Virus record (IMG/VR): IMGVR_UViG_3300015208_000001
Span: 1-51,707 of that record
Length of the DNA: 51,707 bases
Strand: one strand, 5' to 3'
From: a virus
Positions 1 to 51,707 of this stretch are shown here, piece after piece. Every line of letters begins with the position of its first letter. Position 1 is the stretch's first letter. The translations under genes were made by a program, and so were the position numbers. Under the pieces are notes generated by a model. The model was given only the letters and a program-made list of their open reading frames with translations. It was not told the origin of the DNA and searched no databases.

Positions 1-53
1 GCCAATCCCGCTCTGTGATCTGAGAAACGCTGAAAAACAAAGGAGGAACGATC

Positions 54-323
54 GTGGGTAGAAAGTCACAGGTCAGGCAACAGAGACGAGCAGCCGAGAG
101 AGATCGTGGGAATAGCAGACCCCTCTCGGCTCCAACAGAAAGGCACAAGCTAAACCCTGAGAAGGCTCTTATCCTTGTGACGATGGCAAAGATGGCTCTA
201 GAACAGGGGAATCTTGCAGCCGTTGAATTTAGGGCGAGTGCCGATATTTTGCTGATGATGGTTTTAAGTCTCGATCGATTGACTTTGATGTCAACCCTAT
301 CAATTGCAGTGTCAAAAGTTTAG
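54..323 (+). CDS. Small hypothetical protein, 89 aa
   Basis: The GTG start follows a perfect AGGAGG ribosome binding site by seven bases, the best Shine-Dalgarno match at this end of the window, and this is the main reason for calling the gene. The first ~35 residues are rich in Arg, Gln and Ser; the remainder is Leu/Met/Ala rich and probably helical, with no clear membrane segment. No family is recognised. It runs convergently toward the minus-strand tail block, its stop lying about 60 bp from the stop of the next gene. The few bases before it could hold the end of an upstream gene, which cannot be judged from here. Confidence 0.6.
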   Translation: MGRKSQVRQQRRAAERDRGNSRPLSAPTERHKLNPEKALILVTMAKMALEQGNLAAVEFRASADILLMMVLSLDRLTLMSTLSIAVSKV

Positions 324-384
324 AGGCAGCAAACCAATGACCGACCAAACCAGAGATCAGTTACTCGCCGCTCCGATTGGGGCA

Positions 385-864
385 TCAACCCATCGGAATC
401 GAGATCGCTTTAAACCCGTGAACGTCGAGCAACGTCCGCATTTGAACCGTTTGAGCCTCAGAAAACTCGTGCCCCGATGCCTTCATAGCGGCAAATAAAT
501 TAGAAATCGAAGCTTGAAACCCTGCGAACTGCCCAAATTGAATCGACCCCATTAGGTCTGTGTAGCAGTTGCTCACAGGCAGATCTAAATCCGAGATGTG
601 CCGCACATAGAGAAAGAGATTGATTGCTTCAGAGAGCAGCCCACCATAGAACCCTAAATAATCCTGCTTTTCTACCACGATCGGAGGCTCCACAGCATGA
701 GCGCTCAAGTCCAGTACGCCGTTGATTTTCTCCCACTGTCGAAGCTCGATCGTCAACGGATCGCCCTCATCCCAAATCGGCACCGTGGCACCATCAGGCG
801 ATCGATTCAGTGCATCGACAACCCCTAAGCTGTTGCGAAAAATCCGATAGCTAAGGTCGAGCAT
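385..864 (-). CDS. Hypothetical protein at the end of the tail-fibre operon
   Basis: A 159-residue protein with an ATG start. The start lies 14 bp inside the end of the preceding gene, indicating translational coupling. It is a mixed alpha/beta soluble protein with a short hydrophobic helix-like stretch near residues 75-95; no signal peptide or recognisable motif is visible. As the last gene of the minus-strand tail-fibre block it may be a fibre-associated or fibre-assembly protein, but this is only inferred from position. Confidence 0.7.
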   Translation of the reverse strand: MLDLSYRIFRNSLGVVDALNRSPDGATVPIWDEGDPLTIELRQWEKINGVLDLSAHAVEPPIVVEKQDYLGFYGGLLSEAINLFLYVRHISDLDLPVSNCYTDLMGSIQFGQFAGFQASISNLFAAMKASGHEFSEAQTVQMRTLLDVHGFKAISIPMG

Positions 865-1561
865 AGTTATAAAGCAATTGTGACGCGGCGTAGAGATTGC
901 CTGCTACGCCGACGGGATTGTAGACCACAGAGAATTCCGTTGTCGCGGTGCTGGTCACGTTGACGTGCAGTGAGATGTTTGTGACCGCAAGAATCCAGCC
1001 ATTACTAGCACCCACGACAGGCACAGTAGCGATTGCCGACGGTGCGTTAGCTGCCGTTACCCTGCTGACTACAAACGTCCACTGATTATTCGCGGTTTGA
1101 GTGGCGCTCGCATAAGCGGCTGTGCTGAGTGACTTGAAGTAGTAGTTAAAGCTTTGTTTGGTAAAAGTGTAGTTGGCGAGTTGACCTGCAATATTTGATG
1201 CTGAGTTCTCTATCAGAAAATCAGGACTCAGCCAGTAGGTCCCGTTCCACCGCCACCACCACCCATAAAGCGGATTGTTTAAGCCGTCTAGCTCTAGCCA
1301 CAAATCGCCCGTACTAGGGGAGGTTGGCACCGTTGCGCTGCGGGTTTCCTTGGGTGTGCTTCCTACCGTCAGAGTGGTTGCTTTGATGGTGTTGCGAGTA
1401 GTTGCCCCGATCGCGCCTGGTGCCGCCCAATCTGCATCAACCAACATCGTCCCGCTTTTAGTCGGTGCCGAAATCGTCACGTCAGCGCTCATCGTTGAGG
1501 GCTGAAAGATGGCGGTGAACGCACCGAGTCTCAGCCTGATGGCATCTAGGAAGGTTGGCAT
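851..1561 (-). CDS. Putative tail fibre / adhesin protein
   Basis: 236 residues, very rich in Thr, Ser, Ala and Gly with few charged residues, as in beta-rich phage fibre and adhesin domains. A Trp-rich patch (residues ~95-110, GWWWRWNGTYWLS) resembles the short modules in phage fibres that carry a W-x-W-x-G core. The C-terminal third looks like a beta-sandwich domain. The gene starts 3 bp after the stop of the large tail-fibre gene and overlaps the following gene by 14 bp, so the three are one operon. The exact role (receptor binding or fibre tip) is inferred. Confidence 0.65.
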   Translation of the reverse strand: MPTFLDAIRLRLGAFTAIFQPSTMSADVTISAPTKSGTMLVDADWAAPGAIGATTRNTIKATTLTVGSTPKETRSATVPTSPSTGDLWLELDGLNNPLYGWWWRWNGTYWLSPDFLIENSASNIAGQLANYTFTKQSFNYYFKSLSTAAYASATQTANNQWTFVVSRVTAANAPSAIATVPVVGASNGWILAVTNISLHVNVTSTATTEFSVVYNPVGVAGNLYAASQLLYNYARP

Positions 1562-1564
1562 GGG

Positions 1565-2899
1565 TTAAGCGGCGATCGCGATCCGATACTGGTTAGCTGT
1601 GGGAATGTTGCCCGATGAGAACGTGACGGTTGCCGTGTTGACGGTTGGAAACGTAACGGTTGGCTCTACTTTATCCCAAGGAGTTGAGTTGCGAATCACA
1701 GACACAGAAGAGACATCCCTTGTATTCAGTCCATGCGTCACCGTGATTGCTGCGCTCACTCCATCCCCGATCGCTTGGGCAAATTTAGTGACGACTACAG
1801 CCGTATCAACCTGAATATTGTCGGCGTTAACAATGATTCCAGACCCGGAACCCACATCGATCGAGTTACCCGTTTTGGTCAGACCCGCGCCTGCGAGGAT
1901 TTGCCCCGCTCCGGTCGTTTGGGTGAAAACAAGTGCCGTCGTCTCAAGCACGATCGGGTTAATCGTCGTCAGTGTGTAACCGTTGTCTCCGTTGCTCGTG
2001 CCCTCGGTAGTAAAGACAAACAGACCTGATCTGACAACTGCGCTCGTATTGGCATTTGTGGCACGAGTCAGCGCTGTTGATGCGCCCGACCAGACATAGA
2101 TACCATTTTGAGATCCGGTCGTCTGATCCTTGAGTAAAATCAAGTCGCCTGGTGCCAGCGTCACCCCGTCAAGCGATGCGCCTGGAGCGGACAAAGAAAC
2201 GTTAGAGCCGTTACTCGTCGCTCGAACTGCGCCCTTGTTGGTGCCCGTGTTGATCAGAGCGTCCGCATAGGCTTTTGTCGCTGCATCTTGCGGATTTGTG
2301 GGATCAGCGAGTGCTGTAATTCTGTTACTGCCAAATGCAACGTTGGCGGCTGGGGTAGCGAGTTGATCAAGCCGACTCGTGCGAACCTGGGAATCAAAGT
2401 CACTGATAGTTGCTGATGTCTGAGTTCCTGTGTGGTTCGACCGTGCCAGATAATAAGCCGCCGCTTGACTATTGAGTTGAGAGGCATTAGAAGCCGTCCC
2501 GGTCAAGGTCGCCGTAATGGTGCCTGCTGCGAAGTTACCGCTTGAATCACGCTGCACGATCGCGCTATTGGTGTTGAGTGCGGTTGATGCCGCTAACTTC
2601 ACATAGTCGCTAAGGGACATCGAGCCAGCGAGAGAACCAGAAGCCGGAGAAATTGAAAGCGTAGGAACGGTGCCGCCTGTGCTGACGATCGGAGCCGTGC
2701 CAGACACAGATGTGACAGGGTTGTAAGTCGGATAATCCCAGGATGTTCCGTTATAGATCCCGATTTTGTTCAGAACCGTGTCGAAGTAAAGCTGTCCTTT
2801 GATCGGAGCGGGGGAGGTCGGAGCCGCCGACAGATTTTGCAGAATGGCTCTGCGTAGCTCAGTTTGATTAAAATTGCTGTGGTCAAGAATGTTGGGCAT
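1565..2899 (-). CDS. Tail fibre protein with collagen-free repeat modules
   Basis: 444 residues. The N-terminal region contains a short GQLYFDT-type trimerisation-like module (residues ~38-60), followed by a stretch with LNSQAAAYYLARSNHTGTQ (residues ~140-160), a signature of phage tail fibres of the LN(G/S)QAA..YL.R.NHTGTQ type that is frequent in cyanobacterial prophages. A central domain has the DATTKAYADA-like heptad found before fibre shafts, and the C-terminal domain is a beta-rich head. High Thr/Ser/Ala/Gly and absence of Cys fit an extracellular fibre. It is the main fibre of this block and probably contributes to host recognition. Confidence 0.85.
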   Translation of the reverse strand: MPNILDHSNFNQTELRRAILQNLSAAPTSPAPIKGQLYFDTVLNKIGIYNGTSWDYPTYNPVTSVSGTAPIVSTGGTVPTLSISPASGSLAGSMSLSDYVKLAASTALNTNSAIVQRDSSGNFAAGTITATLTGTASNASQLNSQAAAYYLARSNHTGTQTSATISDFDSQVRTSRLDQLATPAANVAFGSNRITALADPTNPQDAATKAYADALINTGTNKGAVRATSNGSNVSLSAPGASLDGVTLAPGDLILLKDQTTGSQNGIYVWSGASTALTRATNANTSAVVRSGLFVFTTEGTSNGDNGYTLTTINPIVLETTALVFTQTTGAGQILAGAGLTKTGNSIDVGSGSGIIVNADNIQVDTAVVVTKFAQAIGDGVSAAITVTHGLNTRDVSSVSVIRNSTPWDKVEPTVTFPTVNTATVTFSSGNIPTANQYRIAIAA

Positions 2900-2905
2900 G
2901 ACTTC

Positions 2906-3241
2906 CTAGATGCAGTACGCGGTTCCGTTGATTGATGAGGCAAACGTCACAACCGCCACGTCATTGCTGTTGTGAATCACGGTGCCCTCGATCGTGGTGT
3001 CGTCATTGATCACGGTGATTGAAGGCTTCCGTCCGAGGTGATGATTGATTGACCATGCGTTGCTGAGAGTGGTTTGAGTGTGGATGTAGCCCACCGAGCC
3101 GCCCACGCCGTTTGCCCCTGCTGGTCCTTGAGCGCCTGCCACTTCGATCACTTCGATCGGGCGGCTGTCTACCTCCACGATCGAAGCTAAAGGATTGACC
3201 TCAATCACCCATTCCTGAGCCGCGAACTCGACATCAAGCAT
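2906..3241 (-). CDS. Small tail fibre protein with collagen-like segment
   Basis: 111 residues. An N-terminal beta domain is followed by a short collagen-like run (GAQGPAGANG, residues ~36-45) and a C-terminal module WSINHHLGRKPSITVINDD, which is a recurrent phage fibre C-terminal domain. The start overlaps the end of the upstream gene by 8 bp and the stop lies 6 bp from the next start. It is likely a fibre or fibre-attachment subunit of the same operon. Confidence 0.8.
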   Translation of the reverse strand: MLDVEFAAQEWVIEVNPLASIVEVDSRPIEVIEVAGAQGPAGANGVGGSVGYIHTQTTLSNAWSINHHLGRKPSITVINDDTTIEGTVIHNSNDVAVVTFASSINGTAYCI

Positions 3242-3581
3242 TAGGCGCTCCCGGCTCGACGCTGACTTGTCCCTTGAGAATCCGAACGATTTTCCCTAGT
3301 GAATCAAACAGCTTGACCTCATAGAGATATAAGCCATAGGGCAAAGAACCCGCTTGAGCCGCTGTGAGATTGGCTGTGAGTTTGCCGCTCGTCCGATCGA
3401 CCGCAAACACAAAGCTAAATGGCACCCGTTCAGATGCCCCGTAACCTTTAAAGACAAACCCAACAGCCGTACAGCCCGTGAGATCGATCGGGGTGCCCTG
3501 TACGCCGCCTACACTCGGATTTCTCAGAGTGATTGGCAGAGTAAAATCTGACCACTGCACGATCGCGATATCGAGCGCCAT
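3234..3581 (-). CDS. Putative tail / baseplate upper protein-like beta domain
   Basis: 115 residues with the sequence style of the short Ig-like N-terminal domains of phage receptor-binding or baseplate proteins: an early ITLRNPSVGG strand pair, DLTGCTAVGFVFK, then LPYGLYLYEVKLFDS and a final strand ILKGQVSVEPG. No enzymatic residues. It lies in the coupled tail block (its first base is the last base of the upstream stop, and it overlaps the next gene). Function is inferred as a fibre-attachment module. Confidence 0.65.
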   Translation of the reverse strand: MALDIAIVQWSDFTLPITLRNPSVGGVQGTPIDLTGCTAVGFVFKGYGASERVPFSFVFAVDRTSGKLTANLTAAQAGSLPYGLYLYEVKLFDSLGKIVRILKGQVSVEPGAPNA

Positions 3582-3949
3582 CAGCCTAACCTCATTTGAT
3601 TACCGTGATCGCCCGATCGTGAGATCAGCCCTGTGTAAGGGAAAAGCCGCTTTTTGAGGAGTCGAATATTCCTAGCTGGGTTCAGGACGTAACCGTTGCG
3701 CTCAATCCTGGATGGGTCAAGCGATAGGCTCTCAAACTCAGCCAGAATCTTGCCTACTCGCGTCACTTTGGTCTCATCAGCATCGATGCTGACGATCGCG
3801 CCCTGCAACCGCTTCACCGGATTTTCAAACGGGTTGAGCATCGAGGCTGCAACCTCAAAACCCGCGTCACCGACCAACACCGCGATCGGCTCGTATGGAA
3901 TCTCGAAGATTTCATGCAAGAGGTGCTTTTGTTCGTCGGTGAGGGGCAT
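3581..3949 (-). CDS. Head-tail region hypothetical protein
   Basis: 122 residues from ATG at 3949 (MPLTDEQKHLL), chosen over the longer possible start at 3991 because 3949 lies just after the upstream stop codon at 3954. The protein is acidic to neutral with a helical N-terminus and a beta-rich middle (IVSIDADETKVTRVG). Its place after the capsid and HhH genes is where head-completion or connector proteins usually lie in siphoviruses, but no signature confirms this. Confidence 0.65.
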   Translation of the reverse strand: MPLTDEQKHLLHEIFEIPYEPIAVLVGDAGFEVAASMLNPFENPVKRLQGAIVSIDADETKVTRVGKILAEFESLSLDPSRIERNGYVLNPARNIRLLKKRLFPYTGLISRSGDHGNQMRLG

Positions 3950-3953
3950 AGCG

Positions 3954-4277
3954 TTAGAGACTAATTTGAGCTTGCAGAGACACCCAATCAACGCCCTCGA
4001 CTTTAGCGATCAAATCCTCGATCGCTTCATAGGGTCGATTGCTGATAATTTTCTTAGCGATCGCCGTGCTCACAAGTGGCAGTGCGATCAATTCTTTGAG
4101 AGAGGCGGTGTTTACCGATGTCAGAGAAGGGTCTACCGATGTAGGCACTACGGGCAAAGGGTCAACCGTTGCCGCTTTAACCCCTAGCGGGTTGCGACGA
4201 TAGCCTTGGGTTAGAAAGCGATCGACGCAACCCGCCGGAATCTCTCTCGGTTCGCCGTCGATTGAGTAGAGAATCAT
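3954..4277 (-). CDS. Helix-hairpin-helix protein of the head block
   Basis: 107 residues starting at ATG 4277, four bases after the capsid stop codon; the longer frame that reads into the capsid gene is less likely. The C-terminal half (VNTASLKELIALP.. to the end) is a ComEA-type helix-hairpin-helix: N-A-S-x-x-E-L-x-x-L-P then I-A-x-x-I-I-x-x-R-P-Y and a final F/L-x-x-V-x-G-V. Such motifs bind the DNA backbone non-specifically. A DNA-binding protein coupled directly to the major capsid gene could act in head completion or genome stabilisation; this role is inferred from position. Confidence 0.75.
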   Translation of the reverse strand: MILYSIDGEPREIPAGCVDRFLTQGYRRNPLGVKAATVDPLPVVPTSVDPSLTSVNTASLKELIALPLVSTAIAKKIISNRPYEAIEDLIAKVEGVDWVSLQAQISL

Positions 4278-4281
4278 GAAA

Positions 4282-5604
4282 TTAAGCAGACAGCATGAAG
4301 CAGCCGCAACGGTAGTCATTGAAGGTGGAACCGCTCAAGAGCGAGTAACGCATCGACGACTTGAACGAGTTGATGTCATAGCCACCCTGCCAGATTTGCA
4401 GCATTAGACCGCTCTGATCATCTTTGGCTCCTACCATCGTCGCGCCAGCGCCTTCGGGGGGTGCTTCCATTTGGCGAGTGTCATAGATCAACGCGCTCTT
4501 TTTGTAGCCGACGCTCACAGACGGAATCAGAGGAACGCTGAGAGTCGCGCCACCCACAACCGCCGAAGCGCTTAACTGCCGACCGTTCGGAGTAAAAGGC
4601 ACGAGGTAGACCTGCTTGGCAACGGGATCGACGCGAAGGACTACGCCATAGGCGATCGAGACGTTGCTGCCGTCTGCAATCCGTGCAATTTGACCAACTG
4701 CCAGCCCTTGTAAGCCCGTTGCAGTTAGTGACAGAACAACCGCACCAAGAGCGGTAGGGGTTGCATAGTCAGCTTTGAAGAAAAACGAGACATCATCGGT
4801 CGCTGCCGAGATAGGCAAGTTTCCCTGAGCGCCGGCTGCGGTGTCAATGTCAGATGATCCTAGTTGGACGCCGTTACGACCAATCACGTTAGAAGAGCCG
4901 AGATAGAAGCCCATGCGCTCGACAAAGCGACCGAGAGGTAAGCCGTCTTTGACGAGATTCGATTGACCCAAGCGATCGTAGACCGCCCCTGCATCAACCG
5001 GAGTTTGTGAACCCAGATAATCAGCTTTAGCCGTGTTGGAGATGATCGCGTAACGTTCGCCCGGAGTCGTGTCCTCTTCGTCAAGCCCAGCACCGCCGCG
5101 AATCAATAGATTCTGAGTAAACGGGGTAAACGTGCCGCTCGATTCGTTGGCAACGATACGCAGAGGCATATTTACGCCATACTGCACCGCTCCGATCGAA
5201 GCGTGAGTCGGTGTGCGGAATCGGTTGTAAAGGTCAACATCGAAACCCTTGGTGATCGAGAACGCGATCGCCTGACCTGCTTCTTTGATGTATTTCTCCG
5301 CGCCGTAATCACTGGAATAGAGGGGAACGCCTGCGGTGTAAAGATCGCTGAGGTTCAGAGTGCCCGTCACATAGCCGATGTCCTGCTGAGGTGCCGGAAC
5401 GCCGCTCCGAGGGTTGTATTTTTGTGCGTCTGAGATTTGAATGCGACGAAATTGAACGTTCGCCCCGTATGCAAACGCGCCCTCACCATAGCCGCCTGTT
5501 GCAGCCATCGAAAAGACGCTTAAAAGATTGAGTTGATTGAGTGCTGATGCTGCAAGGCTAGTAGGGAGGATTAATCCATCATGCCCGAAAGTGACAATGC
5601 CCAT
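4282..5604 (-). CDS. Major capsid protein (HK97-fold)
   Basis: 440 residues, ATG start directly after conserved leader copy G. Position after the scaffold candidate and before head-completion genes, the length, the acidic loop GLDEEDTTPGERYAIIS and the region GRFVERMGFYLGSSNVI (typical of the peptide-binding segment of P22/HK97-like coat proteins) support the call. Gly/Ala/Ser-rich beta domain follows. The N-terminus (MGIVTFGHDGLILPTSLA) is helical after a short arm. Coat proteins of this type self-assemble into the prohead; expression should be among the highest in the phage, which fits the strong dedicated leader. Confidence 0.85.
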   Translation of the reverse strand: MGIVTFGHDGLILPTSLAASALNQLNLLSVFSMAATGGYGEGAFAYGANVQFRRIQISDAQKYNPRSGVPAPQQDIGYVTGTLNLSDLYTAGVPLYSSDYGAEKYIKEAGQAIAFSITKGFDVDLYNRFRTPTHASIGAVQYGVNMPLRIVANESSGTFTPFTQNLLIRGGAGLDEEDTTPGERYAIISNTAKADYLGSQTPVDAGAVYDRLGQSNLVKDGLPLGRFVERMGFYLGSSNVIGRNGVQLGSSDIDTAAGAQGNLPISAATDDVSFFFKADYATPTALGAVVLSLTATGLQGLAVGQIARIADGSNVSIAYGVVLRVDPVAKQVYLVPFTPNGRQLSASAVVGGATLSVPLIPSVSVGYKKSALIYDTRQMEAPPEGAGATMVGAKDDQSGLMLQIWQGGYDINSFKSSMRYSLLSGSTFNDYRCGCFMLSA

Positions 5605-5652
5605 TTAAGGATGCTGTAGTGGGGTGCATCCTTGCTGAGGCGAAGGCAGTCC
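5605..5652 (-). promoter_or_regulatory. Conserved phage leader element, copy G (capsid gene)
   Basis: Read on the minus strand: GGACTGCC, CGCCTCAG, then the start-proximal hairpin with arms GGATGC and GCATCC around an 11-base loop, followed four bases later by the ATG of the capsid gene. No clear GGGAACTCTAG box precedes it; instead a separate stem-loop lies upstream. Confidence 0.8.
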
Positions 5653-5667
5653 TTTGAAAAGTGGGGT

Positions 5668-5698
5668 GAGGGAGAGATTGTTAGAGAAAATCTCCCTC
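5668..5698 (-). terminator. Stem-loop between scaffold candidate and capsid leader
   Basis: Perfect 8-bp inverted repeat (GAGGGAGA and TCTCCCTC) with a 15-base loop. On the minus strand it is followed by ACCCCACTTTTC, so the U-tract is imperfect; it could be a weak terminator, an attenuator or a processing hairpin separating the scaffold and capsid messages. Confidence 0.45.
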
Positions 5699-5729
5699 GT
5701 TCTTTATGTTTCCCGATCGAGGCTCTAAT

Positions 5730-6485
5730 CTATCGAGATTGAATCTGGCTTAACTCAGCCATGTATCCCTGCGGATCTTTGCTCATCAATTCACCGACAT
5801 TTCCCTTTGAGGTGCCATCGGTGTTGAAGTATTTCAGACCCGTTGCAGAGGTGCGATTGCTTCCGGCTGCGGTTGCTCCGGTGCCCGTGCCTGGTCGTGA
5901 TGGCGCAAAATGCCCGTAGTCGGTTTCTAAGAATCCATCGATCGAGTCTGCAACGGACGTATAAGTTACGCCAAACTGATCTTTCCCTTCAACGACATAT
6001 TGACCGCCTCTCTCAACGATCTTGCCTTCAGACTCCAAAAGTTTGAGCAACTGAGAAGGATTGACAACTTTGCCCGTCTTCTGGATTGCCTCGATCGTGC
6101 TGCTCCGCAAAGCATTACGCTTCTGTTGATACTCTGCCTCTTCGCGAGCGCTGCGATCTTCTTGGGACTGACGTTCTAGCGCGTCTAGCTTGCGTCTCAG
6201 TGCCGTTACTTCAGGGTCTCTCACGGGTTCATTATCCTCTTCGTCATCGGCTGAATAGACAAATTCCTCATCGTCATCATCGCTTTCATAGTCGTCGTCA
6301 TCGTCCTCGATCGCGTCTGCCTCTTCCACTAGCTGATCGAGCCATGACGAAGAGGTTTCTTGAATGCGATCGCTGTGCGCGTCTAGCTGCCTGGAGGTAT
6401 TCGCTGCCATCTTCTCGATCGCGGCATCTAGCTTGCTGTCGAAAAGTGCCTCGATATCAGCTTTAGTGAAATATTCTTCGCTCAT
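5730..6485 (-). CDS. Scaffold-like acidic coiled-coil protein
   Basis: 251 residues from ATG 6485 (MSEEYFTKADIEALFD), chosen because the conserved leader ends there (GCATCTC then ATG); a TTG 15 bases upstream is an alternative. Residues ~45-90 are extremely acidic (runs of Asp/Glu), followed by a predicted coiled coil (EVTALRRKLDALERQSQEDR), a typical layout for phage scaffolding proteins encoded just upstream of the coat gene. The C-terminus (MSKDPQGYMAELSQIQ) is helical, as in scaffolds that contact coat protein. No protease motif is visible. Confidence 0.7.
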   Translation of the reverse strand: MSEEYFTKADIEALFDSKLDAAIEKMAANTSRQLDAHSDRIQETSSSWLDQLVEEADAIEDDDDDYESDDDDEEFVYSADDEEDNEPVRDPEVTALRRKLDALERQSQEDRSAREEAEYQQKRNALRSSTIEAIQKTGKVVNPSQLLKLLESEGKIVERGGQYVVEGKDQFGVTYTSVADSIDGFLETDYGHFAPSRPGTGTGATAAGSNRTSATGLKYFNTDGTSKGNVGELMSKDPQGYMAELSQIQSR

Positions 6486-6563
6486 GAGATGCGTCCACAA
6501 AAATGTGGCGTGTTAGTGGGGTAGCGTCCCGCTTTCTCCCAGACGGGAAGGCTTGGGCAGTCC
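6486..6563 (-). promoter_or_regulatory. Conserved phage leader element, copy H (scaffold gene)
   Basis: Minus-strand GGACTGCCC core followed by a longer variant of the first hairpin (TCCC / GGGA arms), GGGACGC, ACCCCACTA, an extra hairpin CCACA/TGTGG, then GCATCTC immediately before the ATG. It is the most divergent and longest copy. Confidence 0.65.
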
Positions 6564-6579
6564 TGTTGCGGTCTATAGT

Positions 6580-6852
6580 CTAAGCTTGTGCAAACACTTG
6601 CTCGATCGCGTGAGTTAGCGCGTGAGGTGACAGGGTTAGCTCTGGGTTTGCGTCCATAATCGCCTGAGCGATCGCCTTGGGGAATTGCTTGAAGAGTCTA
6701 GCGGCAAAGCCAGACACGATTCTGTGAGTGCTTTCCTCAGAGGTTCGGAGGGCGCGATCGAGCTTGCGATCTAAAACGGTTTCAACCCATTCACGGGTCG
6801 CGTAGTCGGTTGAGGGTGGCGCGGGTCGGGTAACGATTTCAGGTTTCATCAA
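6580..6852 (-). CDS. Small hypothetical protein, 90 aa
   Basis: Helical, charged protein with the N-terminal segment ATREWVETVLDRKLDRALR that could form an amphipathic helix. Its ATG lies 14 bp inside the end of the preceding Cys-rich gene, so the two are coupled. It precedes the scaffold gene. No family recognised; it may be a small head-assembly factor. Confidence 0.6.
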   Translation of the reverse strand: MMKPEIVTRPAPPSTDYATREWVETVLDRKLDRALRTSEESTHRIVSGFAARLFKQFPKAIAQAIMDANPELTLSPHALTHAIEQVFAQA

Positions 6853-7174
6853 GGTTTTTTGGGAAATCTGCCTTCAGTATGCCCAACGTGATGATTATCA
6901 CTATAAATGGATCGCCCCGCTCGAACGCTTCACGCCAACGTTCAACTTGCTCTGATCGCCTTCTTTGAATAATCTCCGCGATCGGCACTTGACCTTGATC
7001 GAGTCGTTCTCGCAAATATAGCCCATCCGGCGTTAAGCCTCCCGCGATTGCCTCGTTTAACTTCCAGTCTGCACAATCAATCTCACCCTCGATCGAGGGA
7101 ACGTGCAGAGCATTGCAAGTGCTCGGATCTCCGTGCATATAGTAGGTGCAGGTTCGGCAATTGCTTTCAGGCAT
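6839..7174 (-). CDS. Small Cys-rich, possibly metal-binding protein
   Basis: 111 residues. The N-terminus carries four cysteines (CRTCTYY, STCNALH, IDCADW) in a pattern suited to zinc or iron-sulphur binding. The middle is charged and helical. It is coupled to the next gene by a 14-bp overlap and diverges from the plus-strand gene at 7187, with only 12 bp between the two starts. Function unknown. Confidence 0.65.
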   Translation of the reverse strand: MPESNCRTCTYYMHGDPSTCNALHVPSIEGEIDCADWKLNEAIAGGLTPDGLYLRERLDQGQVPIAEIIQRRRSEQVERWREAFERGDPFIVIIITLGILKADFPKNLDET

Positions 7175-7186
7175 TAGGAGTTTTTT

Positions 7187-7495
7187 ATGAAATCTATGGA
7201 CTATTTTCGACTTGCTGTGCCAACCGTTTTGTTTTTCCTCGTTCTGTCGTTCTTCCAGAGCGGGCTGTCGCCTTTCTGGAGTAACGCTAGGCTGGTGGCT
7301 GCGTTTGCCTCGTGGAGTTTGCTAATGGCAACCCTATGGCATCAACAGAAAGAAAAAAAGAAATGGCAACAAAGCCAGCGTGAAGAGTTCCTTGAAACTT
7401 GGGTACGTCCCCCGATCGGTAAATTCACAAGCTGCCCTCACTGCGGGTATGTAGAGGATGTGGAGCTTCATCCTTCGACTCCTGAGAAGAGTTAA
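7187..7495 (+). CDS. Small membrane protein with C-terminal CxxC
   Basis: 102 residues with an AGGAG ribosome binding site seven bases before the ATG. Two hydrophobic segments (residues ~9-25 and ~34-52) are followed by a strongly basic stretch (QQKEKKKWQQSQR), predicting a hairpin in the inner membrane with a cytoplasmic tail. The tail ends with TSCPHCGYVEDVELH, half a zinc ribbon. It is the only plus-strand gene inside the head block. A holin-like or membrane-anchoring role is possible but unproven. Confidence 0.65.
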   Translation: MKSMDYFRLAVPTVLFFLVLSFFQSGLSPFWSNARLVAAFASWSLLMATLWHQQKEKKKWQQSQREEFLETWVRPPIGKFTSCPHCGYVEDVELHPSTPEKS

Positions 7496-7689
7496 AGGGG
7501 GTGCGATCGCGGCTCTCATGCACTGTTGCCGCTCTGCTCTGCTGTGCTTAAAGCACTCTATTAAATCTTAGGATACAGACGTTGATCAGTGCTCAGTACG
7601 GATTCAAACCCGTCAAACGCCAGCCTTTTGATTCCACCGTATGGGGATTTTGGGCGCGGCTTGCCACTGGTGAGGCTACGATCGCCATC
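7496..7689. other. Intergenic region, no gene seen
   Basis: Contains a small palindrome GTGCTTAAAGCAC at 7544-7556, which could act as a weak bidirectional terminator or operator between the convergent genes. I see no RNA gene or convincing open frame in it. Confidence 0.4.
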
Positions 7690-7995
7690 CTATTCTAACT
7701 TGACCACTTGCTCTGGGCACCGATCGACGATCAGGCGAACCGTTAGCCCGTGTTCTTGGCAGAGATGATCCGCGATCGTCCGTGCGACCTGCTGAACGTC
7801 AAACACGGGTGTAACGTCTAACCAATAATACAAGCGCTGCTTTTCGTCCTGGCAGTTGGTTTTGATGCCCTTGTTTCGAGTTGGCAGATCGCTTAAAAAG
7901 TTAGCAATCTGCAAGTCGGGAATCTCTGCAAAATATAGCTCTAGCTCGCGTTGGAGGCATACGATCGCGGCATCGTAGCTAGGGATGAGTTTCAT
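7690..7995 (-). CDS. Hypothetical protein coupled to portal gene
   Basis: 101 residues; its ATG overlaps the portal stop by four bases (ATGA), a strong coupling signal. The sequence has an alpha/beta pattern (YYWLDVTPVFDVQQVARTIADHL, LTVRLIVDRCPE). No family recognised. Position directly after the portal suggests a head or connector role. Confidence 0.65.
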   Translation of the reverse strand: MKLIPSYDAAIVCLQRELELYFAEIPDLQIANFLSDLPTRNKGIKTNCQDEKQRLYYWLDVTPVFDVQQVARTIADHLCQEHGLTVRLIVDRCPEQVVKLE

Positions 7996-9647
7996 TTGAT
8001 GCCTAGCTGCTTCAGCACTTTCGGATCATTCATCACATCGTCAATCACGCTGCTGTCAGACTGTCCATCGTCGGCGGGTGGTGCTGCATCCGGCGGCGCG
8101 GCGTTCGGGTCGGGTGGCATTCCGTCGCCTCCTGCTAGGGGCGCGTCGGGCGCTTTGTCAACCTCATCCAACATCTGTTTAAGCATCTTTGGCTCAAACT
8201 CTTTTTGTTTAGAAACCTCTCGCACGAAGCTTTTCTGCAACTCTTTGGTGAACGTTTTTGATGGGATCGCAACCTGCCCGATCGTGGTCATTTCTGTCCC
8301 GGCTCCGGTCAAATCGACAAGCTCAAAATCATCCAATCCTGATATCGTCCAGGTCACTTTCTCGTTATGCGCGATCGCCGCTACATCCAAAATCCCTTTA
8401 GCGAAGTCTTTAACCATCGCCCCGTAGGTCGTGAGCAAGATTTCCTCCGGCTTCCGAGCCTGTCTGATCGCTTCTCCACTGGTAGATGTCACAGCATCGG
8501 CGGCTGATAGGGCGATTTGCTGCACAGTCCGATCGATGTCCCCTTCGACTTTCTCGCGATACTCCATTGAAGTGCTGAAAGAGTTGCCAGGGCGCTCTGT
8601 CCAGCCTATCGCCTCTTGCATCGTCGGGTCGAGTTGGATGTAGTAGCCCTCTCCAAACTTTTTATTCCGCTCCGTGAAATCGTCAGGGTCGCTGGTCGTG
8701 ATCGTGGGCATCGCATAGTTAGAAGCCACTAGCCCATATTCCAGTGATGCAGTCTGGTTAAAATGACTCACCTGTGGATCGTGCAGTTGGTCGGCTAACC
8801 ATAGCGAGGAGGGCAGAGCGAGAGTCACGATCGGGAACTTAAACGTGTTGCCAATATGAAAAATCGGCTTCTCATCTAGCCCGTTCACCGTCTCAATGAT
8901 TGCATCGCGCTCTGAGAGCGTTTCAAGGTTGAAGTTCTGAATCCCCTTGTCAAAGTCAGAGCCGCCCTTGTCCTCATGTTTGACTGAAAACCTGCTGACC
9001 ACGATCGAGCCATCAGGCTTTCTCTGGTAGATTGTGAAGTCATGTAATGCAATGGGATCTCCATCCCACGATTCCCGCATCCAGGAAAATCTGTGGAGCT
9101 TGGCAAACTTAAAGCCGTCGCGATCGCTCTCCCAGTCCCACAGATCGCCGCGTGGCACCAATAAGCAGTAGGGTTCATCCTCTGCCCGATCGCGCTGCTG
9201 TTTTTTCGTGCGGGTTTCGGTGGCAACGGCGGTGTCTATCTGCGCGATCGCCTTGCCTTGACCCAGTGCTTGAAGAATTGCGGATCTGAGGAATGCAATG
9301 AAGCTCGATCGACCGTCATCATCTTCAGCAGGTAACAGCGCGCCGCCTGGGAAAAACGTATCGCTCCAAAACTTGTCTTTGCTGCCCTCAAACTGAATGG
9401 GTGCGGCGAATAGCTGACTTATAAAGCGTGATGAAATCGGTGAGAGCTTGTTGAAATACCGCGCTAACTTAACCCGCTCTTTCTGAATCGCGTCAGGTCG
9501 GTTGTCTGGGTTGCTGAGTAGCTTTGATTTAATCTCAGGCGTGAGCTTAGAGCCGCCCTGCATCAGAGCATCAAGAATCTGCCAATACTCGCAAGATTCG
9601 CGGTGTGACGGATGGCGGCGTTTGAGGACATCTAAGGATGGAGGCAC
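7992..9647 (-). CDS. Portal protein
   Basis: 551 residues starting at GTG 9647, eleven bases after the start-proximal hairpin arm of leader copy I. Length, position in the head block and sequence support the call: a helical N-terminal part with LARYFNKLSP, a middle with beta segments (EPYCLLVPRGDLWDW, FKFAKLHRFSWMRESW), a long helical region (SFSTSMEYREKVEGDIDRTVQQIALSAADAV, the stem-like segment) and an acidic, Pro/Ala/Asp-rich C-terminus. Portals form the dodecameric ring through which DNA is packaged by the terminase encoded further upstream in this block. Confidence 0.8.
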   Translation of the reverse strand: MPPSLDVLKRRHPSHRESCEYWQILDALMQGGSKLTPEIKSKLLSNPDNRPDAIQKERVKLARYFNKLSPISSRFISQLFAAPIQFEGSKDKFWSDTFFPGGALLPAEDDDGRSSFIAFLRSAILQALGQGKAIAQIDTAVATETRTKKQQRDRAEDEPYCLLVPRGDLWDWESDRDGFKFAKLHRFSWMRESWDGDPIALHDFTIYQRKPDGSIVVSRFSVKHEDKGGSDFDKGIQNFNLETLSERDAIIETVNGLDEKPIFHIGNTFKFPIVTLALPSSLWLADQLHDPQVSHFNQTASLEYGLVASNYAMPTITTSDPDDFTERNKKFGEGYYIQLDPTMQEAIGWTERPGNSFSTSMEYREKVEGDIDRTVQQIALSAADAVTSTSGEAIRQARKPEEILLTTYGAMVKDFAKGILDVAAIAHNEKVTWTISGLDDFELVDLTGAGTEMTTIGQVAIPSKTFTKELQKSFVREVSKQKEFEPKMLKQMLDEVDKAPDAPLAGGDGMPPDPNAAPPDAAPPADDGQSDSSVIDDVMNDPKVLKQLGIK

Positions 9648-9714
9648 AAGGATGCAGGGTTGTGGGTTGCATCCCTGATTAGGCTAGGGCAGTCCGATTG
9701 TGGTTAGAGTTCCC
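9648..9714 (-). promoter_or_regulatory. Conserved phage leader element, copy I (portal gene)
   Basis: Minus-strand GGGAACTCTAA box directly after the TAA of the J-domain gene, then GGACTGCCC, GCCTAATC, and the start-proximal hairpin with arms AGGGATGC and GCATCCTT (8 bp including one G-U), then the GTG start. Confidence 0.8.
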
Positions 9715-11196
9715 TTAGCCCTTAGCTTTACGACGCTTGACGGCTTTGGCAACCTCTTCGCGAGTCATGCCAGTTTCGGCGGCTACCTTGTCCAGAGCGG
9801 GTGATTTCGCCTTGGGTAGCATCCGATCGTAGGATTCCTTCAGAGCCTGGAACTTCTCAACTGAGCCACCACGATCGGGGTGAGCTTTCAGAGATGCAGA
9901 ACGATAGGCGTTCTTGAGTTCAGCTACGGTAAAGTCTGCCCCCGGCTTCAGTCCCAACGATTTAGAGTCTCCGCCACTCTTAGAGAACGTGCGAGCTAAA
10001 TGAGCTTTGATAGTGCTGCGATGGTCTGAAGCCAGCCCCGGTAGTTTGAGGGCTTCGCTTCGTCCAACGCGATCGATTGTCGTTTTGTCGCCGTCTTGAA
10101 TTGCCTTATAGTCCGCGTTTGCTCGCTCTGTGCGGGTCTTGTGAGCTTTGTCTACGATCGCCTTAGAGTCTGAAATGCTTGTCTTGGGGTTAGATCTCGT
10201 CATCTTGGCGTGAATCGCGCTAGTCATCGCGTCCAGAGTCTTGATGCCTTTAGTTTGCAAATTGTGCTGATTACCCAACTGCTCGATCGTTGCCTTCTGA
10301 ATACTAGCGGCGCTTGGCTTGCCAACTCGTAGCGCGGTGTCTTTCAGCCATCCATCGACGTGAGCGTCGGTTGGTGAGGGGCTAGAGTGCTTGTGGTCGA
10401 TCGCTTCTTGAGGCTTGAGTTTTGCCTCTTTTGCTTCAGCTTGCTTACTCTCGTTTTTGGGTTCATTCTTCTCAGTTCGCTCCATCCGCCCCCCGATCGA
10501 AGCCAATGCCCCGCCCTTTCTGCGTTTGAATGGTGCGCTGCCGTGTTTAGGAGCTTTTGCAGCATCAGCTTTAGCCGATTTAAGAGCTTTTGCTTCTTGT
10601 TCTGCTTGTTTTTTGGCTAATGCCTCACGCACGATCGAGCGAGGTTTAACAGTCTGATAGGCGACCTGCGCTGCCTCTGCCTCTGATTTGCCACTGGCAA
10701 CCGCTTTTTCATGAACTTTTTGCCGCTTCACGTTGAGATCTTTATCGATCGCGTCATGCCTCTGATTTTGCGCTGCTTTGCGTTCTGCGACTGGCTTTCT
10801 TCTTTGCTTTTGCTCTGGAACTCCAGATCTGATCGCTCTAACCTCCGATGCCAGCGCTTTGACTGCAACGCTTCTCTTCTCCTCGATCGTCAGTTTGCGC
10901 CCGATCTTCTTCGCATGAGCTTTTAATTCTTTGCTGACGGATTTAACAATCCGCTGCTTAATCGCGACCTTCTTCGCCTCATCAGATCCGCCCAACTTGC
11001 TAGAAAGCTTGTCTGCGGCGTAGGTTTTAGCAATGCCGTGCTGTTTAGCGATCGATCGTGCCCGTGCGTCTCCTAGTCGTTGCGCTGATTTACCATTGAT
11101 TCCCAACGAGTACATCAGTTGAGACTTAGACAGGCTGTAATATCTGGGAATCTTACGGGCTTTAGCTTGTGCGCGAAGCTCTTTAACGGTTGCCAT
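9715..11196 (-). CDS. Large basic protein: shared N-module plus C-terminal J-domain
   Basis: 493 residues, highly basic. Residues ~1-120 are the module also found in three other proteins of this window: a SAP/Rho-N-like helix pair (LRAQAKARKIPRYYSLSKSQL) followed by basic helices ending with ALASEVRAIRSGVPE. The middle is low-complexity Lys/Ala. The C-terminal ~70 residues are a J-domain with the HPD tripeptide at 439-441 (LKAHPDRGG) and the following helix FQALKESYDRML; J-domains stimulate Hsp70 ATPase. The gene lies between portal and large terminase and has its own leader (copy J). A virion-delivered or DNA-binding effector is inferred. Confidence 0.8.
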   Translation of the reverse strand: MATVKELRAQAKARKIPRYYSLSKSQLMYSLGINGKSAQRLGDARARSIAKQHGIAKTYAADKLSSKLGGSDEAKKVAIKQRIVKSVSKELKAHAKKIGRKLTIEEKRSVAVKALASEVRAIRSGVPEQKQRRKPVAERKAAQNQRHDAIDKDLNVKRQKVHEKAVASGKSEAEAAQVAYQTVKPRSIVREALAKKQAEQEAKALKSAKADAAKAPKHGSAPFKRRKGGALASIGGRMERTEKNEPKNESKQAEAKEAKLKPQEAIDHKHSSPSPTDAHVDGWLKDTALRVGKPSAASIQKATIEQLGNQHNLQTKGIKTLDAMTSAIHAKMTRSNPKTSISDSKAIVDKAHKTRTERANADYKAIQDGDKTTIDRVGRSEALKLPGLASDHRSTIKAHLARTFSKSGGDSKSLGLKPGADFTVAELKNAYRSASLKAHPDRGGSVEKFQALKESYDRMLPKAKSPALDKVAAETGMTREEVAKAVKRRKAKG

Positions 11197-11263
11197 GAGG
11201 GTTCTGAGTGTAGCGGGTTACATCTCATCTCAGGCGTGAGCAGTCCTACGGGCTAGAGTGCCC
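11197..11263 (-). promoter_or_regulatory. Conserved phage leader element, copy J (J-domain gene)
   Basis: Minus strand: GGGCACTCTAG box five bases after the terminase stop, GGACTGCTCACGCCTGAG core, then a start-proximal hairpin whose arms are GAG(A)TGTA and TACACTC. The arm sequence differs from other copies but pairing is kept, with one bulged A. Confidence 0.8.
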
Positions 11264-11266
11264 GAA

Positions 11267-12763
11267 TCAACCCGCGATCCCGCTAAGAGGCTTTTGGCTC
11301 GACCGCTGACCCTTCGCGACCTGACTCCGATAAGGAAAGAGCGTATTAGCGAGATACCGTAATGTGTCACAAAGGTGAGATCGCATCAGATCCGACTTAT
11401 CTAACTGGTCATCCTTCCAGACCATTTGCTCCAAATCTTTCAGCAGTTCAGGGCATCGGTTGACCAATACATAGAGCCGTTCCGCCATAAACAGAGCGTT
11501 AATCGAAATCGTCGTATCTAAAACGTTGGGGTTACTTTCGCCGTAGCGCTTGCGACATTGAGGCTTCAGCCCTCTTTTCTTGAGTTCTGCCCAGACAATC
11601 TGCCAGTTCGATCGCTCACTGTTGGCGGTGCGGCTGTTGCCTGATGCGTCGCCATAGACAAAAATGTCGCCCTGATGGGTGCGGTCTGCGATCCAATTAC
11701 AGACCTCGATCGACAGTTGAAACGTGTCGCTATTGAGCAGGTAAAATTCTTTAATGCAGAATAGCTCTTTCTCTCGCTGTTGGGCGATCAGGCAGGTTGC
11801 AGGATGGCGGTTAAAGTCGAAACTCACATGAAGAGGCAACGCCGGATCATAATCAAAGTCGGCTGCATCTTGACCCGATAGACCATGTTTGGCTCGATCG
11901 AAGTAGCCGAACACCTTGCCCGTGGTGATCATCACATACTCACCGCCAAGCTCGATCGCCGCTAACTCTTTTGTATAGCTCGATTCAAGCCCCTCAACAT
12001 AGTCGGCATCTGCGTGCTTATTCTCGCGAGTTGGGCAGTTGATTGAGAGATAGATTTTCTGTTTTGCCTCATCCCGATCAGGTGAGTCAAAAAAATCATA
12101 ACCCCAGTTAAACGGGTTGTTCTTGTTAGGACTGGAGGTAATCACGCCTAGTCCTTTCATTGTCCCCTCGCCCCGCCCTAGTCGCCCGTTTAGCGTGTTG
12201 AATGCTGAACCATCGGCGTAGAGCCACTCATCAGCCCAAACCCATCTCACCTGCAAACCCCGACCCGTTTCTGTTGAGTTAGCAGTTCTCCCTGTGAACG
12301 CATCAGCAGACAACACTAGAACTGAAGCGTTGCCAATTTTGCAGAGTCTACGATCGGCGATTGATCTAGCGGTTTCTTCTGGTGTCTCCATTCGAGGAAA
12401 CAATGGGACGTGGTATTTCTCGCAGAATTCAGCCAACGCGATCAGGGTCGAGGTGGTTAGCTGTCCGTAGGAATTTGCGCTGATTAGTCCTCTTGCAGCA
12501 GGTTCAAGCAATGCCCTGGAGCAAGCAAACGCTGCTCCTGCCGTACTTTTGCCACTGTTCACCCCGCCTCTCAGAAGAACCCAGCGATACTGGAGACGAG
12601 CCAGCGAATCGGTGGGCACCAAATCAAAGAACCGTTTCTGCCCTCCCGTGTTGGGCGCAAACCCTTCTAGCGGCTGGTGAGTGACGATCGGGTTTGCCGT
12701 CGATCGCTCCCATGCCTGCTTGACCTGAATCAGTCCTGATGCCCGTCCCACTAAATAGACCAA
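11267..12763 (-). CDS. terL: Terminase large subunit
   Basis: 498 residues; start TTG 12763 or GTG 12751 (the frame has no ATG nearby), overlapping the stop of the small membrane gene. Walker A is GGVNSGKST at residues 66-74 and Walker B is VWADE at ~175-179. The C-terminal nuclease half has HVSFDFNRHPATCLIA, an acidic FVYGDASGN strand and SHLCDTLRYLAN, matching the RNase H-like nuclease of phage terminases. It translocates DNA into the prohead through the portal and cuts concatemers. The small subunit candidate is upstream at 15.7-16.4 kb, separated by an unusual insertion of the ParB-like gene, HU and a small membrane gene. Confidence 0.95.
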   Translation of the reverse strand: MVYLVGRASGLIQVKQAWERSTANPIVTHQPLEGFAPNTGGQKRFFDLVPTDSLARLQYRWVLLRGGVNSGKSTAGAAFACSRALLEPAARGLISANSYGQLTTSTLIALAEFCEKYHVPLFPRMETPEETARSIADRRLCKIGNASVLVLSADAFTGRTANSTETGRGLQVRWVWADEWLYADGSAFNTLNGRLGRGEGTMKGLGVITSSPNKNNPFNWGYDFFDSPDRDEAKQKIYLSINCPTRENKHADADYVEGLESSYTKELAAIELGGEYVMITTGKVFGYFDRAKHGLSGQDAADFDYDPALPLHVSFDFNRHPATCLIAQQREKELFCIKEFYLLNSDTFQLSIEVCNWIADRTHQGDIFVYGDASGNSRTANSERSNWQIVWAELKKRGLKPQCRKRYGESNPNVLDTTISINALFMAERLYVLVNRCPELLKDLEQMVWKDDQLDKSDLMRSHLCDTLRYLANTLFPYRSQVAKGQRSSQKPLSGIAG

Positions 12764-12924
12764 TCATCATTGAGCAGGTGTTGCAGCGCTACAAACCCTA
12801 CCGCGATCGCCGTTAGTGGCAACCACACCGGAGCCGCCCAGCTTGATAGCAGCATCCCCGAACCCATCAGCCCATTGATGCCCATGAAGAAAATTACGCC
12901 ATCGATCGCTAAACTCTTATCCAC
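12751..12924 (-). CDS. Tiny membrane protein overlapping terL start
   Basis: A 57-residue frame from GTG 12924 to TAG 12751, overlapping the beginning of terL by 13 bases. It encodes MDKSLAIDGVIFFMGINGL.. followed by a second hydrophobic segment around WLPLTAIAVGFVALQHL and an acidic tail NDDWSI, i.e. two predicted transmembrane helices and a charged C-terminus. The GCGATCGC core within it reads as AIA, as usual in cyanobacterial coding DNA. Small two-helix membrane proteins next to phage genes can be holins, but no specific family is recognised. Confidence 0.6.
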   Translation of the reverse strand: MDKSLAIDGVIFFMGINGLMGSGMLLSSWAAPVWLPLTAIAVGFVALQHLLNDDWSI

Positions 12925-12979
12925 TTGACACTCTCAAGAATTTATATTTTTATCGTTAGCGAGTTCTTAATATCCTGAG

Positions 12980-13012
12980 AACGTTGAAACTACTGAACTT
13001 CAACGTTACAAT
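12980..13012 (+). promoter_or_regulatory. Promoter and operator of the HU gene
   Basis: A sigma70-like promoter TTGAAA (12984-12989), 17-base spacer, TACAAT (13007-13012). A perfect 9-bp inverted repeat, AACGTTGAA (12980-12988) and TTCAACGTT (12999-13007), overlaps the -35 and spacer, so a dimeric repressor or HU itself could regulate the gene. A second TTGACA (12925-12930) lies further upstream. Confidence 0.65.
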
Positions 13013-13039
13013 GCCCTCGCAAGCGATAAAGAGGGTTTT

Positions 13040-13315
13040 ATGAATAAGGGCGATTTAGTAGACGCGATCGCAACCCGCGCCGAATGGACTAAGAAGGATG
13101 TTTCGATCGTGCTTGATGCCACGATCGAAACCATTATTGAAGCGGTTTCCAGTGGCGATAAAGTGTCGCTGGTCGGGTTTGGGGTGTTTGAGCGACGCGA
13201 TCGACAGGCAAGAGAGGGACGCAACCCCAAGACAGGGGAGCCGATGGCTATTCCCGCGACTCAGGTTCCCGCCTTTTCTGCAGGAAAGGGATTCAAGGAG
13301 CGGGTTACTGCCTAG
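13040..13315 (+). CDS. hup: HU-family DNA-binding protein
   Basis: 91 residues with the full HU/IHF layout: N-terminal helices (MNKGDLVDAIATRAEWTKKD), the dimer core VSLVGFGVFERRDR, and the DNA-binding arm with GRNPKTGEPMAIPAT (R-N-P-x-T-G motif and the intercalating Pro of the IPA turn). A GAGGG ribosome binding site precedes ATG. HU bends and compacts DNA; a phage copy could assist packaging, recombination or regulation. The 3' end overlaps the stop of the convergent ParB-like gene by four bases. Confidence 0.95.
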   Translation: MNKGDLVDAIATRAEWTKKDVSIVLDATIETIIEAVSSGDKVSLVGFGVFERRDRQAREGRNPKTGEPMAIPATQVPAFSAGKGFKERVTA

Positions 13316-15600
13316 CTTTTCTTGACTCTGAGCCGTTTTTGTCCTTCTCCTGATCGTCCAGTAGCTGCTTGAATACTGTCAGAATCCGATCGACTTCTGA
13401 TGCCGAGAGCTTGGGGAATTTCGGTAAGGAGTTGCTTGTGGAGGTCATCTTGTACCTGTTTTTGGTTGTCTCCGTTGGCGATGCGCTCAACGGCTTTATT
13501 GATCGCGCTTGAAACCGGACCTGATTGATTCTTGAGTTGGTCAAACACGCCTAAGACCTGGCTTGCTTGGTCAGAGATGCCCTTAGACTTCTCAGTGTCG
13601 ATCGTATTCCCTCCTCTCTCAAGTTCAGAAGCCGCCTTAGATTTGGAGACTAAGCCAAACAGCTTCTTCTCTCGACTGAGGCGAGATCGGACGTGGGCAG
13701 TCAGTTCAGCTTTCTCAAGTGCGAGGTTCTGAGTCGTCTCAGAAGCCCCAAACAAGTCGAACTGAGTTTCGGTGTGGCTTGGGGCACTCTGCACGGTATC
13801 AGCCAATTCTCGAACCACGTCATTCGTGATCTTGCGACCCTTCGACTGAGCTTTGTCGATCAGATCAACTAACTTGGCTTGATTGTCGTGGTCATGAATG
13901 CGATCGCCGATCAAAGTTGCTCTCTCGATCGGGATATCACCCTGCACAACCTTATCAAACAGATGAGGAGCCAATTTCGAGAGGGCTAACCCATCGGTGG
14001 CGACTTTCTGCTTCATCGGGATGCCCTTCTCTTCTAGCTGCTCACGGTTCATGCCTGTATCTCGCAGAAACTTAGCAGCGTCTAGGGCATTGCCAGAGCC
14101 TTCGCTCATATTGGCGAGGGCACCAATTACCCTAGCTTCTTTGGGCGTATCGACTGGCAGATAGCGAACCGCGACCTTTTCAGCCCCTAGCTTTCGGGCT
14201 AACGTGTTGCGGTTGTGCCCGTTCACTACATAGTCTTTGCCGTCTTTCGGGTCACGCCAAACGAGCATCACGCCGCCCAGATTCTCATCCCACTTGCGAA
14301 CGTCCGTTAGTGACCCACTCGCGCCCGTTTCGCCGTGAACCAGCTTGTACTGAAAGCGTTTCGGGTCGAAGTGCAGATCATGGGGTGAAACCTCTTGCAG
14401 TCCTCTAGGCTCTTTTGTTTCGCTTACGGGCTTTTTTGCGGGTTCCTCCTGATGTCCTCCGAATAAAGGCATATCAGAAGCGTGATCGGTGACTCCGAAT
14501 AGATTGGTCTGAGACTGAGTGCTAGCGATCGTGTCTCTCGATATCGCGGCTTTTCTGCCCTCTTTTGCTTTGTCATCCCAAGCTTTAGCGGCTTTTTCGT
14601 TGCCCTGACTGCGTTGGTGAGCCGCTTCCTGTTTGGCATACTTCGCCCGATCGGACGGGGTTTTCACGTCCTCAAGTTTAATTTTCTGTTCAACGGGTTC
14701 GGGTTTCGGCTCTGGCTTAGATTGCTTGGTTCCGAAGTATCTAGCCCCGCTGCCATTGCCATAGGCGCGGTATAGCTGTACTTTCTTACCGTTCGGATCT
14801 CTCCATGTTTCGGTCGTGACTTCGTTTTGGAGATCGTTATGACTGCCCAGGCTCTCCCATCCTTTCTCATGCAACTCTCTGAACCCGATCGACTTCCCTT
14901 TTTTGTCGAGTTCGATCGGCGGCTCAATTTCCGGCATGGGCTTGCGTTTGAATGCCACGATGCCACGTTTAGCTGTTGGGGTCGGGTCTTTAGACTTAAA
15001 AGCTGCGACTACTGCATTCTCATGGGTCTTGAAGTCTTGAAACAATCCCGATCGGCTATGGTTGAGCATTCGCTGACGGGCTTGGCTTCGTAGCATTGTT
15101 TCATCGCCCTTTGCCATTCCATCAGCGATCCACCCCTGCCGATCGCTCTCTTTAATCCGCTTAACGTCGATGGCTACCTGCTTATGCTGGTCGGGTGTTA
15201 GCGATTTGGTTGCCTTGGTCATCTTCTGCCCATTACCCCGCTTAGGCTTGCTCTCAGGAGTGCCCGATCGGATAGCTTTCACCTCAGAGGCTAACGCTTT
15301 GGTGGCAACGGTTCTCTTTTCTTCTTGAGTCAGCTTACGCCCCTGCTTTTTCTCTTCAGCGACAAGTCCACGCTTCACAGAGCGAAGGATTCGACCTTTA
15401 ACCAGTGCCTTTTTAACCGAACTATCGCCGCCCTCTTTGGATGCGTTGAACGCGATCGCTTTGCGGCGTGTAGTCTGCGATTTGTGGGCTTTGGCTTCAG
15501 CGCTCATGCCCAATGCTGAGAGCAGTTGGGCTTTACCAAGCTTGTAATATTTAGGAATCTTTCTGGCTTTTGCCTGAGAGCGGAGTTCTCTAACGTTCAC
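13312..15600 (-). CDS. Large basic protein: shared N-module plus ParB-like domain
   Basis: 762 residues from GTG 15600 (VNVRELRSQ), placed directly after leader copy K. Residues ~1-122 are the shared module (LRSQAKARKIPKYYKLGKAQ to KPKRGN). Residues ~400-490 are a ParB/Srx-like nuclease fold domain, with the diagnostic VVNGHNRNTLARKLG at 458-472, followed by helical HTH-like segments (~500-600). This matches the DdrB-ParB type found in phage polyvalent proteins. Two motifs, QTNLF (364-368) and QFDLF (613-617), resemble sliding-clamp-binding pentapeptides. The gene interrupts the terminase genes. Role in DNA handling after injection is inferred. Confidence 0.8.
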   Translation of the reverse strand: MNVRELRSQAKARKIPKYYKLGKAQLLSALGMSAEAKAHKSQTTRRKAIAFNASKEGGDSSVKKALVKGRILRSVKRGLVAEEKKQGRKLTQEEKRTVATKALASEVKAIRSGTPESKPKRGNGQKMTKATKSLTPDQHKQVAIDVKRIKESDRQGWIADGMAKGDETMLRSQARQRMLNHSRSGLFQDFKTHENAVVAAFKSKDPTPTAKRGIVAFKRKPMPEIEPPIELDKKGKSIGFRELHEKGWESLGSHNDLQNEVTTETWRDPNGKKVQLYRAYGNGSGARYFGTKQSKPEPKPEPVEQKIKLEDVKTPSDRAKYAKQEAAHQRSQGNEKAAKAWDDKAKEGRKAAISRDTIASTQSQTNLFGVTDHASDMPLFGGHQEEPAKKPVSETKEPRGLQEVSPHDLHFDPKRFQYKLVHGETGASGSLTDVRKWDENLGGVMLVWRDPKDGKDYVVNGHNRNTLARKLGAEKVAVRYLPVDTPKEARVIGALANMSEGSGNALDAAKFLRDTGMNREQLEEKGIPMKQKVATDGLALSKLAPHLFDKVVQGDIPIERATLIGDRIHDHDNQAKLVDLIDKAQSKGRKITNDVVRELADTVQSAPSHTETQFDLFGASETTQNLALEKAELTAHVRSRLSREKKLFGLVSKSKAASELERGGNTIDTEKSKGISDQASQVLGVFDQLKNQSGPVSSAINKAVERIANGDNQKQVQDDLHKQLLTEIPQALGIRSRSDSDSIQAATGRSGEGQKRLRVKKS

Positions 15601-15667
15601 AGAGATGCAGTGTAACGGGGTGCATCCCTGATAGAGCTAGGGCGGTCTGATTTCTCTAAGAGTGCCC
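15601..15667 (-). promoter_or_regulatory. Conserved phage leader element, copy K (ParB-like gene)
   Basis: Minus strand: GGGCACTCTTAG box that contains the TAG stop of the small terminase gene, a variant core GACCGCCC, then hairpin arms AGGGATGC and GCATCTCT (8 bp with one G-U) just before GTG. Confidence 0.8.
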
Positions 15668-16351
15668 TCTCTTTAGCAGGGTTCTCACTTCATCTACTCC
15701 AGACTCTAACAACAGACCCTCTAGACTTGCGTGAATCATCCCCTTGACCTGCTGCACTCCCTCGCTGTCGTCCTCGATCGACATAATCGATTTGAGCAAA
15801 TCCATCAGGACATTAAACTGCGTCGCATAGTCACGCCGACCAATGAACCGCTCTAGCATCCACTGAGGCGGCTGAAGTGGGGTCGTGCTCGTGGTCTTCT
15901 CACAAATCGCCTCGCCCTCGCTGCCGAACCCTTCTTTTTCGGTCGTGCGGACCTGTTCGACCCGCCCAAATATATAATCTTCTACCCAAGTCATCGCCCG
16001 ATCGCGCAGCTTGCGTTCCCTGGCTGCATACTCAGTCTCCGTGGCTATCTGGATATCGACCCGTGCCACTCTGGTAGTCTGTAGCTGCTCATGTAGCGGC
16101 TGTAGCGATGCCTGATCCCAAGACAGGGCGCGACTTTCCCAGTTCCACTTCTTAGAAATCACCCGCCATTGAGAACTGGCGCGTTTAGGCTCATGTGTCG
16201 ATCGTGCCGACTTGATCCGATCTGTGTCGATCGTGTGTCTATAGGACTGGTCAATGCTGCGGCTTGCTCCCAGGTGTAAATAGACCTGAAACCGTTGATA
16301 CCATTGATCAGGCTCATCGTTTTGCTGGTTCCAGACGGGGGATTTGTCCAC
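15656..16351 (-). CDS. terS: Terminase small subunit (candidate)
   Basis: 231 residues from GTG 16351. Residues ~25-90 contain a helix-turn-helix-like segment ending in SSQWRVISKKWNWESRALSWDQA; the W-x-W-x-x-R-A-x-x-W-D signature is typical of the N-terminal DNA-binding domain of one group of phage small terminases. The remainder is helical and acidic (oligomerisation region likely). Position at the head of the packaging block supports the call. It would recognise the packaging site, which may lie close by. Confidence 0.75.
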   Translation of the reverse strand: MDKSPVWNQQNDEPDQWYQRFQVYLHLGASRSIDQSYRHTIDTDRIKSARSTHEPKRASSQWRVISKKWNWESRALSWDQASLQPLHEQLQTTRVARVDIQIATETEYAARERKLRDRAMTWVEDYIFGRVEQVRTTEKEGFGSEGEAICEKTTSTTPLQPPQWMLERFIGRRDYATQFNVLMDLLKSIMSIEDDSEGVQQVKGMIHASLEGLLLESGVDEVRTLLKRGHS

Positions 16352-16428
16352 GCGGCGATAAATAGGGGGATGTGTCGATCGCGTCCCCTCTGAGGCGTGG
16401 GCAAGCCGTTTATGTGCCTATCATTCCC
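16352..16428 (-). promoter_or_regulatory. Conserved phage leader element, copy L (small terminase gene)
   Basis: Minus strand: a degenerate GGGAATGATAG box, the variant core GGCTTGCCCACGCCTCAG, and GGGGACGCGAT, which can pair either with TCCCC or with ATCGCCGCGT next to the GTG start. Sequence departs from the consensus while pairing potential remains. Confidence 0.65.
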
Positions 16429-16478
16429 AGATCTGTATCGGTCGATGTGTCGGTGTGTCGATCGGGCATTCTAAGAGC

Positions 16479-17021
16479 ATGGCAATCACCGTTTTCCCCC
16501 GCGACGATCGAGACTCAATCATCAACACTGAAGACTTTTCGCGAACCAAACACCCGATCACTGTGCGAGAGGTGCCTCGACACGTTGAAGATTTGACAGG
16601 CAAGATATTTACCCGCCTCACAGTCTTGAGGATTTGCAGCTATAGCCCGACTGGTGCGAAATGGTGGTGTCGCTGTAGCTGTGAGCGTGGAACCGAGAAA
16701 GCGATCTTCGCAAGTAAGCTAGTCGCGGAGAAAATCAAATCTTGCGGGTGCCTGATGCGCGAGTGTCAAGCGGCAATTAAAACAAGAAATCCCCTACACA
16801 AAAACGGCGAAAACCACGAAAGAAAGTTCATTACGATCGACGGAAAGACTCAACTGCTTTGTCAATGGCAGTGTGAACTGGGCGTAAGCCACAGCACTTA
16901 CAGGCGACGCATTGCAAGAGGTTGGAGCGTTGAGGATGCTTTAAAGATTCCTGTTCAGGTGGGAGCCACTGACGATCGCAATGAGCGATTGAAGAAAGCG
17001 AAGCTCGATCGGGAACACTAG
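16479..17021 (+). CDS. Phage zinc-finger DNA-binding protein (HNH-accessory type)
   Basis: 180 residues from ATG 16479. The core LTGKIFTRLTVL.. ..WWCRCSCERG.. ..IKSCGCL is a phage domain with CxC and CGC metal ligands, commonly found next to or fused to HNH endonucleases. The C-terminal ~45 residues (CQWQCELGVSHSTYRRRI.. RGWSVEDALKIP) form a HTH-like DNA-binding module that recurs in the HNH protein at 17.6-18.1 kb. Its TAG stop is embedded in the next leader element. Probably a homing-endonuclease relative or regulator. Confidence 0.65.
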   Translation: MAITVFPRDDRDSIINTEDFSRTKHPITVREVPRHVEDLTGKIFTRLTVLRICSYSPTGAKWWCRCSCERGTEKAIFASKLVAEKIKSCGCLMRECQAAIKTRNPLHKNGENHERKFITIDGKTQLLCQWQCELGVSHSTYRRRIARGWSVEDALKIPVQVGATDDRNERLKKAKLDREH

Positions 17022-17066
17022 GAACGCCCTCGCCTCGGCAGGGACGCGAACTTTATCGCCAATCCC
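17011..17066 (+). promoter_or_regulatory. Conserved phage leader element, copy F (C39 peptidase gene)
   Basis: GGGAACACTAG box containing the preceding gene's TAG, core GGAACGCCCTCGCCTCGG, then arms GGGA.GCGA and TCGC...TCCC that pair immediately before the ATG. The arm sequence is new but the structure is retained. Confidence 0.75.
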
Positions 17067-17585
17067 ATGCTCAACGTTCCTTACTTTGACCAACTCGAAA
17101 ACGTCGATCATCCGATGGGAAGCTGCAATGTTTCCAGCCTCGCAATGTGCTTGCTCTATCTTGGAGCCAAGCCCACAACGGGGTGCAGATTTCCTGATGA
17201 ACTCGACGCTTACTGTGATGTGCATCAACTCGATCGTCACTCGCCTCAAGATTTGGCTAGAGTTGCCGCCGCCTATGGCGTGAAAGATAACTTCAAGACG
17301 AATGCCACGATCGCAGAAGTTAAGAATTGGGTGCAGACAAAGCCAGCGATCGTTCACGGATATTTCACTCAATCTGGTCACGTCATCTGTTTAATTGGTG
17401 CTGACGATACGGGGTTCTGGGTGAACGATCCCTACGGAAATTGGTATGCAGATGGCTATGACAGGAACGATGACTCTAACGACTGCAAGGGTAAAGGCTT
17501 GCACTACTCCAATGAGTTGATCGAGAGAACCTGCTGCACGGGTGGCGAGTTTTGGGTGCATTTCTTAGAGAAAGGCACCCAGTAA
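17067..17585 (+). CDS. C39-like cysteine peptidase, candidate lysin
   Basis: 172 residues. Starts with LNVPYFDQLENVDHPMGSC, a hallmark of C39-family (peptidase_C39_2) proteins, and has all three catalytic positions: Cys20 (GSCNVSSLAM), His105 (SGHVICLIG) and Asp121 (VNDPYGN). No signal peptide is seen. In phages such papain-fold enzymes can cleave peptidoglycan cross-links or act as virion-associated peptidases. It has its own late-type leader and lies near several tiny membrane proteins, so an endolysin role is plausible. It could alternatively process phage structural proteins. Confidence 0.8.
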   Translation: MLNVPYFDQLENVDHPMGSCNVSSLAMCLLYLGAKPTTGCRFPDELDAYCDVHQLDRHSPQDLARVAAAYGVKDNFKTNATIAEVKNWVQTKPAIVHGYFTQSGHVICLIGADDTGFWVNDPYGNWYADGYDRNDDSNDCKGKGLHYSNELIERTCCTGGEFWVHFLEKGTQ

Positions 17586-17594
17586 AACGTCACG

Positions 17595-18083
17595 CTACCT
17601 CAAGAGCCTCTGAGGGTGGGTGCGGTTGCCTCCCTTTCGCTGGATTGGCGGAAGTCGAAACGCATCTTCTACCGACCAGCCCATCCTCAGCCGATCTTTA
17701 ATCAGGCTTCGCGACACCCCTAGTCGTTCAGCCCATGCCGTCATGCACAAAGCTTCTCCCTCAAAAGTGATGAGGTGGTTGCTTTTTCGGTTTCGGGATT
17801 GAGTTCGGTTAGTAGCCCATCGGCAATTCTCAAGGGTGTAATCGCCGTTGCCGTCGATCCGGTCGATCGAGTGCTTCTCCGGCGGTTCTCCCATGTCTTC
17901 CAGGAAGTCTGCAAACGAGTTGCGCCATCTCTCGCAAACCTGAATCCCCCTGCCCCCATACTCAGGATATTTTGGGAGATTTTCGTCGTAGCATCGCCTT
18001 CTCATGGCTTGCCAAGAATAATACGCGTGGCTGGGTCTGTGTCCTTCCCTCGATCGCGAGTGTCCGTGCTGCTTTTCAGGCAT
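17595..18083 (-). CDS. HNH endonuclease, homing type
   Basis: 162 residues. Shows the well-known phage HNH pattern: YSWQAMRRRCYDE, YGGRGIQVCERW, FADFLEDMGEPP, then DRIDGNGDYTLENCRWAT with catalytic His/Asn and metal ligands. The C-terminal HTH-like segment (AWAERLGVSRSLIKDRLRMGWSVEDA) is shared with the zinc-finger protein at 16.5 kb. Free-standing HNH genes like this are mobile between phage genomes. It is inserted against the direction of its neighbours, 9 bp from the C39 gene stop, which supports acquisition. Confidence 0.9.
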   Translation of the reverse strand: MPEKQHGHSRSREGHRPSHAYYSWQAMRRRCYDENLPKYPEYGGRGIQVCERWRNSFADFLEDMGEPPEKHSIDRIDGNGDYTLENCRWATNRTQSRNRKSNHLITFEGEALCMTAWAERLGVSRSLIKDRLRMGWSVEDAFRLPPIQRKGGNRTHPQRLLR

Positions 18084-18125
18084 AGTGTAAATAGTCCTTC
18101 CAGAGGTTAGATCTTTGGTGGATTA

Positions 18126-18197
18126 GTCACCGCAATGCGTTGGAACCGTATTGCAGTGACGCTTGTACTATTTTACCGTTAAAACCCTTAGTACAAG
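18126..18197. promoter_or_regulatory. Two adjacent inverted repeats (operator or structured RNA)
   Basis: Repeat 1: GTCACCGCAAT (18126-18136) and ATTGCAGTGAC (18150-18160), 10 of 11 pairs. Repeat 2: CTTGTACTA (18162-18170) and TAGTACAAG (18189-18197), 9 of 9. They sit one base apart in the 190-bp gap between the divergent HNH gene and the small membrane genes. Confidence 0.55.
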
Positions 18198-18240
18198 AGG
18201 CTTTGAATAAGTTAATTCAGTGAAGTTGTCGCTCAAATTT

Positions 18241-18409
18241 GGGCATCCTGAGTTTCCCACGCATCACCAATTCCTATGAATATTTTGCTGTTTGGTTTGC
18301 TGATCGTGTTTGCGATCGTGTTTGTGATTTTTCTACTGTTGTCGGGTGGGTTGGACTGGGTGTTAAACAAGCTGTTCGATTAGCTGAAAACAACGGGCAT
18401 CCTGAGTTC
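18241..18409 (+). repeat. Direct repeat GGGCATCCTGAGTT, two copies
   Basis: Fourteen identical bases at 18241-18254 and 18395-18408, located 21 and 19 bases before the starts of the first two tiny membrane genes. The equal position suggests a shared regulatory or duplicated leader. Confidence 0.5.
18276..18383 (+). CDS. Tiny single-pass membrane protein, 35 aa
   Basis: MNILLFGLLIVFAIVFVIF.. is one hydrophobic helix followed by a short amphipathic tail (LDWVLNKLFD). Called because it is the first of three successive frames of the same kind and starts with a clean ATG after a repeated leader motif. No strong Shine-Dalgarno is visible. Could be holin, antiholin or a small regulatory membrane peptide. 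Confidence 0.5.
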   Translation: MNILLFGLLIVFAIVFVIFLLLSGGLDWVLNKLFD

Positions 18410-18427
18410 ACTTCCTAACGAAATAGA

Positions 18428-18523
18428 ATGCTCAAACAAATCCTCGAAATGGGTTACGCACTTTTTATCGTCTTCTTTTGGATCGCCCTGGCTGCGTCGT
18501 TCGGTATTCTTTTGGCGGGTTGA
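18428..18523 (+). CDS. Tiny single-pass membrane protein, 31 aa
   Basis: MLKQILEMGYALFIVFFWIA.. ends in a Gly, a single transmembrane helix with an amphipathic N-terminus. Its stop lies one base before the next ATG (TGATATG), so the three tiny genes form an operon. Confidence 0.5.
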   Translation: MLKQILEMGYALFIVFFWIALAASFGILLAG

Positions 18524-18524
18524 T

Positions 18525-18608
18525 ATGCTTGTTTTTGCCGTCGCGATCGTGTCCATCATTTTGATCGCCCTGGCGTTCAAACGGTTCATTAACTTGTTTC
18601 AAGACTGA
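18525..18608 (+). CDS. Tiny single-pass membrane protein, 27 aa
   Basis: MLVFAVAIVSIILIALAFKR then FINLFQD: one helix with a basic cytoplasmic end. Its TGA overlaps the ATG of the next gene (ATGA), supporting real translation and coupling. Confidence 0.5.
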   Translation: MLVFAVAIVSIILIALAFKRFINLFQD

Positions 18609-18982
18609 TGCCAGATATCCCAAGACGGCTCTCTCTGATCGACTCTCGCCTCGCCGCCATAGACAGACGGCTCGGCTACTTACGGGCGCGTTTGTTCTGG
18701 AAACCTGCGGGGGGAGCCTATCAGGAGCTTGACATCTTCACCCACATAGACAGAGGGGTAACGCCTAAGAACTGGCGATCGGGCACCGAAATCGAAGCCT
18801 ATCGCCACACGGTCACAGTTAATAAACAGGTGTTTCTCGCTCTCTCAGGCTATGGCACTTACGCCATTCAGACCGATACTCAGCCGATGTTACCCTGCAC
18901 TCTTGAGACTCAAAACACTCAAGACGACAGTACAGACGTGATTTTAGACCTTGCGATTATCCCCACTGCCCCAACCTTTTAA
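18608..18982 (+). CDS. Hypothetical virion-region protein, 124 aa
   Basis: Short helical N-terminus (DSRLAAIDRRLGYLRARLF), then a beta-rich part (YQELDIFTHIDRGVTPKNW, VTVNKQVFLALSGYGTYAI). The C-terminal tail is IIPTAPTF, nearly identical to the IVPSTPTF tail of the exonuclease downstream. Length and beta pattern would fit a head-tail adaptor-like protein but no family is recognised. Confidence 0.65.
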   Translation: MPDIPRRLSLIDSRLAAIDRRLGYLRARLFWKPAGGAYQELDIFTHIDRGVTPKNWRSGTEIEAYRHTVTVNKQVFLALSGYGTYAIQTDTQPMLPCTLETQNTQDDSTDVILDLAIIPTAPTF

Positions 18983-18984
18983 CC

Positions 18985-19314
18985 ATGCAATTCTCATCCA
19001 AAGACATCGTTGACGGCTTGTTTCTTCTTCTGATGATTTTGATCACCGCAGACATCCTTGTGGTTGTGGCTAAAGGTGGAAGTATTCAGCTTTCTTTGCA
19101 TCCACCAGCCCCTAATCTCATTGAAGGAGAGTTAGCCGCGATCGTGCCCCTCGAAATTGATTTAACGCAAGTGGAAGGAGATCGCTGGATGGCTGAAGTT
19201 TTAGCGATGCCCGGTGTCTATGCCAATGCAGCATCTAAGCAGGAAGCGATCGAGGATATCCGAGTCGCCACTCTGTGTGCGCTCGTGAATTTGCAAGCCG
19301 ATCACAAAGCCTAA
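18985..19314 (+). CDS. Membrane-anchored HicB-like domain protein
   Basis: 109 residues. An N-terminal hydrophobic helix (residues ~9-30, DGLFLLLMILITADILVVVA) is followed by a HicB-like fold: EIDLTQVEGDRWMAEVLAMPGVYANAASKQEAIEDIRVA, matching the G-x-W-x-A-E-V-x-x-x-P-G core of HicB antitoxins. No HicA toxin is adjacent, and fusion to a membrane anchor is unusual. The gene begins two bases after the preceding stop and is bordered by the short 3'-end repeats. Confidence 0.65.
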   Translation: MQFSSKDIVDGLFLLLMILITADILVVVAKGGSIQLSLHPPAPNLIEGELAAIVPLEIDLTQVEGDRWMAEVLAMPGVYANAASKQEAIEDIRVATLCALVNLQADHKA

Positions 19315-19344
19315 TATCGTGCCTTCTACCCCTACTTTTTGATT

Positions 19345-19932
19345 ATGCGCTACTGGTTTGATACTGAGTTCATTGAAAATGGAAAAACAATAGATCTTAT
19401 CAGCATAGGAATTGTTTGTAGTGATGGAAGAGAATATTACGCGATCAGCCTAGAGTTTAATGGGTATCGAGCGAGCCAGTGGGTGAAAGACAACGTGATC
19501 TCACAGCTTCCCCCGCGCCCCGCCATCATTCATAATCCTTGGGTGTCTCCATCGGAAAAGGAAAACGCTAAGTTCTGGAAAAGACGTAAAACGATCGCGG
19601 CAGAAGTTAGAGAGTTTCTGCTCTTTGATCCATATCCTGTTATCGATGGACAGTTAGACGAGTCTCCTGAGATCTGGGCTTACTATGCTGACTACGATTG
19701 GGTTGCTCTCTGCCAACTGTTTGGCACAATGATGGATCTGCCAAAAGGTTTTCCAATGTATTGCCGCGACATCAAACAAGAGTGCGATAGAGTTGGCAAC
19801 CCAAAGCTACCAAAGCAAGAAAGCGGCGAACACAACGCACTGGCAGATGCGCGGTGGAATAAGCAGGCGTGGGATTTTCTATTCGGCTTTAATCAAGACC
19901 TCGCGATCGTGCCTTCTACCCCAACATTCTGA
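19345..19932 (+). CDS. RNase AS-like 3'-5' exoribonuclease
   Basis: 195 residues from ATG 19345 (a TTG six bases upstream is an alternative). DEDD nuclease layout: FDTEF (Asp6, Glu8) near the N-terminus, a second Asp in YYADYDWVALCQLFG, and HNALADARW near the C-terminus supplying His and Asp. Close in style to the Rv2179c/RNase AS family, which degrades adenylate-rich RNA 3' ends. A phage copy could turn over host or phage RNA. Its C-terminal tail IVPSTPTF is shared with the gene two upstream. Confidence 0.8.
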   Translation: MRYWFDTEFIENGKTIDLISIGIVCSDGREYYAISLEFNGYRASQWVKDNVISQLPPRPAIIHNPWVSPSEKENAKFWKRRKTIAAEVREFLLFDPYPVIDGQLDESPEIWAYYADYDWVALCQLFGTMMDLPKGFPMYCRDIKQECDRVGNPKLPKQESGEHNALADARWNKQAWDFLFGFNQDLAIVPSTPTF

Positions 19933-20405
19933 TGACCTCACCCTATGGCTCTCGCCTCGCCCTGCTGTTCAACGACATCGAGCAACAACTCTCGAACACT
20001 TTCACCCTGACCCAACCCTTTCAGCCAGAGGTGACAGAGCCAGGGCAGCGCTTTGGCATCTGTGACTTTGCCGCATGGGAATCAACCGATAACGATCAGA
20101 ATGAGACTGAGCAAATCAAAGCCACTATCTTGATCACGGTTGGATATGCCAACTACAGAGCCTGTCGTGATGGGTCATTGCAGTTGGTTGCAGACCTGCG
20201 ATCGTTCCTCCCTAGTCTCAATAGCAAGCTCGATCGGCGGGGCGTTTTGCTGCATTTGAGCTATCCCCGATCGGTGCCAGCCATCAAGAAAGCGCCGATT
20301 AAGTCGCCTAACACGTCCACTCAGCATCTTTGGATTGTCGATGTCGTGGTCCCGATCGTGCTAGAGGTCGCGATCGGAAAGTCAATGTGCGGAGAGCACG
20401 TCTAG
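19932..20405 (+). CDS. Putative tail completion / terminator protein
   Basis: 157 residues; ATG overlaps the exonuclease stop (TGATG). Sequence is alpha/beta with long beta strands (QIKATILITVGYANYR, WIVDVVVPIVLEVAIG) and a helix-rich N-terminus (LALLFNDIEQQLSN), which matches the length and pattern of gp37-type tail terminators. It is followed by a terminator and precedes the integrase block. The assignment rests on pattern only. Confidence 0.55.
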   Translation: MTSPYGSRLALLFNDIEQQLSNTFTLTQPFQPEVTEPGQRFGICDFAAWESTDNDQNETEQIKATILITVGYANYRACRDGSLQLVADLRSFLPSLNSKLDRRGVLLHLSYPRSVPAIKKAPIKSPNTSTQHLWIVDVVVPIVLEVAIGKSMCGEHV

Positions 20406-20409
20406 ACAC

Positions 20410-20444
20410 AAAAAAGCCGCACAGCCTCACACTGCGCGGTTTTT
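20410..20444. terminator. Bidirectional intrinsic terminator
   Basis: Stem GCCGCaCAG / CTGcGCGGT with a 7-base loop, flanked by A6 on the left and T5 on the right, between the convergent stops at 20405 and 20453. Confidence 0.8.
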
Positions 20445-20452
20445 CGATTCGA

Positions 20453-20863
20453 CTATGCCACGATCGAGGGATCTCTCGTGGGTGCAGCCTGAACTACGGG
20501 GTCTGGGACGATTGGAACTGGCACAGGCGGAGAGATGGTCAACTCGCTGATCTTCTTCTGCAATGATGCGATCGCGTCGTTGAGAGCGCTTTTCTGTGCA
20601 TCCTCACCCTGCTTGTACTGGGTGAAATCGGTTTGACTTTGAGCGGCGAGGGCGTTTGCCGCCTTGATCGCCCCTTGATCGTCTGTGTTTGCTTGGACTT
20701 CTGAGGCAAGTTTCGCTTGAAGATCAGCGACTTGCTGCAATAGCTCCGCGACTTGCTGCGAAAGCTGAGTATTTTGATCCTTGAGCGACGAAAGCTCTTT
20801 CGTCGCTGCCAGAAAGATATCGGCTGCTCCTACGATCGGGTTGTTGCTTGATGTGTCAGTCAT
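20453..20863 (-). CDS. Coiled-coil protein with Pro-rich tail
   Basis: 136 residues from ATG 20863, chosen because AGAGGA lies just upstream (the longer TTG start would overlap that site). Residues ~15-105 are a Gln/Leu-rich coiled coil (LSQQVAELLQQVADLQAKL, ALNDAIASLQKKISEL), then a PPVPVPIVPDPVV tail. Resembles small phage structural or spanin-like rods without a membrane anchor; no family recognised. Confidence 0.7.
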   Translation of the reverse strand: MTDTSSNNPIVGAADIFLAATKELSSLKDQNTQLSQQVAELLQQVADLQAKLASEVQANTDDQGAIKAANALAAQSQTDFTQYKQGEDAQKSALNDAIASLQKKISELTISPPVPVPIVPDPVVQAAPTRDPSIVA

Positions 20864-20902
20864 AGATCCTCTCAATGGTTATTGCAATGATAGACCAAGA
20901 AA

Positions 20903-21856
20903 TTAAACTAAATCTGACAGCAAATCAGTCATCTTCCCTTGACTGTTGCCTCTCTGATCGTCATAAATCATCAGGGTAGTAATGGCTTTATGCCTAGAAA
21001 GCTTCTGAACCTCTCGCACGTTCCCGTCCGTAGCATCCAGAGCAGCCGTGATCGACGAGTGACGGCAACGGTGAGGGCTGAATTGCTTATGTACCCCCGC
21101 TTTCTTAGCTGACTCAGAAACCAGGTTATAAATGCCGTTGCCCGTGAGCCGATGTCCAAAGTGCGCCCGATCGAGCGCCACAAACAGCGCTTTAATATCG
21201 GGTCGTGCCAACTCAGTCAGCCAGTCTTGAATCGCCTCGATCGAGCGATCCGATAGTGTCACCGCTTCTTTCTGAGTGCCGCGCCCCTTGCCCAAGATCA
21301 TCAGCGTCTTAGCCAGTGGGTCAAAGTCGCTCACGTCAGTCATTGAGATTTCGTTGCGTCTGAGGGCGTTATCCCAAAGCAGCCGCAAGATTGCATAATC
21401 TCGTTTGCCTTTAAGAGATGCCCGATCGCACGTCTCCAAAATTAGCCGATAGACATCCCCACTCACCCCGCTTGTGTCTCGGTAGCTTTGAATCTTTTCG
21501 CCTGTGACTTCTTCCAGGCTCCAGACGCACTTGCCGATCTTCTGAGCAAAGGTGACGAGTGACTTGATTGCAGCCAGCCGCCGATTCACGGTTGCCTCTG
21601 CCAGCTTCTTGTCTATTAGATGAGCCTTGTATTGCAAGACAAGCGCGATCGCTGTGAACCGCTCCAAACACAGAAACTCTCGAATCAATTGGGGCGATGG
21701 TTCGTGCTTGCAGATGGTTAAAAAGAAGTCTTTCAAGTCGCTCTGATAGGCTCTGCGAGTCGCTTCGCTTCGCTTATCGGCTAAGAGTTCTTTTAGGATG
21801 TCTCGATCGGCTACAAAAAAGAAGTTGCCGCCGACTGATGGCTGAATGCTGTTCAT
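20903..21856 (-). CDS. int: Tyrosine recombinase / phage integrase (XerC/D-like)
   Basis: 317 residues. N-terminal SAM-like core-binding domain ([14 protein letters not shown]-like segment at ~32-46) and a C-terminal catalytic domain with Arg166 (ALRRNEI), Lys190 region ([13 protein letters not shown]), His262/Arg265 (SPHRCRHSS), His289 (LSRHK) and Tyr298 (MIYDD). All catalytic positions are present. Its ATG overlaps the methyltransferase stop (ATGA), so both are one transcription unit. It likely catalyses integration or dimer resolution; no attachment site could be located by eye. Confidence 0.9.
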
Positions 21857-22821
21857 GCTGCAACCTCCAGCGATCGGGCGATTCTGGAGAGCGCGATCGC
21901 GTGATAGTCTGGGTTTAGCTCGATGCCGATGAAGTGCCTACCTAATTGTTGAGCAGCGATCGCGGTTGTGCCTGCGCCCATAAACGGATCTAAAATCACG
22001 CCCCCAACGGGTGAACCTGCTTTGATGCAAAGGGTTGGTAGCTCGATCGGAAAGGTGGCGAAGTGGGCTTCTTTACAGGCGGTCGGATTGATGCGCCACA
22101 CCGATCTATGGTTGCCCATCGTTGGGCTTGTTTTGAGTCCGTGATGTTTCAGTTTTGGGTCAGTGGTTCCGCTTCTAAACTGACTGCGATCGCGAGTGCC
22201 CCAATCTTGGGCAGGTTCTTTAATCGCATCTGCATCAAAGAAATAGCGCGGCTGCTTGGTCAATAAGAAAATATATTCGTGGGATTTAGTGCATCTATCT
22301 CTCACGGATTCAGGAAGTACATTACCCTCCCGCCTTGCCCCGCTTGTACCTTTTGCCCAGACGATATCTTGCCTGACATACCAGCCGTCATCTTGCAGAG
22401 CGATCGCGCATCGGTGCGGAATCAGGCAGAGATCCTTCTCTTTTAATCCATCGGTTAAACGGTTCGGTCGATCGGCGCGTTTGCCATTCTCTAGCGAGCC
22501 ATTACCCACAACGTTGCGACGATTGACCGACCAAGCAGAGGCATAGGTATCTCCGAGGTTTACCCAGCAGGTTCCTTCAGGCTTCAATGCTCGTCTGACT
22601 TCTGCAAAGACAGCCACGATCGAGGCAACATATTCACCCATCGTTGGCTCGTTCCCAATCTGCCCAGACATCCCATAATCGCGAAGGTTCCAATAAGGCG
22701 GAGACGTGACGCAACAGTCGATCGAGTTATCTGGCAGAGATTTCAGAATCTCGATCGAGTCCCCTAGCAGAACTTGATTGATTGGCAGAGTAGCCATAGA
22801 CGATGCTTGTGATAATGGCAT
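21853..22821 (-). CDS. DNA methyltransferase, N4-cytosine/N6-adenine class
   Basis: 322 residues; an internal ATG at 22797 ([13 protein letters not shown]) may be the true start. Motif [14 protein letters not shown] is at residues 39-50 and motif [11 protein letters not shown] near 278-287, the beta-class order (IV before I). No restriction enzyme lies beside it, so it is an orphan modification enzyme that probably protects the phage or regulates transcription. Target sequence cannot be deduced. Coupled to the integrase. Confidence 0.9.
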
Positions 22822-22932
22822 CGCCTCGGCTGTTATTGTTTAGCCTGCGCTGATCCGAGAATGCCCACTCTGCAAGGGGTTCTAAACAGGCTTCTGATAA
22901 TGGTGGTTTTAGCCAGCTTGGTCGCGCTATCT

Positions 22933-22952
22933 CTATGTCAAATTTGACATAG
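22933..22952. promoter_or_regulatory. Perfect 20-bp palindrome, candidate operator
   Basis: CTATGTCAAATTTGACATAG is perfectly self-complementary and AT-rich in the centre. It lies in the 298-bp gap between the divergent methyltransferase-integrase unit and the tail operon, the natural place for a phage repressor site. Confidence 0.6.
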
Positions 22953-22970
22953 CGGCGCTAATTCGCACAG

Positions 22971-23000
22971 AAAAAGCCGACAGTTGCTTAGACTGTCGGC
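22971..23000 (-). terminator. Intrinsic terminator reading leftward
   Basis: Stem GCCGACAG / CTGTCGGC, 8 perfect pairs, 9-base loop, followed on the minus strand by T5. It would stop antisense transcription from the tail region before the methyltransferase gene. Confidence 0.75.
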
Positions 23001-23046
23001 ACCCCTAGAACTTCGTAAGTCAGACCTCTAGAGTTCCCGATCAATT

Positions 23047-23118
23047 GGGAAAACTCAATATATAAAGGACTGCCCTCGCCTCAGAAGGGATGCACCCCAC
23101 TATCCCGCATCCCTAAAA
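23047..23118 (+). promoter_or_regulatory. Conserved phage leader element, copy A (tail tube gene)
   Basis: GGGAAAACTCA box, TATATAAA, core GGACTGCCCTCGCCTCAG, then hairpin arms GGGATGC and GCATCCC (7 perfect pairs) and five bases later the ATG. Confidence 0.8.
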
Positions 23119-23946
23119 ATGGCATCCGACAGTATTAAGGCATTCAGGACTATTACGCGCTGCTTCATTGGCAGACAGGCTACACTCTTAGGCGTTCCGG
23201 TGATCCTCCCGATCGCTATCGCCTCTAATCCTCTAGAAATCTCGATCGACCCAGGCGACAAGATCGAAAAAGTGATGACACTGGCTTGTGACGGTCGCGA
23301 GGTGATTGACTTCACCTATCCCAAAGGCTCTGAGCCTGTGATCGAACTCAAGTTCGGCTCGGCTGTGATGGAGTTAGAGGCGCTGCTGCATGGTCACGTC
23401 GTCGCCCCTGCTACGGGCGCGGTCGAGGTGTTTGCACTGGCTGAGTTTAACTCTGCATCCATGCCCGTCGCTCGTCCTACGGGCACGATCGGCACTTCTG
23501 TGATCGCTCAAACCGCCGCAACCAGTCGAGCACTCGCATCCTACATCGATCCCTTAACTAAGGTCGCAAACAAGATCGCCATCCAAGACGTGACTGTATC
23601 GCCGCTAGTCGGAGATCAGATGTCGATCGGTGCTGCAATGTTGTTCACGGTTTCTCCTGATTTGGCAGCAAAAGCAGTCAATATTAAGGTCTGGGTCCCG
23701 ACACTTGTTACGGGTGCTACGGTTGTTACAGCTACCCCGATCGGGCTGATTACCATCTACGCAATGGGCGTTGATTTTGATTCGCATCCTCGCTTGATTT
23801 CAGCGAGAAATTGTTCACGGACTGAGAGCGGAGCCATCGCGAGCGGACCAGAGCGGACGATGAAACTCAGCATCTTGCCAGACGTGTCCTGCATTTCTGG
23901 CTTGGGCTACGATATGGTGAGTATTCCTTTGAGCAGCGCGTGCTAA
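23119..23946 (+). CDS. Major tail protein (tail tube), candidate
   Basis: 275 residues, Val/Ile/Ala/Thr-rich and beta-dominated, without catalytic motifs. It is the first gene of the tail operon, directly before the chaperone pair and tape measure, which is the canonical place of the tail tube protein. Segments such as EKVMTLACDGREVIDFTYPKG and ALAEFNSASMPVA fit the tube fold. The dedicated leader suggests high expression. Confidence 0.7.
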   Translation: MASDSIKAFRTITRCFIGRQATLLGVPVILPIAIASNPLEISIDPGDKIEKVMTLACDGREVIDFTYPKGSEPVIELKFGSAVMELEALLHGHVVAPATGAVEVFALAEFNSASMPVARPTGTIGTSVIAQTAATSRALASYIDPLTKVANKIAIQDVTVSPLVGDQMSIGAAMLFTVSPDLAAKAVNIKVWVPTLVTGATVVTATPIGLITIYAMGVDFDSHPRLISARNCSRTESGAIASGPERTMKLSILPDVSCISGLGYDMVSIPLSSAC

Positions 23947-24594
23947 GTGAAACCCTTTCATAGACTGGAGTTCACTGATGGGAGCTTCTTATTAGTAGAA
24001 GCTCCTACGCTCGATCGAGCCTCCAAAATCAGAGCCTATCACGTTGAACTGCTGACTCTGACTCAAACGTTTGACTATGCCTATCTGCCTCAAACAGACC
24101 CGATTCTATTTGAAAGCTTTGAGCAATATTATCAAGCGATCGCGCAACGGCTCAAACCCAAGTTTGACGCGAGCCAGCTTTCCTCCGCATCCCGCCACTC
24201 TTTTTTTGTTGCCACCGATTCTAATACCGTTGATGACAAATCAGCCCCGAATGATCCCACAATCATTCTAGGGCTGTCACATCTAGAGATGCTGATGGGC
24301 TACAGTTTGCCAGAGCCAGGGGCTAAATCCGATCGAGAGGTTCGATTGACCAGTGGAGACGACGACGCGGATCTAGTGGCAGCGTTGCAACTGTGCTTCA
24401 AGTCGAGCGCTTTAGAGATGACGCGGCGATATTGCAGACAGGACTTGATCAACATCCTGAAACAGGCTCAAAACCTGCTCAGAGGCGATGAAGCGCTTAA
24501 AGAGTTGCAGACTGAGCGCGATCGGGCACTCTTTGAAAAGAATCAAGCCTCGATCGACGCTCAATTTAAAGCCGCTGGAGCTAACTTTTTCTGA
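23947..24594 (+). CDS. Tail assembly chaperone 1
   Basis: 215 residues from GTG 23947 immediately after the tail tube stop. Helical and acidic with FHRLEFTDGSFLLVEAPTLDRASKI at the start. The position between tube and tape measure and the stop/start overlap (TGATG) with the next frame are typical of the lambda G/GT pair. The end reads AAC TTT TTC TGA, where a -1 slip on the T-run enters exactly the frame of the next gene. Confidence 0.75.
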   Translation: MKPFHRLEFTDGSFLLVEAPTLDRASKIRAYHVELLTLTQTFDYAYLPQTDPILFESFEQYYQAIAQRLKPKFDASQLSSASRHSFFVATDSNTVDDKSAPNDPTIILGLSHLEMLMGYSLPEPGAKSDREVRLTSGDDDADLVAALQLCFKSSALEMTRRYCRQDLINILKQAQNLLRGDEALKELQTERDRALFEKNQASIDAQFKAAGANFF

Positions 24595-24596
24595 TG
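24583..24596 (+). promoter_or_regulatory. Candidate -1 frameshift site between the tail chaperones
   Basis: CTTTTTC directly before the UGA of chaperone 1. A -1 slip of Phe-tRNA from UUC to UUU leads to CTG ATG and the downstream frame, giving a 369-residue fusion. It is not a perfect X-XXY-YYZ heptamer, so it remains a candidate. Confidence 0.45.
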
Positions 24597-25058
24597 CCCC
24601 TAACTATCACTCTGCACGATGGCAGTGAACACGCCGCCCAATTCGCTACACTCACAGCCATGATGCCCTTGCTTAAGCCCATGATGGGCGATGACGAGGA
24701 CTTCACGACGATCACCCAAGAGTCTGCCTCTAAGATGTTGCCACGGCTGATGCAAAGCTTAGGGGATGCTGACTCCATCAAGGATCTGGCTAGTGGACTG
24801 TTGACATTGTTTCCTACGCTCCCTAAAGATAAAGTCTGGTTTAATGACTTCTCTCGCTCAATCCCTTACGGTGTAGCGGGTCTAGAGGTGACTGAGATAT
24901 TTATGATCGTTGCCAAGTGTCTAGAATCGGCAAACAAAGCGATCGACGCAGGCAAACTGGCAGAACTCACCCAATCGCTAACACCGCAGGCTGAACCCGT
25001 CAGGCAGATCGAGACTTCCAAAGCCTTTAACCCTCGCAAGAAAAGCAAAAAACGCTGA
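24594..25058 (+). CDS. Tail assembly chaperone 2 (T-like)
   Basis: 154 residues; ATG overlaps the previous stop. Helical, with LTITLHDGSEHAAQFATL at the start and a basic C-terminus (NPRKKSKKR). Small overlapping frame before the tape measure, as in the lambda T gene. It could be made alone by reinitiation or as a fusion by frameshifting. Confidence 0.7.
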   Translation: MPLTITLHDGSEHAAQFATLTAMMPLLKPMMGDDEDFTTITQESASKMLPRLMQSLGDADSIKDLASGLLTLFPTLPKDKVWFNDFSRSIPYGVAGLEVTEIFMIVAKCLESANKAIDAGKLAELTQSLTPQAEPVRQIETSKAFNPRKKSKKR

Positions 25059-25112
25059 TACGATCGGACTAGCAGATTGAAACAGGACGGTCTGCCTCTA
25101 AAAACCGAGTGC

Positions 25113-25150
25113 CCCTGATGGTCAAGCCGATCGTCAGGGTTCTTTCTTGT
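25113..25150 (+). terminator. Intrinsic terminator after the chaperone genes
   Basis: Arms CCCTGATG and CGTCAGGG (8 pairs with one G-U), 11-base loop, followed by TTCTTTCTTG. It separates the tube/chaperone message from the next leader element. Confidence 0.65.
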
Positions 25151-25170
25151 TTGGGCATCCTATCGATCAA

Positions 25171-25220
25171 GGACTGCTCACGCCTGAGTTGAGATGCAAC
25201 ACACTACACACTGCATCTCT
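25171..25220 (+). promoter_or_regulatory. Conserved phage leader element, copy B
   Basis: Core GGACTGCTCACGCCTGAG, then hairpin arms GAGATGC and GCATCTC (7 pairs, 15-base loop) ending one base or less before GTG 25221. Compared with copy A, both arms changed together (G-C to A-U), a compensatory change. No GGGAACTCTAG box; a terminator stands in its place. Confidence 0.8.
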
Positions 25221-28019
25221 GTGAACGTCAAACAACTCAGGCAGACCGCAAAAGCTCAATACGCCCAAGGCAAGGGTCGGCGAGACCTTAAAGGCTATTC
25301 CCGCATGGGGAAGGCAGCGCTGCTGTCGAAGCTGGGAATGCACGAAGAGGCAAGGGCACACAAATCACAAGCCACACGCCGCAAAGCGATCGCGTTCAAC
25401 GCGACCAAAGAGGGCGGTGATAGTTCGGTCAAGAAAGCTCAGATCAAGGGTCGAATCCTTCGCTCTGTGAAGCGAGGCATCACTGCTGAAGAGAAAAAAC
25501 AGGGTCGCAAACTGACTCAAGAAGAGAAGCGCACCGTGGCAGCTAGGGCGTTAGCCTCTGAGGTGAAAGCCATCCGATCGGGCACTCCTGAGAGCAAGCC
25601 TAAGCGGGGTGGGAATCATCTTGAGGCTCAAATCTCAAACACCAAAGCCTCGATCGCTGACGTTCAGGCAAACATTCGCAAAGCAAAAGAGATTAGTGCA
25701 TCAACTGGGCAACCCTTCGATCGCTACCACAAAGCGATGAAAGGGGAGCTTGAGCAGCATAAAGCCTCATTGTCAAAACTGGAGAAGCAACACCTTTCCG
25801 CCATCAACCAAGGGCTAAAGCACGGGCATTCAGTTCAGCCGATCGAGGGTGGATATGCAATGTTTCAGGGTAGCGATCGGATTGGGAATCTAACCGCCAA
25901 AACTCCGCAGCAGGTTTTAGCCAAGAGCCAAAAGTTTGAGCAAGAAACTGAAGGCTATCAGTCGCAAAAGGGTAGTGGTCAGTCCAGCACGAATATTCCT
26001 GAAGCAGAACGCCGCCACGCCCTCAACACCTCACGAGATATCTTTGCCAGAACAGAGATCAAAAACCTGGATGACTGGGAGAAAGAGGCAAAAAGCCGTA
26101 AATCTCCACTATCTAAGGATATGAAGCAAGCCAGTCTCAAGAAGGCTCAACAGGCATTGACTGAGAAACAGGCGATTTGGCAGCGCGTTAATGATGCCCC
26201 TGAACAGAAAGCCGCTCAAAAGAGAACGAACGATTTTCTCTATAAATCCTCATTCAGCCACACCCCACCTCCCGGCGTAAGCGTTGCCGAACATCGCGCC
26301 AACTTGAGGCGGCAATATGGGGCAACGTCAGGCACTCGCAATGAGAATCTGAGCAAGAAAGAGGAACGACGATCGGCGATCGGGCGCGGTGACGAAGGCG
26401 AGAGCCGAATTAGAAAAAGTGAGGTTGCCGATCGGGTGACTGAGCCGAAAGGGGAACAAGGGAAGGCGGCAATCAGCAAAGAATTACAAAGGATGGTCGC
26501 TGAACGGGAATCCGGCAAACAGCAAGGCATGATTTCAGCAAACGATCATCAGACATTGTTTCAGTTCAAGAATATGGGAGATCTAGACTCTCAAGCTACA
26601 GACAAGGTAAAACAAACAGCCGCCAGAGTCTTAGGTGTTCACCATAGCGAGATCAAAGAACTAACACGGACATCGGTGGGGCTAAACGTCAGGCTGCGAA
26701 ACGAATCAAAACCAAGCTTCATTTCTGAGTCTGCCACACGACCGAGACAGATCGAAGTAAGAGACGAAAAAGCGATCAAAAAGGAAGCCAAAAGGCTATT
26801 AGATGAAGCCAAAACGGTAGCGAGAGAAAGAATTGCCGCGCGAGAGTCGGCAAACTTGCCTACGCCAAAACCAAACCCTCAATACAAGTATGAGGAGTAC
26901 ACCCCTCACGAGCAACAACTAGCCAAAATACACACCAGAGCCGAACTGGAGAAAATGCACGGCAAATTATTGGGCGCACAACCAGGAAACAGCGCTTCTC
27001 ACTTGAGAGCGATCGAGAAATCAACCTCGATGCAATCAAACAGCCAAGCGAGGGCGCAGTCTGGCAACGTTGTTAGGGGAAACTACGAGCAGAGACAGTC
27101 TTATAATCATGCCTTGGAGATTCACGATCACTACCCAGAAAAATCTAAGCAACCCGATCGGGTGACTGAGCCAGAGAAGGCGAAAAAGCCGTCAGCAACA
27201 CTGCTTGAAATGGCTAAAAACCTCCACAACCTAGACAGCAAGGATACTCATACCCTCAGACAAATGGCGGCGACTCATCTAGGTCTTGATGTCAGCGACA
27301 TTAAAGAAATGGGAGGCAGCGATCGAGGTCTGACAGTTACCCGTCGAAGTGGTCAAAAAACTCTAATTTCTGCTGACAGGTCCACCGCATCTAAGCCAGA
27401 ATCTAAAGCCCCCGATCGGGTGACTGAGCCAGAGAAGGCTAAAAACAGAACTCAATGGGATTCTTACGAGGGGAAGCAGCCCTGGGAAGCCGAAAGAAAC
27501 AAATACGGACAATCAATTTCAGCGATCGCAAAACCACTCGAAGGTCGAGTCTCTAGCGTCATTGAAAAACACCCCGATTTTGCAGATCTAAAGCAAAAAG
27601 TAGATCGATCTCTGGTTTCTACGTTTGGTAAAGGGAAGGTGCCGCCGCAGCATCAAACGGCTGAAAGCTACATAACTCATACCGAGTACAACTCTAAATC
27701 AAAGAGATCTCAGGAGATTGAAGCACTACAAGCCAAGATTCTGAGGGAGTCAGAAATTCCATCTCGCCGAAGTCAAACTGCGAGAGGTGCCACCCTTGAC
27801 TGGCATAAGATGGCTGTTCAATCTGCCCTAAAAGAAGGACAACCAGTTCCCGATCGCGTATTGGAAAGCTTTGGACTCTCACAAACCGCTCAACCCAAGC
27901 CAGAATCTTCACCGACCGTCACCCGTGGCACCAAAGCAAAGCCTTGGTCGGGGAATGATGCGCCGACCAGTACCCGATCGGGCAGAGGCGAAATGGTACG
28001 AGGGCGAAGTATCGACTAG
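25221..28019 (+). CDS. Large basic protein: shared N-module plus repeats
   Basis: 932 residues from GTG 25221 (VNVKQLRQTAK); an in-frame ATG at 25194 lies inside the leader hairpin and is unlikely. Residues ~1-125 are the shared module. Then long helical, Lys/Gln/Glu-rich regions. A DRVTEPEKAKK-type motif occurs three times (near residues 402, 644 and 730), and a ~50-residue domain is duplicated (near 451-500 and 668-715: TAARVLGVHHSEIKEL and MAATHLGLDVSDIKEM). No enzymatic domain recognised. Located between tail chaperones and tape measure; likely a virion-associated or injected protein. Confidence 0.75.
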   Translation: MNVKQLRQTAKAQYAQGKGRRDLKGYSRMGKAALLSKLGMHEEARAHKSQATRRKAIAFNATKEGGDSSVKKAQIKGRILRSVKRGITAEEKKQGRKLTQEEKRTVAARALASEVKAIRSGTPESKPKRGGNHLEAQISNTKASIADVQANIRKAKEISASTGQPFDRYHKAMKGELEQHKASLSKLEKQHLSAINQGLKHGHSVQPIEGGYAMFQGSDRIGNLTAKTPQQVLAKSQKFEQETEGYQSQKGSGQSSTNIPEAERRHALNTSRDIFARTEIKNLDDWEKEAKSRKSPLSKDMKQASLKKAQQALTEKQAIWQRVNDAPEQKAAQKRTNDFLYKSSFSHTPPPGVSVAEHRANLRRQYGATSGTRNENLSKKEERRSAIGRGDEGESRIRKSEVADRVTEPKGEQGKAAISKELQRMVAERESGKQQGMISANDHQTLFQFKNMGDLDSQATDKVKQTAARVLGVHHSEIKELTRTSVGLNVRLRNESKPSFISESATRPRQIEVRDEKAIKKEAKRLLDEAKTVARERIAARESANLPTPKPNPQYKYEEYTPHEQQLAKIHTRAELEKMHGKLLGAQPGNSASHLRAIEKSTSMQSNSQARAQSGNVVRGNYEQRQSYNHALEIHDHYPEKSKQPDRVTEPEKAKKPSATLLEMAKNLHNLDSKDTHTLRQMAATHLGLDVSDIKEMGGSDRGLTVTRRSGQKTLISADRSTASKPESKAPDRVTEPEKAKNRTQWDSYEGKQPWEAERNKYGQSISAIAKPLEGRVSSVIEKHPDFADLKQKVDRSLVSTFGKGKVPPQHQTAESYITHTEYNSKSKRSQEIEALQAKILRESEIPSRRSQTARGATLDWHKMAVQSALKEGQPVPDRVLESFGLSQTAQPKPESSPTVTRGTKAKPWSGNDAPTSTRSGRGEMVRGRSID

Positions 28020-28077
28020 GGAACTCTAGCTCTAGGACTGCTCACGCCTCAGTTGAGACGCAACCAACCGATCGTTC
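28019..28077 (+). promoter_or_regulatory. Conserved phage leader element, copy C (tape measure gene)
   Basis: GGGAACTCTAG box starting on the last base of the previous stop codon, GGACTGCTCACGCCTCAG core, a CTCAGTTGAG hairpin, and a start-proximal stem ACG(C)AAC / GTTCGT that reaches into the GTG start. Confidence 0.8.
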
Positions 28078-31000
28078 GTGGCAACTGTGGCTGATGCAAT
28101 CTCACAAATTTTAGGACAGGGCTTTAGCGGCAGTTCTGACCAAATCGACAAACTAGCCCAAGCGCTAGGGGTGACGGCAGAGCAAGCCGCGAACGCTCTG
28201 CGACAGATTCAGCAATTTAACTCGGTCAAACTTGGTTTTTCTGAGCAGTTTGACAAGCTCAATAATGAGCTAGGAATCACGGTTGATCAGTTCAAGGGGC
28301 TATCACAAGCCGCGACCGCGCTAGGCGGCAGCGCTGATGGGTTTGACAAGCTAGGCAAGAGTATCGAGGGCACTTCAAAGCAAGGAAACCTCCTAACCCG
28401 TGCGTTTCAGGGCTTTCATGAGCTAGTCGCTGAGAACGAAATCGTCAAGACGGCGTTTGCCTTTAACCAGGTGACGGGCGCGATCGGGGAACTAGAACAC
28501 CTCGCCAGACCCGTTTTTGAAGGGCTGATCGCCCAAAACATTGAGCTTAGACAGCAAATTTTATCGGTGTCTGCCACTCTCGCCGCGACTCAACAGGTCA
28601 AGGTAGACGGGGAAACAGCTACCAAACCGATCGAGGCTATCAAAGCAGCCGGAACCGCTGTATCAGAGCAGTTAAACGTTTTAAGAACGGATAGCTTATC
28701 TCTCGCGGGGGTCACGTCTACCGAGCTAGTAGGCAGCTTTCAGGCGATCGCGCAGGCATCAGGCGGATTAGGTCTAAACCTCAAACAGGCAGAGAAGACC
28801 ACGATCGCGCTGACAGCAGCATCCACTACGCTCGGATTGACTGAGTTCCAACGATCGCAGGAAATCCAGTCGATCGCGCGGGGTGAAGTCACCACTTACA
28901 ACCAGCTTGCTAAATCCCTCGGAATCACGAACGAGATCGTCCGTCAGAAGGCGGCAGAAGGCAAGCTTTACGAGTTCATCCAGACCAAAACCGAGGCGCT
29001 GAGAGAGGCGCAGGGGTTAGCGGCTCAAAGTTTTGCAGGGGTAACGAGCAACCTCAAGGAGATTGTTCAACTCACAACCCAGGCAGCCGGGGCACCGCTT
29101 CTAGATTTACTCCTCAAGGAGCTAAACCAGTTTTACGAGTTCATCAAAGAGAAGCAGGAAGCGCTACAGAATTTCTCTGTCGCGGCTGTGACTGCGATCC
29201 TAGATGTCGTCAATCCAATCATCACAGCACTTCAACCTGCGATCGACAGTCTCGGCGCGGCACTGGGCAACACCGCCGTTGCTCTGTTGGCAGCGTTCCA
29301 GAACCTAACCCCGATCTTTATTCAGGTAGGGACTGCGATCGCGGCGATCGTAGTAGAAGCCAGTCAGCTAGTGGTTGTTTTCAGTGAATTCCTGAAGGTG
29401 ATTGGTGACTTGCTCAGTCCTACAACCGCGTTAGCCCTTGCCGTTGGCGCGTTAGCCATTGCTACAGCGCTTTATCGGACTGAGCTTTTAGCGCTCATAG
29501 CGACAAATGTTGTCGGCTTCTTCACCAACTTTGCCAGCAACATCGCCCTACTGGGTTCGGCGATGGAAGGAATGAAGCTGGAGATTATCGGGGGTCGGTT
29601 TCTCGCTCTCAGCAAAGCGATCACCACCGCAATGTCAGCAGCTAAAGCGGGAGGATTTGCCGGACTGATTGCAGAGCTTGGTCCCCTAGCGATCGCGGCG
29701 GCTGCGGTTGCGGCTCCTTTGATCGCCATAGCAGGCGCGATCGCTCTCACGGGTTTGGTTAAATACACCCAAGACTTGAGGGTTTCAAACGATGAGCTAG
29801 AGCAGTTTGGGCAGCAAACCAACAAGGTCGGTGAGGACTCGATCGCGCTCGCATTTAAGCTCAAAAACGCCAAGAACAAAAGCGATGAGGCTAAAAAATC
29901 GGGGGTGGCTCTGACCAAAGAAGAGTTAGAGGCAAATAAAAAGCTTCTCTCTCAGGGGAAGGGACAGGTTGAAGCGATCGATTCAGAGATTGACTCTCTC
30001 AAAAAGCTCAAAGTAGTGGGCGACGAGGGGCGCGCTAACCAAGCATCTCAAATTAAGCAACTGGAGAAATTGAAGGAGACGTTAGGGGGTCTGTCGTCTG
30101 ATGTCACATTCGACAATAAGCCTCTAGTTGAGCGGGGGAACGAGTTTGAGCAACTGACCAACCGGATTAAGGCATATAAGAAAACGGTTGACAGCCCTGT
30201 AGATCAAGCGAAGTTTGACGAGGCATCGAAGGGAATTATCCCTTTGATTAAAGAAGCGGTCGAAGCGGGAACCATTTCTGCGACTCAGGCAGAAGACCAA
30301 CTCAATCAGTTAGCCAGCGATCGCCGCGCTGATTTTGAGACTCAGAAACTCGCGATCGATGCCATTACCAAAGTTCGTAAAGATGCTCTAGACCTGGAGA
30401 AAACGGACGTTGAAGGGCAGATCGCAGAAGTCTCTGAAGCCGTCGCGTCGGGTCGAACAGGTGACGCAGAAGGAGCTAAAGAAACCACTGCCCTCAAGCG
30501 TATTGAGCTAAATAATCAACTCAACGACACCCGATCGGCAATCTTGGCAGAAGAGAGCGCGATCGCTGAGGGTAGAGGCAGCGAAACCAAGCTTAAACAG
30601 TTAAAGCAGCAAGAGAAAACAGGTCAGACTGACCTCGCTAAAAATGCCAAAGAGGGGCGCGACCACGAGAACCAAGAACGCCTCAAAGACTTTGATGAGG
30701 GTCAAAAAGAGCTTGACGGCAAGAAGGCTCAGGGGCTAATCACTGAGCAAGCCTTTGCCGATAAGTCGCTCGGAATCAGCCAGAATCGACTATCTGAAGA
30801 ACTCAGGCAGATTGCCACCAAACGTAAGGCGCTTGACCCCAAGGACAAAGAGGGAAACGAAGCGCTAGATGCTCAAGAAGCCGAGATCCGCAAAAAGCAG
30901 GTAGATGTCGTACAGAAGTATGGCGAACAGAAAATCGCTCTGTTGCGCGATCAGTCAAAGCTCGAATCGTCGCTACTGGAAGCAAACAAGTCTCAGGGGC

Positions 31001-32667
31001 TAATCAGCGAGACTCAATACGCCGATGGACTGCTTCAACTGACTCAAACTCGATTAGCGAAAGAACTTGAACTGATTGCAGAGCAGCGATCGCGCATCCC
31101 CAAAGGCAACACCGAGGCGCTGAGGAAGCTTGCGATCGAGGAGGCGGATATCCGCAAACAGCAGGTGGACGCGATCGAGAAGTTTGAATCTGAAAAGATC
31201 GCCATTCTAGACCGCTCACAGAAAAAAGCCCTTGATTTAGTCAAAGAAGCTGAAACCGAGTCAGAGATCGCCACTCAGAAGCTCCTCAACAAGCGAGAGA
31301 TTCGAGAAGCCGAAGCGTCCGATCGCAACCTCAAAGAAAAGCGCAAACTTTTAGAAGAGGAACTGAAATTAGAGACTGAGAAGACGGCAGCGATCGCGGC
31401 TCTGCCCAAACTCACTGATGAGGCGAAGGAGGAGGAACGGCAGACAAAGATTAGAGCCAGTCGTCAACGCACCGGAGAACTCACCCTGCAACTGCTGCAA
31501 AACGAGCGAGAGCAGCAGGAATCGACCTTTAAGGTGATCTCGGACAAGATTGACCAACAGTTGAAGGCGACGACCAACTACTACACCGAGCAAGAGCAAG
31601 GGCTGCAACGCATTTCAACGGCTCAAGATTATTTAGTTAAGAATCTAGAGCGTCAAAATACCCTGCTTTCGGCTCAAAAGGACTTGCAGAGCGCCATCTC
31701 TGGTTATATCGATGGTGAATACAAGATCGCGGAGTCGCTGCTCACGAACGAATATCAAAAGCGCACACTCAGAGAAGAAGCAGCGCGTAGTCGATTGGCA
31801 TTCCTCGATCGGGAACAGGAACTAGAGCGGCAATCCCTCGATCTAGAGCAAGCCAAAAATAAAGCACTGCTCGATCGAGAGATTATCCAGAATCGCATCG
31901 CTCAATCAAAATCTGAAGCGGGTTTAGCCAAGTCGATCGCAGAACAGGCTAAAACCAAGGCTGACCCCAAAGCAACCGCAGCCGATAAGAACGCAGCGGA
32001 TCTATCGGTAAAGGCGAGTCAAGATGAGGTGATCGGCACTCGATTTCAGGGTCGCTTGCTAGAAGATCAGGGCGCACAGCAAGCGGGGTTAGATGCTGCT
32101 AAACGCCGATCGTTGGCAGTGAGTCAAGATCTGAAGCGTGACCAGGCACGGGCAGATCTGGCAAAAGAGACTAGAGGGCGGGGTGACGATCTGGAGATTG
32201 CCAATCAGTCTGCTGACAAAGCCCGAAACGCCGCACAGTATGGCGACGCTACCGTATCGGTTTCAGCAACGAAGGCGGGTAACTATGATGACTTTTACCG
32301 TACTGAGCTTGCCAAGCTGAGAGGGGGCGGGGTTCAGCAACGAATCAACGCTGTGGTTAATCCGACTCAAGCCGCGATTCCTCAAGGGTTTGGCGTTCAG
32401 CAATCGTTACCATCGGGAACCTCTCAGGCTGTGGCGGCATCTGAGGGCGGTTTGACTGGACTGAGGGCGGCGATCGGAGATGCGATCGTTCAAGGCTTCG
32501 CCAAGTTGGGGAGGTTGGGCAACGTCAATCAGACCAACTCGATCACCAATAACTTAAACGGAGCCGATATCGCAAACGGAAAAGCGGCTGATACTGTCTC
32601 GCAACAGATTCTCAACCAACTCTATGATGTGGGCAGACTGGCTAAGGCTAAGACTGCAAACACTTAG
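28078..32667 (+). CDS. Tape measure protein
   Basis: 1529 residues from GTG 28078, by far the longest gene, in the canonical place after the tail chaperones. Helical throughout, with Gly/Ala-rich N-terminal repeats, two strongly hydrophobic segments (about residues 446-475 and 534-560) and a very long Lys/Glu/Gln/Leu coiled-coil region (about 570-1330) in which LITEQ/LISETQ-ADGLLQ blocks repeat. Tape measures set tail length at roughly 0.15 nm per residue, giving a tail of about 230 nm, so a siphovirus. Hydrophobic segments may form the DNA entry channel. Confidence 0.95.
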   Translation: MATVADAISQILGQGFSGSSDQIDKLAQALGVTAEQAANALRQIQQFNSVKLGFSEQFDKLNNELGITVDQFKGLSQAATALGGSADGFDKLGKSIEGTSKQGNLLTRAFQGFHELVAENEIVKTAFAFNQVTGAIGELEHLARPVFEGLIAQNIELRQQILSVSATLAATQQVKVDGETATKPIEAIKAAGTAVSEQLNVLRTDSLSLAGVTSTELVGSFQAIAQASGGLGLNLKQAEKTTIALTAASTTLGLTEFQRSQEIQSIARGEVTTYNQLAKSLGITNEIVRQKAAEGKLYEFIQTKTEALREAQGLAAQSFAGVTSNLKEIVQLTTQAAGAPLLDLLLKELNQFYEFIKEKQEALQNFSVAAVTAILDVVNPIITALQPAIDSLGAALGNTAVALLAAFQNLTPIFIQVGTAIAAIVVEASQLVVVFSEFLKVIGDLLSPTTALALAVGALAIATALYRTELLALIATNVVGFFTNFASNIALLGSAMEGMKLEIIGGRFLALSKAITTAMSAAKAGGFAGLIAELGPLAIAAAAVAAPLIAIAGAIALTGLVKYTQDLRVSNDELEQFGQQTNKVGEDSIALAFKLKNAKNKSDEAKKSGVALTKEELEANKKLLSQGKGQVEAIDSEIDSLKKLKVVGDEGRANQASQIKQLEKLKETLGGLSSDVTFDNKPLVERGNEFEQLTNRIKAYKKTVDSPVDQAKFDEASKGIIPLIKEAVEAGTISATQAEDQLNQLASDRRADFETQKLAIDAITKVRKDALDLEKTDVEGQIAEVSEAVASGRTGDAEGAKETTALKRIELNNQLNDTRSAILAEESAIAEGRGSETKLKQLKQQEKTGQTDLAKNAKEGRDHENQERLKDFDEGQKELDGKKAQGLITEQAFADKSLGISQNRLSEELRQIATKRKALDPKDKEGNEALDAQEAEIRKKQVDVVQKYGEQKIALLRDQSKLESSLLEANKSQGLISETQYADGLLQLTQTRLAKELELIAEQRSRIPKGNTEALRKLAIEEADIRKQQVDAIEKFESEKIAILDRSQKKALDLVKEAETESEIATQKLLNKREIREAEASDRNLKEKRKLLEEELKLETEKTAAIAALPKLTDEAKEEERQTKIRASRQRTGELTLQLLQNEREQQESTFKVISDKIDQQLKATTNYYTEQEQGLQRISTAQDYLVKNLERQNTLLSAQKDLQSAISGYIDGEYKIAESLLTNEYQKRTLREEAARSRLAFLDREQELERQSLDLEQAKNKALLDREIIQNRIAQSKSEAGLAKSIAEQAKTKADPKATAADKNAADLSVKASQDEVIGTRFQGRLLEDQGAQQAGLDAAKRRSLAVSQDLKRDQARADLAKETRGRGDDLEIANQSADKARNAAQYGDATVSVSATKAGNYDDFYRTELAKLRGGGVQQRINAVVNPTQAAIPQGFGVQQSLPSGTSQAVAASEGGLTGLRAAIGDAIVQGFAKLGRLGNVNQTNSITNNLNGADIANGKAADTVSQQILNQLYDVGRLAKAKTANT

Positions 32668-32677
32668 GGAACTCTAG
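32667..32677 (+). promoter_or_regulatory. Solitary GGGAACTCTAG box after the tape measure gene
   Basis: An exact box starting at the last base of the tape measure TAG. The rest of the leader is missing or too degenerate to recognise (AGACCCGATCGAGCC may be a relic) before the GTG at 32705. Confidence 0.6.
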
Positions 32678-32704
32678 TAAACAGACCCGATCGAGCCTTC
32701 ACCC

Positions 32705-33205
32705 GTGCCTATCCAACGAATCCTCATCGAATGCCCTGCCCAACTCCGAACCGATTTCGGAGGGCGTGACTGCGACTATGAAACGTTTAACGGCGTTTTC
32801 TGCCTCAAGTTGATGATCAGCCCCGATCGCTACACTCAGATCGCTACCTTCAAAAGTGGCGAACCGGAATACATTAGATCGCTGAATGCTACACAGTACG
32901 CTGTGAGGGCATTTGCGCCGGGGTTTGATCTGAAGATAGGCGACGATCGGGACATCATTTTTTATATCATTCAACGCATCGTCACCCTCAGCACTTCATC
33001 TGATAGGCGCACGAAGACAGATATCAGAGTGTTCGACTTTTGCTTGCCAGAAGCCGAAGACAGGGCGCAAGGCTATACGTTGAGGATGGGCGCGATCGAG
33101 CCTCCACAGTCCCAAAGTGGGCGAGTGCTGGCAGAAGACGGGCGCGGCTGGCTAAAGGGCGGGTTCACTCTAAAGTTTAGAGAGAAGCAGATGAGGCTCC
33201 GATAG
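32705..33205 (+). CDS. Hypothetical tail protein, 166 aa
   Basis: GTG start. Mixed alpha/beta sequence (DCDYETFNGVFCLKLMI, DDRDIIFYIIQRIVTL). Follows the tape measure, where distal tail or tail-tip adaptor proteins are encoded. No signature recognised. Its TAG is the first part of the next GGGAACTC box. Confidence 0.65.
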   Translation: MPIQRILIECPAQLRTDFGGRDCDYETFNGVFCLKLMISPDRYTQIATFKSGEPEYIRSLNATQYAVRAFAPGFDLKIGDDRDIIFYIIQRIVTLSTSSDRRTKTDIRVFDFCLPEAEDRAQGYTLRMGAIEPPQSQSGRVLAEDGRGWLKGGFTLKFREKQMRLR

Positions 33206-33269
33206 GGGAACTCTAACCCGTAGGACTGCCCACGCCTCAGAGGGGATGCAACCCACTACAGCATCCCCC
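33206..33269 (+). promoter_or_regulatory. Conserved phage leader element, copy D (methyltransferase fusion gene)
   Basis: GGGAACTCTAA box next to the previous TAG, GGACTGCCCACGCCTCAG core, then arms GGGGATGC and GCATCCCC (8 perfect pairs, 11-base loop) one base before GTG 33270. The best example of the element. Confidence 0.85.
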
Positions 33270-35840
33270 GTGAACGTTCAGCAACTCAGACAGACAGCAA
33301 AGCAGAGATACGCCAGAGGGCAAGGACAGAGGAACCTCAAGGGCTATTCCCGCTTGGGTAAGGCGGCTCTGCTTTCTAAGTTGGGACTGCACGACGAAGC
33401 AAGGGCACACAAATCACAAGCCACACGCCGCAAAGCGATCGCGTTCAATGCGACCAAAGAAGGCGGCGATAGTTCGGTTCGCAAAGCTCAGGTTAAAGGG
33501 CGGATTCTGCGAAGCATCAAACGAGCCATGACCGCTAAGGAAAAGTCTCTAGGGCGTGAACTCACTCAGCAAGAGAAACGAGCGATCGCGGCAAAGGCTC
33601 TGGCAGTTGAGGTGAAGGCTATCCGATCGGGCAAACCTGAGATGAAGCCTAAACGGGGCAACGCTCAAAACCTTAAGCCTGCTGCAAAGAAAGCGGCGAA
33701 GTCTGCACCCAAGCGAGACTTACCCCCTGTTGATAAACCCATCTCGATCGAGGAGTTCCAAGATTTAAGAGGGCGGCTATCGAGAGGCGAAGCAACCGCC
33801 GACGAAATGCGGCACTCGTGGGAGAGATACAAAGCTAATCCACAGCTAATCGAGAGCGATTTAGGCAAGCTCAAGAAAGCCGACTTAATGAAGTATGGCG
33901 GAATGCACGTTCGCAGTAGCGATAAAAAAGCCGAGATGGTGAAGAGTGCCGTTGACTCCATAGAATCAACCTTTGCGCCCGGATCACTCAGCTACTCTAT
34001 GGGAGAGATGACCCCCGCAGGGTCTAAGGCTGCTAGGCACAAGGCGATCGACAAGGCTGTAAAAGAATGGACTGACGAAAGCATCCAGAAATCAGGGGCA
34101 GAACGCAAAGCCCGATTTGCTGCCACCGTCAAGGCAGTTAAGAACCCTGAAACCCTCGACGAGTTCAGAACCTTTGTCATGTACAAGGGTGAAAAATCTC
34201 TCACTCCAGAGCAGAAGCGTACGTTTGAAGATCTGCAAACTGAGAGCAGCAAAGGGCAGCGAAGCGTACAGGCAGCGCGAAAAGCTGACGTGGCACCCAC
34301 AAAGCTTGAAAATACAGAGTTTTCCTACTCCCAAGAGCAGCACACGAAAAAAGGCACTGACATTCACGTTGTCAAAATGTCGAACCGAGTCGATCGGGAT
34401 AAGTATGACGAGCTAAACATCAGAGCCAAGAAGTTAGGCGGCTATTACTCGAAATGGTCTAAGGGCTTCATCTTTGACGATAAAGACGGGGCTGATAAAT
34501 TCATGAGCCTCGATCGGGTGTCCGGTGAGGAGAAACACGCTCACAAACAGGAGGACAGCAAATCGAGAGCCGCCGATCGGATTCAGGAGCAGGCAGACAG
34601 GCTCAAACAGTCGTCAGAAGAGGATTCAGGGCGCGATCGCCTTGCCAACACCGCAAGACGGGCAAGCATGGCAAGCTCGGCGGAAGGTGCCGCTAGGGGT
34701 AATCTCAACCTTGCTACGACTATGCACAATACCGCAGAAGCGATCAGAAACAACGATGTCAAATTTATCGATCGTCTGAGCACAAAAGCCGATTTTGTCC
34801 AGATGACTCAGATGGTGAACGCTGCACAGTACGCTTACAGCCGAACCGATGCGATTAGCAAGCTACCCTATCGAGAACGAGAGCACGAACGCGAAAGACC
34901 CGCTAGGGATTCAGATATTGACCATGCTGAGTATCCCTATCCCTACTTGCATAAAGAAAACCTGCAAAAGTTCGCTCTGTCGGTTCGCGATAAACCAGGG
35001 CTGAAGCTGCAAGCAGATCGGATGCTTAAGAAAGTCGCGGCTCTCAATGGGGAAGATCAGCATCTCGTCCGGTTCAAAAGCCCTACTGATATTGAGGATC
35101 TGAGAGGGTTCTTGACTAAGGCTCATAAGGCGCTAGGAGGCGATCGCTATGACGACGAGCGGAGAAAGCAAACTTTTTCAGACTACGATCGGCTTCAAAA
35201 GTTAGATATCAAATCTCCGACAGAACTCAAGTCAGCACTTCGCGAATATCTGCAATATCGGGGCGATGCTGCTAAAGCCGATCCAATCAAGGCGATGGAG
35301 CGCGATCTAGTTGGCAAGAAGATCGATGGCTACTTCCCCACTCCTAAGCCATTGGCAGAGAGGCTAGTCGATGAAGCCGACATCAAACCGGGGATGAGAG
35401 TTTTAGAACCATCGGCGGGTAAGGGTTCTCTCGTGGATGCCATCAAGCAAGCACAACCAACCGCAGATGTCACCGCGATCGAGCCTTATAGCTCACTGCA
35501 TGACATCCTCAAAGCGAAGGGACACAACCCACTCCGAGAGGATTTTTTAGAGCATAAGGGGCAGTACGATCGGATCGTCATGAATCCACCGTTCGAGAAC
35601 GGGCAAGATATCGATCACGTTCGCCACGCCTACGATCAACTTGCTCCGGGTGGCAAGATGGTTGCGATTATGGGTGAGGGCGGATTCTTTAGAGGCGACA
35701 AAAAAGCGACGGACTTTAGAGACTGGCTTGACAATAAAGGTGTTTCTGAGAAGTTGCCAGAAGGAAGCTTTAAGACCAGCGACAACCCAACAGGCGTTAA
35801 TACTCGGATGGTTACGATCGACAAGCCCAGGAAGAATTGA
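33270..35840 (+). CDS. Large basic protein: shared N-module plus N6-adenine methyltransferase
   Basis: 856 residues from GTG 33270 (VNVQQLRQTAKQ). Residues ~1-130 are the shared module. A middle domain around residue 387 has KKLGGYYSKWSKGFIF, a short domain often seen beside methylase or helicase domains in polyvalent phage proteins. The C-terminal ~170 residues are a gamma-class-like methyltransferase: FPTPKPLAERLVDEA (motif X), VLEPSAGKGSLVDAI (motif I, ~711) and IVMNPPFENGQD (motif IV NPPF, ~772), then LAPGGKMVAIMGEG. Similar to P1 DarB-type injected methylases in concept: it could methylate incoming DNA. Next gene begins one base after its stop. Confidence 0.85.
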   Translation: MNVQQLRQTAKQRYARGQGQRNLKGYSRLGKAALLSKLGLHDEARAHKSQATRRKAIAFNATKEGGDSSVRKAQVKGRILRSIKRAMTAKEKSLGRELTQQEKRAIAAKALAVEVKAIRSGKPEMKPKRGNAQNLKPAAKKAAKSAPKRDLPPVDKPISIEEFQDLRGRLSRGEATADEMRHSWERYKANPQLIESDLGKLKKADLMKYGGMHVRSSDKKAEMVKSAVDSIESTFAPGSLSYSMGEMTPAGSKAARHKAIDKAVKEWTDESIQKSGAERKARFAATVKAVKNPETLDEFRTFVMYKGEKSLTPEQKRTFEDLQTESSKGQRSVQAARKADVAPTKLENTEFSYSQEQHTKKGTDIHVVKMSNRVDRDKYDELNIRAKKLGGYYSKWSKGFIFDDKDGADKFMSLDRVSGEEKHAHKQEDSKSRAADRIQEQADRLKQSSEEDSGRDRLANTARRASMASSAEGAARGNLNLATTMHNTAEAIRNNDVKFIDRLSTKADFVQMTQMVNAAQYAYSRTDAISKLPYREREHERERPARDSDIDHAEYPYPYLHKENLQKFALSVRDKPGLKLQADRMLKKVAALNGEDQHLVRFKSPTDIEDLRGFLTKAHKALGGDRYDDERRKQTFSDYDRLQKLDIKSPTELKSALREYLQYRGDAAKADPIKAMERDLVGKKIDGYFPTPKPLAERLVDEADIKPGMRVLEPSAGKGSLVDAIKQAQPTADVTAIEPYSSLHDILKAKGHNPLREDFLEHKGQYDRIVMNPPFENGQDIDHVRHAYDQLAPGGKMVAIMGEGGFFRGDKKATDFRDWLDNKGVSEKLPEGSFKTSDNPTGVNTRMVTIDKPRKN

Positions 35841-35841
35841 T

Positions 35842-38622
35842 ATGTGGAGACTCGAAAATACTCAACTCCCGATCGTTGCGTCACCCAATAACCTAGCCCC
35901 GATCGCGTCCTTCAAAACGGGCGATAGTCTCGCGTCCTTGGCTCAAATCGACTTCCAGGCAAACTATACCCTCCCAGGCTTACAGGTCACAGCCGCGCCC
36001 ACGATCGTCAATGCCATCGCCACAGGCAACACCGTTAATATCGGGTCATTGGTTCAGGTGGACGCGATCGCGATCGGCGGGTCAATCTACACTCCAGCAC
36101 AAGATCCTTTGAACCCGCGACCTGGTGAGTTCACCCTTTCGGGTCAATCTGCCACCCTGACCCCGATCGCGCCCATTCGCCCCGGCTTGCCTATTCAAAT
36201 TCTGGGCGGCGCTGAAACTACACCGACCGATTATGTAGATCCCTCTATTCTGCAAATCTTCTACGGCTTGCCTGTAGTGGCAGAGGTCAAGTGGTCGCTC
36301 TCGGCTGAGAACCATCCCAGCGGCTCGATTAGCCTGAGAGTGATTGGCGATGACGATTGCGCGTTAGTCGATGCCAGATTCAAAAAAGGGACTGAGCTAT
36401 CGTTTGCGAGGATTGGCTTTCTGGTCAATTCCTACACCAAGAAGCTAATCAATACTCGCGATGCCCCAGGGCGATATTGGGAGGTTTCTATCTCTCTAGG
36501 CGGCAAATGGGAGGCTAAGAAGTACCAGCGACCCGTGTTCCTCCTTCCATCGGCTAACCCTCCCATACCGGACGGACGGGCATACAATGACCCCGCTTGC
36601 CAGTTATTTACAACCTATCAGGAACTCAGAAAAGCTCGACCCCTCAGAATCTCAGTCAGTGAGTTGGCAGCCCGATCGGGGGTCAACTTTGTCGGCTTCT
36701 CGTCTGCCAGCACTCGCGATCAAATCCTTGCAAAAGCAGGGATCAAACCCTTTCCATCGGTGTTTTTTAATCTGACCCCGTACATGGTCGCACCCGTCCC
36801 GCCCCTCGATGTTTGGAGCGTCGCGATCGCCAAAGACTCGCCACGCGGAGCGACGGGTCAATGGCAACAGACCGCCGACGAACTGAAGCGCCACAACGGT
36901 TGCTACCTCGACTACACCCGACCCGATGCAGTTTATGCGCGGGATATTGAGAGCGGCGATCGCTGGTCTTACACGGTGCCTGAAATCTCGATCGCCCTTA
37001 AAGGTGACACAACCTACAGCCCAGGCGTAGAGGGTTATGCAGTAGAGTATCCAGCCACCAAGCTGTCAGGTGAGTTCACAGAGCCTCCTAACACTAACGC
37101 TGCATCTAGCGGGGCATCAGGCAACTGGAAGCGACGCGACCCGATCGTCAAGGTGCTCAAATCAGGCAACGTCAACGCAGACACCCCACCCGCTAGTTTT
37201 GTAACAATCCGCAACATGGGGATGAACTTCGACGGGTCAGGTCCCACTCAAGAAGCGATCGCCGTCACCACGGTGGACGGGGTTGAGATGCACAAAGTCC
37301 GAACGGTTTACGGGGCGGCGTTTCTATCAACTCAGGTGACAGAGGACTTAAACGCAGGACTCCCGATCGGGACGGGCGGATTAAAGCACGGTCCGGTGAT
37401 TGGCAACGCCGCTAGTTTTTGGGGCATCGTGCAGCAAGAGACAACCGAAACGCTGTATGACTACACGACTCGCTACGTTACGGGCAGCAAGATGACGGGC
37501 TTTAAGTTGGGCAGGTATAAGCAAGAGACAGACGGGCTAGAAGTGCTAGGGCTGGTTGGTGCAACAGATTCTCAGAGTCAATATGAAAAAACTCTGTACG
37601 AGTTTGGGACGATTCCGACCTATGCCGTGGAGCAGAAAGTTTTAGAGCAGTTTGCACAACACTATGGTGACGCGCAGCTAACCCCGATCCCCTCCGAGAT
37701 GGTGAAGCGGTGCAACCCAGACGGCAGCAGCAGTATGGTATCGGTCAAAGATCCTAACTTTGTCGAGCCTATGACCGTAATGGCGACACTCAGCTATAGC
37801 ACCAACTTTGCCCACACTCGCAACCCTGACACTACCCCCGATGAGCCACTGCCCGACCTGACTCAAGGGGAGGAGAGGCTACATGAGAGCGCGATCGAGA
37901 TCCTTGATTCCAACTCTACTCGTGTCCGAACAAACGATAAAAACTATAAATTCAAGACCGACGAAGATCAGTTTATTACCTACGAATACGAGATAGGTTC
38001 TCAGGGCGCTCAGTTTGGCGAATATGTTGGGAAGCGGACATTCTCATCCAGTAGCGGCAGACCGGGAGCCGCCCAAAAACTACCTGATATCTACGAGAAG
38101 GATGAGCCAGAAGCCGTTTCGGGAAACCCCAACATTTATAAACTGCCTCAAGAGGCAAACTTTGATTATGTGCTCTGCACTCCGGGATACACGCCCAACG
38201 ACCCCTCGACTAGCTCGATCGGGTTTCCCAAGGCAGTCTATCTGGCTCAGGGTATCGTAGGGGCAGCAACCGATCTAAAATATAAGGATATTCAGGAATC
38301 GGTAGAATTTAGCGCCACAATCCCGACTAATCACCAGATTCGACCGCTCGATTATGTGAACCTAAACGATGGGGGCGCAACTCATAAGACGCGGGTGATC
38401 AGCGTTGAAAATACCATTCTGATTCAGGGAGTTCTTGACGGCTATCCTTTGCTAGTGGCTCCACGAAACACGGTGCTAAAAGCAGGTATCGATCGGACGA
38501 TTCCCTTCACGACTACTCGCCGCCGCCTCTCAGGGGGCGGGACGATATTCAATTCACGAGTTTTTGGGCTGACGATCGGGGAGATTGTTCCGCCAACACT
38601 ACAAGGCAGAGGCAACTACTAA
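35842..38622 (+). CDS. Tail tip / baseplate hub-like protein
   Basis: 926 residues from ATG 35842, the first ATG after the upstream stop; the frame is open further upstream but that part lies inside the methyltransferase gene. Beta-rich, Thr/Pro/Asp-rich, no signal peptide. The region LSAENHPSGSISLRVIGDDD and VGYKKS-type strands fit tail-tip or hub domains. Position between tape measure and fibres supports a tail-tip protein (gp27/Tal-like) but no catalytic domain is recognised. Confidence 0.75.
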   Translation: MWRLENTQLPIVASPNNLAPIASFKTGDSLASLAQIDFQANYTLPGLQVTAAPTIVNAIATGNTVNIGSLVQVDAIAIGGSIYTPAQDPLNPRPGEFTLSGQSATLTPIAPIRPGLPIQILGGAETTPTDYVDPSILQIFYGLPVVAEVKWSLSAENHPSGSISLRVIGDDDCALVDARFKKGTELSFARIGFLVNSYTKKLINTRDAPGRYWEVSISLGGKWEAKKYQRPVFLLPSANPPIPDGRAYNDPACQLFTTYQELRKARPLRISVSELAARSGVNFVGFSSASTRDQILAKAGIKPFPSVFFNLTPYMVAPVPPLDVWSVAIAKDSPRGATGQWQQTADELKRHNGCYLDYTRPDAVYARDIESGDRWSYTVPEISIALKGDTTYSPGVEGYAVEYPATKLSGEFTEPPNTNAASSGASGNWKRRDPIVKVLKSGNVNADTPPASFVTIRNMGMNFDGSGPTQEAIAVTTVDGVEMHKVRTVYGAAFLSTQVTEDLNAGLPIGTGGLKHGPVIGNAASFWGIVQQETTETLYDYTTRYVTGSKMTGFKLGRYKQETDGLEVLGLVGATDSQSQYEKTLYEFGTIPTYAVEQKVLEQFAQHYGDAQLTPIPSEMVKRCNPDGSSSMVSVKDPNFVEPMTVMATLSYSTNFAHTRNPDTTPDEPLPDLTQGEERLHESAIEILDSNSTRVRTNDKNYKFKTDEDQFITYEYEIGSQGAQFGEYVGKRTFSSSSGRPGAAQKLPDIYEKDEPEAVSGNPNIYKLPQEANFDYVLCTPGYTPNDPSTSSIGFPKAVYLAQGIVGAATDLKYKDIQESVEFSATIPTNHQIRPLDYVNLNDGGATHKTRVISVENTILIQGVLDGYPLLVAPRNTVLKAGIDRTIPFTTTRRRLSGGGTIFNSRVFGLTIGEIVPPTLQGRGNY

Positions 38623-38804
38623 TGACACGCATCGCCACGGCTCAAGAAGTTGCAGCGCTCTACGCATCACTATTTCAACCTCCCACTATTCAAGCGGCAC
38701 CGGGGGGCAACTCTATTACTGCTGACTATGGGGGCGGTGTCCCGATCGTGATTCAGAGGGCGGCGGCAGTTCCGGTCCGTCAATCGCTGCACAGCAACAG
38801 GTAA
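38622..38804 (+). CDS. Small tail-region protein, 60 aa
   Basis: ATG overlaps the upstream stop by one base (TAATG), indicating coupling. Pro/Ala/Gly-rich with an N-terminal helix (MTRIATAQEVAALYASLF). No family recognised; probably a small structural or adaptor protein. Confidence 0.55.
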   Translation: MTRIATAQEVAALYASLFQPPTIQAAPGGNSITADYGGGVPIVIQRAAAVPVRQSLHSNR

Positions 38805-38921
38805 AGTAAGAGGGCGATCGCGCATCCGGTTGGAGTATTGGGGGTTGCTGCCCAATGCTTAATAGATCGGCTCTAAACCCCGTCCAGCCTAACCTTGCTA
38901 GATTGTGAGTCCGTGCGCCTT

Positions 38922-41762
38922 ATGCTCCTACAGTTTGCCAACGGTCGATCGAGCCTTCCAGCACCTACCCTCGCTATCACAAGCGGCGGAACCACTACAG
39001 CCAGTCGCACCCTCTACTTTGCGCTTCAGGGTCAAAATATCGCGGGGTACAACTTACTCAGCCCGATCGTAGGTCCGGTCACGATCGGCATTGGTCAGCA
39101 AGTCACCATCACGCTACCCTCGACGGTTCACAATCCAGGTGAATATTTCAGCGATTACGTCATCTCAACCTCACTCACCAACACAGCAGCCGATTTTGTG
39201 CAGGTTGCCAGGGTTGCTGCCCAAGGCTCAGGCGGGGCTAATATCAGCTTGCCAACGTCGATCGCGCTCTCAACTGATGAGCATTTCAATCTGAGCGCGA
39301 TCGTCGCCTCTCCGTCTACTCTGCCTACCACAAATCTGATTAGGGGAATGCGTCGCGGCGTTGCGTCACTGAATTATGTTTTCGAGTACGATGCTCTCAA
39401 CACACAAACATCTAACGCGACCTCTGTTCTGACCTCAGCACCCGCACCGGGAAACTGGGTTAGAGTCGGAGGTTTTTCTACGATCGTCGCCAACACAACC
39501 GATCCGGGTGGATGTGCTCAGGATATCAGCACCATTAGCGAGGGCGCGATCGTGCCTCCTCCCTACGCGCTCAATGGCTCAAATGGAGTCAAGGAACGGT
39601 TTTGGCTGGTCAACGACAGCAGCGAAGTCATCCCTTCTGGTTTGCGGGTAATGATCGGGGTGACGCTCGACGGTGCCCCCGCGTCAGGACTGCTTGAAGG
39701 CTTGCTACGCATTATTTTCAGGGGTTATGTCAACATATCCGATGGGTCGATCCGCACGACGACGACGGCGGGTATATCGATGCTAGGGGTTGATCAAGAG
39801 ATTCTATTTGAAAACAAGAAAACCGACTTAATCCTGCAAGATGACTTGCAGCCGGGAGAAGCTTATTCGATCGATATCTACCCAAATCTAAGACCTGAGT
39901 TTCTCAATAATCAGGTTTCTAACCATGCACTAATCCAGATATCCGTAGGTCTGGCTCTGCAAGCTGGGTCGTTTGTCGAAGGCGGTTCGGCGCAAGGTGA
40001 CAGAATCTACCCTGAGTTCGATCGGGGCATCGTCATCCCGCGCAAAGTTGGGGCAAAGTGCCTGAAACGATCGGGCTTGGTCAATTCCCGATCGTTTCTG
40101 GGAGTTTCGCCTAGTTTGGTTGTGGGGCTTCAACCCAACGCCTATCAGTTCCTCTACATAAATTCAAACGGATCTGTCTACCTCAAAGCTGAGGCAAAGC
40201 TGGACACTGAGGCAATCAGAGCTAAGATTTCAACCGTCGCCGGCGTGGGGAATGCTTCGCCCTGGTCAAGCCCGTTGACGATCGGCGCGGGTAGTGGCAT
40301 CAATATCATCTGCACTTATCCCTCAAATGGCACGAGTGGCACGATTCGCGCAAGCTACCCCGATCCGCTGCTCTCAGGCAATTCTCAGGGTGAGTTTAAC
40401 TGTCAGCTACTCACTCTATACCTGCGATCGACCGTGGCTAGTGTTGCCACGATTAAAAAGTTTGAAGGACGTTTGATCGTGGATGGTGCAACTCAAACTT
40501 TTCAGGTCAGCGGATGGAGTTCAGGAGTCACAATATCCACAGTTCCAGCCGCCCCTAGCCTTGATTTCTGCCTGTTTGATGCGGTTTCAGCAACCGTGAC
40601 GGCGGCGGGTGTGGGTGATTTGCCAGCAGGAACGATCGAGGTCGCCTTTGCTTATCAATTTGATGGCACTCAGATCAGCGCTATCAGCCATAGCTCGATC
40701 GACGGATGCCTGTTTACGAGCACACTCACTCAAGCTCAGATTGAGCAAGCCTCACAGTATTGGGGACCCGCAGTTGGGGCGATCGCTGACCTTAGAGCCG
40801 TGCCAACTGCTCAGATAATTGCCTACCAGTCTCGCTATGTCGCGGGGGTAAATAATCCCTATCGATACCTCCCATCGTCAACCGACACTGATGACGGGAA
40901 TATGATCGTCAAACCAGGCGCGATCGCGATTGGTCAGGCGGGGAGATGGGTCGCAGATGTTTCAAACGCAATTTACACCCTGACTGTGGCACCCACTTCG
41001 ACGACTCCGGGCGGGATTGGAGATATCGCGATCGTGGCGAACGTCGCATCGGCAGACAACGGAAAACTGTACCAGAAGACGAGTTTCACCACTTGGACGT
41101 TTCAGGCGACGATTATTGGACCTGTGGGCGCGACGGGGATTCAAGGGGTAGCAGGTGCGACGGGAAGCCAAGGAAATGTAGGGGTTACGGGCGCTCAAGG
41201 TTTGCCAGGGGAGACGGGAAGCCAAGGAAATGTAGGGGTTACGGGCGCTCAAGGTTTGCCAGGGGAGACGGGATCACCAGGAACCGTAACGGCGGCGGGT
41301 GGACTGATTATCGAGGCGACTGCTTCACTGGCTACGACCGCTACCCAGCTTGCCTTGAGGAATTCTGGCGGTATCCTGACGCTGCGAGATCCTAGCAGTG
41401 GGGCAGAGTCAACGATTGCCACTCTAGATAAATCTCAAGCCTATACAAAAGCCCAGCGATCAACTCCGGTGGCACTGACGGACGCTGCCTCAATTGCCAT
41501 TGATGTGAGTCTCTCAAACATGTACACCGTCACGCTTGCTGGGGCTAGGGCTTTGGCTAATCCGACTAACTTGCAGGCAGGATCGAACTTTGAAATCCGA
41601 ATCACTCCAGCAGGGCAAACGCTAACTTATGGCACTGCCTACAAGTTTCCGGGGGGCACGGTCCCAACCCTTAGTACAGCGGCAGGCGCGATCGATATCC
41701 TCTCTTGCCGCTCCTACGCTGGGCTGATAGTGCAATGCGATTTAGGAAAGGGTTACGCCTAA
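38922..41762 (+). CDS. Tail fibre protein with collagen-like shaft
   Basis: About 946 residues from ATG 38922 (MLLQFANGRSS); TTG 38895 and GTG 38913 are in-frame alternatives. Thr/Ser/Gly/Ala-rich, beta-dominated. Near residues 725-785 a collagen-like Gly-X-Y shaft (GPVGATGIQGVAGATGSQGN) contains two perfect 18-residue repeats, then a TATQLALRNSGGILTLRD head-type segment and a final beta domain (GTVPTLSTAAGAIDILS) typical of fibre tips. It is a trimeric host-recognition fibre in all likelihood. Confidence 0.85.
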   Translation: MLLQFANGRSSLPAPTLAITSGGTTTASRTLYFALQGQNIAGYNLLSPIVGPVTIGIGQQVTITLPSTVHNPGEYFSDYVISTSLTNTAADFVQVARVAAQGSGGANISLPTSIALSTDEHFNLSAIVASPSTLPTTNLIRGMRRGVASLNYVFEYDALNTQTSNATSVLTSAPAPGNWVRVGGFSTIVANTTDPGGCAQDISTISEGAIVPPPYALNGSNGVKERFWLVNDSSEVIPSGLRVMIGVTLDGAPASGLLEGLLRIIFRGYVNISDGSIRTTTTAGISMLGVDQEILFENKKTDLILQDDLQPGEAYSIDIYPNLRPEFLNNQVSNHALIQISVGLALQAGSFVEGGSAQGDRIYPEFDRGIVIPRKVGAKCLKRSGLVNSRSFLGVSPSLVVGLQPNAYQFLYINSNGSVYLKAEAKLDTEAIRAKISTVAGVGNASPWSSPLTIGAGSGINIICTYPSNGTSGTIRASYPDPLLSGNSQGEFNCQLLTLYLRSTVASVATIKKFEGRLIVDGATQTFQVSGWSSGVTISTVPAAPSLDFCLFDAVSATVTAAGVGDLPAGTIEVAFAYQFDGTQISAISHSSIDGCLFTSTLTQAQIEQASQYWGPAVGAIADLRAVPTAQIIAYQSRYVAGVNNPYRYLPSSTDTDDGNMIVKPGAIAIGQAGRWVADVSNAIYTLTVAPTSTTPGGIGDIAIVANVASADNGKLYQKTSFTTWTFQATIIGPVGATGIQGVAGATGSQGNVGVTGAQGLPGETGSQGNVGVTGAQGLPGETGSPGTVTAAGGLIIEATASLATTATQLALRNSGGILTLRDPSSGAESTIATLDKSQAYTKAQRSTPVALTDAASIAIDVSLSNMYTVTLAGARALANPTNLQAGSNFEIRITPAGQTLTYGTAYKFPGGTVPTLSTAAGAIDILSCRSYAGLIVQCDLGKGYA
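41162..41269 (+). repeat. Two perfect 54-bp tandem repeats in the collagen-like shaft
   Basis: Units 41162-41215 and 41216-41269 are identical and encode 18 residues each (SQGNVGVTGAQGLPGETG). Identity at all codon positions implies very recent duplication and likely copy-number variation. Confidence 0.95.
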
Positions 41763-42574
41763 TGTTTCCAAATTTGATTAGACCTGCGGGGTTTGGGGCG
41801 GCGATATCGCTACAGACTGAGACATCATCATGGATCTCAAGAGTGCAAGGGCTGGGCGGTCAACCCACAACGGCGGGAACTGCGGCGGTTGATGCCTTCT
41901 TTGTGGCGATTAAATCTCAGAGTTACTATGCCAACCTCAAACTTTTGCAGTTGTTCGCGGGTACAACCACGATCGCGTCTGCAATGGCACCGCTTCTACA
42001 CCCCACCAACACAGCCGCAACGTTAATAGGATTCTCTATCAGCGATTACACTGCGTCAGGTAGTGGCGCAGGTATCCAAGGCAACGGGTCAGGTTACATC
42101 AACCATAACTACAGTCTCTATGGCAATACTCCCGGCAGCAGCGCGGCGATCGGGACTTATAGCAAAACCGATGTCGGCTATGCTGTAGACGATGTAGGGT
42201 GCAATGTTTCAGCAAGTGCCCTGTTTGTGATTTCGGCAAAATGGACGGATGGCAACTGTTACGCCCCTTCTTTTGAATTACCCAATGGCGCGATTTCGAT
42301 AACCTCCCCAGGAGGCGCGGGTTTCTGCGTCCTGTCTCGCACTAGCCCGACCGATGCTCGATACTACCTGAGCGGCACACAGTACGGGATTGCCACGCCA
42401 GCAACATCTCCCATGCCTTCTGCGCTCAACGCCTTCTATTCGTTTGCCAGCGGCACCAGTGGATCTGGAGTATCCTTTCGTAAGCTAACCTTCAGTTTTG
42501 CTGCAACAGGCTTGACCCCTACGGATGTCGCTAACTTCTCAACCGCAGTCGCCACACTGGTAGGAGCGCTCTGA
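41762..42574 (+). CDS. Putative receptor-binding tail protein
   Basis: 270 residues; ATG overlaps the fibre stop (TAATG). Ser/Gly/Ala/Thr-rich with jelly-roll-like strands (YYANLKLLQLFAG, FYSFASGTSGSGVSFRKL) and a lectin-like layout. Similar phage proteins bind carbohydrates. Chained by a 1-bp overlap to the next gene. Confidence 0.7.
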   Translation: MFPNLIRPAGFGAAISLQTETSSWISRVQGLGGQPTTAGTAAVDAFFVAIKSQSYYANLKLLQLFAGTTTIASAMAPLLHPTNTAATLIGFSISDYTASGSGAGIQGNGSGYINHNYSLYGNTPGSSAAIGTYSKTDVGYAVDDVGCNVSASALFVISAKWTDGNCYAPSFELPNGAISITSPGGAGFCVLSRTSPTDARYYLSGTQYGIATPATSPMPSALNAFYSFASGTSGSGVSFRKLTFSFAATGLTPTDVANFSTAVATLVGAL

Positions 42575-43815
42575 TGTCCGATCGCACTCCTCAGCAAATA
42601 GCCGATCAGCTAAACTCTCTTCGCGCTCAGGCGGTGAGCATTGTCGAGGGCACGATCGCTGGTGCAGCAAATCCAGGCGGCTCGATCACGTTTACCTATG
42701 TCAACCCGATCGACCATCAGCCCTACACCGCGACGGGCACCGCATGGAATCAGTGCAGCCCTTCAAAGGTGTCTGCGTTGAAGCTTGAAGACGGCTCTTG
42801 GATTGTGGTAGGGGCGCATGAGTCGGCGATCGTTCGTGAAGCGGTGCATACCGATCGGCGGGCGCGACCTAAGCTTGAAACCGGGGGCAAAATTAAGGTT
42901 TTATATTCTGTGATCGAGGGCGATCAGAGGGTGTTTTACCTGTGGGGCGATCGTCCTAGACCTAAAAAGATTGGCAGCATTCCCGCAGTCGGAAGCGTTT
43001 TTATTGCGTCAATCGATAACAGAGGAGGAAACTCGTTTATTGTGGGTGTTTCTTGGGCAACCAATGCGGCTACTGGAATATTTCACTCACAGGTGATGGG
43101 TGATGAGACTTGGGTAGTTGACGAAACTTACGATGTAAGGTCAGGCTACGACTATGTAGGCAATGGATTTTGGAGTAAATACATCTCAGGGACAAACATT
43201 TTCGGCGGAGATGGACCCTTTCAAATCATACAGCCCGTCACTAAAAGCTTATATAAAAACCAAATACAAACTTACTCAGGATCAATTGCTACCACCGATA
43301 GTAACGGAGTTTTACTGACTGTCACCGAGAGCGGCATAAGGGCGATTGCACCTAATGTTACAAGGTTAGTATCCTCTAGTCTGTCTAGCCATATTGAAGG
43401 TTCAGTGGTCATTACTGATAGTTACAATTCTTCTACTCCTTTCCCAATAGTTATAGATAAAACAGGGAACTCAGCAGTTTATCGAGTTCTTACTGGACAG
43501 CGCGTCGCAAACGATAATGTTTTCTCGGATCAGTATCGAATGATTACTGGATCGAGCGATGAAGTGATTGCCGGAAACTTACCTCCTGGGCAAAGTTTTA
43601 TATCAGCGTCCCCCACCTATGGCGCAGTTTATCGTCTTGGCACTTTTGTAAACGGAAAATATTACATTACAAAATACGATGATCTGAGCAAATCTACCTG
43701 GGATATCGATGTCTACGCTCTTAGTGCAAACACCACAAAATCGACGATTAAAGCCAAAGTCACCTACAAGCCCACGACCGATAAAACTTTTCACAACGCA
43801 TCCTACTACCCTTAA
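42574..43815 (+). CDS. Putative tail fibre / adhesin with atypical C-terminal part
   Basis: 413 residues. The N-terminal ~140 residues (TPQQIADQLNSLRAQAVSIVEG, then an OB-like region VVGAHESAIVREAV) look like a conserved attachment domain with normal HIP1 density. From about 42980 the DNA becomes AT-richer and lacks CGATCG until the gene end, and the protein becomes Ser/Thr/Asn/Tyr-rich beta sheet. This looks like a swapped receptor-binding domain. The stop overlaps the stop of the convergent gene. Confidence 0.7.
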   Translation: MSDRTPQQIADQLNSLRAQAVSIVEGTIAGAANPGGSITFTYVNPIDHQPYTATGTAWNQCSPSKVSALKLEDGSWIVVGAHESAIVREAVHTDRRARPKLETGGKIKVLYSVIEGDQRVFYLWGDRPRPKKIGSIPAVGSVFIASIDNRGGNSFIVGVSWATNAATGIFHSQVMGDETWVVDETYDVRSGYDYVGNGFWSKYISGTNIFGGDGPFQIIQPVTKSLYKNQIQTYSGSIATTDSNGVLLTVTESGIRAIAPNVTRLVSSSLSSHIEGSVVITDSYNSSTPFPIVIDKTGNSAVYRVLTGQRVANDNVFSDQYRMITGSSDEVIAGNLPPGQSFISASPTYGAVYRLGTFVNGKYYITKYDDLSKSTWDIDVYALSANTTKSTIKAKVTYKPTTDKTFHNASYYP

Positions 43816-44192
43816 CGCTTCAGTTGTTTGTCGGCTCCCCCCGCAGCCACCAGGACGCTTAAGCTCCCGATCGCGCCTGCCGCTGATCCGATAATATCCA
43901 TCTCCTGTTTTGCGTTGTCGATCTTGCCGTCTGCCAGATCAACCGCCAACATCAGCCCGATCGCCAGTATTGATGCAATCCAGAGCAGGCACAGTGCGAG
44001 AACTCGGCGGTTGCTGGTGATGGTTTTAGCGATTTTGCCCGTCCGTTGTTGATGGAGCGTTTCAAGTTCGTCAAGTCGCTCTGAAAGGACAGCCGCTTCT
44101 TGCAGCCGATCGGCTTGGACTTGCTCAAGTTCAGACTTGAGCGACGTGACTTGACCCTCTAAAGCCTGAATGCGATCGTAAAAAGCTTGCAT
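43812..44192 (-). CDS. Coiled-coil protein with two transmembrane helices
   Basis: 126 residues from ATG 44192, which overlaps the pilin stop (TGATG). Residues ~1-55 form a coiled coil (QALEGQVTSLKSELEQVQ), then RRVLALCLLWIASILAIGLML and, after a short polar loop, GSAAGAIGSLSVLVAA. The layout suits a holin-like or pilus-associated membrane protein. Coupling to the pilin gene suggests a joint function. Confidence 0.7.
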   Translation of the reverse strand: MQAFYDRIQALEGQVTSLKSELEQVQADRLQEAAVLSERLDELETLHQQRTGKIAKTITSNRRVLALCLLWIASILAIGLMLAVDLADGKIDNAKQEMDIIGSAAGAIGSLSVLVAAGGADKQLKR

Positions 44193-44698
44193 CAGAGTTT
44201 TGTCGTTCCTTCGGCGCACGTTGGTTGATCGGCTGTGTTGACAGGAGGCGCGATCGGATCTGCCGTTGCAACTGATCCAGGAGTGTTCGACTCACACAAA
44301 ACAGCGGTCGTGGTCGCATCGCTACTCGCCTCCACAACCGAGATAGCCACCATCCCTGCATAAGATTTCAGTGCCTCCTTGCTAGAAGTCCCGTAGTTGA
44401 TGACCGACAGCGCTCCATCGGGAACTGGAGAGAACGTGTAGGTATAGTTTTCCGTTTGTGAAGGCACCGGGTTTGCGAGATCAACCAAGCTAGAGGCGAA
44501 TTGACTTCTCTCAAGATAATGAGCCTGCTGAACTCGGTTTAAGGTGCCCGTGTAGGTTTTGGCTTCAGACTGTTTGGCTTTATTCGCTTGGTTCAGGAAG
44601 GATGGAAGCGCGATCGCAGACAAAATGCCGATGATGATGATGACGACCAAAAGCTCGATCAGCGTGAAGCCTTCAGATGTGGCTGTTTTCGGGTGCAT
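44192..44698 (-). CDS. pilA-like: Type IV pilin-like protein (PilA family)
   Basis: 168 residues. The prepilin motif is EGFTLIELLVV: Gly10 before the cleavage, Phe11 as mature residue 1 and Glu15 as mature residue 5. The long hydrophobic alpha1-N (VVIIIIGILSAIALPSFLNQ) and ANKAKQSEAKTYTGTLNRVQQAHYL are typical of cyanobacterial PilA. Two cysteines near the C-terminus (LCESN and PTCAEG) can form the D-region loop. It is encoded beside phage tail and c-di-GMP genes and no pilus-assembly genes are present, so it must use the host machine. Could be a decoy, receptor blocker or modulator of host pili. Confidence 0.9.
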   Translation of the reverse strand: MHPKTATSEGFTLIELLVVIIIIGILSAIALPSFLNQANKAKQSEAKTYTGTLNRVQQAHYLERSQFASSLVDLANPVPSQTENYTYTFSPVPDGALSVINYGTSSKEALKSYAGMVAISVVEASSDATTTAVLCESNTPGSVATADPIAPPVNTADQPTCAEGTTKL

Positions 44699-44761
44699 AA
44701 GAAACTCTGGATAGGGTTGCAGCTAAAAGGCTTTGAAGTACGGCGTTTAGTGAAACATTCC

Positions 44762-44805
44762 CATCCGCAGAGAAGAAATACGCAAAAATTCGATGATTGC
44801 GGATG
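44762..44805. promoter_or_regulatory. Inverted repeat upstream of the pilin gene
   Basis: Perfect 8-bp repeat CATCCGCA (44762-44769) and TGCGGATG (44798-44805) with a 28-base AT-rich spacer, between the pilin start and the divergent leader copy E. Operator-like spacing. Confidence 0.45.
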
Positions 44806-44809
44806 ACAA

Positions 44810-44882
44810 GGGAACTCTGAGCAAAGAACAGGACTGCTCACGCCTGAGATGAGACGCATCCACCCCGAGCAGCTCAAACAAT
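44810..44882 (+). promoter_or_regulatory. Conserved phage leader element, copy E
   Basis: GGGAACTCTGA box, core GGACTGCTCACGCCTGAG, GAGACGC, then a weak start-proximal pairing (GAG / CTC). Precedes the gene at 44883 and proves that the pilin/EAL region is part of the phage element, not flanking host DNA. Confidence 0.7.
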
Positions 44883-45578
44883 GTGGCAATCTTTAGAACC
44901 TGGGCAAGAGAAATCGCCCACTGGCTTAAATCTCTCCTCAGATACTCCGATCGACCTCACCACGAGATCTTTGCTGAGGAATACCACGCCCACGCCGCTC
45001 TTTATCGAATCCACGATTCCGATATCCCCGGCTGTGTTGAACTCTGGAAAATTGTTAGGCGAAAACAGGGAAGCGACCTTATCGTCGTGCTGCTCGACAT
45101 CGCCCAACTTAAACAGGAGCTTGGAGTCAGAAATACTGGCGCACGATCTCGCACAGAGCATTGGCAGTCTAAGCTATCAAGACAATTGGCAACTGAGCTT
45201 AAAGCGCAATCTAGTGTGGAAGGCTCACATCTTATCGTCGTTTGCTGGATGTGCGATCGAGCCGGAGTCGATAAAAAGGGGCGGCGTTATCGTGTGCCTG
45301 TCGCTGTTTTGGTGGGCGCTTGGACTTGCGAACTACAGGGAATCATGGGCAGTCTCAACGGCAACCGTATCGCGATCGCAGTCGTCAAAGGTGTTGCCTA
45401 TAAGCTTTTTCGCGCTAAAAATGCGAACCCCCTAATCTGGGAACGGTTTGTAAATCAAGCCCCCTGGCTAGAATGGTTTGACGCTTATGCAAAGCACTAT
45501 TTAGGGCATGATCACGTCCTTCAGCCGTTGAAACGCAAGCCAGGGCATCCGATTGTTGAAAGACCTGAAACTTTGTAG
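44883..45578 (+). CDS. Hypothetical protein paired with EAL gene
   Basis: 231 residues from GTG 44883. Alpha/beta protein; LIVVLLDIAQLKQELGVR and the following helix resemble the LLDID-x-FK-x-I-N core of diguanylate cyclase GGDEF domains, but the GGDEF signature itself is absent. A C-terminal segment LEWFDAYAKHYLGHDHVL is distinctive. A competing frame on the same strand (44881-45435) is rejected since it ends early and reads HIP1 sites in an unusual phase. Stop lies 8 bp before the EAL gene, so one operon. Confidence 0.65.
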   Translation: MAIFRTWAREIAHWLKSLLRYSDRPHHEIFAEEYHAHAALYRIHDSDIPGCVELWKIVRRKQGSDLIVVLLDIAQLKQELGVRNTGARSRTEHWQSKLSRQLATELKAQSSVEGSHLIVVCWMCDRAGVDKKGRRYRVPVAVLVGAWTCELQGIMGSLNGNRIAIAVVKGVAYKLFRAKNANPLIWERFVNQAPWLEWFDAYAKHYLGHDHVLQPLKRKPGHPIVERPETL

Positions 45579-45586
45579 GCTTAAAT

Positions 45587-46285
45587 ATGTTTGCTTCTGC
45601 ACTCGCAAGAGACGACCTCTCAATGGTTTATCAGCCCCTTCGCCTGATATCAGCCTCGCCCAACGATGAAGCCGATTATTTTGAGGCGCTGCTGAGAGTG
45701 AAGGAAGTTAGCCCGATCACGTTTCTCGATCGGTTTACCGCTGAGGACTACTTTAAGCTCGATCCGTGGGTTGCCGAGCAGGTCGAGCTATTGCCTATCT
45801 GTCATCGCTACGCGATCAACATTTCGCCTTATTCCTTCTGCAATCGGGCGTTCATCGAGTCGCTGCTACGATCAGAGCATCATTTCGTGCTCGAACTTAC
45901 CGAACATCTCGCCCTCTCTTTAGCTCAGAACGATCTACTGGCTGTGATTTGCGCTCAGTTCCCGGTGATGCTTGACGACATCGGATCAGGTCATTCTGGT
46001 CTAAATCGGTTATTCGACTTTAACTTTAAGGGGATTAAGATCGATGGGCACTTGATCTTGCAGGTTGAGAAGAGTTCTAAAGCTCGCACGATCGTGGGTG
46101 GCTTGATGCGAATCGCTCAAGATCTACAGATCTGCTGTGTTTGCGAGTATGTCGAAACATTAGCGGTTTGGGAATGCCTTCGTGACATCCATGCTCAATG
46201 TGCTCCAGAGCTAGAACTATATGTGCAGGGTTGGGCAGTGGGGATGCCCGTTTCAATCCAAAAGGAAGCCCGATCGTCGGATTGA
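45587..46285 (+). CDS. EAL-domain c-di-GMP phosphodiesterase
   Basis: 232 residues forming a stand-alone EAL domain. All key positions are present: E33-A-L (FEALLRV), Asn78 (AINIS), ELTE at 103-106, D140-D141 (LDDIGSG), Lys151 (IKIDG), Glu187 (CEYVET) and Gln214 (VQGWAVG). Enzymes of this family hydrolyse cyclic di-GMP to pGpG. No sensor or membrane domain is attached. In cyanobacteria low c-di-GMP favours motility over aggregation. A phage copy next to a pilin gene suggests manipulation of host surface behaviour. Catalysis is predicted, not shown. Confidence 0.9.
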   Translation: MFASALARDDLSMVYQPLRLISASPNDEADYFEALLRVKEVSPITFLDRFTAEDYFKLDPWVAEQVELLPICHRYAINISPYSFCNRAFIESLLRSEHHFVLELTEHLALSLAQNDLLAVICAQFPVMLDDIGSGHSGLNRLFDFNFKGIKIDGHLILQVEKSSKARTIVGGLMRIAQDLQICCVCEYVETLAVWECLRDIHAQCAPELELYVQGWAVGMPVSIQKEARSSD

Positions 46286-46300
46286 GTTCCCGATCGGGCT
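46267..46300. terminator. Stem-loop between EAL gene and convergent small gene
   Basis: Perfect 10-bp inverted repeat AGCCCGATCG / CGATCGGGCT with a 14-base loop, spanning the EAL stop codon. No U-tract follows in either direction, so it may be a transcription roadblock or RNA stabiliser. Confidence 0.5.
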
Positions 46301-46308
46301 GTTGGCTA

Positions 46309-46482
46309 TCAGAGCATTCCGCCGTCTTTTGCTTGCTGAACGACATCAGCCGTTTGCGAGATGCCTTGGGCGATGTTGATCACTTTCTGTTTGTCCTCAG
46401 CACCTTTGAAAAACAGGCTAGCGATCGAGCCTAGAAATTGAGACCAAAAGGAGACCTTAGCGGCGATCGATGGTTTTGACAT
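46309..46482 (-). CDS. Small hypothetical protein, 57 aa
   Basis: ATG 46482 (MSKPSIAAKVSFWSQFLG) is chosen over a longer frame because a GGGAACTCTAG box (46505-46515, minus strand) lies 23 bases upstream. The protein has an amphipathic/hydrophobic N-terminus (FLGSIASLFF) and a helical tail. No family recognised. Confidence 0.6.
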   Translation of the reverse strand: MSKPSIAAKVSFWSQFLGSIASLFFKGAEDKQKVINIAQGISQTADVVQQAKDGGML

Positions 46483-46504
46483 GGTTTTATTGAAACTTCT
46501 GCCG

Positions 46505-46515
46505 CTAGAGTTCCC
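46505..46515 (-). promoter_or_regulatory. Solitary GGGAACTCTAG box
   Basis: Exact minus-strand match to the leader box, 23 bases upstream of the ATG at 46482, without the GGACTGC core or hairpins. It shows the box can occur alone. Confidence 0.55.
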
Positions 46516-46658
46516 AAAGGTGATCCGATCGTTGGGGGGAAGTTCGCGATCGGCTAGATTTCTGCTTTCTGCACTTGTCCCAAAAACGCCCGATTTTGAG
46601 GCGAGACACGAAAAAATATTTCGAGAGGATATCTGACGGTAATTGTGTTTCTTAAATA

Positions 46659-46707
46659 GTCTCAAAATCTCTGCCTCAAAACGTGGTATAGTAGCAAGTA
46701 TTGAGAC
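46659..46707 (+). promoter_or_regulatory. Promoter and inverted repeat of the serine recombinase gene
   Basis: GTCTCAA (46659-46665) and TTGAGAC (46701-46707) flank a -10-like TATAGT (46687-46692). Similar TTGAGGCGAGAC sequence occurs near 46595. This arrangement suits an autoregulated resolvase with a res-type site. Confidence 0.5.
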
Positions 46708-46723
46708 ACGCGAGGCTTGACAA

Positions 46724-47287
46724 ATGCAGATCGGTTACTGCCGAGTTTCGACTGACGATCAACTACTCAATTTGCAGAAGGACGCACTCATTAAAATTGG
46801 GTGCGACAAGATTTTTGAGGATGTGATGAGCGGGGCGAAAGATATTCGCCCTGGGTTGACCGATGCGCTGGAGTATTTAAGAGAGGGGGACACCCTTGTG
46901 GTGTGGAGGCTCGATCGCTTGGGTCGGAGCCTCAAGCACCTGATCAACACAGTCGAATCGTTAGAGCAGCGCAAGATCGGCTTTAAGTCGCTCCAAGAAT
47001 CGATCGACACGAGCACCAGCAGCGGGAGGCTAGTATTCCACCTGTTCTGTGCGCTGGCAGAGTTTGAGCGCAATTTGATTCGAGATCGGACTCAGGCAGG
47101 GTTGCAAGCAGCAAGAGCCAGAGGGAAGTCAGGGGGTAGACCCAAAGCCCTCTCTGCCAAACAGATAGAAATCGGCAAGGCGCTAGCCGCCGATAGAAAT
47201 CGACCCGTCAAAGAAATCTGCGAGCACATGAACATCAGTCGAGCGACGTTCTATCGTCATATCAGCCCGAAAGCTCCCGTGCTTTGA
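46724..47287 (+). CDS. Serine recombinase (resolvase/invertase)
   Basis: 187 residues. N-terminal catalytic domain with Ser9 (GYCRVSTDDQ), then VWRLDRLGRSLKHL and GRLVFHLFCALAEFERNLIRDRT (E-helix), typical of the Tn3 resolvase/Pin family. The C-terminal HTH (KEICEHMNISRATFYRH) binds DNA. A GAGG site precedes the ATG. Such enzymes resolve dimers or invert fibre segments. Its 3' end overlaps that of the convergent HTH-like gene by 26 bp. Confidence 0.95.
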   Translation: MQIGYCRVSTDDQLLNLQKDALIKIGCDKIFEDVMSGAKDIRPGLTDALEYLREGDTLVVWRLDRLGRSLKHLINTVESLEQRKIGFKSLQESIDTSTSSGRLVFHLFCALAEFERNLIRDRTQAGLQAARARGKSGGRPKALSAKQIEIGKALAADRNRPVKEICEHMNISRATFYRHISPKAPVL

Positions 47288-47837
47288 TCTGCCAGAGAGT
47301 TTGCCCAGACTGACGACCGATCGGGGTCGCTTGAAAACCATAGGCAGTCACAGGCTTTTTGAGAGAGCGTCGATCGAGCACCATCTTGAGATCCGATGAG
47401 GGGATGGGAGTCTGTCGATCGCTGAGTGTTTGCAGCAGGTCGATCCGCTCTTTGAGTTCTGCCAATTTAGTTTTTGGTGGGGTGAGACGGGTCGCGATCG
47501 CTTCTGCCAGTGCAGTCAGCGCGGCTGTGGGGTCGCTTTGAGTGATTATCTGGCTAGTCTCAGGAGTTGGCAGCGACTCAACAAAGCTCTCGATCGAGTT
47601 GCCTAATTTGATGTGATCATGCAGAGCGTCTAATAGATCGACCTGCTGGGCAGTCGCGATCGACTTGTTCCCCTTCTTCTCAAATTGCAGACTCAAGGCG
47701 CTAACCCGCTCATAAAAAGCGCTGCGCCCAAGGCTGTAGCGATCGGGCAAGTCTGCTACAGAGATTGAGCCAATTTGATATGTAGCAATGGTTTCATTGA
47801 CACTCTCAGCACTAAAGTGACTGAGATTCTTAATCAA
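47262..47837 (-). CDS. HTH-like protein, 5' end rebuilt by IS insertion
   Basis: 191 residues from TTG 47837. A HTH-like segment SISVADLPDRYSLGRSAFYERV lies near residues 25-45; the C-terminus is basic (RQSGQTLWQIKARELSG). The first ~12 codons lie in the right end of the IS605-type element, so the present N-terminus is not original. In a modelled empty site, TTGAT joined to the flank gives TTG ATT GAA ACC, a possible older start after an in-frame stop. Possibly a regulator or partition-type DNA-binding protein. Confidence 0.6.
   Translation of the reverse strand: MIKNLSHFSAESVNETIATYQIGSISVADLPDRYSLGRSAFYERVSALSLQFEKKGNKSIATAQQVDLLDALHDHIKLGNSIESFVESLPTPETSQIITQSDPTAALTALAEAIATRLTPPKTKLAELKERIDLLQTLSDRQTPIPSSDLKMVLDRRSLKKPVTAYGFQATPIGRQSGQTLWQIKARELSG
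47805..47825 (-). repeat. Right-end subterminal hairpin of the IS
   Basis: CTCAGCACT..AGTGACTGAG with one bulged A, matching the left-end copy except for one loop base. It lies inside the first codons of the downstream gene. Confidence 0.85.
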
Positions 47838-49336
47838 AACAATTGCAAACGCAACTGCTCAATCAATATCCGATTTTCAGGCATTGCCTTAAATATTCGG
47901 TTCCCAACCTGATCCCGTTTGCCACGAATGGCGGAATCATCTCTGTTGGGCGCTACTTTCCGAGAGTCCCCCGGTAGGTTTTTACGTCTTATACTGACGA
48001 ATTTTAGATCGGCTCTACGCAGTATGGTTCTAGATGCCTGAGTGTCTGCATGGTCGATGTGTCCGCACTGTTCACAGACAAATTTCTCTCCATCTCGATT
48101 CGATTTGCTGACATGATGGCAAGCCGAACACTCTTGAGAAGTATGTTTCGGATTCACAGATAGAACAGGCTTGCCAGACTTCGCGGCTAACCAAGCAATC
48201 TTAGAAAACAGTTCTCCCCAACTGGCATCAGAGATCGACCGATTCAAACCGCGTTTGGCAGATTGACCATTAGGCATGAAGCGACCGCTTGCCCGTTTAG
48301 GCTTGCAGCGCGACTTCATGCCCTTGATGTTGAGGTCTTCATGCACAACCGCTTCAGCCGTCTCTACAACCTTTTTAGCTGCTTTCCACTGATAGTCGTT
48401 GCGTCTGTCTGCAATCTTTTTGTGCAGTTTAGCGACTTCGATTCCTGCTTTGCGACGGTTGCTAGACCCTTTCACCTTGCGGTTCACGCGGCGCTGTCTA
48501 ATTCGCAGTTGGCGACGAGCCTTTTTGTTCGTTGAAAATTTGGGATTCTCAACGAATGAGCCATCAGACAAGGCAATCAGCCGATTGATACCTACATCAA
48601 TTCCCACCGCAGACTGAACCGTTTCAAGTTCTGCAACACCTGGCAACGACTCAGGCAAAACCAGCAACACGCTCATATACCAGCCGTCCGCTTCCTTCTT
48701 TACCGTGACGGTTCGGATGTCTGCATCGATGGGGATAGCTCGACTATCGAGATATCGCATATCGCCCAGCCCAGGAAGGGAAACGTGCGAGTAGCAGCGT
48801 TTTTTGTTAGATGAGCGATTGACCGTTAACTTTGCCTGACCTGGCTTGTACTGAAAACTGTTGAAATTAGAAGCTTTACGGAACGCTGGGAAGCCACGCT
48901 TATGTTGAAAGAATCCCGCGTAAGCAGCGTCTAACTTAGCAAGGTTGCCTTGCAAAACGCCTGAATATATGCGGCTGTAGAACGGGTTTTCTGCTCTCAA
49001 CTCGCTGGTTCGCTTGCTCTGAATGTCTGAAACATTTCCCCACATCAGCCCGTGTTTTTTGCTGGTTTTCGTCAATTCAGCAGACATCACGCCATGCTTA
49101 ATGACGGGGCAAGTCAGAGGGCAGAAAGCGCCGTATTCGATCTGGCTATCAATATCGCAGAAAGCGCCATACTCATACATCACGGGCTGATCTGAGTCTT
49201 GGTTATTGGACTCAAAACCGCGCTTACGTTCTGCTAAACAGTAATTACGATGTTTCCGCAGAGTAACAAGCCACTCACTCATAAGCGCTTGCTGCGTCTT
49301 ATTCGGTTGTAATTTGTAATTCCAGCGGACTTGCAT
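47834..49336 (-). CDS. tnpB: TnpB RNA-guided nuclease (IS605 OrfB)
   Basis: 500 residues. N-terminal HTH/OrfB region, then RuvC domain with Asp247 (GIDVGINRL), Glu333 (VVHEDLNIKGM) and Asp428/431 (GHIDHADTQ), and a zinc finger C403-x2-C406 with C421-x2-C424. All catalytic and metal positions are kept, so it should be active as an omega-RNA-guided nuclease that retains the element at its donor site. The omega RNA is expected from the 3' end of this gene into the right end, with the guide starting at ~47796. Confidence 0.95.
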   Translation of the reverse strand: MQVRWNYKLQPNKTQQALMSEWLVTLRKHRNYCLAERKRGFESNNQDSDQPVMYEYGAFCDIDSQIEYGAFCPLTCPVIKHGVMSAELTKTSKKHGLMWGNVSDIQSKRTSELRAENPFYSRIYSGVLQGNLAKLDAAYAGFFQHKRGFPAFRKASNFNSFQYKPGQAKLTVNRSSNKKRCYSHVSLPGLGDMRYLDSRAIPIDADIRTVTVKKEADGWYMSVLLVLPESLPGVAELETVQSAVGIDVGINRLIALSDGSFVENPKFSTNKKARRQLRIRQRRVNRKVKGSSNRRKAGIEVAKLHKKIADRRNDYQWKAAKKVVETAEAVVHEDLNIKGMKSRCKPKRASGRFMPNGQSAKRGLNRSISDASWGELFSKIAWLAAKSGKPVLSVNPKHTSQECSACHHVSKSNRDGEKFVCEQCGHIDHADTQASRTILRRADLKFVSIRRKNLPGDSRKVAPNRDDSAIRGKRDQVGNRIFKAMPENRILIEQLRLQLF

Positions 49337-49339
49337 AAT

Positions 49340-49528
49340 TTAGACCCAATCCTCTTTAGTGCATTCAATGGATTCGTATTCAGGGAATTCAATACCAGAA
49401 CGTTTAAGCTCTTTCTGCAAACGCTTGATCTTGCTCCATAAGCTATCCTCAATCGCTCCGTCCCCGCCAACATAAGACATTTCTTTTTGGCAGGCTTGAA
49501 TGTATTCCTCTAACAACTTGACGTTCAC
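49340..49528 (-). CDS. Small IS passenger protein, 62 aa
   Basis: GTG start, stop 3 bp before tnpB. Charged, helical (LLEEYIQACQKEMSYVG, WSKIKRLQKELKRSG). Lies in the divergent promoter gap side of the IS and may be co-transcribed with tnpB. No function known; could be a non-functional leader frame. Confidence 0.5.
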   Translation of the reverse strand: MNVKLLEEYIQACQKEMSYVGGDGAIEDSLWSKIKRLQKELKRSGIEFPEYESIECTKEDWV

Positions 49529-49614
49529 TTTGTTTACTCGTTTCTATCGACATAATTAATGTAGCACGGTACTCTAGAAGTGTCGATAACTTTTAGAAAT
49601 AAACAGACAGCCTT

Positions 49615-50016
49615 ATGATTGACACAAAAGACTACAAATCAGGGCATCATTCCAAATACCTAATCAACTATCATTTTGTCTGGTGTCCCAAGCGGCGCAA
49701 AAAGGTTCTCGTTGGAGAGATAGCAAAACGAGCTAGACAGATATTTGCAAATCTAGCCATTGAAAAAGAGTGGGATATTTTAGCCTTGGAGATTGCCTCT
49801 GATCACGTTCACCTGTTTGTATCGGTGACTCCCAACGATGCCCCTAATCAGGTTGTGAGAGCGTTTAAGGGACGGTCTAGCTTCTTTTTGCGTAAAGAGT
49901 TTCCAGAATTATTAAAGCTTCCTTCCCTGTGGAGTAGGAGCTATTTTGTCAGCACGGCTGGCAACGTTAGCAGTGAGGTCGTCAAAAAGTACATTGACGA
50001 TCCTCATCACGGCTAA
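49615..50016 (+). CDS. tnpA: TnpA, Y1 HUH transposase
   Basis: 133 residues. The HUH motif is ASDHVHLFVSV and the catalytic tyrosine lies in VVKKYIDD near the C-terminus. The start MIDTKDYKSGHHSKYLINYHFVWCPKRRK is the classic IS200-type N-terminus. Full family length. It catalyses single-strand excision and insertion at TTGAT-type targets. Confidence 0.95.
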   Translation: MIDTKDYKSGHHSKYLINYHFVWCPKRRKKVLVGEIAKRARQIFANLAIEKEWDILALEIASDHVHLFVSVTPNDAPNQVVRAFKGRSSFFLRKEFPELLKLPSLWSRSYFVSTAGNVSSEVVKKYIDDPHHG

Positions 50017-50053
50017 TAAGAGGACGGCGGCTCAAGCCGCTAGTTCGCTTCTA

Positions 50054-50074
50054 CTCAGCACTGAAGTGACTGAG
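50054..50074 (+). repeat. Left-end subterminal hairpin of the IS
   Basis: CTCAGCACT..AGTGACTGAG, eleven bases from the TTGAT target on the minus strand. A second 6-bp palindrome GCGGCT/AGCCGC (50031-50044 region) lies inside. Confidence 0.85.
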
Positions 50075-50130
50075 CTTGCCAGCGTATCAACTATTTTTTG
50101 TCATGTTTTGTTCCTCTGTCCGGTCTGTCC

Positions 50131-50145
50131 GGCGGACTGTCCGCC
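50131..50145. promoter_or_regulatory. Palindromic site GGCGGACTGTCCGCC
   Basis: 7-bp inverted repeat around one base, preceded by TGTCCGG twice. It lies between a terminator and the IS insertion point, i.e. in the former upstream region of the HTH-like gene, and looks like an operator. Confidence 0.5.
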
Positions 50146-50148
50146 AAC

Positions 50149-50185
50149 AAAAAGCCCCAAACTCTCAGGAGACAGAGTGCGGGGC
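50149..50185 (-). terminator. Intrinsic terminator after the 50214-50897 gene
   Basis: Minus-strand stem GCCCC..ACTCT / AGAGT..GGGGC with two-base internal loop, then T5. Strong canonical layout. Confidence 0.85.
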
Positions 50186-50213
50186 ATTGAACGATCGCGA
50201 CTTGGCTGAAAAC

Positions 50214-50897
50214 TTATGCCGCAGTGTCCGCTGGCTTTTTAGCGTGGGATTTTCTCTTAGCGGCTGGCTTGGCAGCAGGTGCCTGGTTGCCGTTTGTGGT
50301 GACTTCCTCAACCGTGACCCCAGTTGCCGATAACCGATCGAGCATCGCTTGCAACTGTCCGATCTGTTGCCTGATCATCTGCTCGGCAATGGAGGTCGCG
50401 ACATAAAGCTGCGGGCTTCTGTTGAGGATTGACTGGCGACATTCATCAGCGGATCGACCCGTTACGATCCCCATCTCTGCTGTCAAATCGTCGAGCGACA
50501 TGAAAGTCGGCGCTTCGGCTTTGATGGCAGGGACGATCGCAATCGCTTGAACTTTTGCTTGAGCTTTTGCGGGGCGTTCGGCGGTGGCTGTAGGCATAAC
50601 TATTTGGGGCAAGGGGTCTTTCTCTGAGTTTACTTCAGAAATCGTTGTCTCGCGCCATACCTCAACATCCGCGAACCAAATCGAAACCTCGATCGCGCCG
50701 AAAACATAGTAGGCAGTGCTTTTCAGCCATTCGATGTCAGTCGTGAGATCGTCAACATGAGAGGGGCGATCGACGGCGATCAGGAGTTGAGCGTCAAGGG
50801 TGAACGATACGATCGCTCTATCTGGTACGGGATAAATCTCATAGAAGCGATCGATGGATGAGTCGGTGAGCTTGGCGCGATCGTTGGGGTTGAACAT
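50214..50897 (-). CDS. Hypothetical protein with Lys/Ala-rich tail
   Basis: 227 residues. N-terminal alpha/beta domain (VPDRAIVSFTLDAQLLIAV, STAYYVFGAIEVSIWFADVEVW), a linker rich in Ala/Lys, a helical segment (MIRQQIGQLQAMLDRLSATG) and a basic C-terminus PAAKRKSHAKKPAD resembling histone H1-like tails. No family recognised. Ends at a strong terminator. Confidence 0.65.
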   Translation of the reverse strand: MFNPNDRAKLTDSSIDRFYEIYPVPDRAIVSFTLDAQLLIAVDRPSHVDDLTTDIEWLKSTAYYVFGAIEVSIWFADVEVWRETTISEVNSEKDPLPQIVMPTATAERPAKAQAKVQAIAIVPAIKAEAPTFMSLDDLTAEMGIVTGRSADECRQSILNRSPQLYVATSIAEQMIRQQIGQLQAMLDRLSATGVTVEEVTTNGNQAPAAKPAAKRKSHAKKPADTAA

Positions 50898-50966
50898 GGC
50901 GGTTTTGGGAGGCTTGCCTTCGCAAGATTCCCTAATGGTGAGGGGTTGAAGTCGGTAATTCCCGGT

Positions 50967-51578
50967 TTAATTGGCGATCACAGATTCGTGAATCACCCCT
51001 CCTCCGCAAGCCTCTGTCTGATACCAGCCGTCTTTCTCGTTCGATAGTTTGATCGGCTGATTCGCTGGCAGCACACAGATTATCTTGCCGTTTGGCACTT
51101 GGCGCACGTTGGCACGTTGGTTAGTTGTAGCGTGGGCTGATATCGTTGGCAGTGCTGGCAAAGTTAACCCGTGACCCATTGCGATCGATACTCCGGCTGC
51201 TATGGCAATGGCGATCGCGCCCATCAACAGACACCCCGATCCCTTTTCGCGATCGGAGGAGTCAGGCAAAAATTGTGGCTGATGTCGCCGGGCTGGGTAT
51301 TTATCAGCAACCCGATCGTAGATAGATTCCACCTCCCTTAGCTCGCCCTCGGAAAACTGGAACCATTCACCATTGACGCGGCGAGCATGAAAGCGATCGT
51401 GCAAATCCTTCTCAGCCGATCTCATATCAGAAACCTCGATCGACCACTGCAAGCGGTTCTCGAATGGTGATTGCTTGCTGTTTAGCTCCTTCATGCGCCG
51501 ATCGAGATTGTTGGTTAGCCCAATTTTGTATCGATCCGTGCCGTCTGCATGGACAAAATAGATAAAACCCGCTTCCAT
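50967..51578 (-). CDS. GIY-YIG-like (T5orf172) protein with TM and SH3-like domain
   Basis: 203 residues from ATG 51578, with AGGAG nine bases upstream; GTG 51587 is an alternative. Residues ~1-85 match T5orf172/Mug113: IYFVHADGTDRYKIGLTNNLDRRMK, AEKDLHDRFHARRVNGEWF. A transmembrane helix follows (GCLLMGAIAIAIAAGVSIAMG) and the C-terminus looks like an SH3b domain (RANVRQVPNGKIICVL.. GWYQTEACGGGVI). The combination of a GIY-YIG-type fold with a membrane anchor and an SH3 domain is unusual. Confidence 0.75.
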   Translation of the reverse strand: MEAGFIYFVHADGTDRYKIGLTNNLDRRMKELNSKQSPFENRLQWSIEVSDMRSAEKDLHDRFHARRVNGEWFQFSEGELREVESIYDRVADKYPARRHQPQFLPDSSDREKGSGCLLMGAIAIAIAAGVSIAMGHGLTLPALPTISAHATTNQRANVRQVPNGKIICVLPANQPIKLSNEKDGWYQTEACGGGVIHESVIAN

Positions 51579-51589
51579 TAGTGACACTC

Positions 51590-51707
51590 CTACACCAACC
51601 CTAGCGGGTATGGAGTAGGCTTCTCAGACATTCGGAGAATGTGGAGAACTTCCTTAGAGGTATCATCAGTGATAGAACCAACTATCGTGATGCCACCTTT
51701 ACGGCGT
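51590..51707 (-). CDS. Partial gene at the window edge
   Basis: The last 38 codons of a minus-strand gene, ending ..SEKPTPYPLGLV with TAG at 51592-51590, just before the next gene. The start lies outside. Function cannot be judged. Confidence 0.55.
   Translation of the reverse strand, partial: RRKGGITIVGSITDDTSKEVLHILRMSEKPTPYPLGLV

Follow-up and report, generated by a model that had tools for sequence, protein, structure and literature searches.

A stand-alone EAL-domain gene, encoding a putative c-di-GMP phosphodiesterase, in a probable temperate cyanobacterial phage

The EAL gene and its neighbours

An open reading frame with an ATG start, its limits exactly those first noted, encodes a stand-alone EAL-domain protein (Table 1). 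It is found in a window of 51,707 bases (the whole stretch of DNA analysed, an IMG/VR record), which has no end repeats and carries genes for a large terminase, a portal protein, scaffold-like and major head proteins, a DNA methyltransferase and a tyrosine integrase. The EAL gene is the second of an apparent two-gene cassette. An upstream open reading frame of 231 amino acids stops 8 nt short of the start codon of the EAL gene, and the two therefore probably form one transcription unit. Codon usage of this upstream frame is coding-like, which is not so for the frame that overlaps it. No relatives were found in Pfam, PHROG, plasmids or viral contigs, and a single-sequence AlphaFold model is uninformative (pLDDT 38). 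By eye, the sequence resembles a degenerate GGDEF domain (LLDIAQLKQELG). The Pfam GGDEF model, however, has no match at any position of the window, a threshold of E<=10 notwithstanding, and with a likeness that lacks profile support and an uninformative fold, this identity is not claimed.

Table 1. Features at and around the EAL gene (positions in the window)
Feature	Position	Strand	Evidence
Phage gene left of the cassette	42574..43815	+	Residues 1-173 vs pLBA: tblastn 6e-24, phmmer 5e-27
Type IV pilin-like protein	44192..44698	-	PF16734 (Pilin_GH) 1e-28, PF07963 2e-6
Divergent intergenic region; expected promoters of the pilin gene and of the two-gene cassette	44699..44882	.	Layout only
Orphan open reading frame, 231 aa, GTG start; candidate co-transcribed partner of the EAL gene	44883..45578	+	Coding-like codon usage
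Stand-alone EAL-domain protein, putative c-di-GMP phosphodiesterase, 232 aa	45587..46285	+	Pfam, AlphaFold2, catalytic residues
Serine recombinase, DNA-invertase type	46724..47287	+	PF00239 4e-46; phrog_125 DNA invertase 4e-71
Right-hand phage gene with pLBA homologue	47262..47837	-	1e-14 / 2e-17
Second right-hand gene with pLBA homologue	50214..50897	-	4e-12 / 2e-11; also 9e-12

The predicted pilin has an N-terminal methylation motif and a Pilin_GH domain; it has no detected relatives in phages, plasmids or viral contigs. The earlier note had described the EAL gene as lying beside the pilin gene, which is loose wording, as the two are 888 nt apart (measured from the EAL start) and on opposite strands, with the 231-aa frame between them. 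Opposite strands exclude co-transcription. No sigma-70-like site is reported in the divergent intergenic region, where counts are at chance level, and promoter- and terminator-like sites around the cassette are not clearly above chance.

A phage element related to plasmid pLBA

The closest relative of the element is pLBA (NZ_AP014639), a plasmid of Leptolyngbya boryana and apparently a phage-plasmid. The two share long collinear stretches and a phage backbone of portal (64% identity), tape measure, tail, integrase and methyltransferase genes. The tape measure protein also has relatives in phages of Nodularia, Planktothrix and Aphanizomenon. The cassette has genes with pLBA homologues to its left and to its right, and the left-hand one has its pLBA counterpart adjoining a pLBA tail gene. 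The EAL gene is therefore inside the phage element, and assignment to a host flank is rejected.

A second IMG/VR record, 99.4% identical, covers positions 1-14987 of the window only, and the EAL region is thus represented by one assembly. This record runs beyond the left end of the window into a VapE-like protein; the window is therefore a fragment of a larger element. Look-ups in IMG/VR with the terminase, tape measure, portal and tail proteins returned only this near-identical fragment and two weak partial terminase matches.

What is the host? The HIP1-type motif GCGATCGC is present in 45 copies compared with approximately 0.9 expected, as in cyanobacterial DNA, and within the EAL gene the density of CGATCG is 4.3 per kb vs 0.26 expected. 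This excess points to a cyanobacterium. Composition is continuous. The carrier is most likely a temperate cyanobacterial siphophage or phage-plasmid and the EAL gene a moron: it is situated between phage genes, and is present in the element under study while absent from pLBA, with no orthologue in IMG/VR. The view that a stand-alone EAL domain with intact catalytic residues resides in a temperate cyanobacterial phage is thus borne out.

Domain, fold and active site

The Pfam EAL model (PF00563) matches residues 4-204 of the protein with E=2e-28 and 99.8 bits, well above the cut-off of 31.3, and the match takes in almost the whole profile (6-226). Compared with the codon usage of the phage itself, the frame also scores as coding. 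EAL is the single recognisable domain, and the earlier statement that there is no sensory domain is therefore right. An AlphaFold2 model built from an input alignment of 61 EAL domains has a mean pLDDT of 90.4 and superposes on solved EAL structures with Z up to 24.0 and rmsd 2.2-2.5 over approximately 220 aligned residues. Catalytically competent EAL proteins top the list of structure matches (Z 22-24). The matches include Bd1971, YahA with Mg2+, BifA, MucR, RocR, PdeA and the stand-alone Vibrio EAL protein 6ifq/6ij2, with Z 20-24 for YahA-Mg, MucR, RocR, PdeA and 6ifq/6ij2.

Among the closest known systems are stand-alone EAL phosphodiesterases, e.g. the Vibrio cholerae O395 protein 6ifq/6ij2 and the Escherichia coli YhjH/PdeH type. 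Like the phage protein, these consist of one EAL domain, have the full set of catalytic residues and lack a sensor. The phage protein differs in being encoded by a cyanobacterial phage, in a diverged loop 6 and in the motif EYVE, and its identity to 6ifq/6ij2 is approximately 23%. Among solved structures, the EAL domain of Klebsiella BlrP1 is closest in sequence (5e-12), and it has active-site motifs in common with the phage protein. BlrP1 has a BLUF light sensor, which the phage protein lacks.

The active site was compared with 7 relatives and with 64 distinct EAL domains that viral contigs encode. All metal-ligand and catalytic positions are present, i.e. E33 (of the EAL motif), N78, E103 and E106 (ELTE), D130, D131, K151, E187 and E190, and Q214, and these are invariant or near-invariant in both sets. 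R37 and the KID motif are also retained. The earlier claim that all EAL signature residues are kept holds for these ligands but does not extend to loop 6 and the EGVE motif. The loop has the sequence DDIGSGHSG where DDFGTGYSS is usual, or DIGSGHS against a consensus of DFG[TA]G[YF]S. At the position of F132I, Phe is found in 64/64 comparison domains and Ile in none. The Tyr to His change (H136) is shared with 6/64. In addition, EYVE replaces EGVE (G188Y), at a position that is Gly in 62/64 and Phe or Trp in the other two. Loop 6 of EAL enzymes matters for catalysis. As F132I and G188Y fall at positions that almost never change, activity is less certain than the words 'catalytically complete' imply. 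Nevertheless, judged from its residues, the protein is likely to be active as a c-di-GMP phosphodiesterase.

c-di-GMP enzymes in viruses

How rare is such a gene? A scan of approximately 2.9 million IMG/VR contigs shows that at least 155 encode EAL, a lower bound as a single conserved EAL motif was scanned. Many of these are large multi-domain proteins that may lie in host flanks. The earlier note's view that c-di-GMP-degrading genes are rare in phages stands, but precedents exist. No relatives of the phage EAL protein above approximately 32% identity, and no close orthologues, were detected in phages, plasmids, one genome per bacterial and archaeal species, or IMG/VR viral contigs, the single-protein look-ups in IMG/VR and genomes being of a kind that reaches close relatives only. 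A structure search of predicted viral proteins (BFVD) gave no confident EAL match, only weak matches to unrelated proteins (best E 2e-3).

One precedent is the EAL protein of Citrobacter phage Chris1 (UOL51131.1). It is also phage-borne, and its gene sits between a DNA invertase and an integrase, near tail fibre genes. It differs in its size (approximately 520 aa, with an N-terminal region), its enterobacterial host and its sequence (28% identity). A recurrent EAL protein of 520-521 aa, near that of Chris1 in length and domain layout, is found in many isolate-derived viral contigs, which suggests a widespread prophage-borne phosphodiesterase family.

Another precedent is a contig of 249,797 bp (IMGVR_UViG_3300033143_001962) that carries a T4-type Gp23 capsid gene together with two EAL and three GGDEF domains. 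At 5989-7699 of this contig, a PAS-GGDEF gene begins 5 bp after the end of a stand-alone EAL gene; the contig also encodes a GGDEF-EAL protein and one more GGDEF. These genes are a phage-encoded set that makes and breaks c-di-GMP. Two more phage-like contigs carry stand-alone EAL genes. Terminase models have no match on the comparison contigs; it is therefore from other genes that these contigs are taken to be phage, securely so only in the case of the one with Gp23.

Synthesis of c-di-GMP is represented too. Mu-like viruses of the Cariaco Basin encode diguanylate cyclases (PMC7785012). These too are viral c-di-GMP enzymes interpreted as auxiliary, although for synthesis rather than degradation and in other hosts. 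The phage EAL gene is thus real but not unprecedented, as virus-borne c-di-GMP enzymes are already known. pLBA offers a comparison within the lineage: no EAL gene was found in it, but it does encode a divergent GGDEF protein with the motif SGDEV. This protein is short (25 bits; L008:24208-24708, i.e. pLBA 74208-74708). pLBA also carries a family-2 glycosyltransferase (39716-41227), for which the annotation is cellulose synthase.

Possible roles of the EAL protein

The reading we favour, with a probability of about 0.6, is that the gene is a minimal, unregulated phosphodiesterase moron that lowers host c-di-GMP. The protein would be expressed, probably together with the upstream 231-aa frame, and would linearise c-di-GMP to pGpG. 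The level of c-di-GMP would then fall in the infected or lysogenic cell, which may push the host away from a sessile or flocculating state and alter surface properties that depend on type IV pili.

What might the host experience? In Synechocystis, c-di-GMP reduces motility and represses pilA5-pilA6 and pilX1, and it accompanies pilA9-12 expression and flocculation (PMC7690835, PMC12288463). Dgc2, a GGDEF protein, suppresses gliding in L. boryana, where wild-type cells stay non-motile despite overexpression of E. coli yhjH or the native pde1 (PMC10581220). Thus a phosphodiesterase was not sufficient to make L. boryana motile, and the control of motility or biofilm state that the earlier note drew from the pilin is a hypothesis; the link is one of proximity, given the strand and the gene in between. 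An effect of the EAL protein on host motility, pili or aggregation is possible, though we would not count on it.

An alternative is that the EAL protein is a weak or dead enzyme that binds c-di-GMP or a host partner, i.e. a receptor or adaptor like FimX, LapD or YdiV, possibly acting with the 231-aa protein. F132I and EYVE, outliers among the 64 domains, would fit this, and the non-catalytic FimX, LapD and YdiV also superpose on the model (Z 20-21.6). FimX controls type IV pili, and a pilin gene is nearby. However, EAL proteins of the FimX or YdiV type typically lose several catalytic or metal ligands, whereas all are conserved here, and it is competent enzymes that head the structure matches. 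A receptor or adaptor is unlikely, but it is the alternative to be taken most seriously.

Could the gene be a neutral passenger, recently acquired from a host and unselected in the phage? Its absence from pLBA and the variable look of the region, which adjoins an insertion sequence and a recombinase, point that way, and the lack of an orthologue in pLBA and other viruses means that conservation gives no evidence of selective retention. Against this are the intact frame, catalytic residues conserved at no more than approximately 32% identity to any EAL found, and the coding-like codon usage; the cyanobacterial-type CGATCG density speaks against a very recent non-cyanobacterial origin. A passenger is therefore quite improbable. 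The same low standing is given to an elaboration of the phosphodiesterase moron, in which the two-gene cassette would be a dedicated c-di-GMP control unit that sets the pilus or surface state, or the choice between lysis and lysogeny, with pLBA using an opposing cyclase-like gene.

Counter-defence, in which the enzyme would destroy c-di-GMP or a related cyclic dinucleotide of host immunity (e.g. STING-type CBASS) instead of tuning motility, is very improbable. c-di-GMP is a signal of some STING-CBASS systems. Phage nucleases that cleave CBASS signals are known (PMC9117128), but neither the window nor pLBA gives a hint of such a role, a literature search gave no EAL-type anti-CBASS protein, and a system of this kind in the host is hypothetical. 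Finally, that the gene belongs to a host flank or a chimeric contig is very unlikely: the second record supports positions 1-14987 only, and many EAL genes of other viral contigs sit near contig ends, but the cassette is bracketed by pLBA-homologous genes and composition is continuous.

The phosphodiesterase moron is of interest as a compact and likely active EAL protein whose lineage has a relative in a tractable cyanobacterial host. Few viral c-di-GMP enzymes exist, and they have received little study. A cyanobacterial phage lineage in which one member has EAL and another a GGDEF-like gene would make phage steering of pili, aggregation or motility via c-di-GMP testable, and L. boryana is genetically tractable, with c-di-GMP mutants and assays at hand (PMC10581220).

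Rearrangements and repeats elsewhere in the element

A perfect 18-bp inverted repeat (41677-41694 and 43868-43885) encloses the last part (3') of the tail-fibre gene together with the next two genes. The segment between the repeats may be an invertible tail-fibre segment; a DNA-invertase-type recombinase is encoded at 46724-47287 (Table 1). To the right of the cassette are a TnpB-like open reading frame (47834-49336) and an apparent IS200/IS605-type TnpA (49615-50016), both named by eye. Neither frame (47834-50016 together) has a CGATCG site, compared with approximately 6 per kb elsewhere in the phage, and a recent insertion is therefore suggested.

Four large proteins (13312-15600, 25194-28019, 33246-35840 and 9715-11196) share a similar N-terminal stretch of approximately 120 residues. 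It matches pLBA at 33.6-33.9 kb (4/4) and at 12.7-13.1 kb and 15.7-16.2 kb (3/4), and constitutes an N-terminal module that recurs in phage proteins which otherwise differ.
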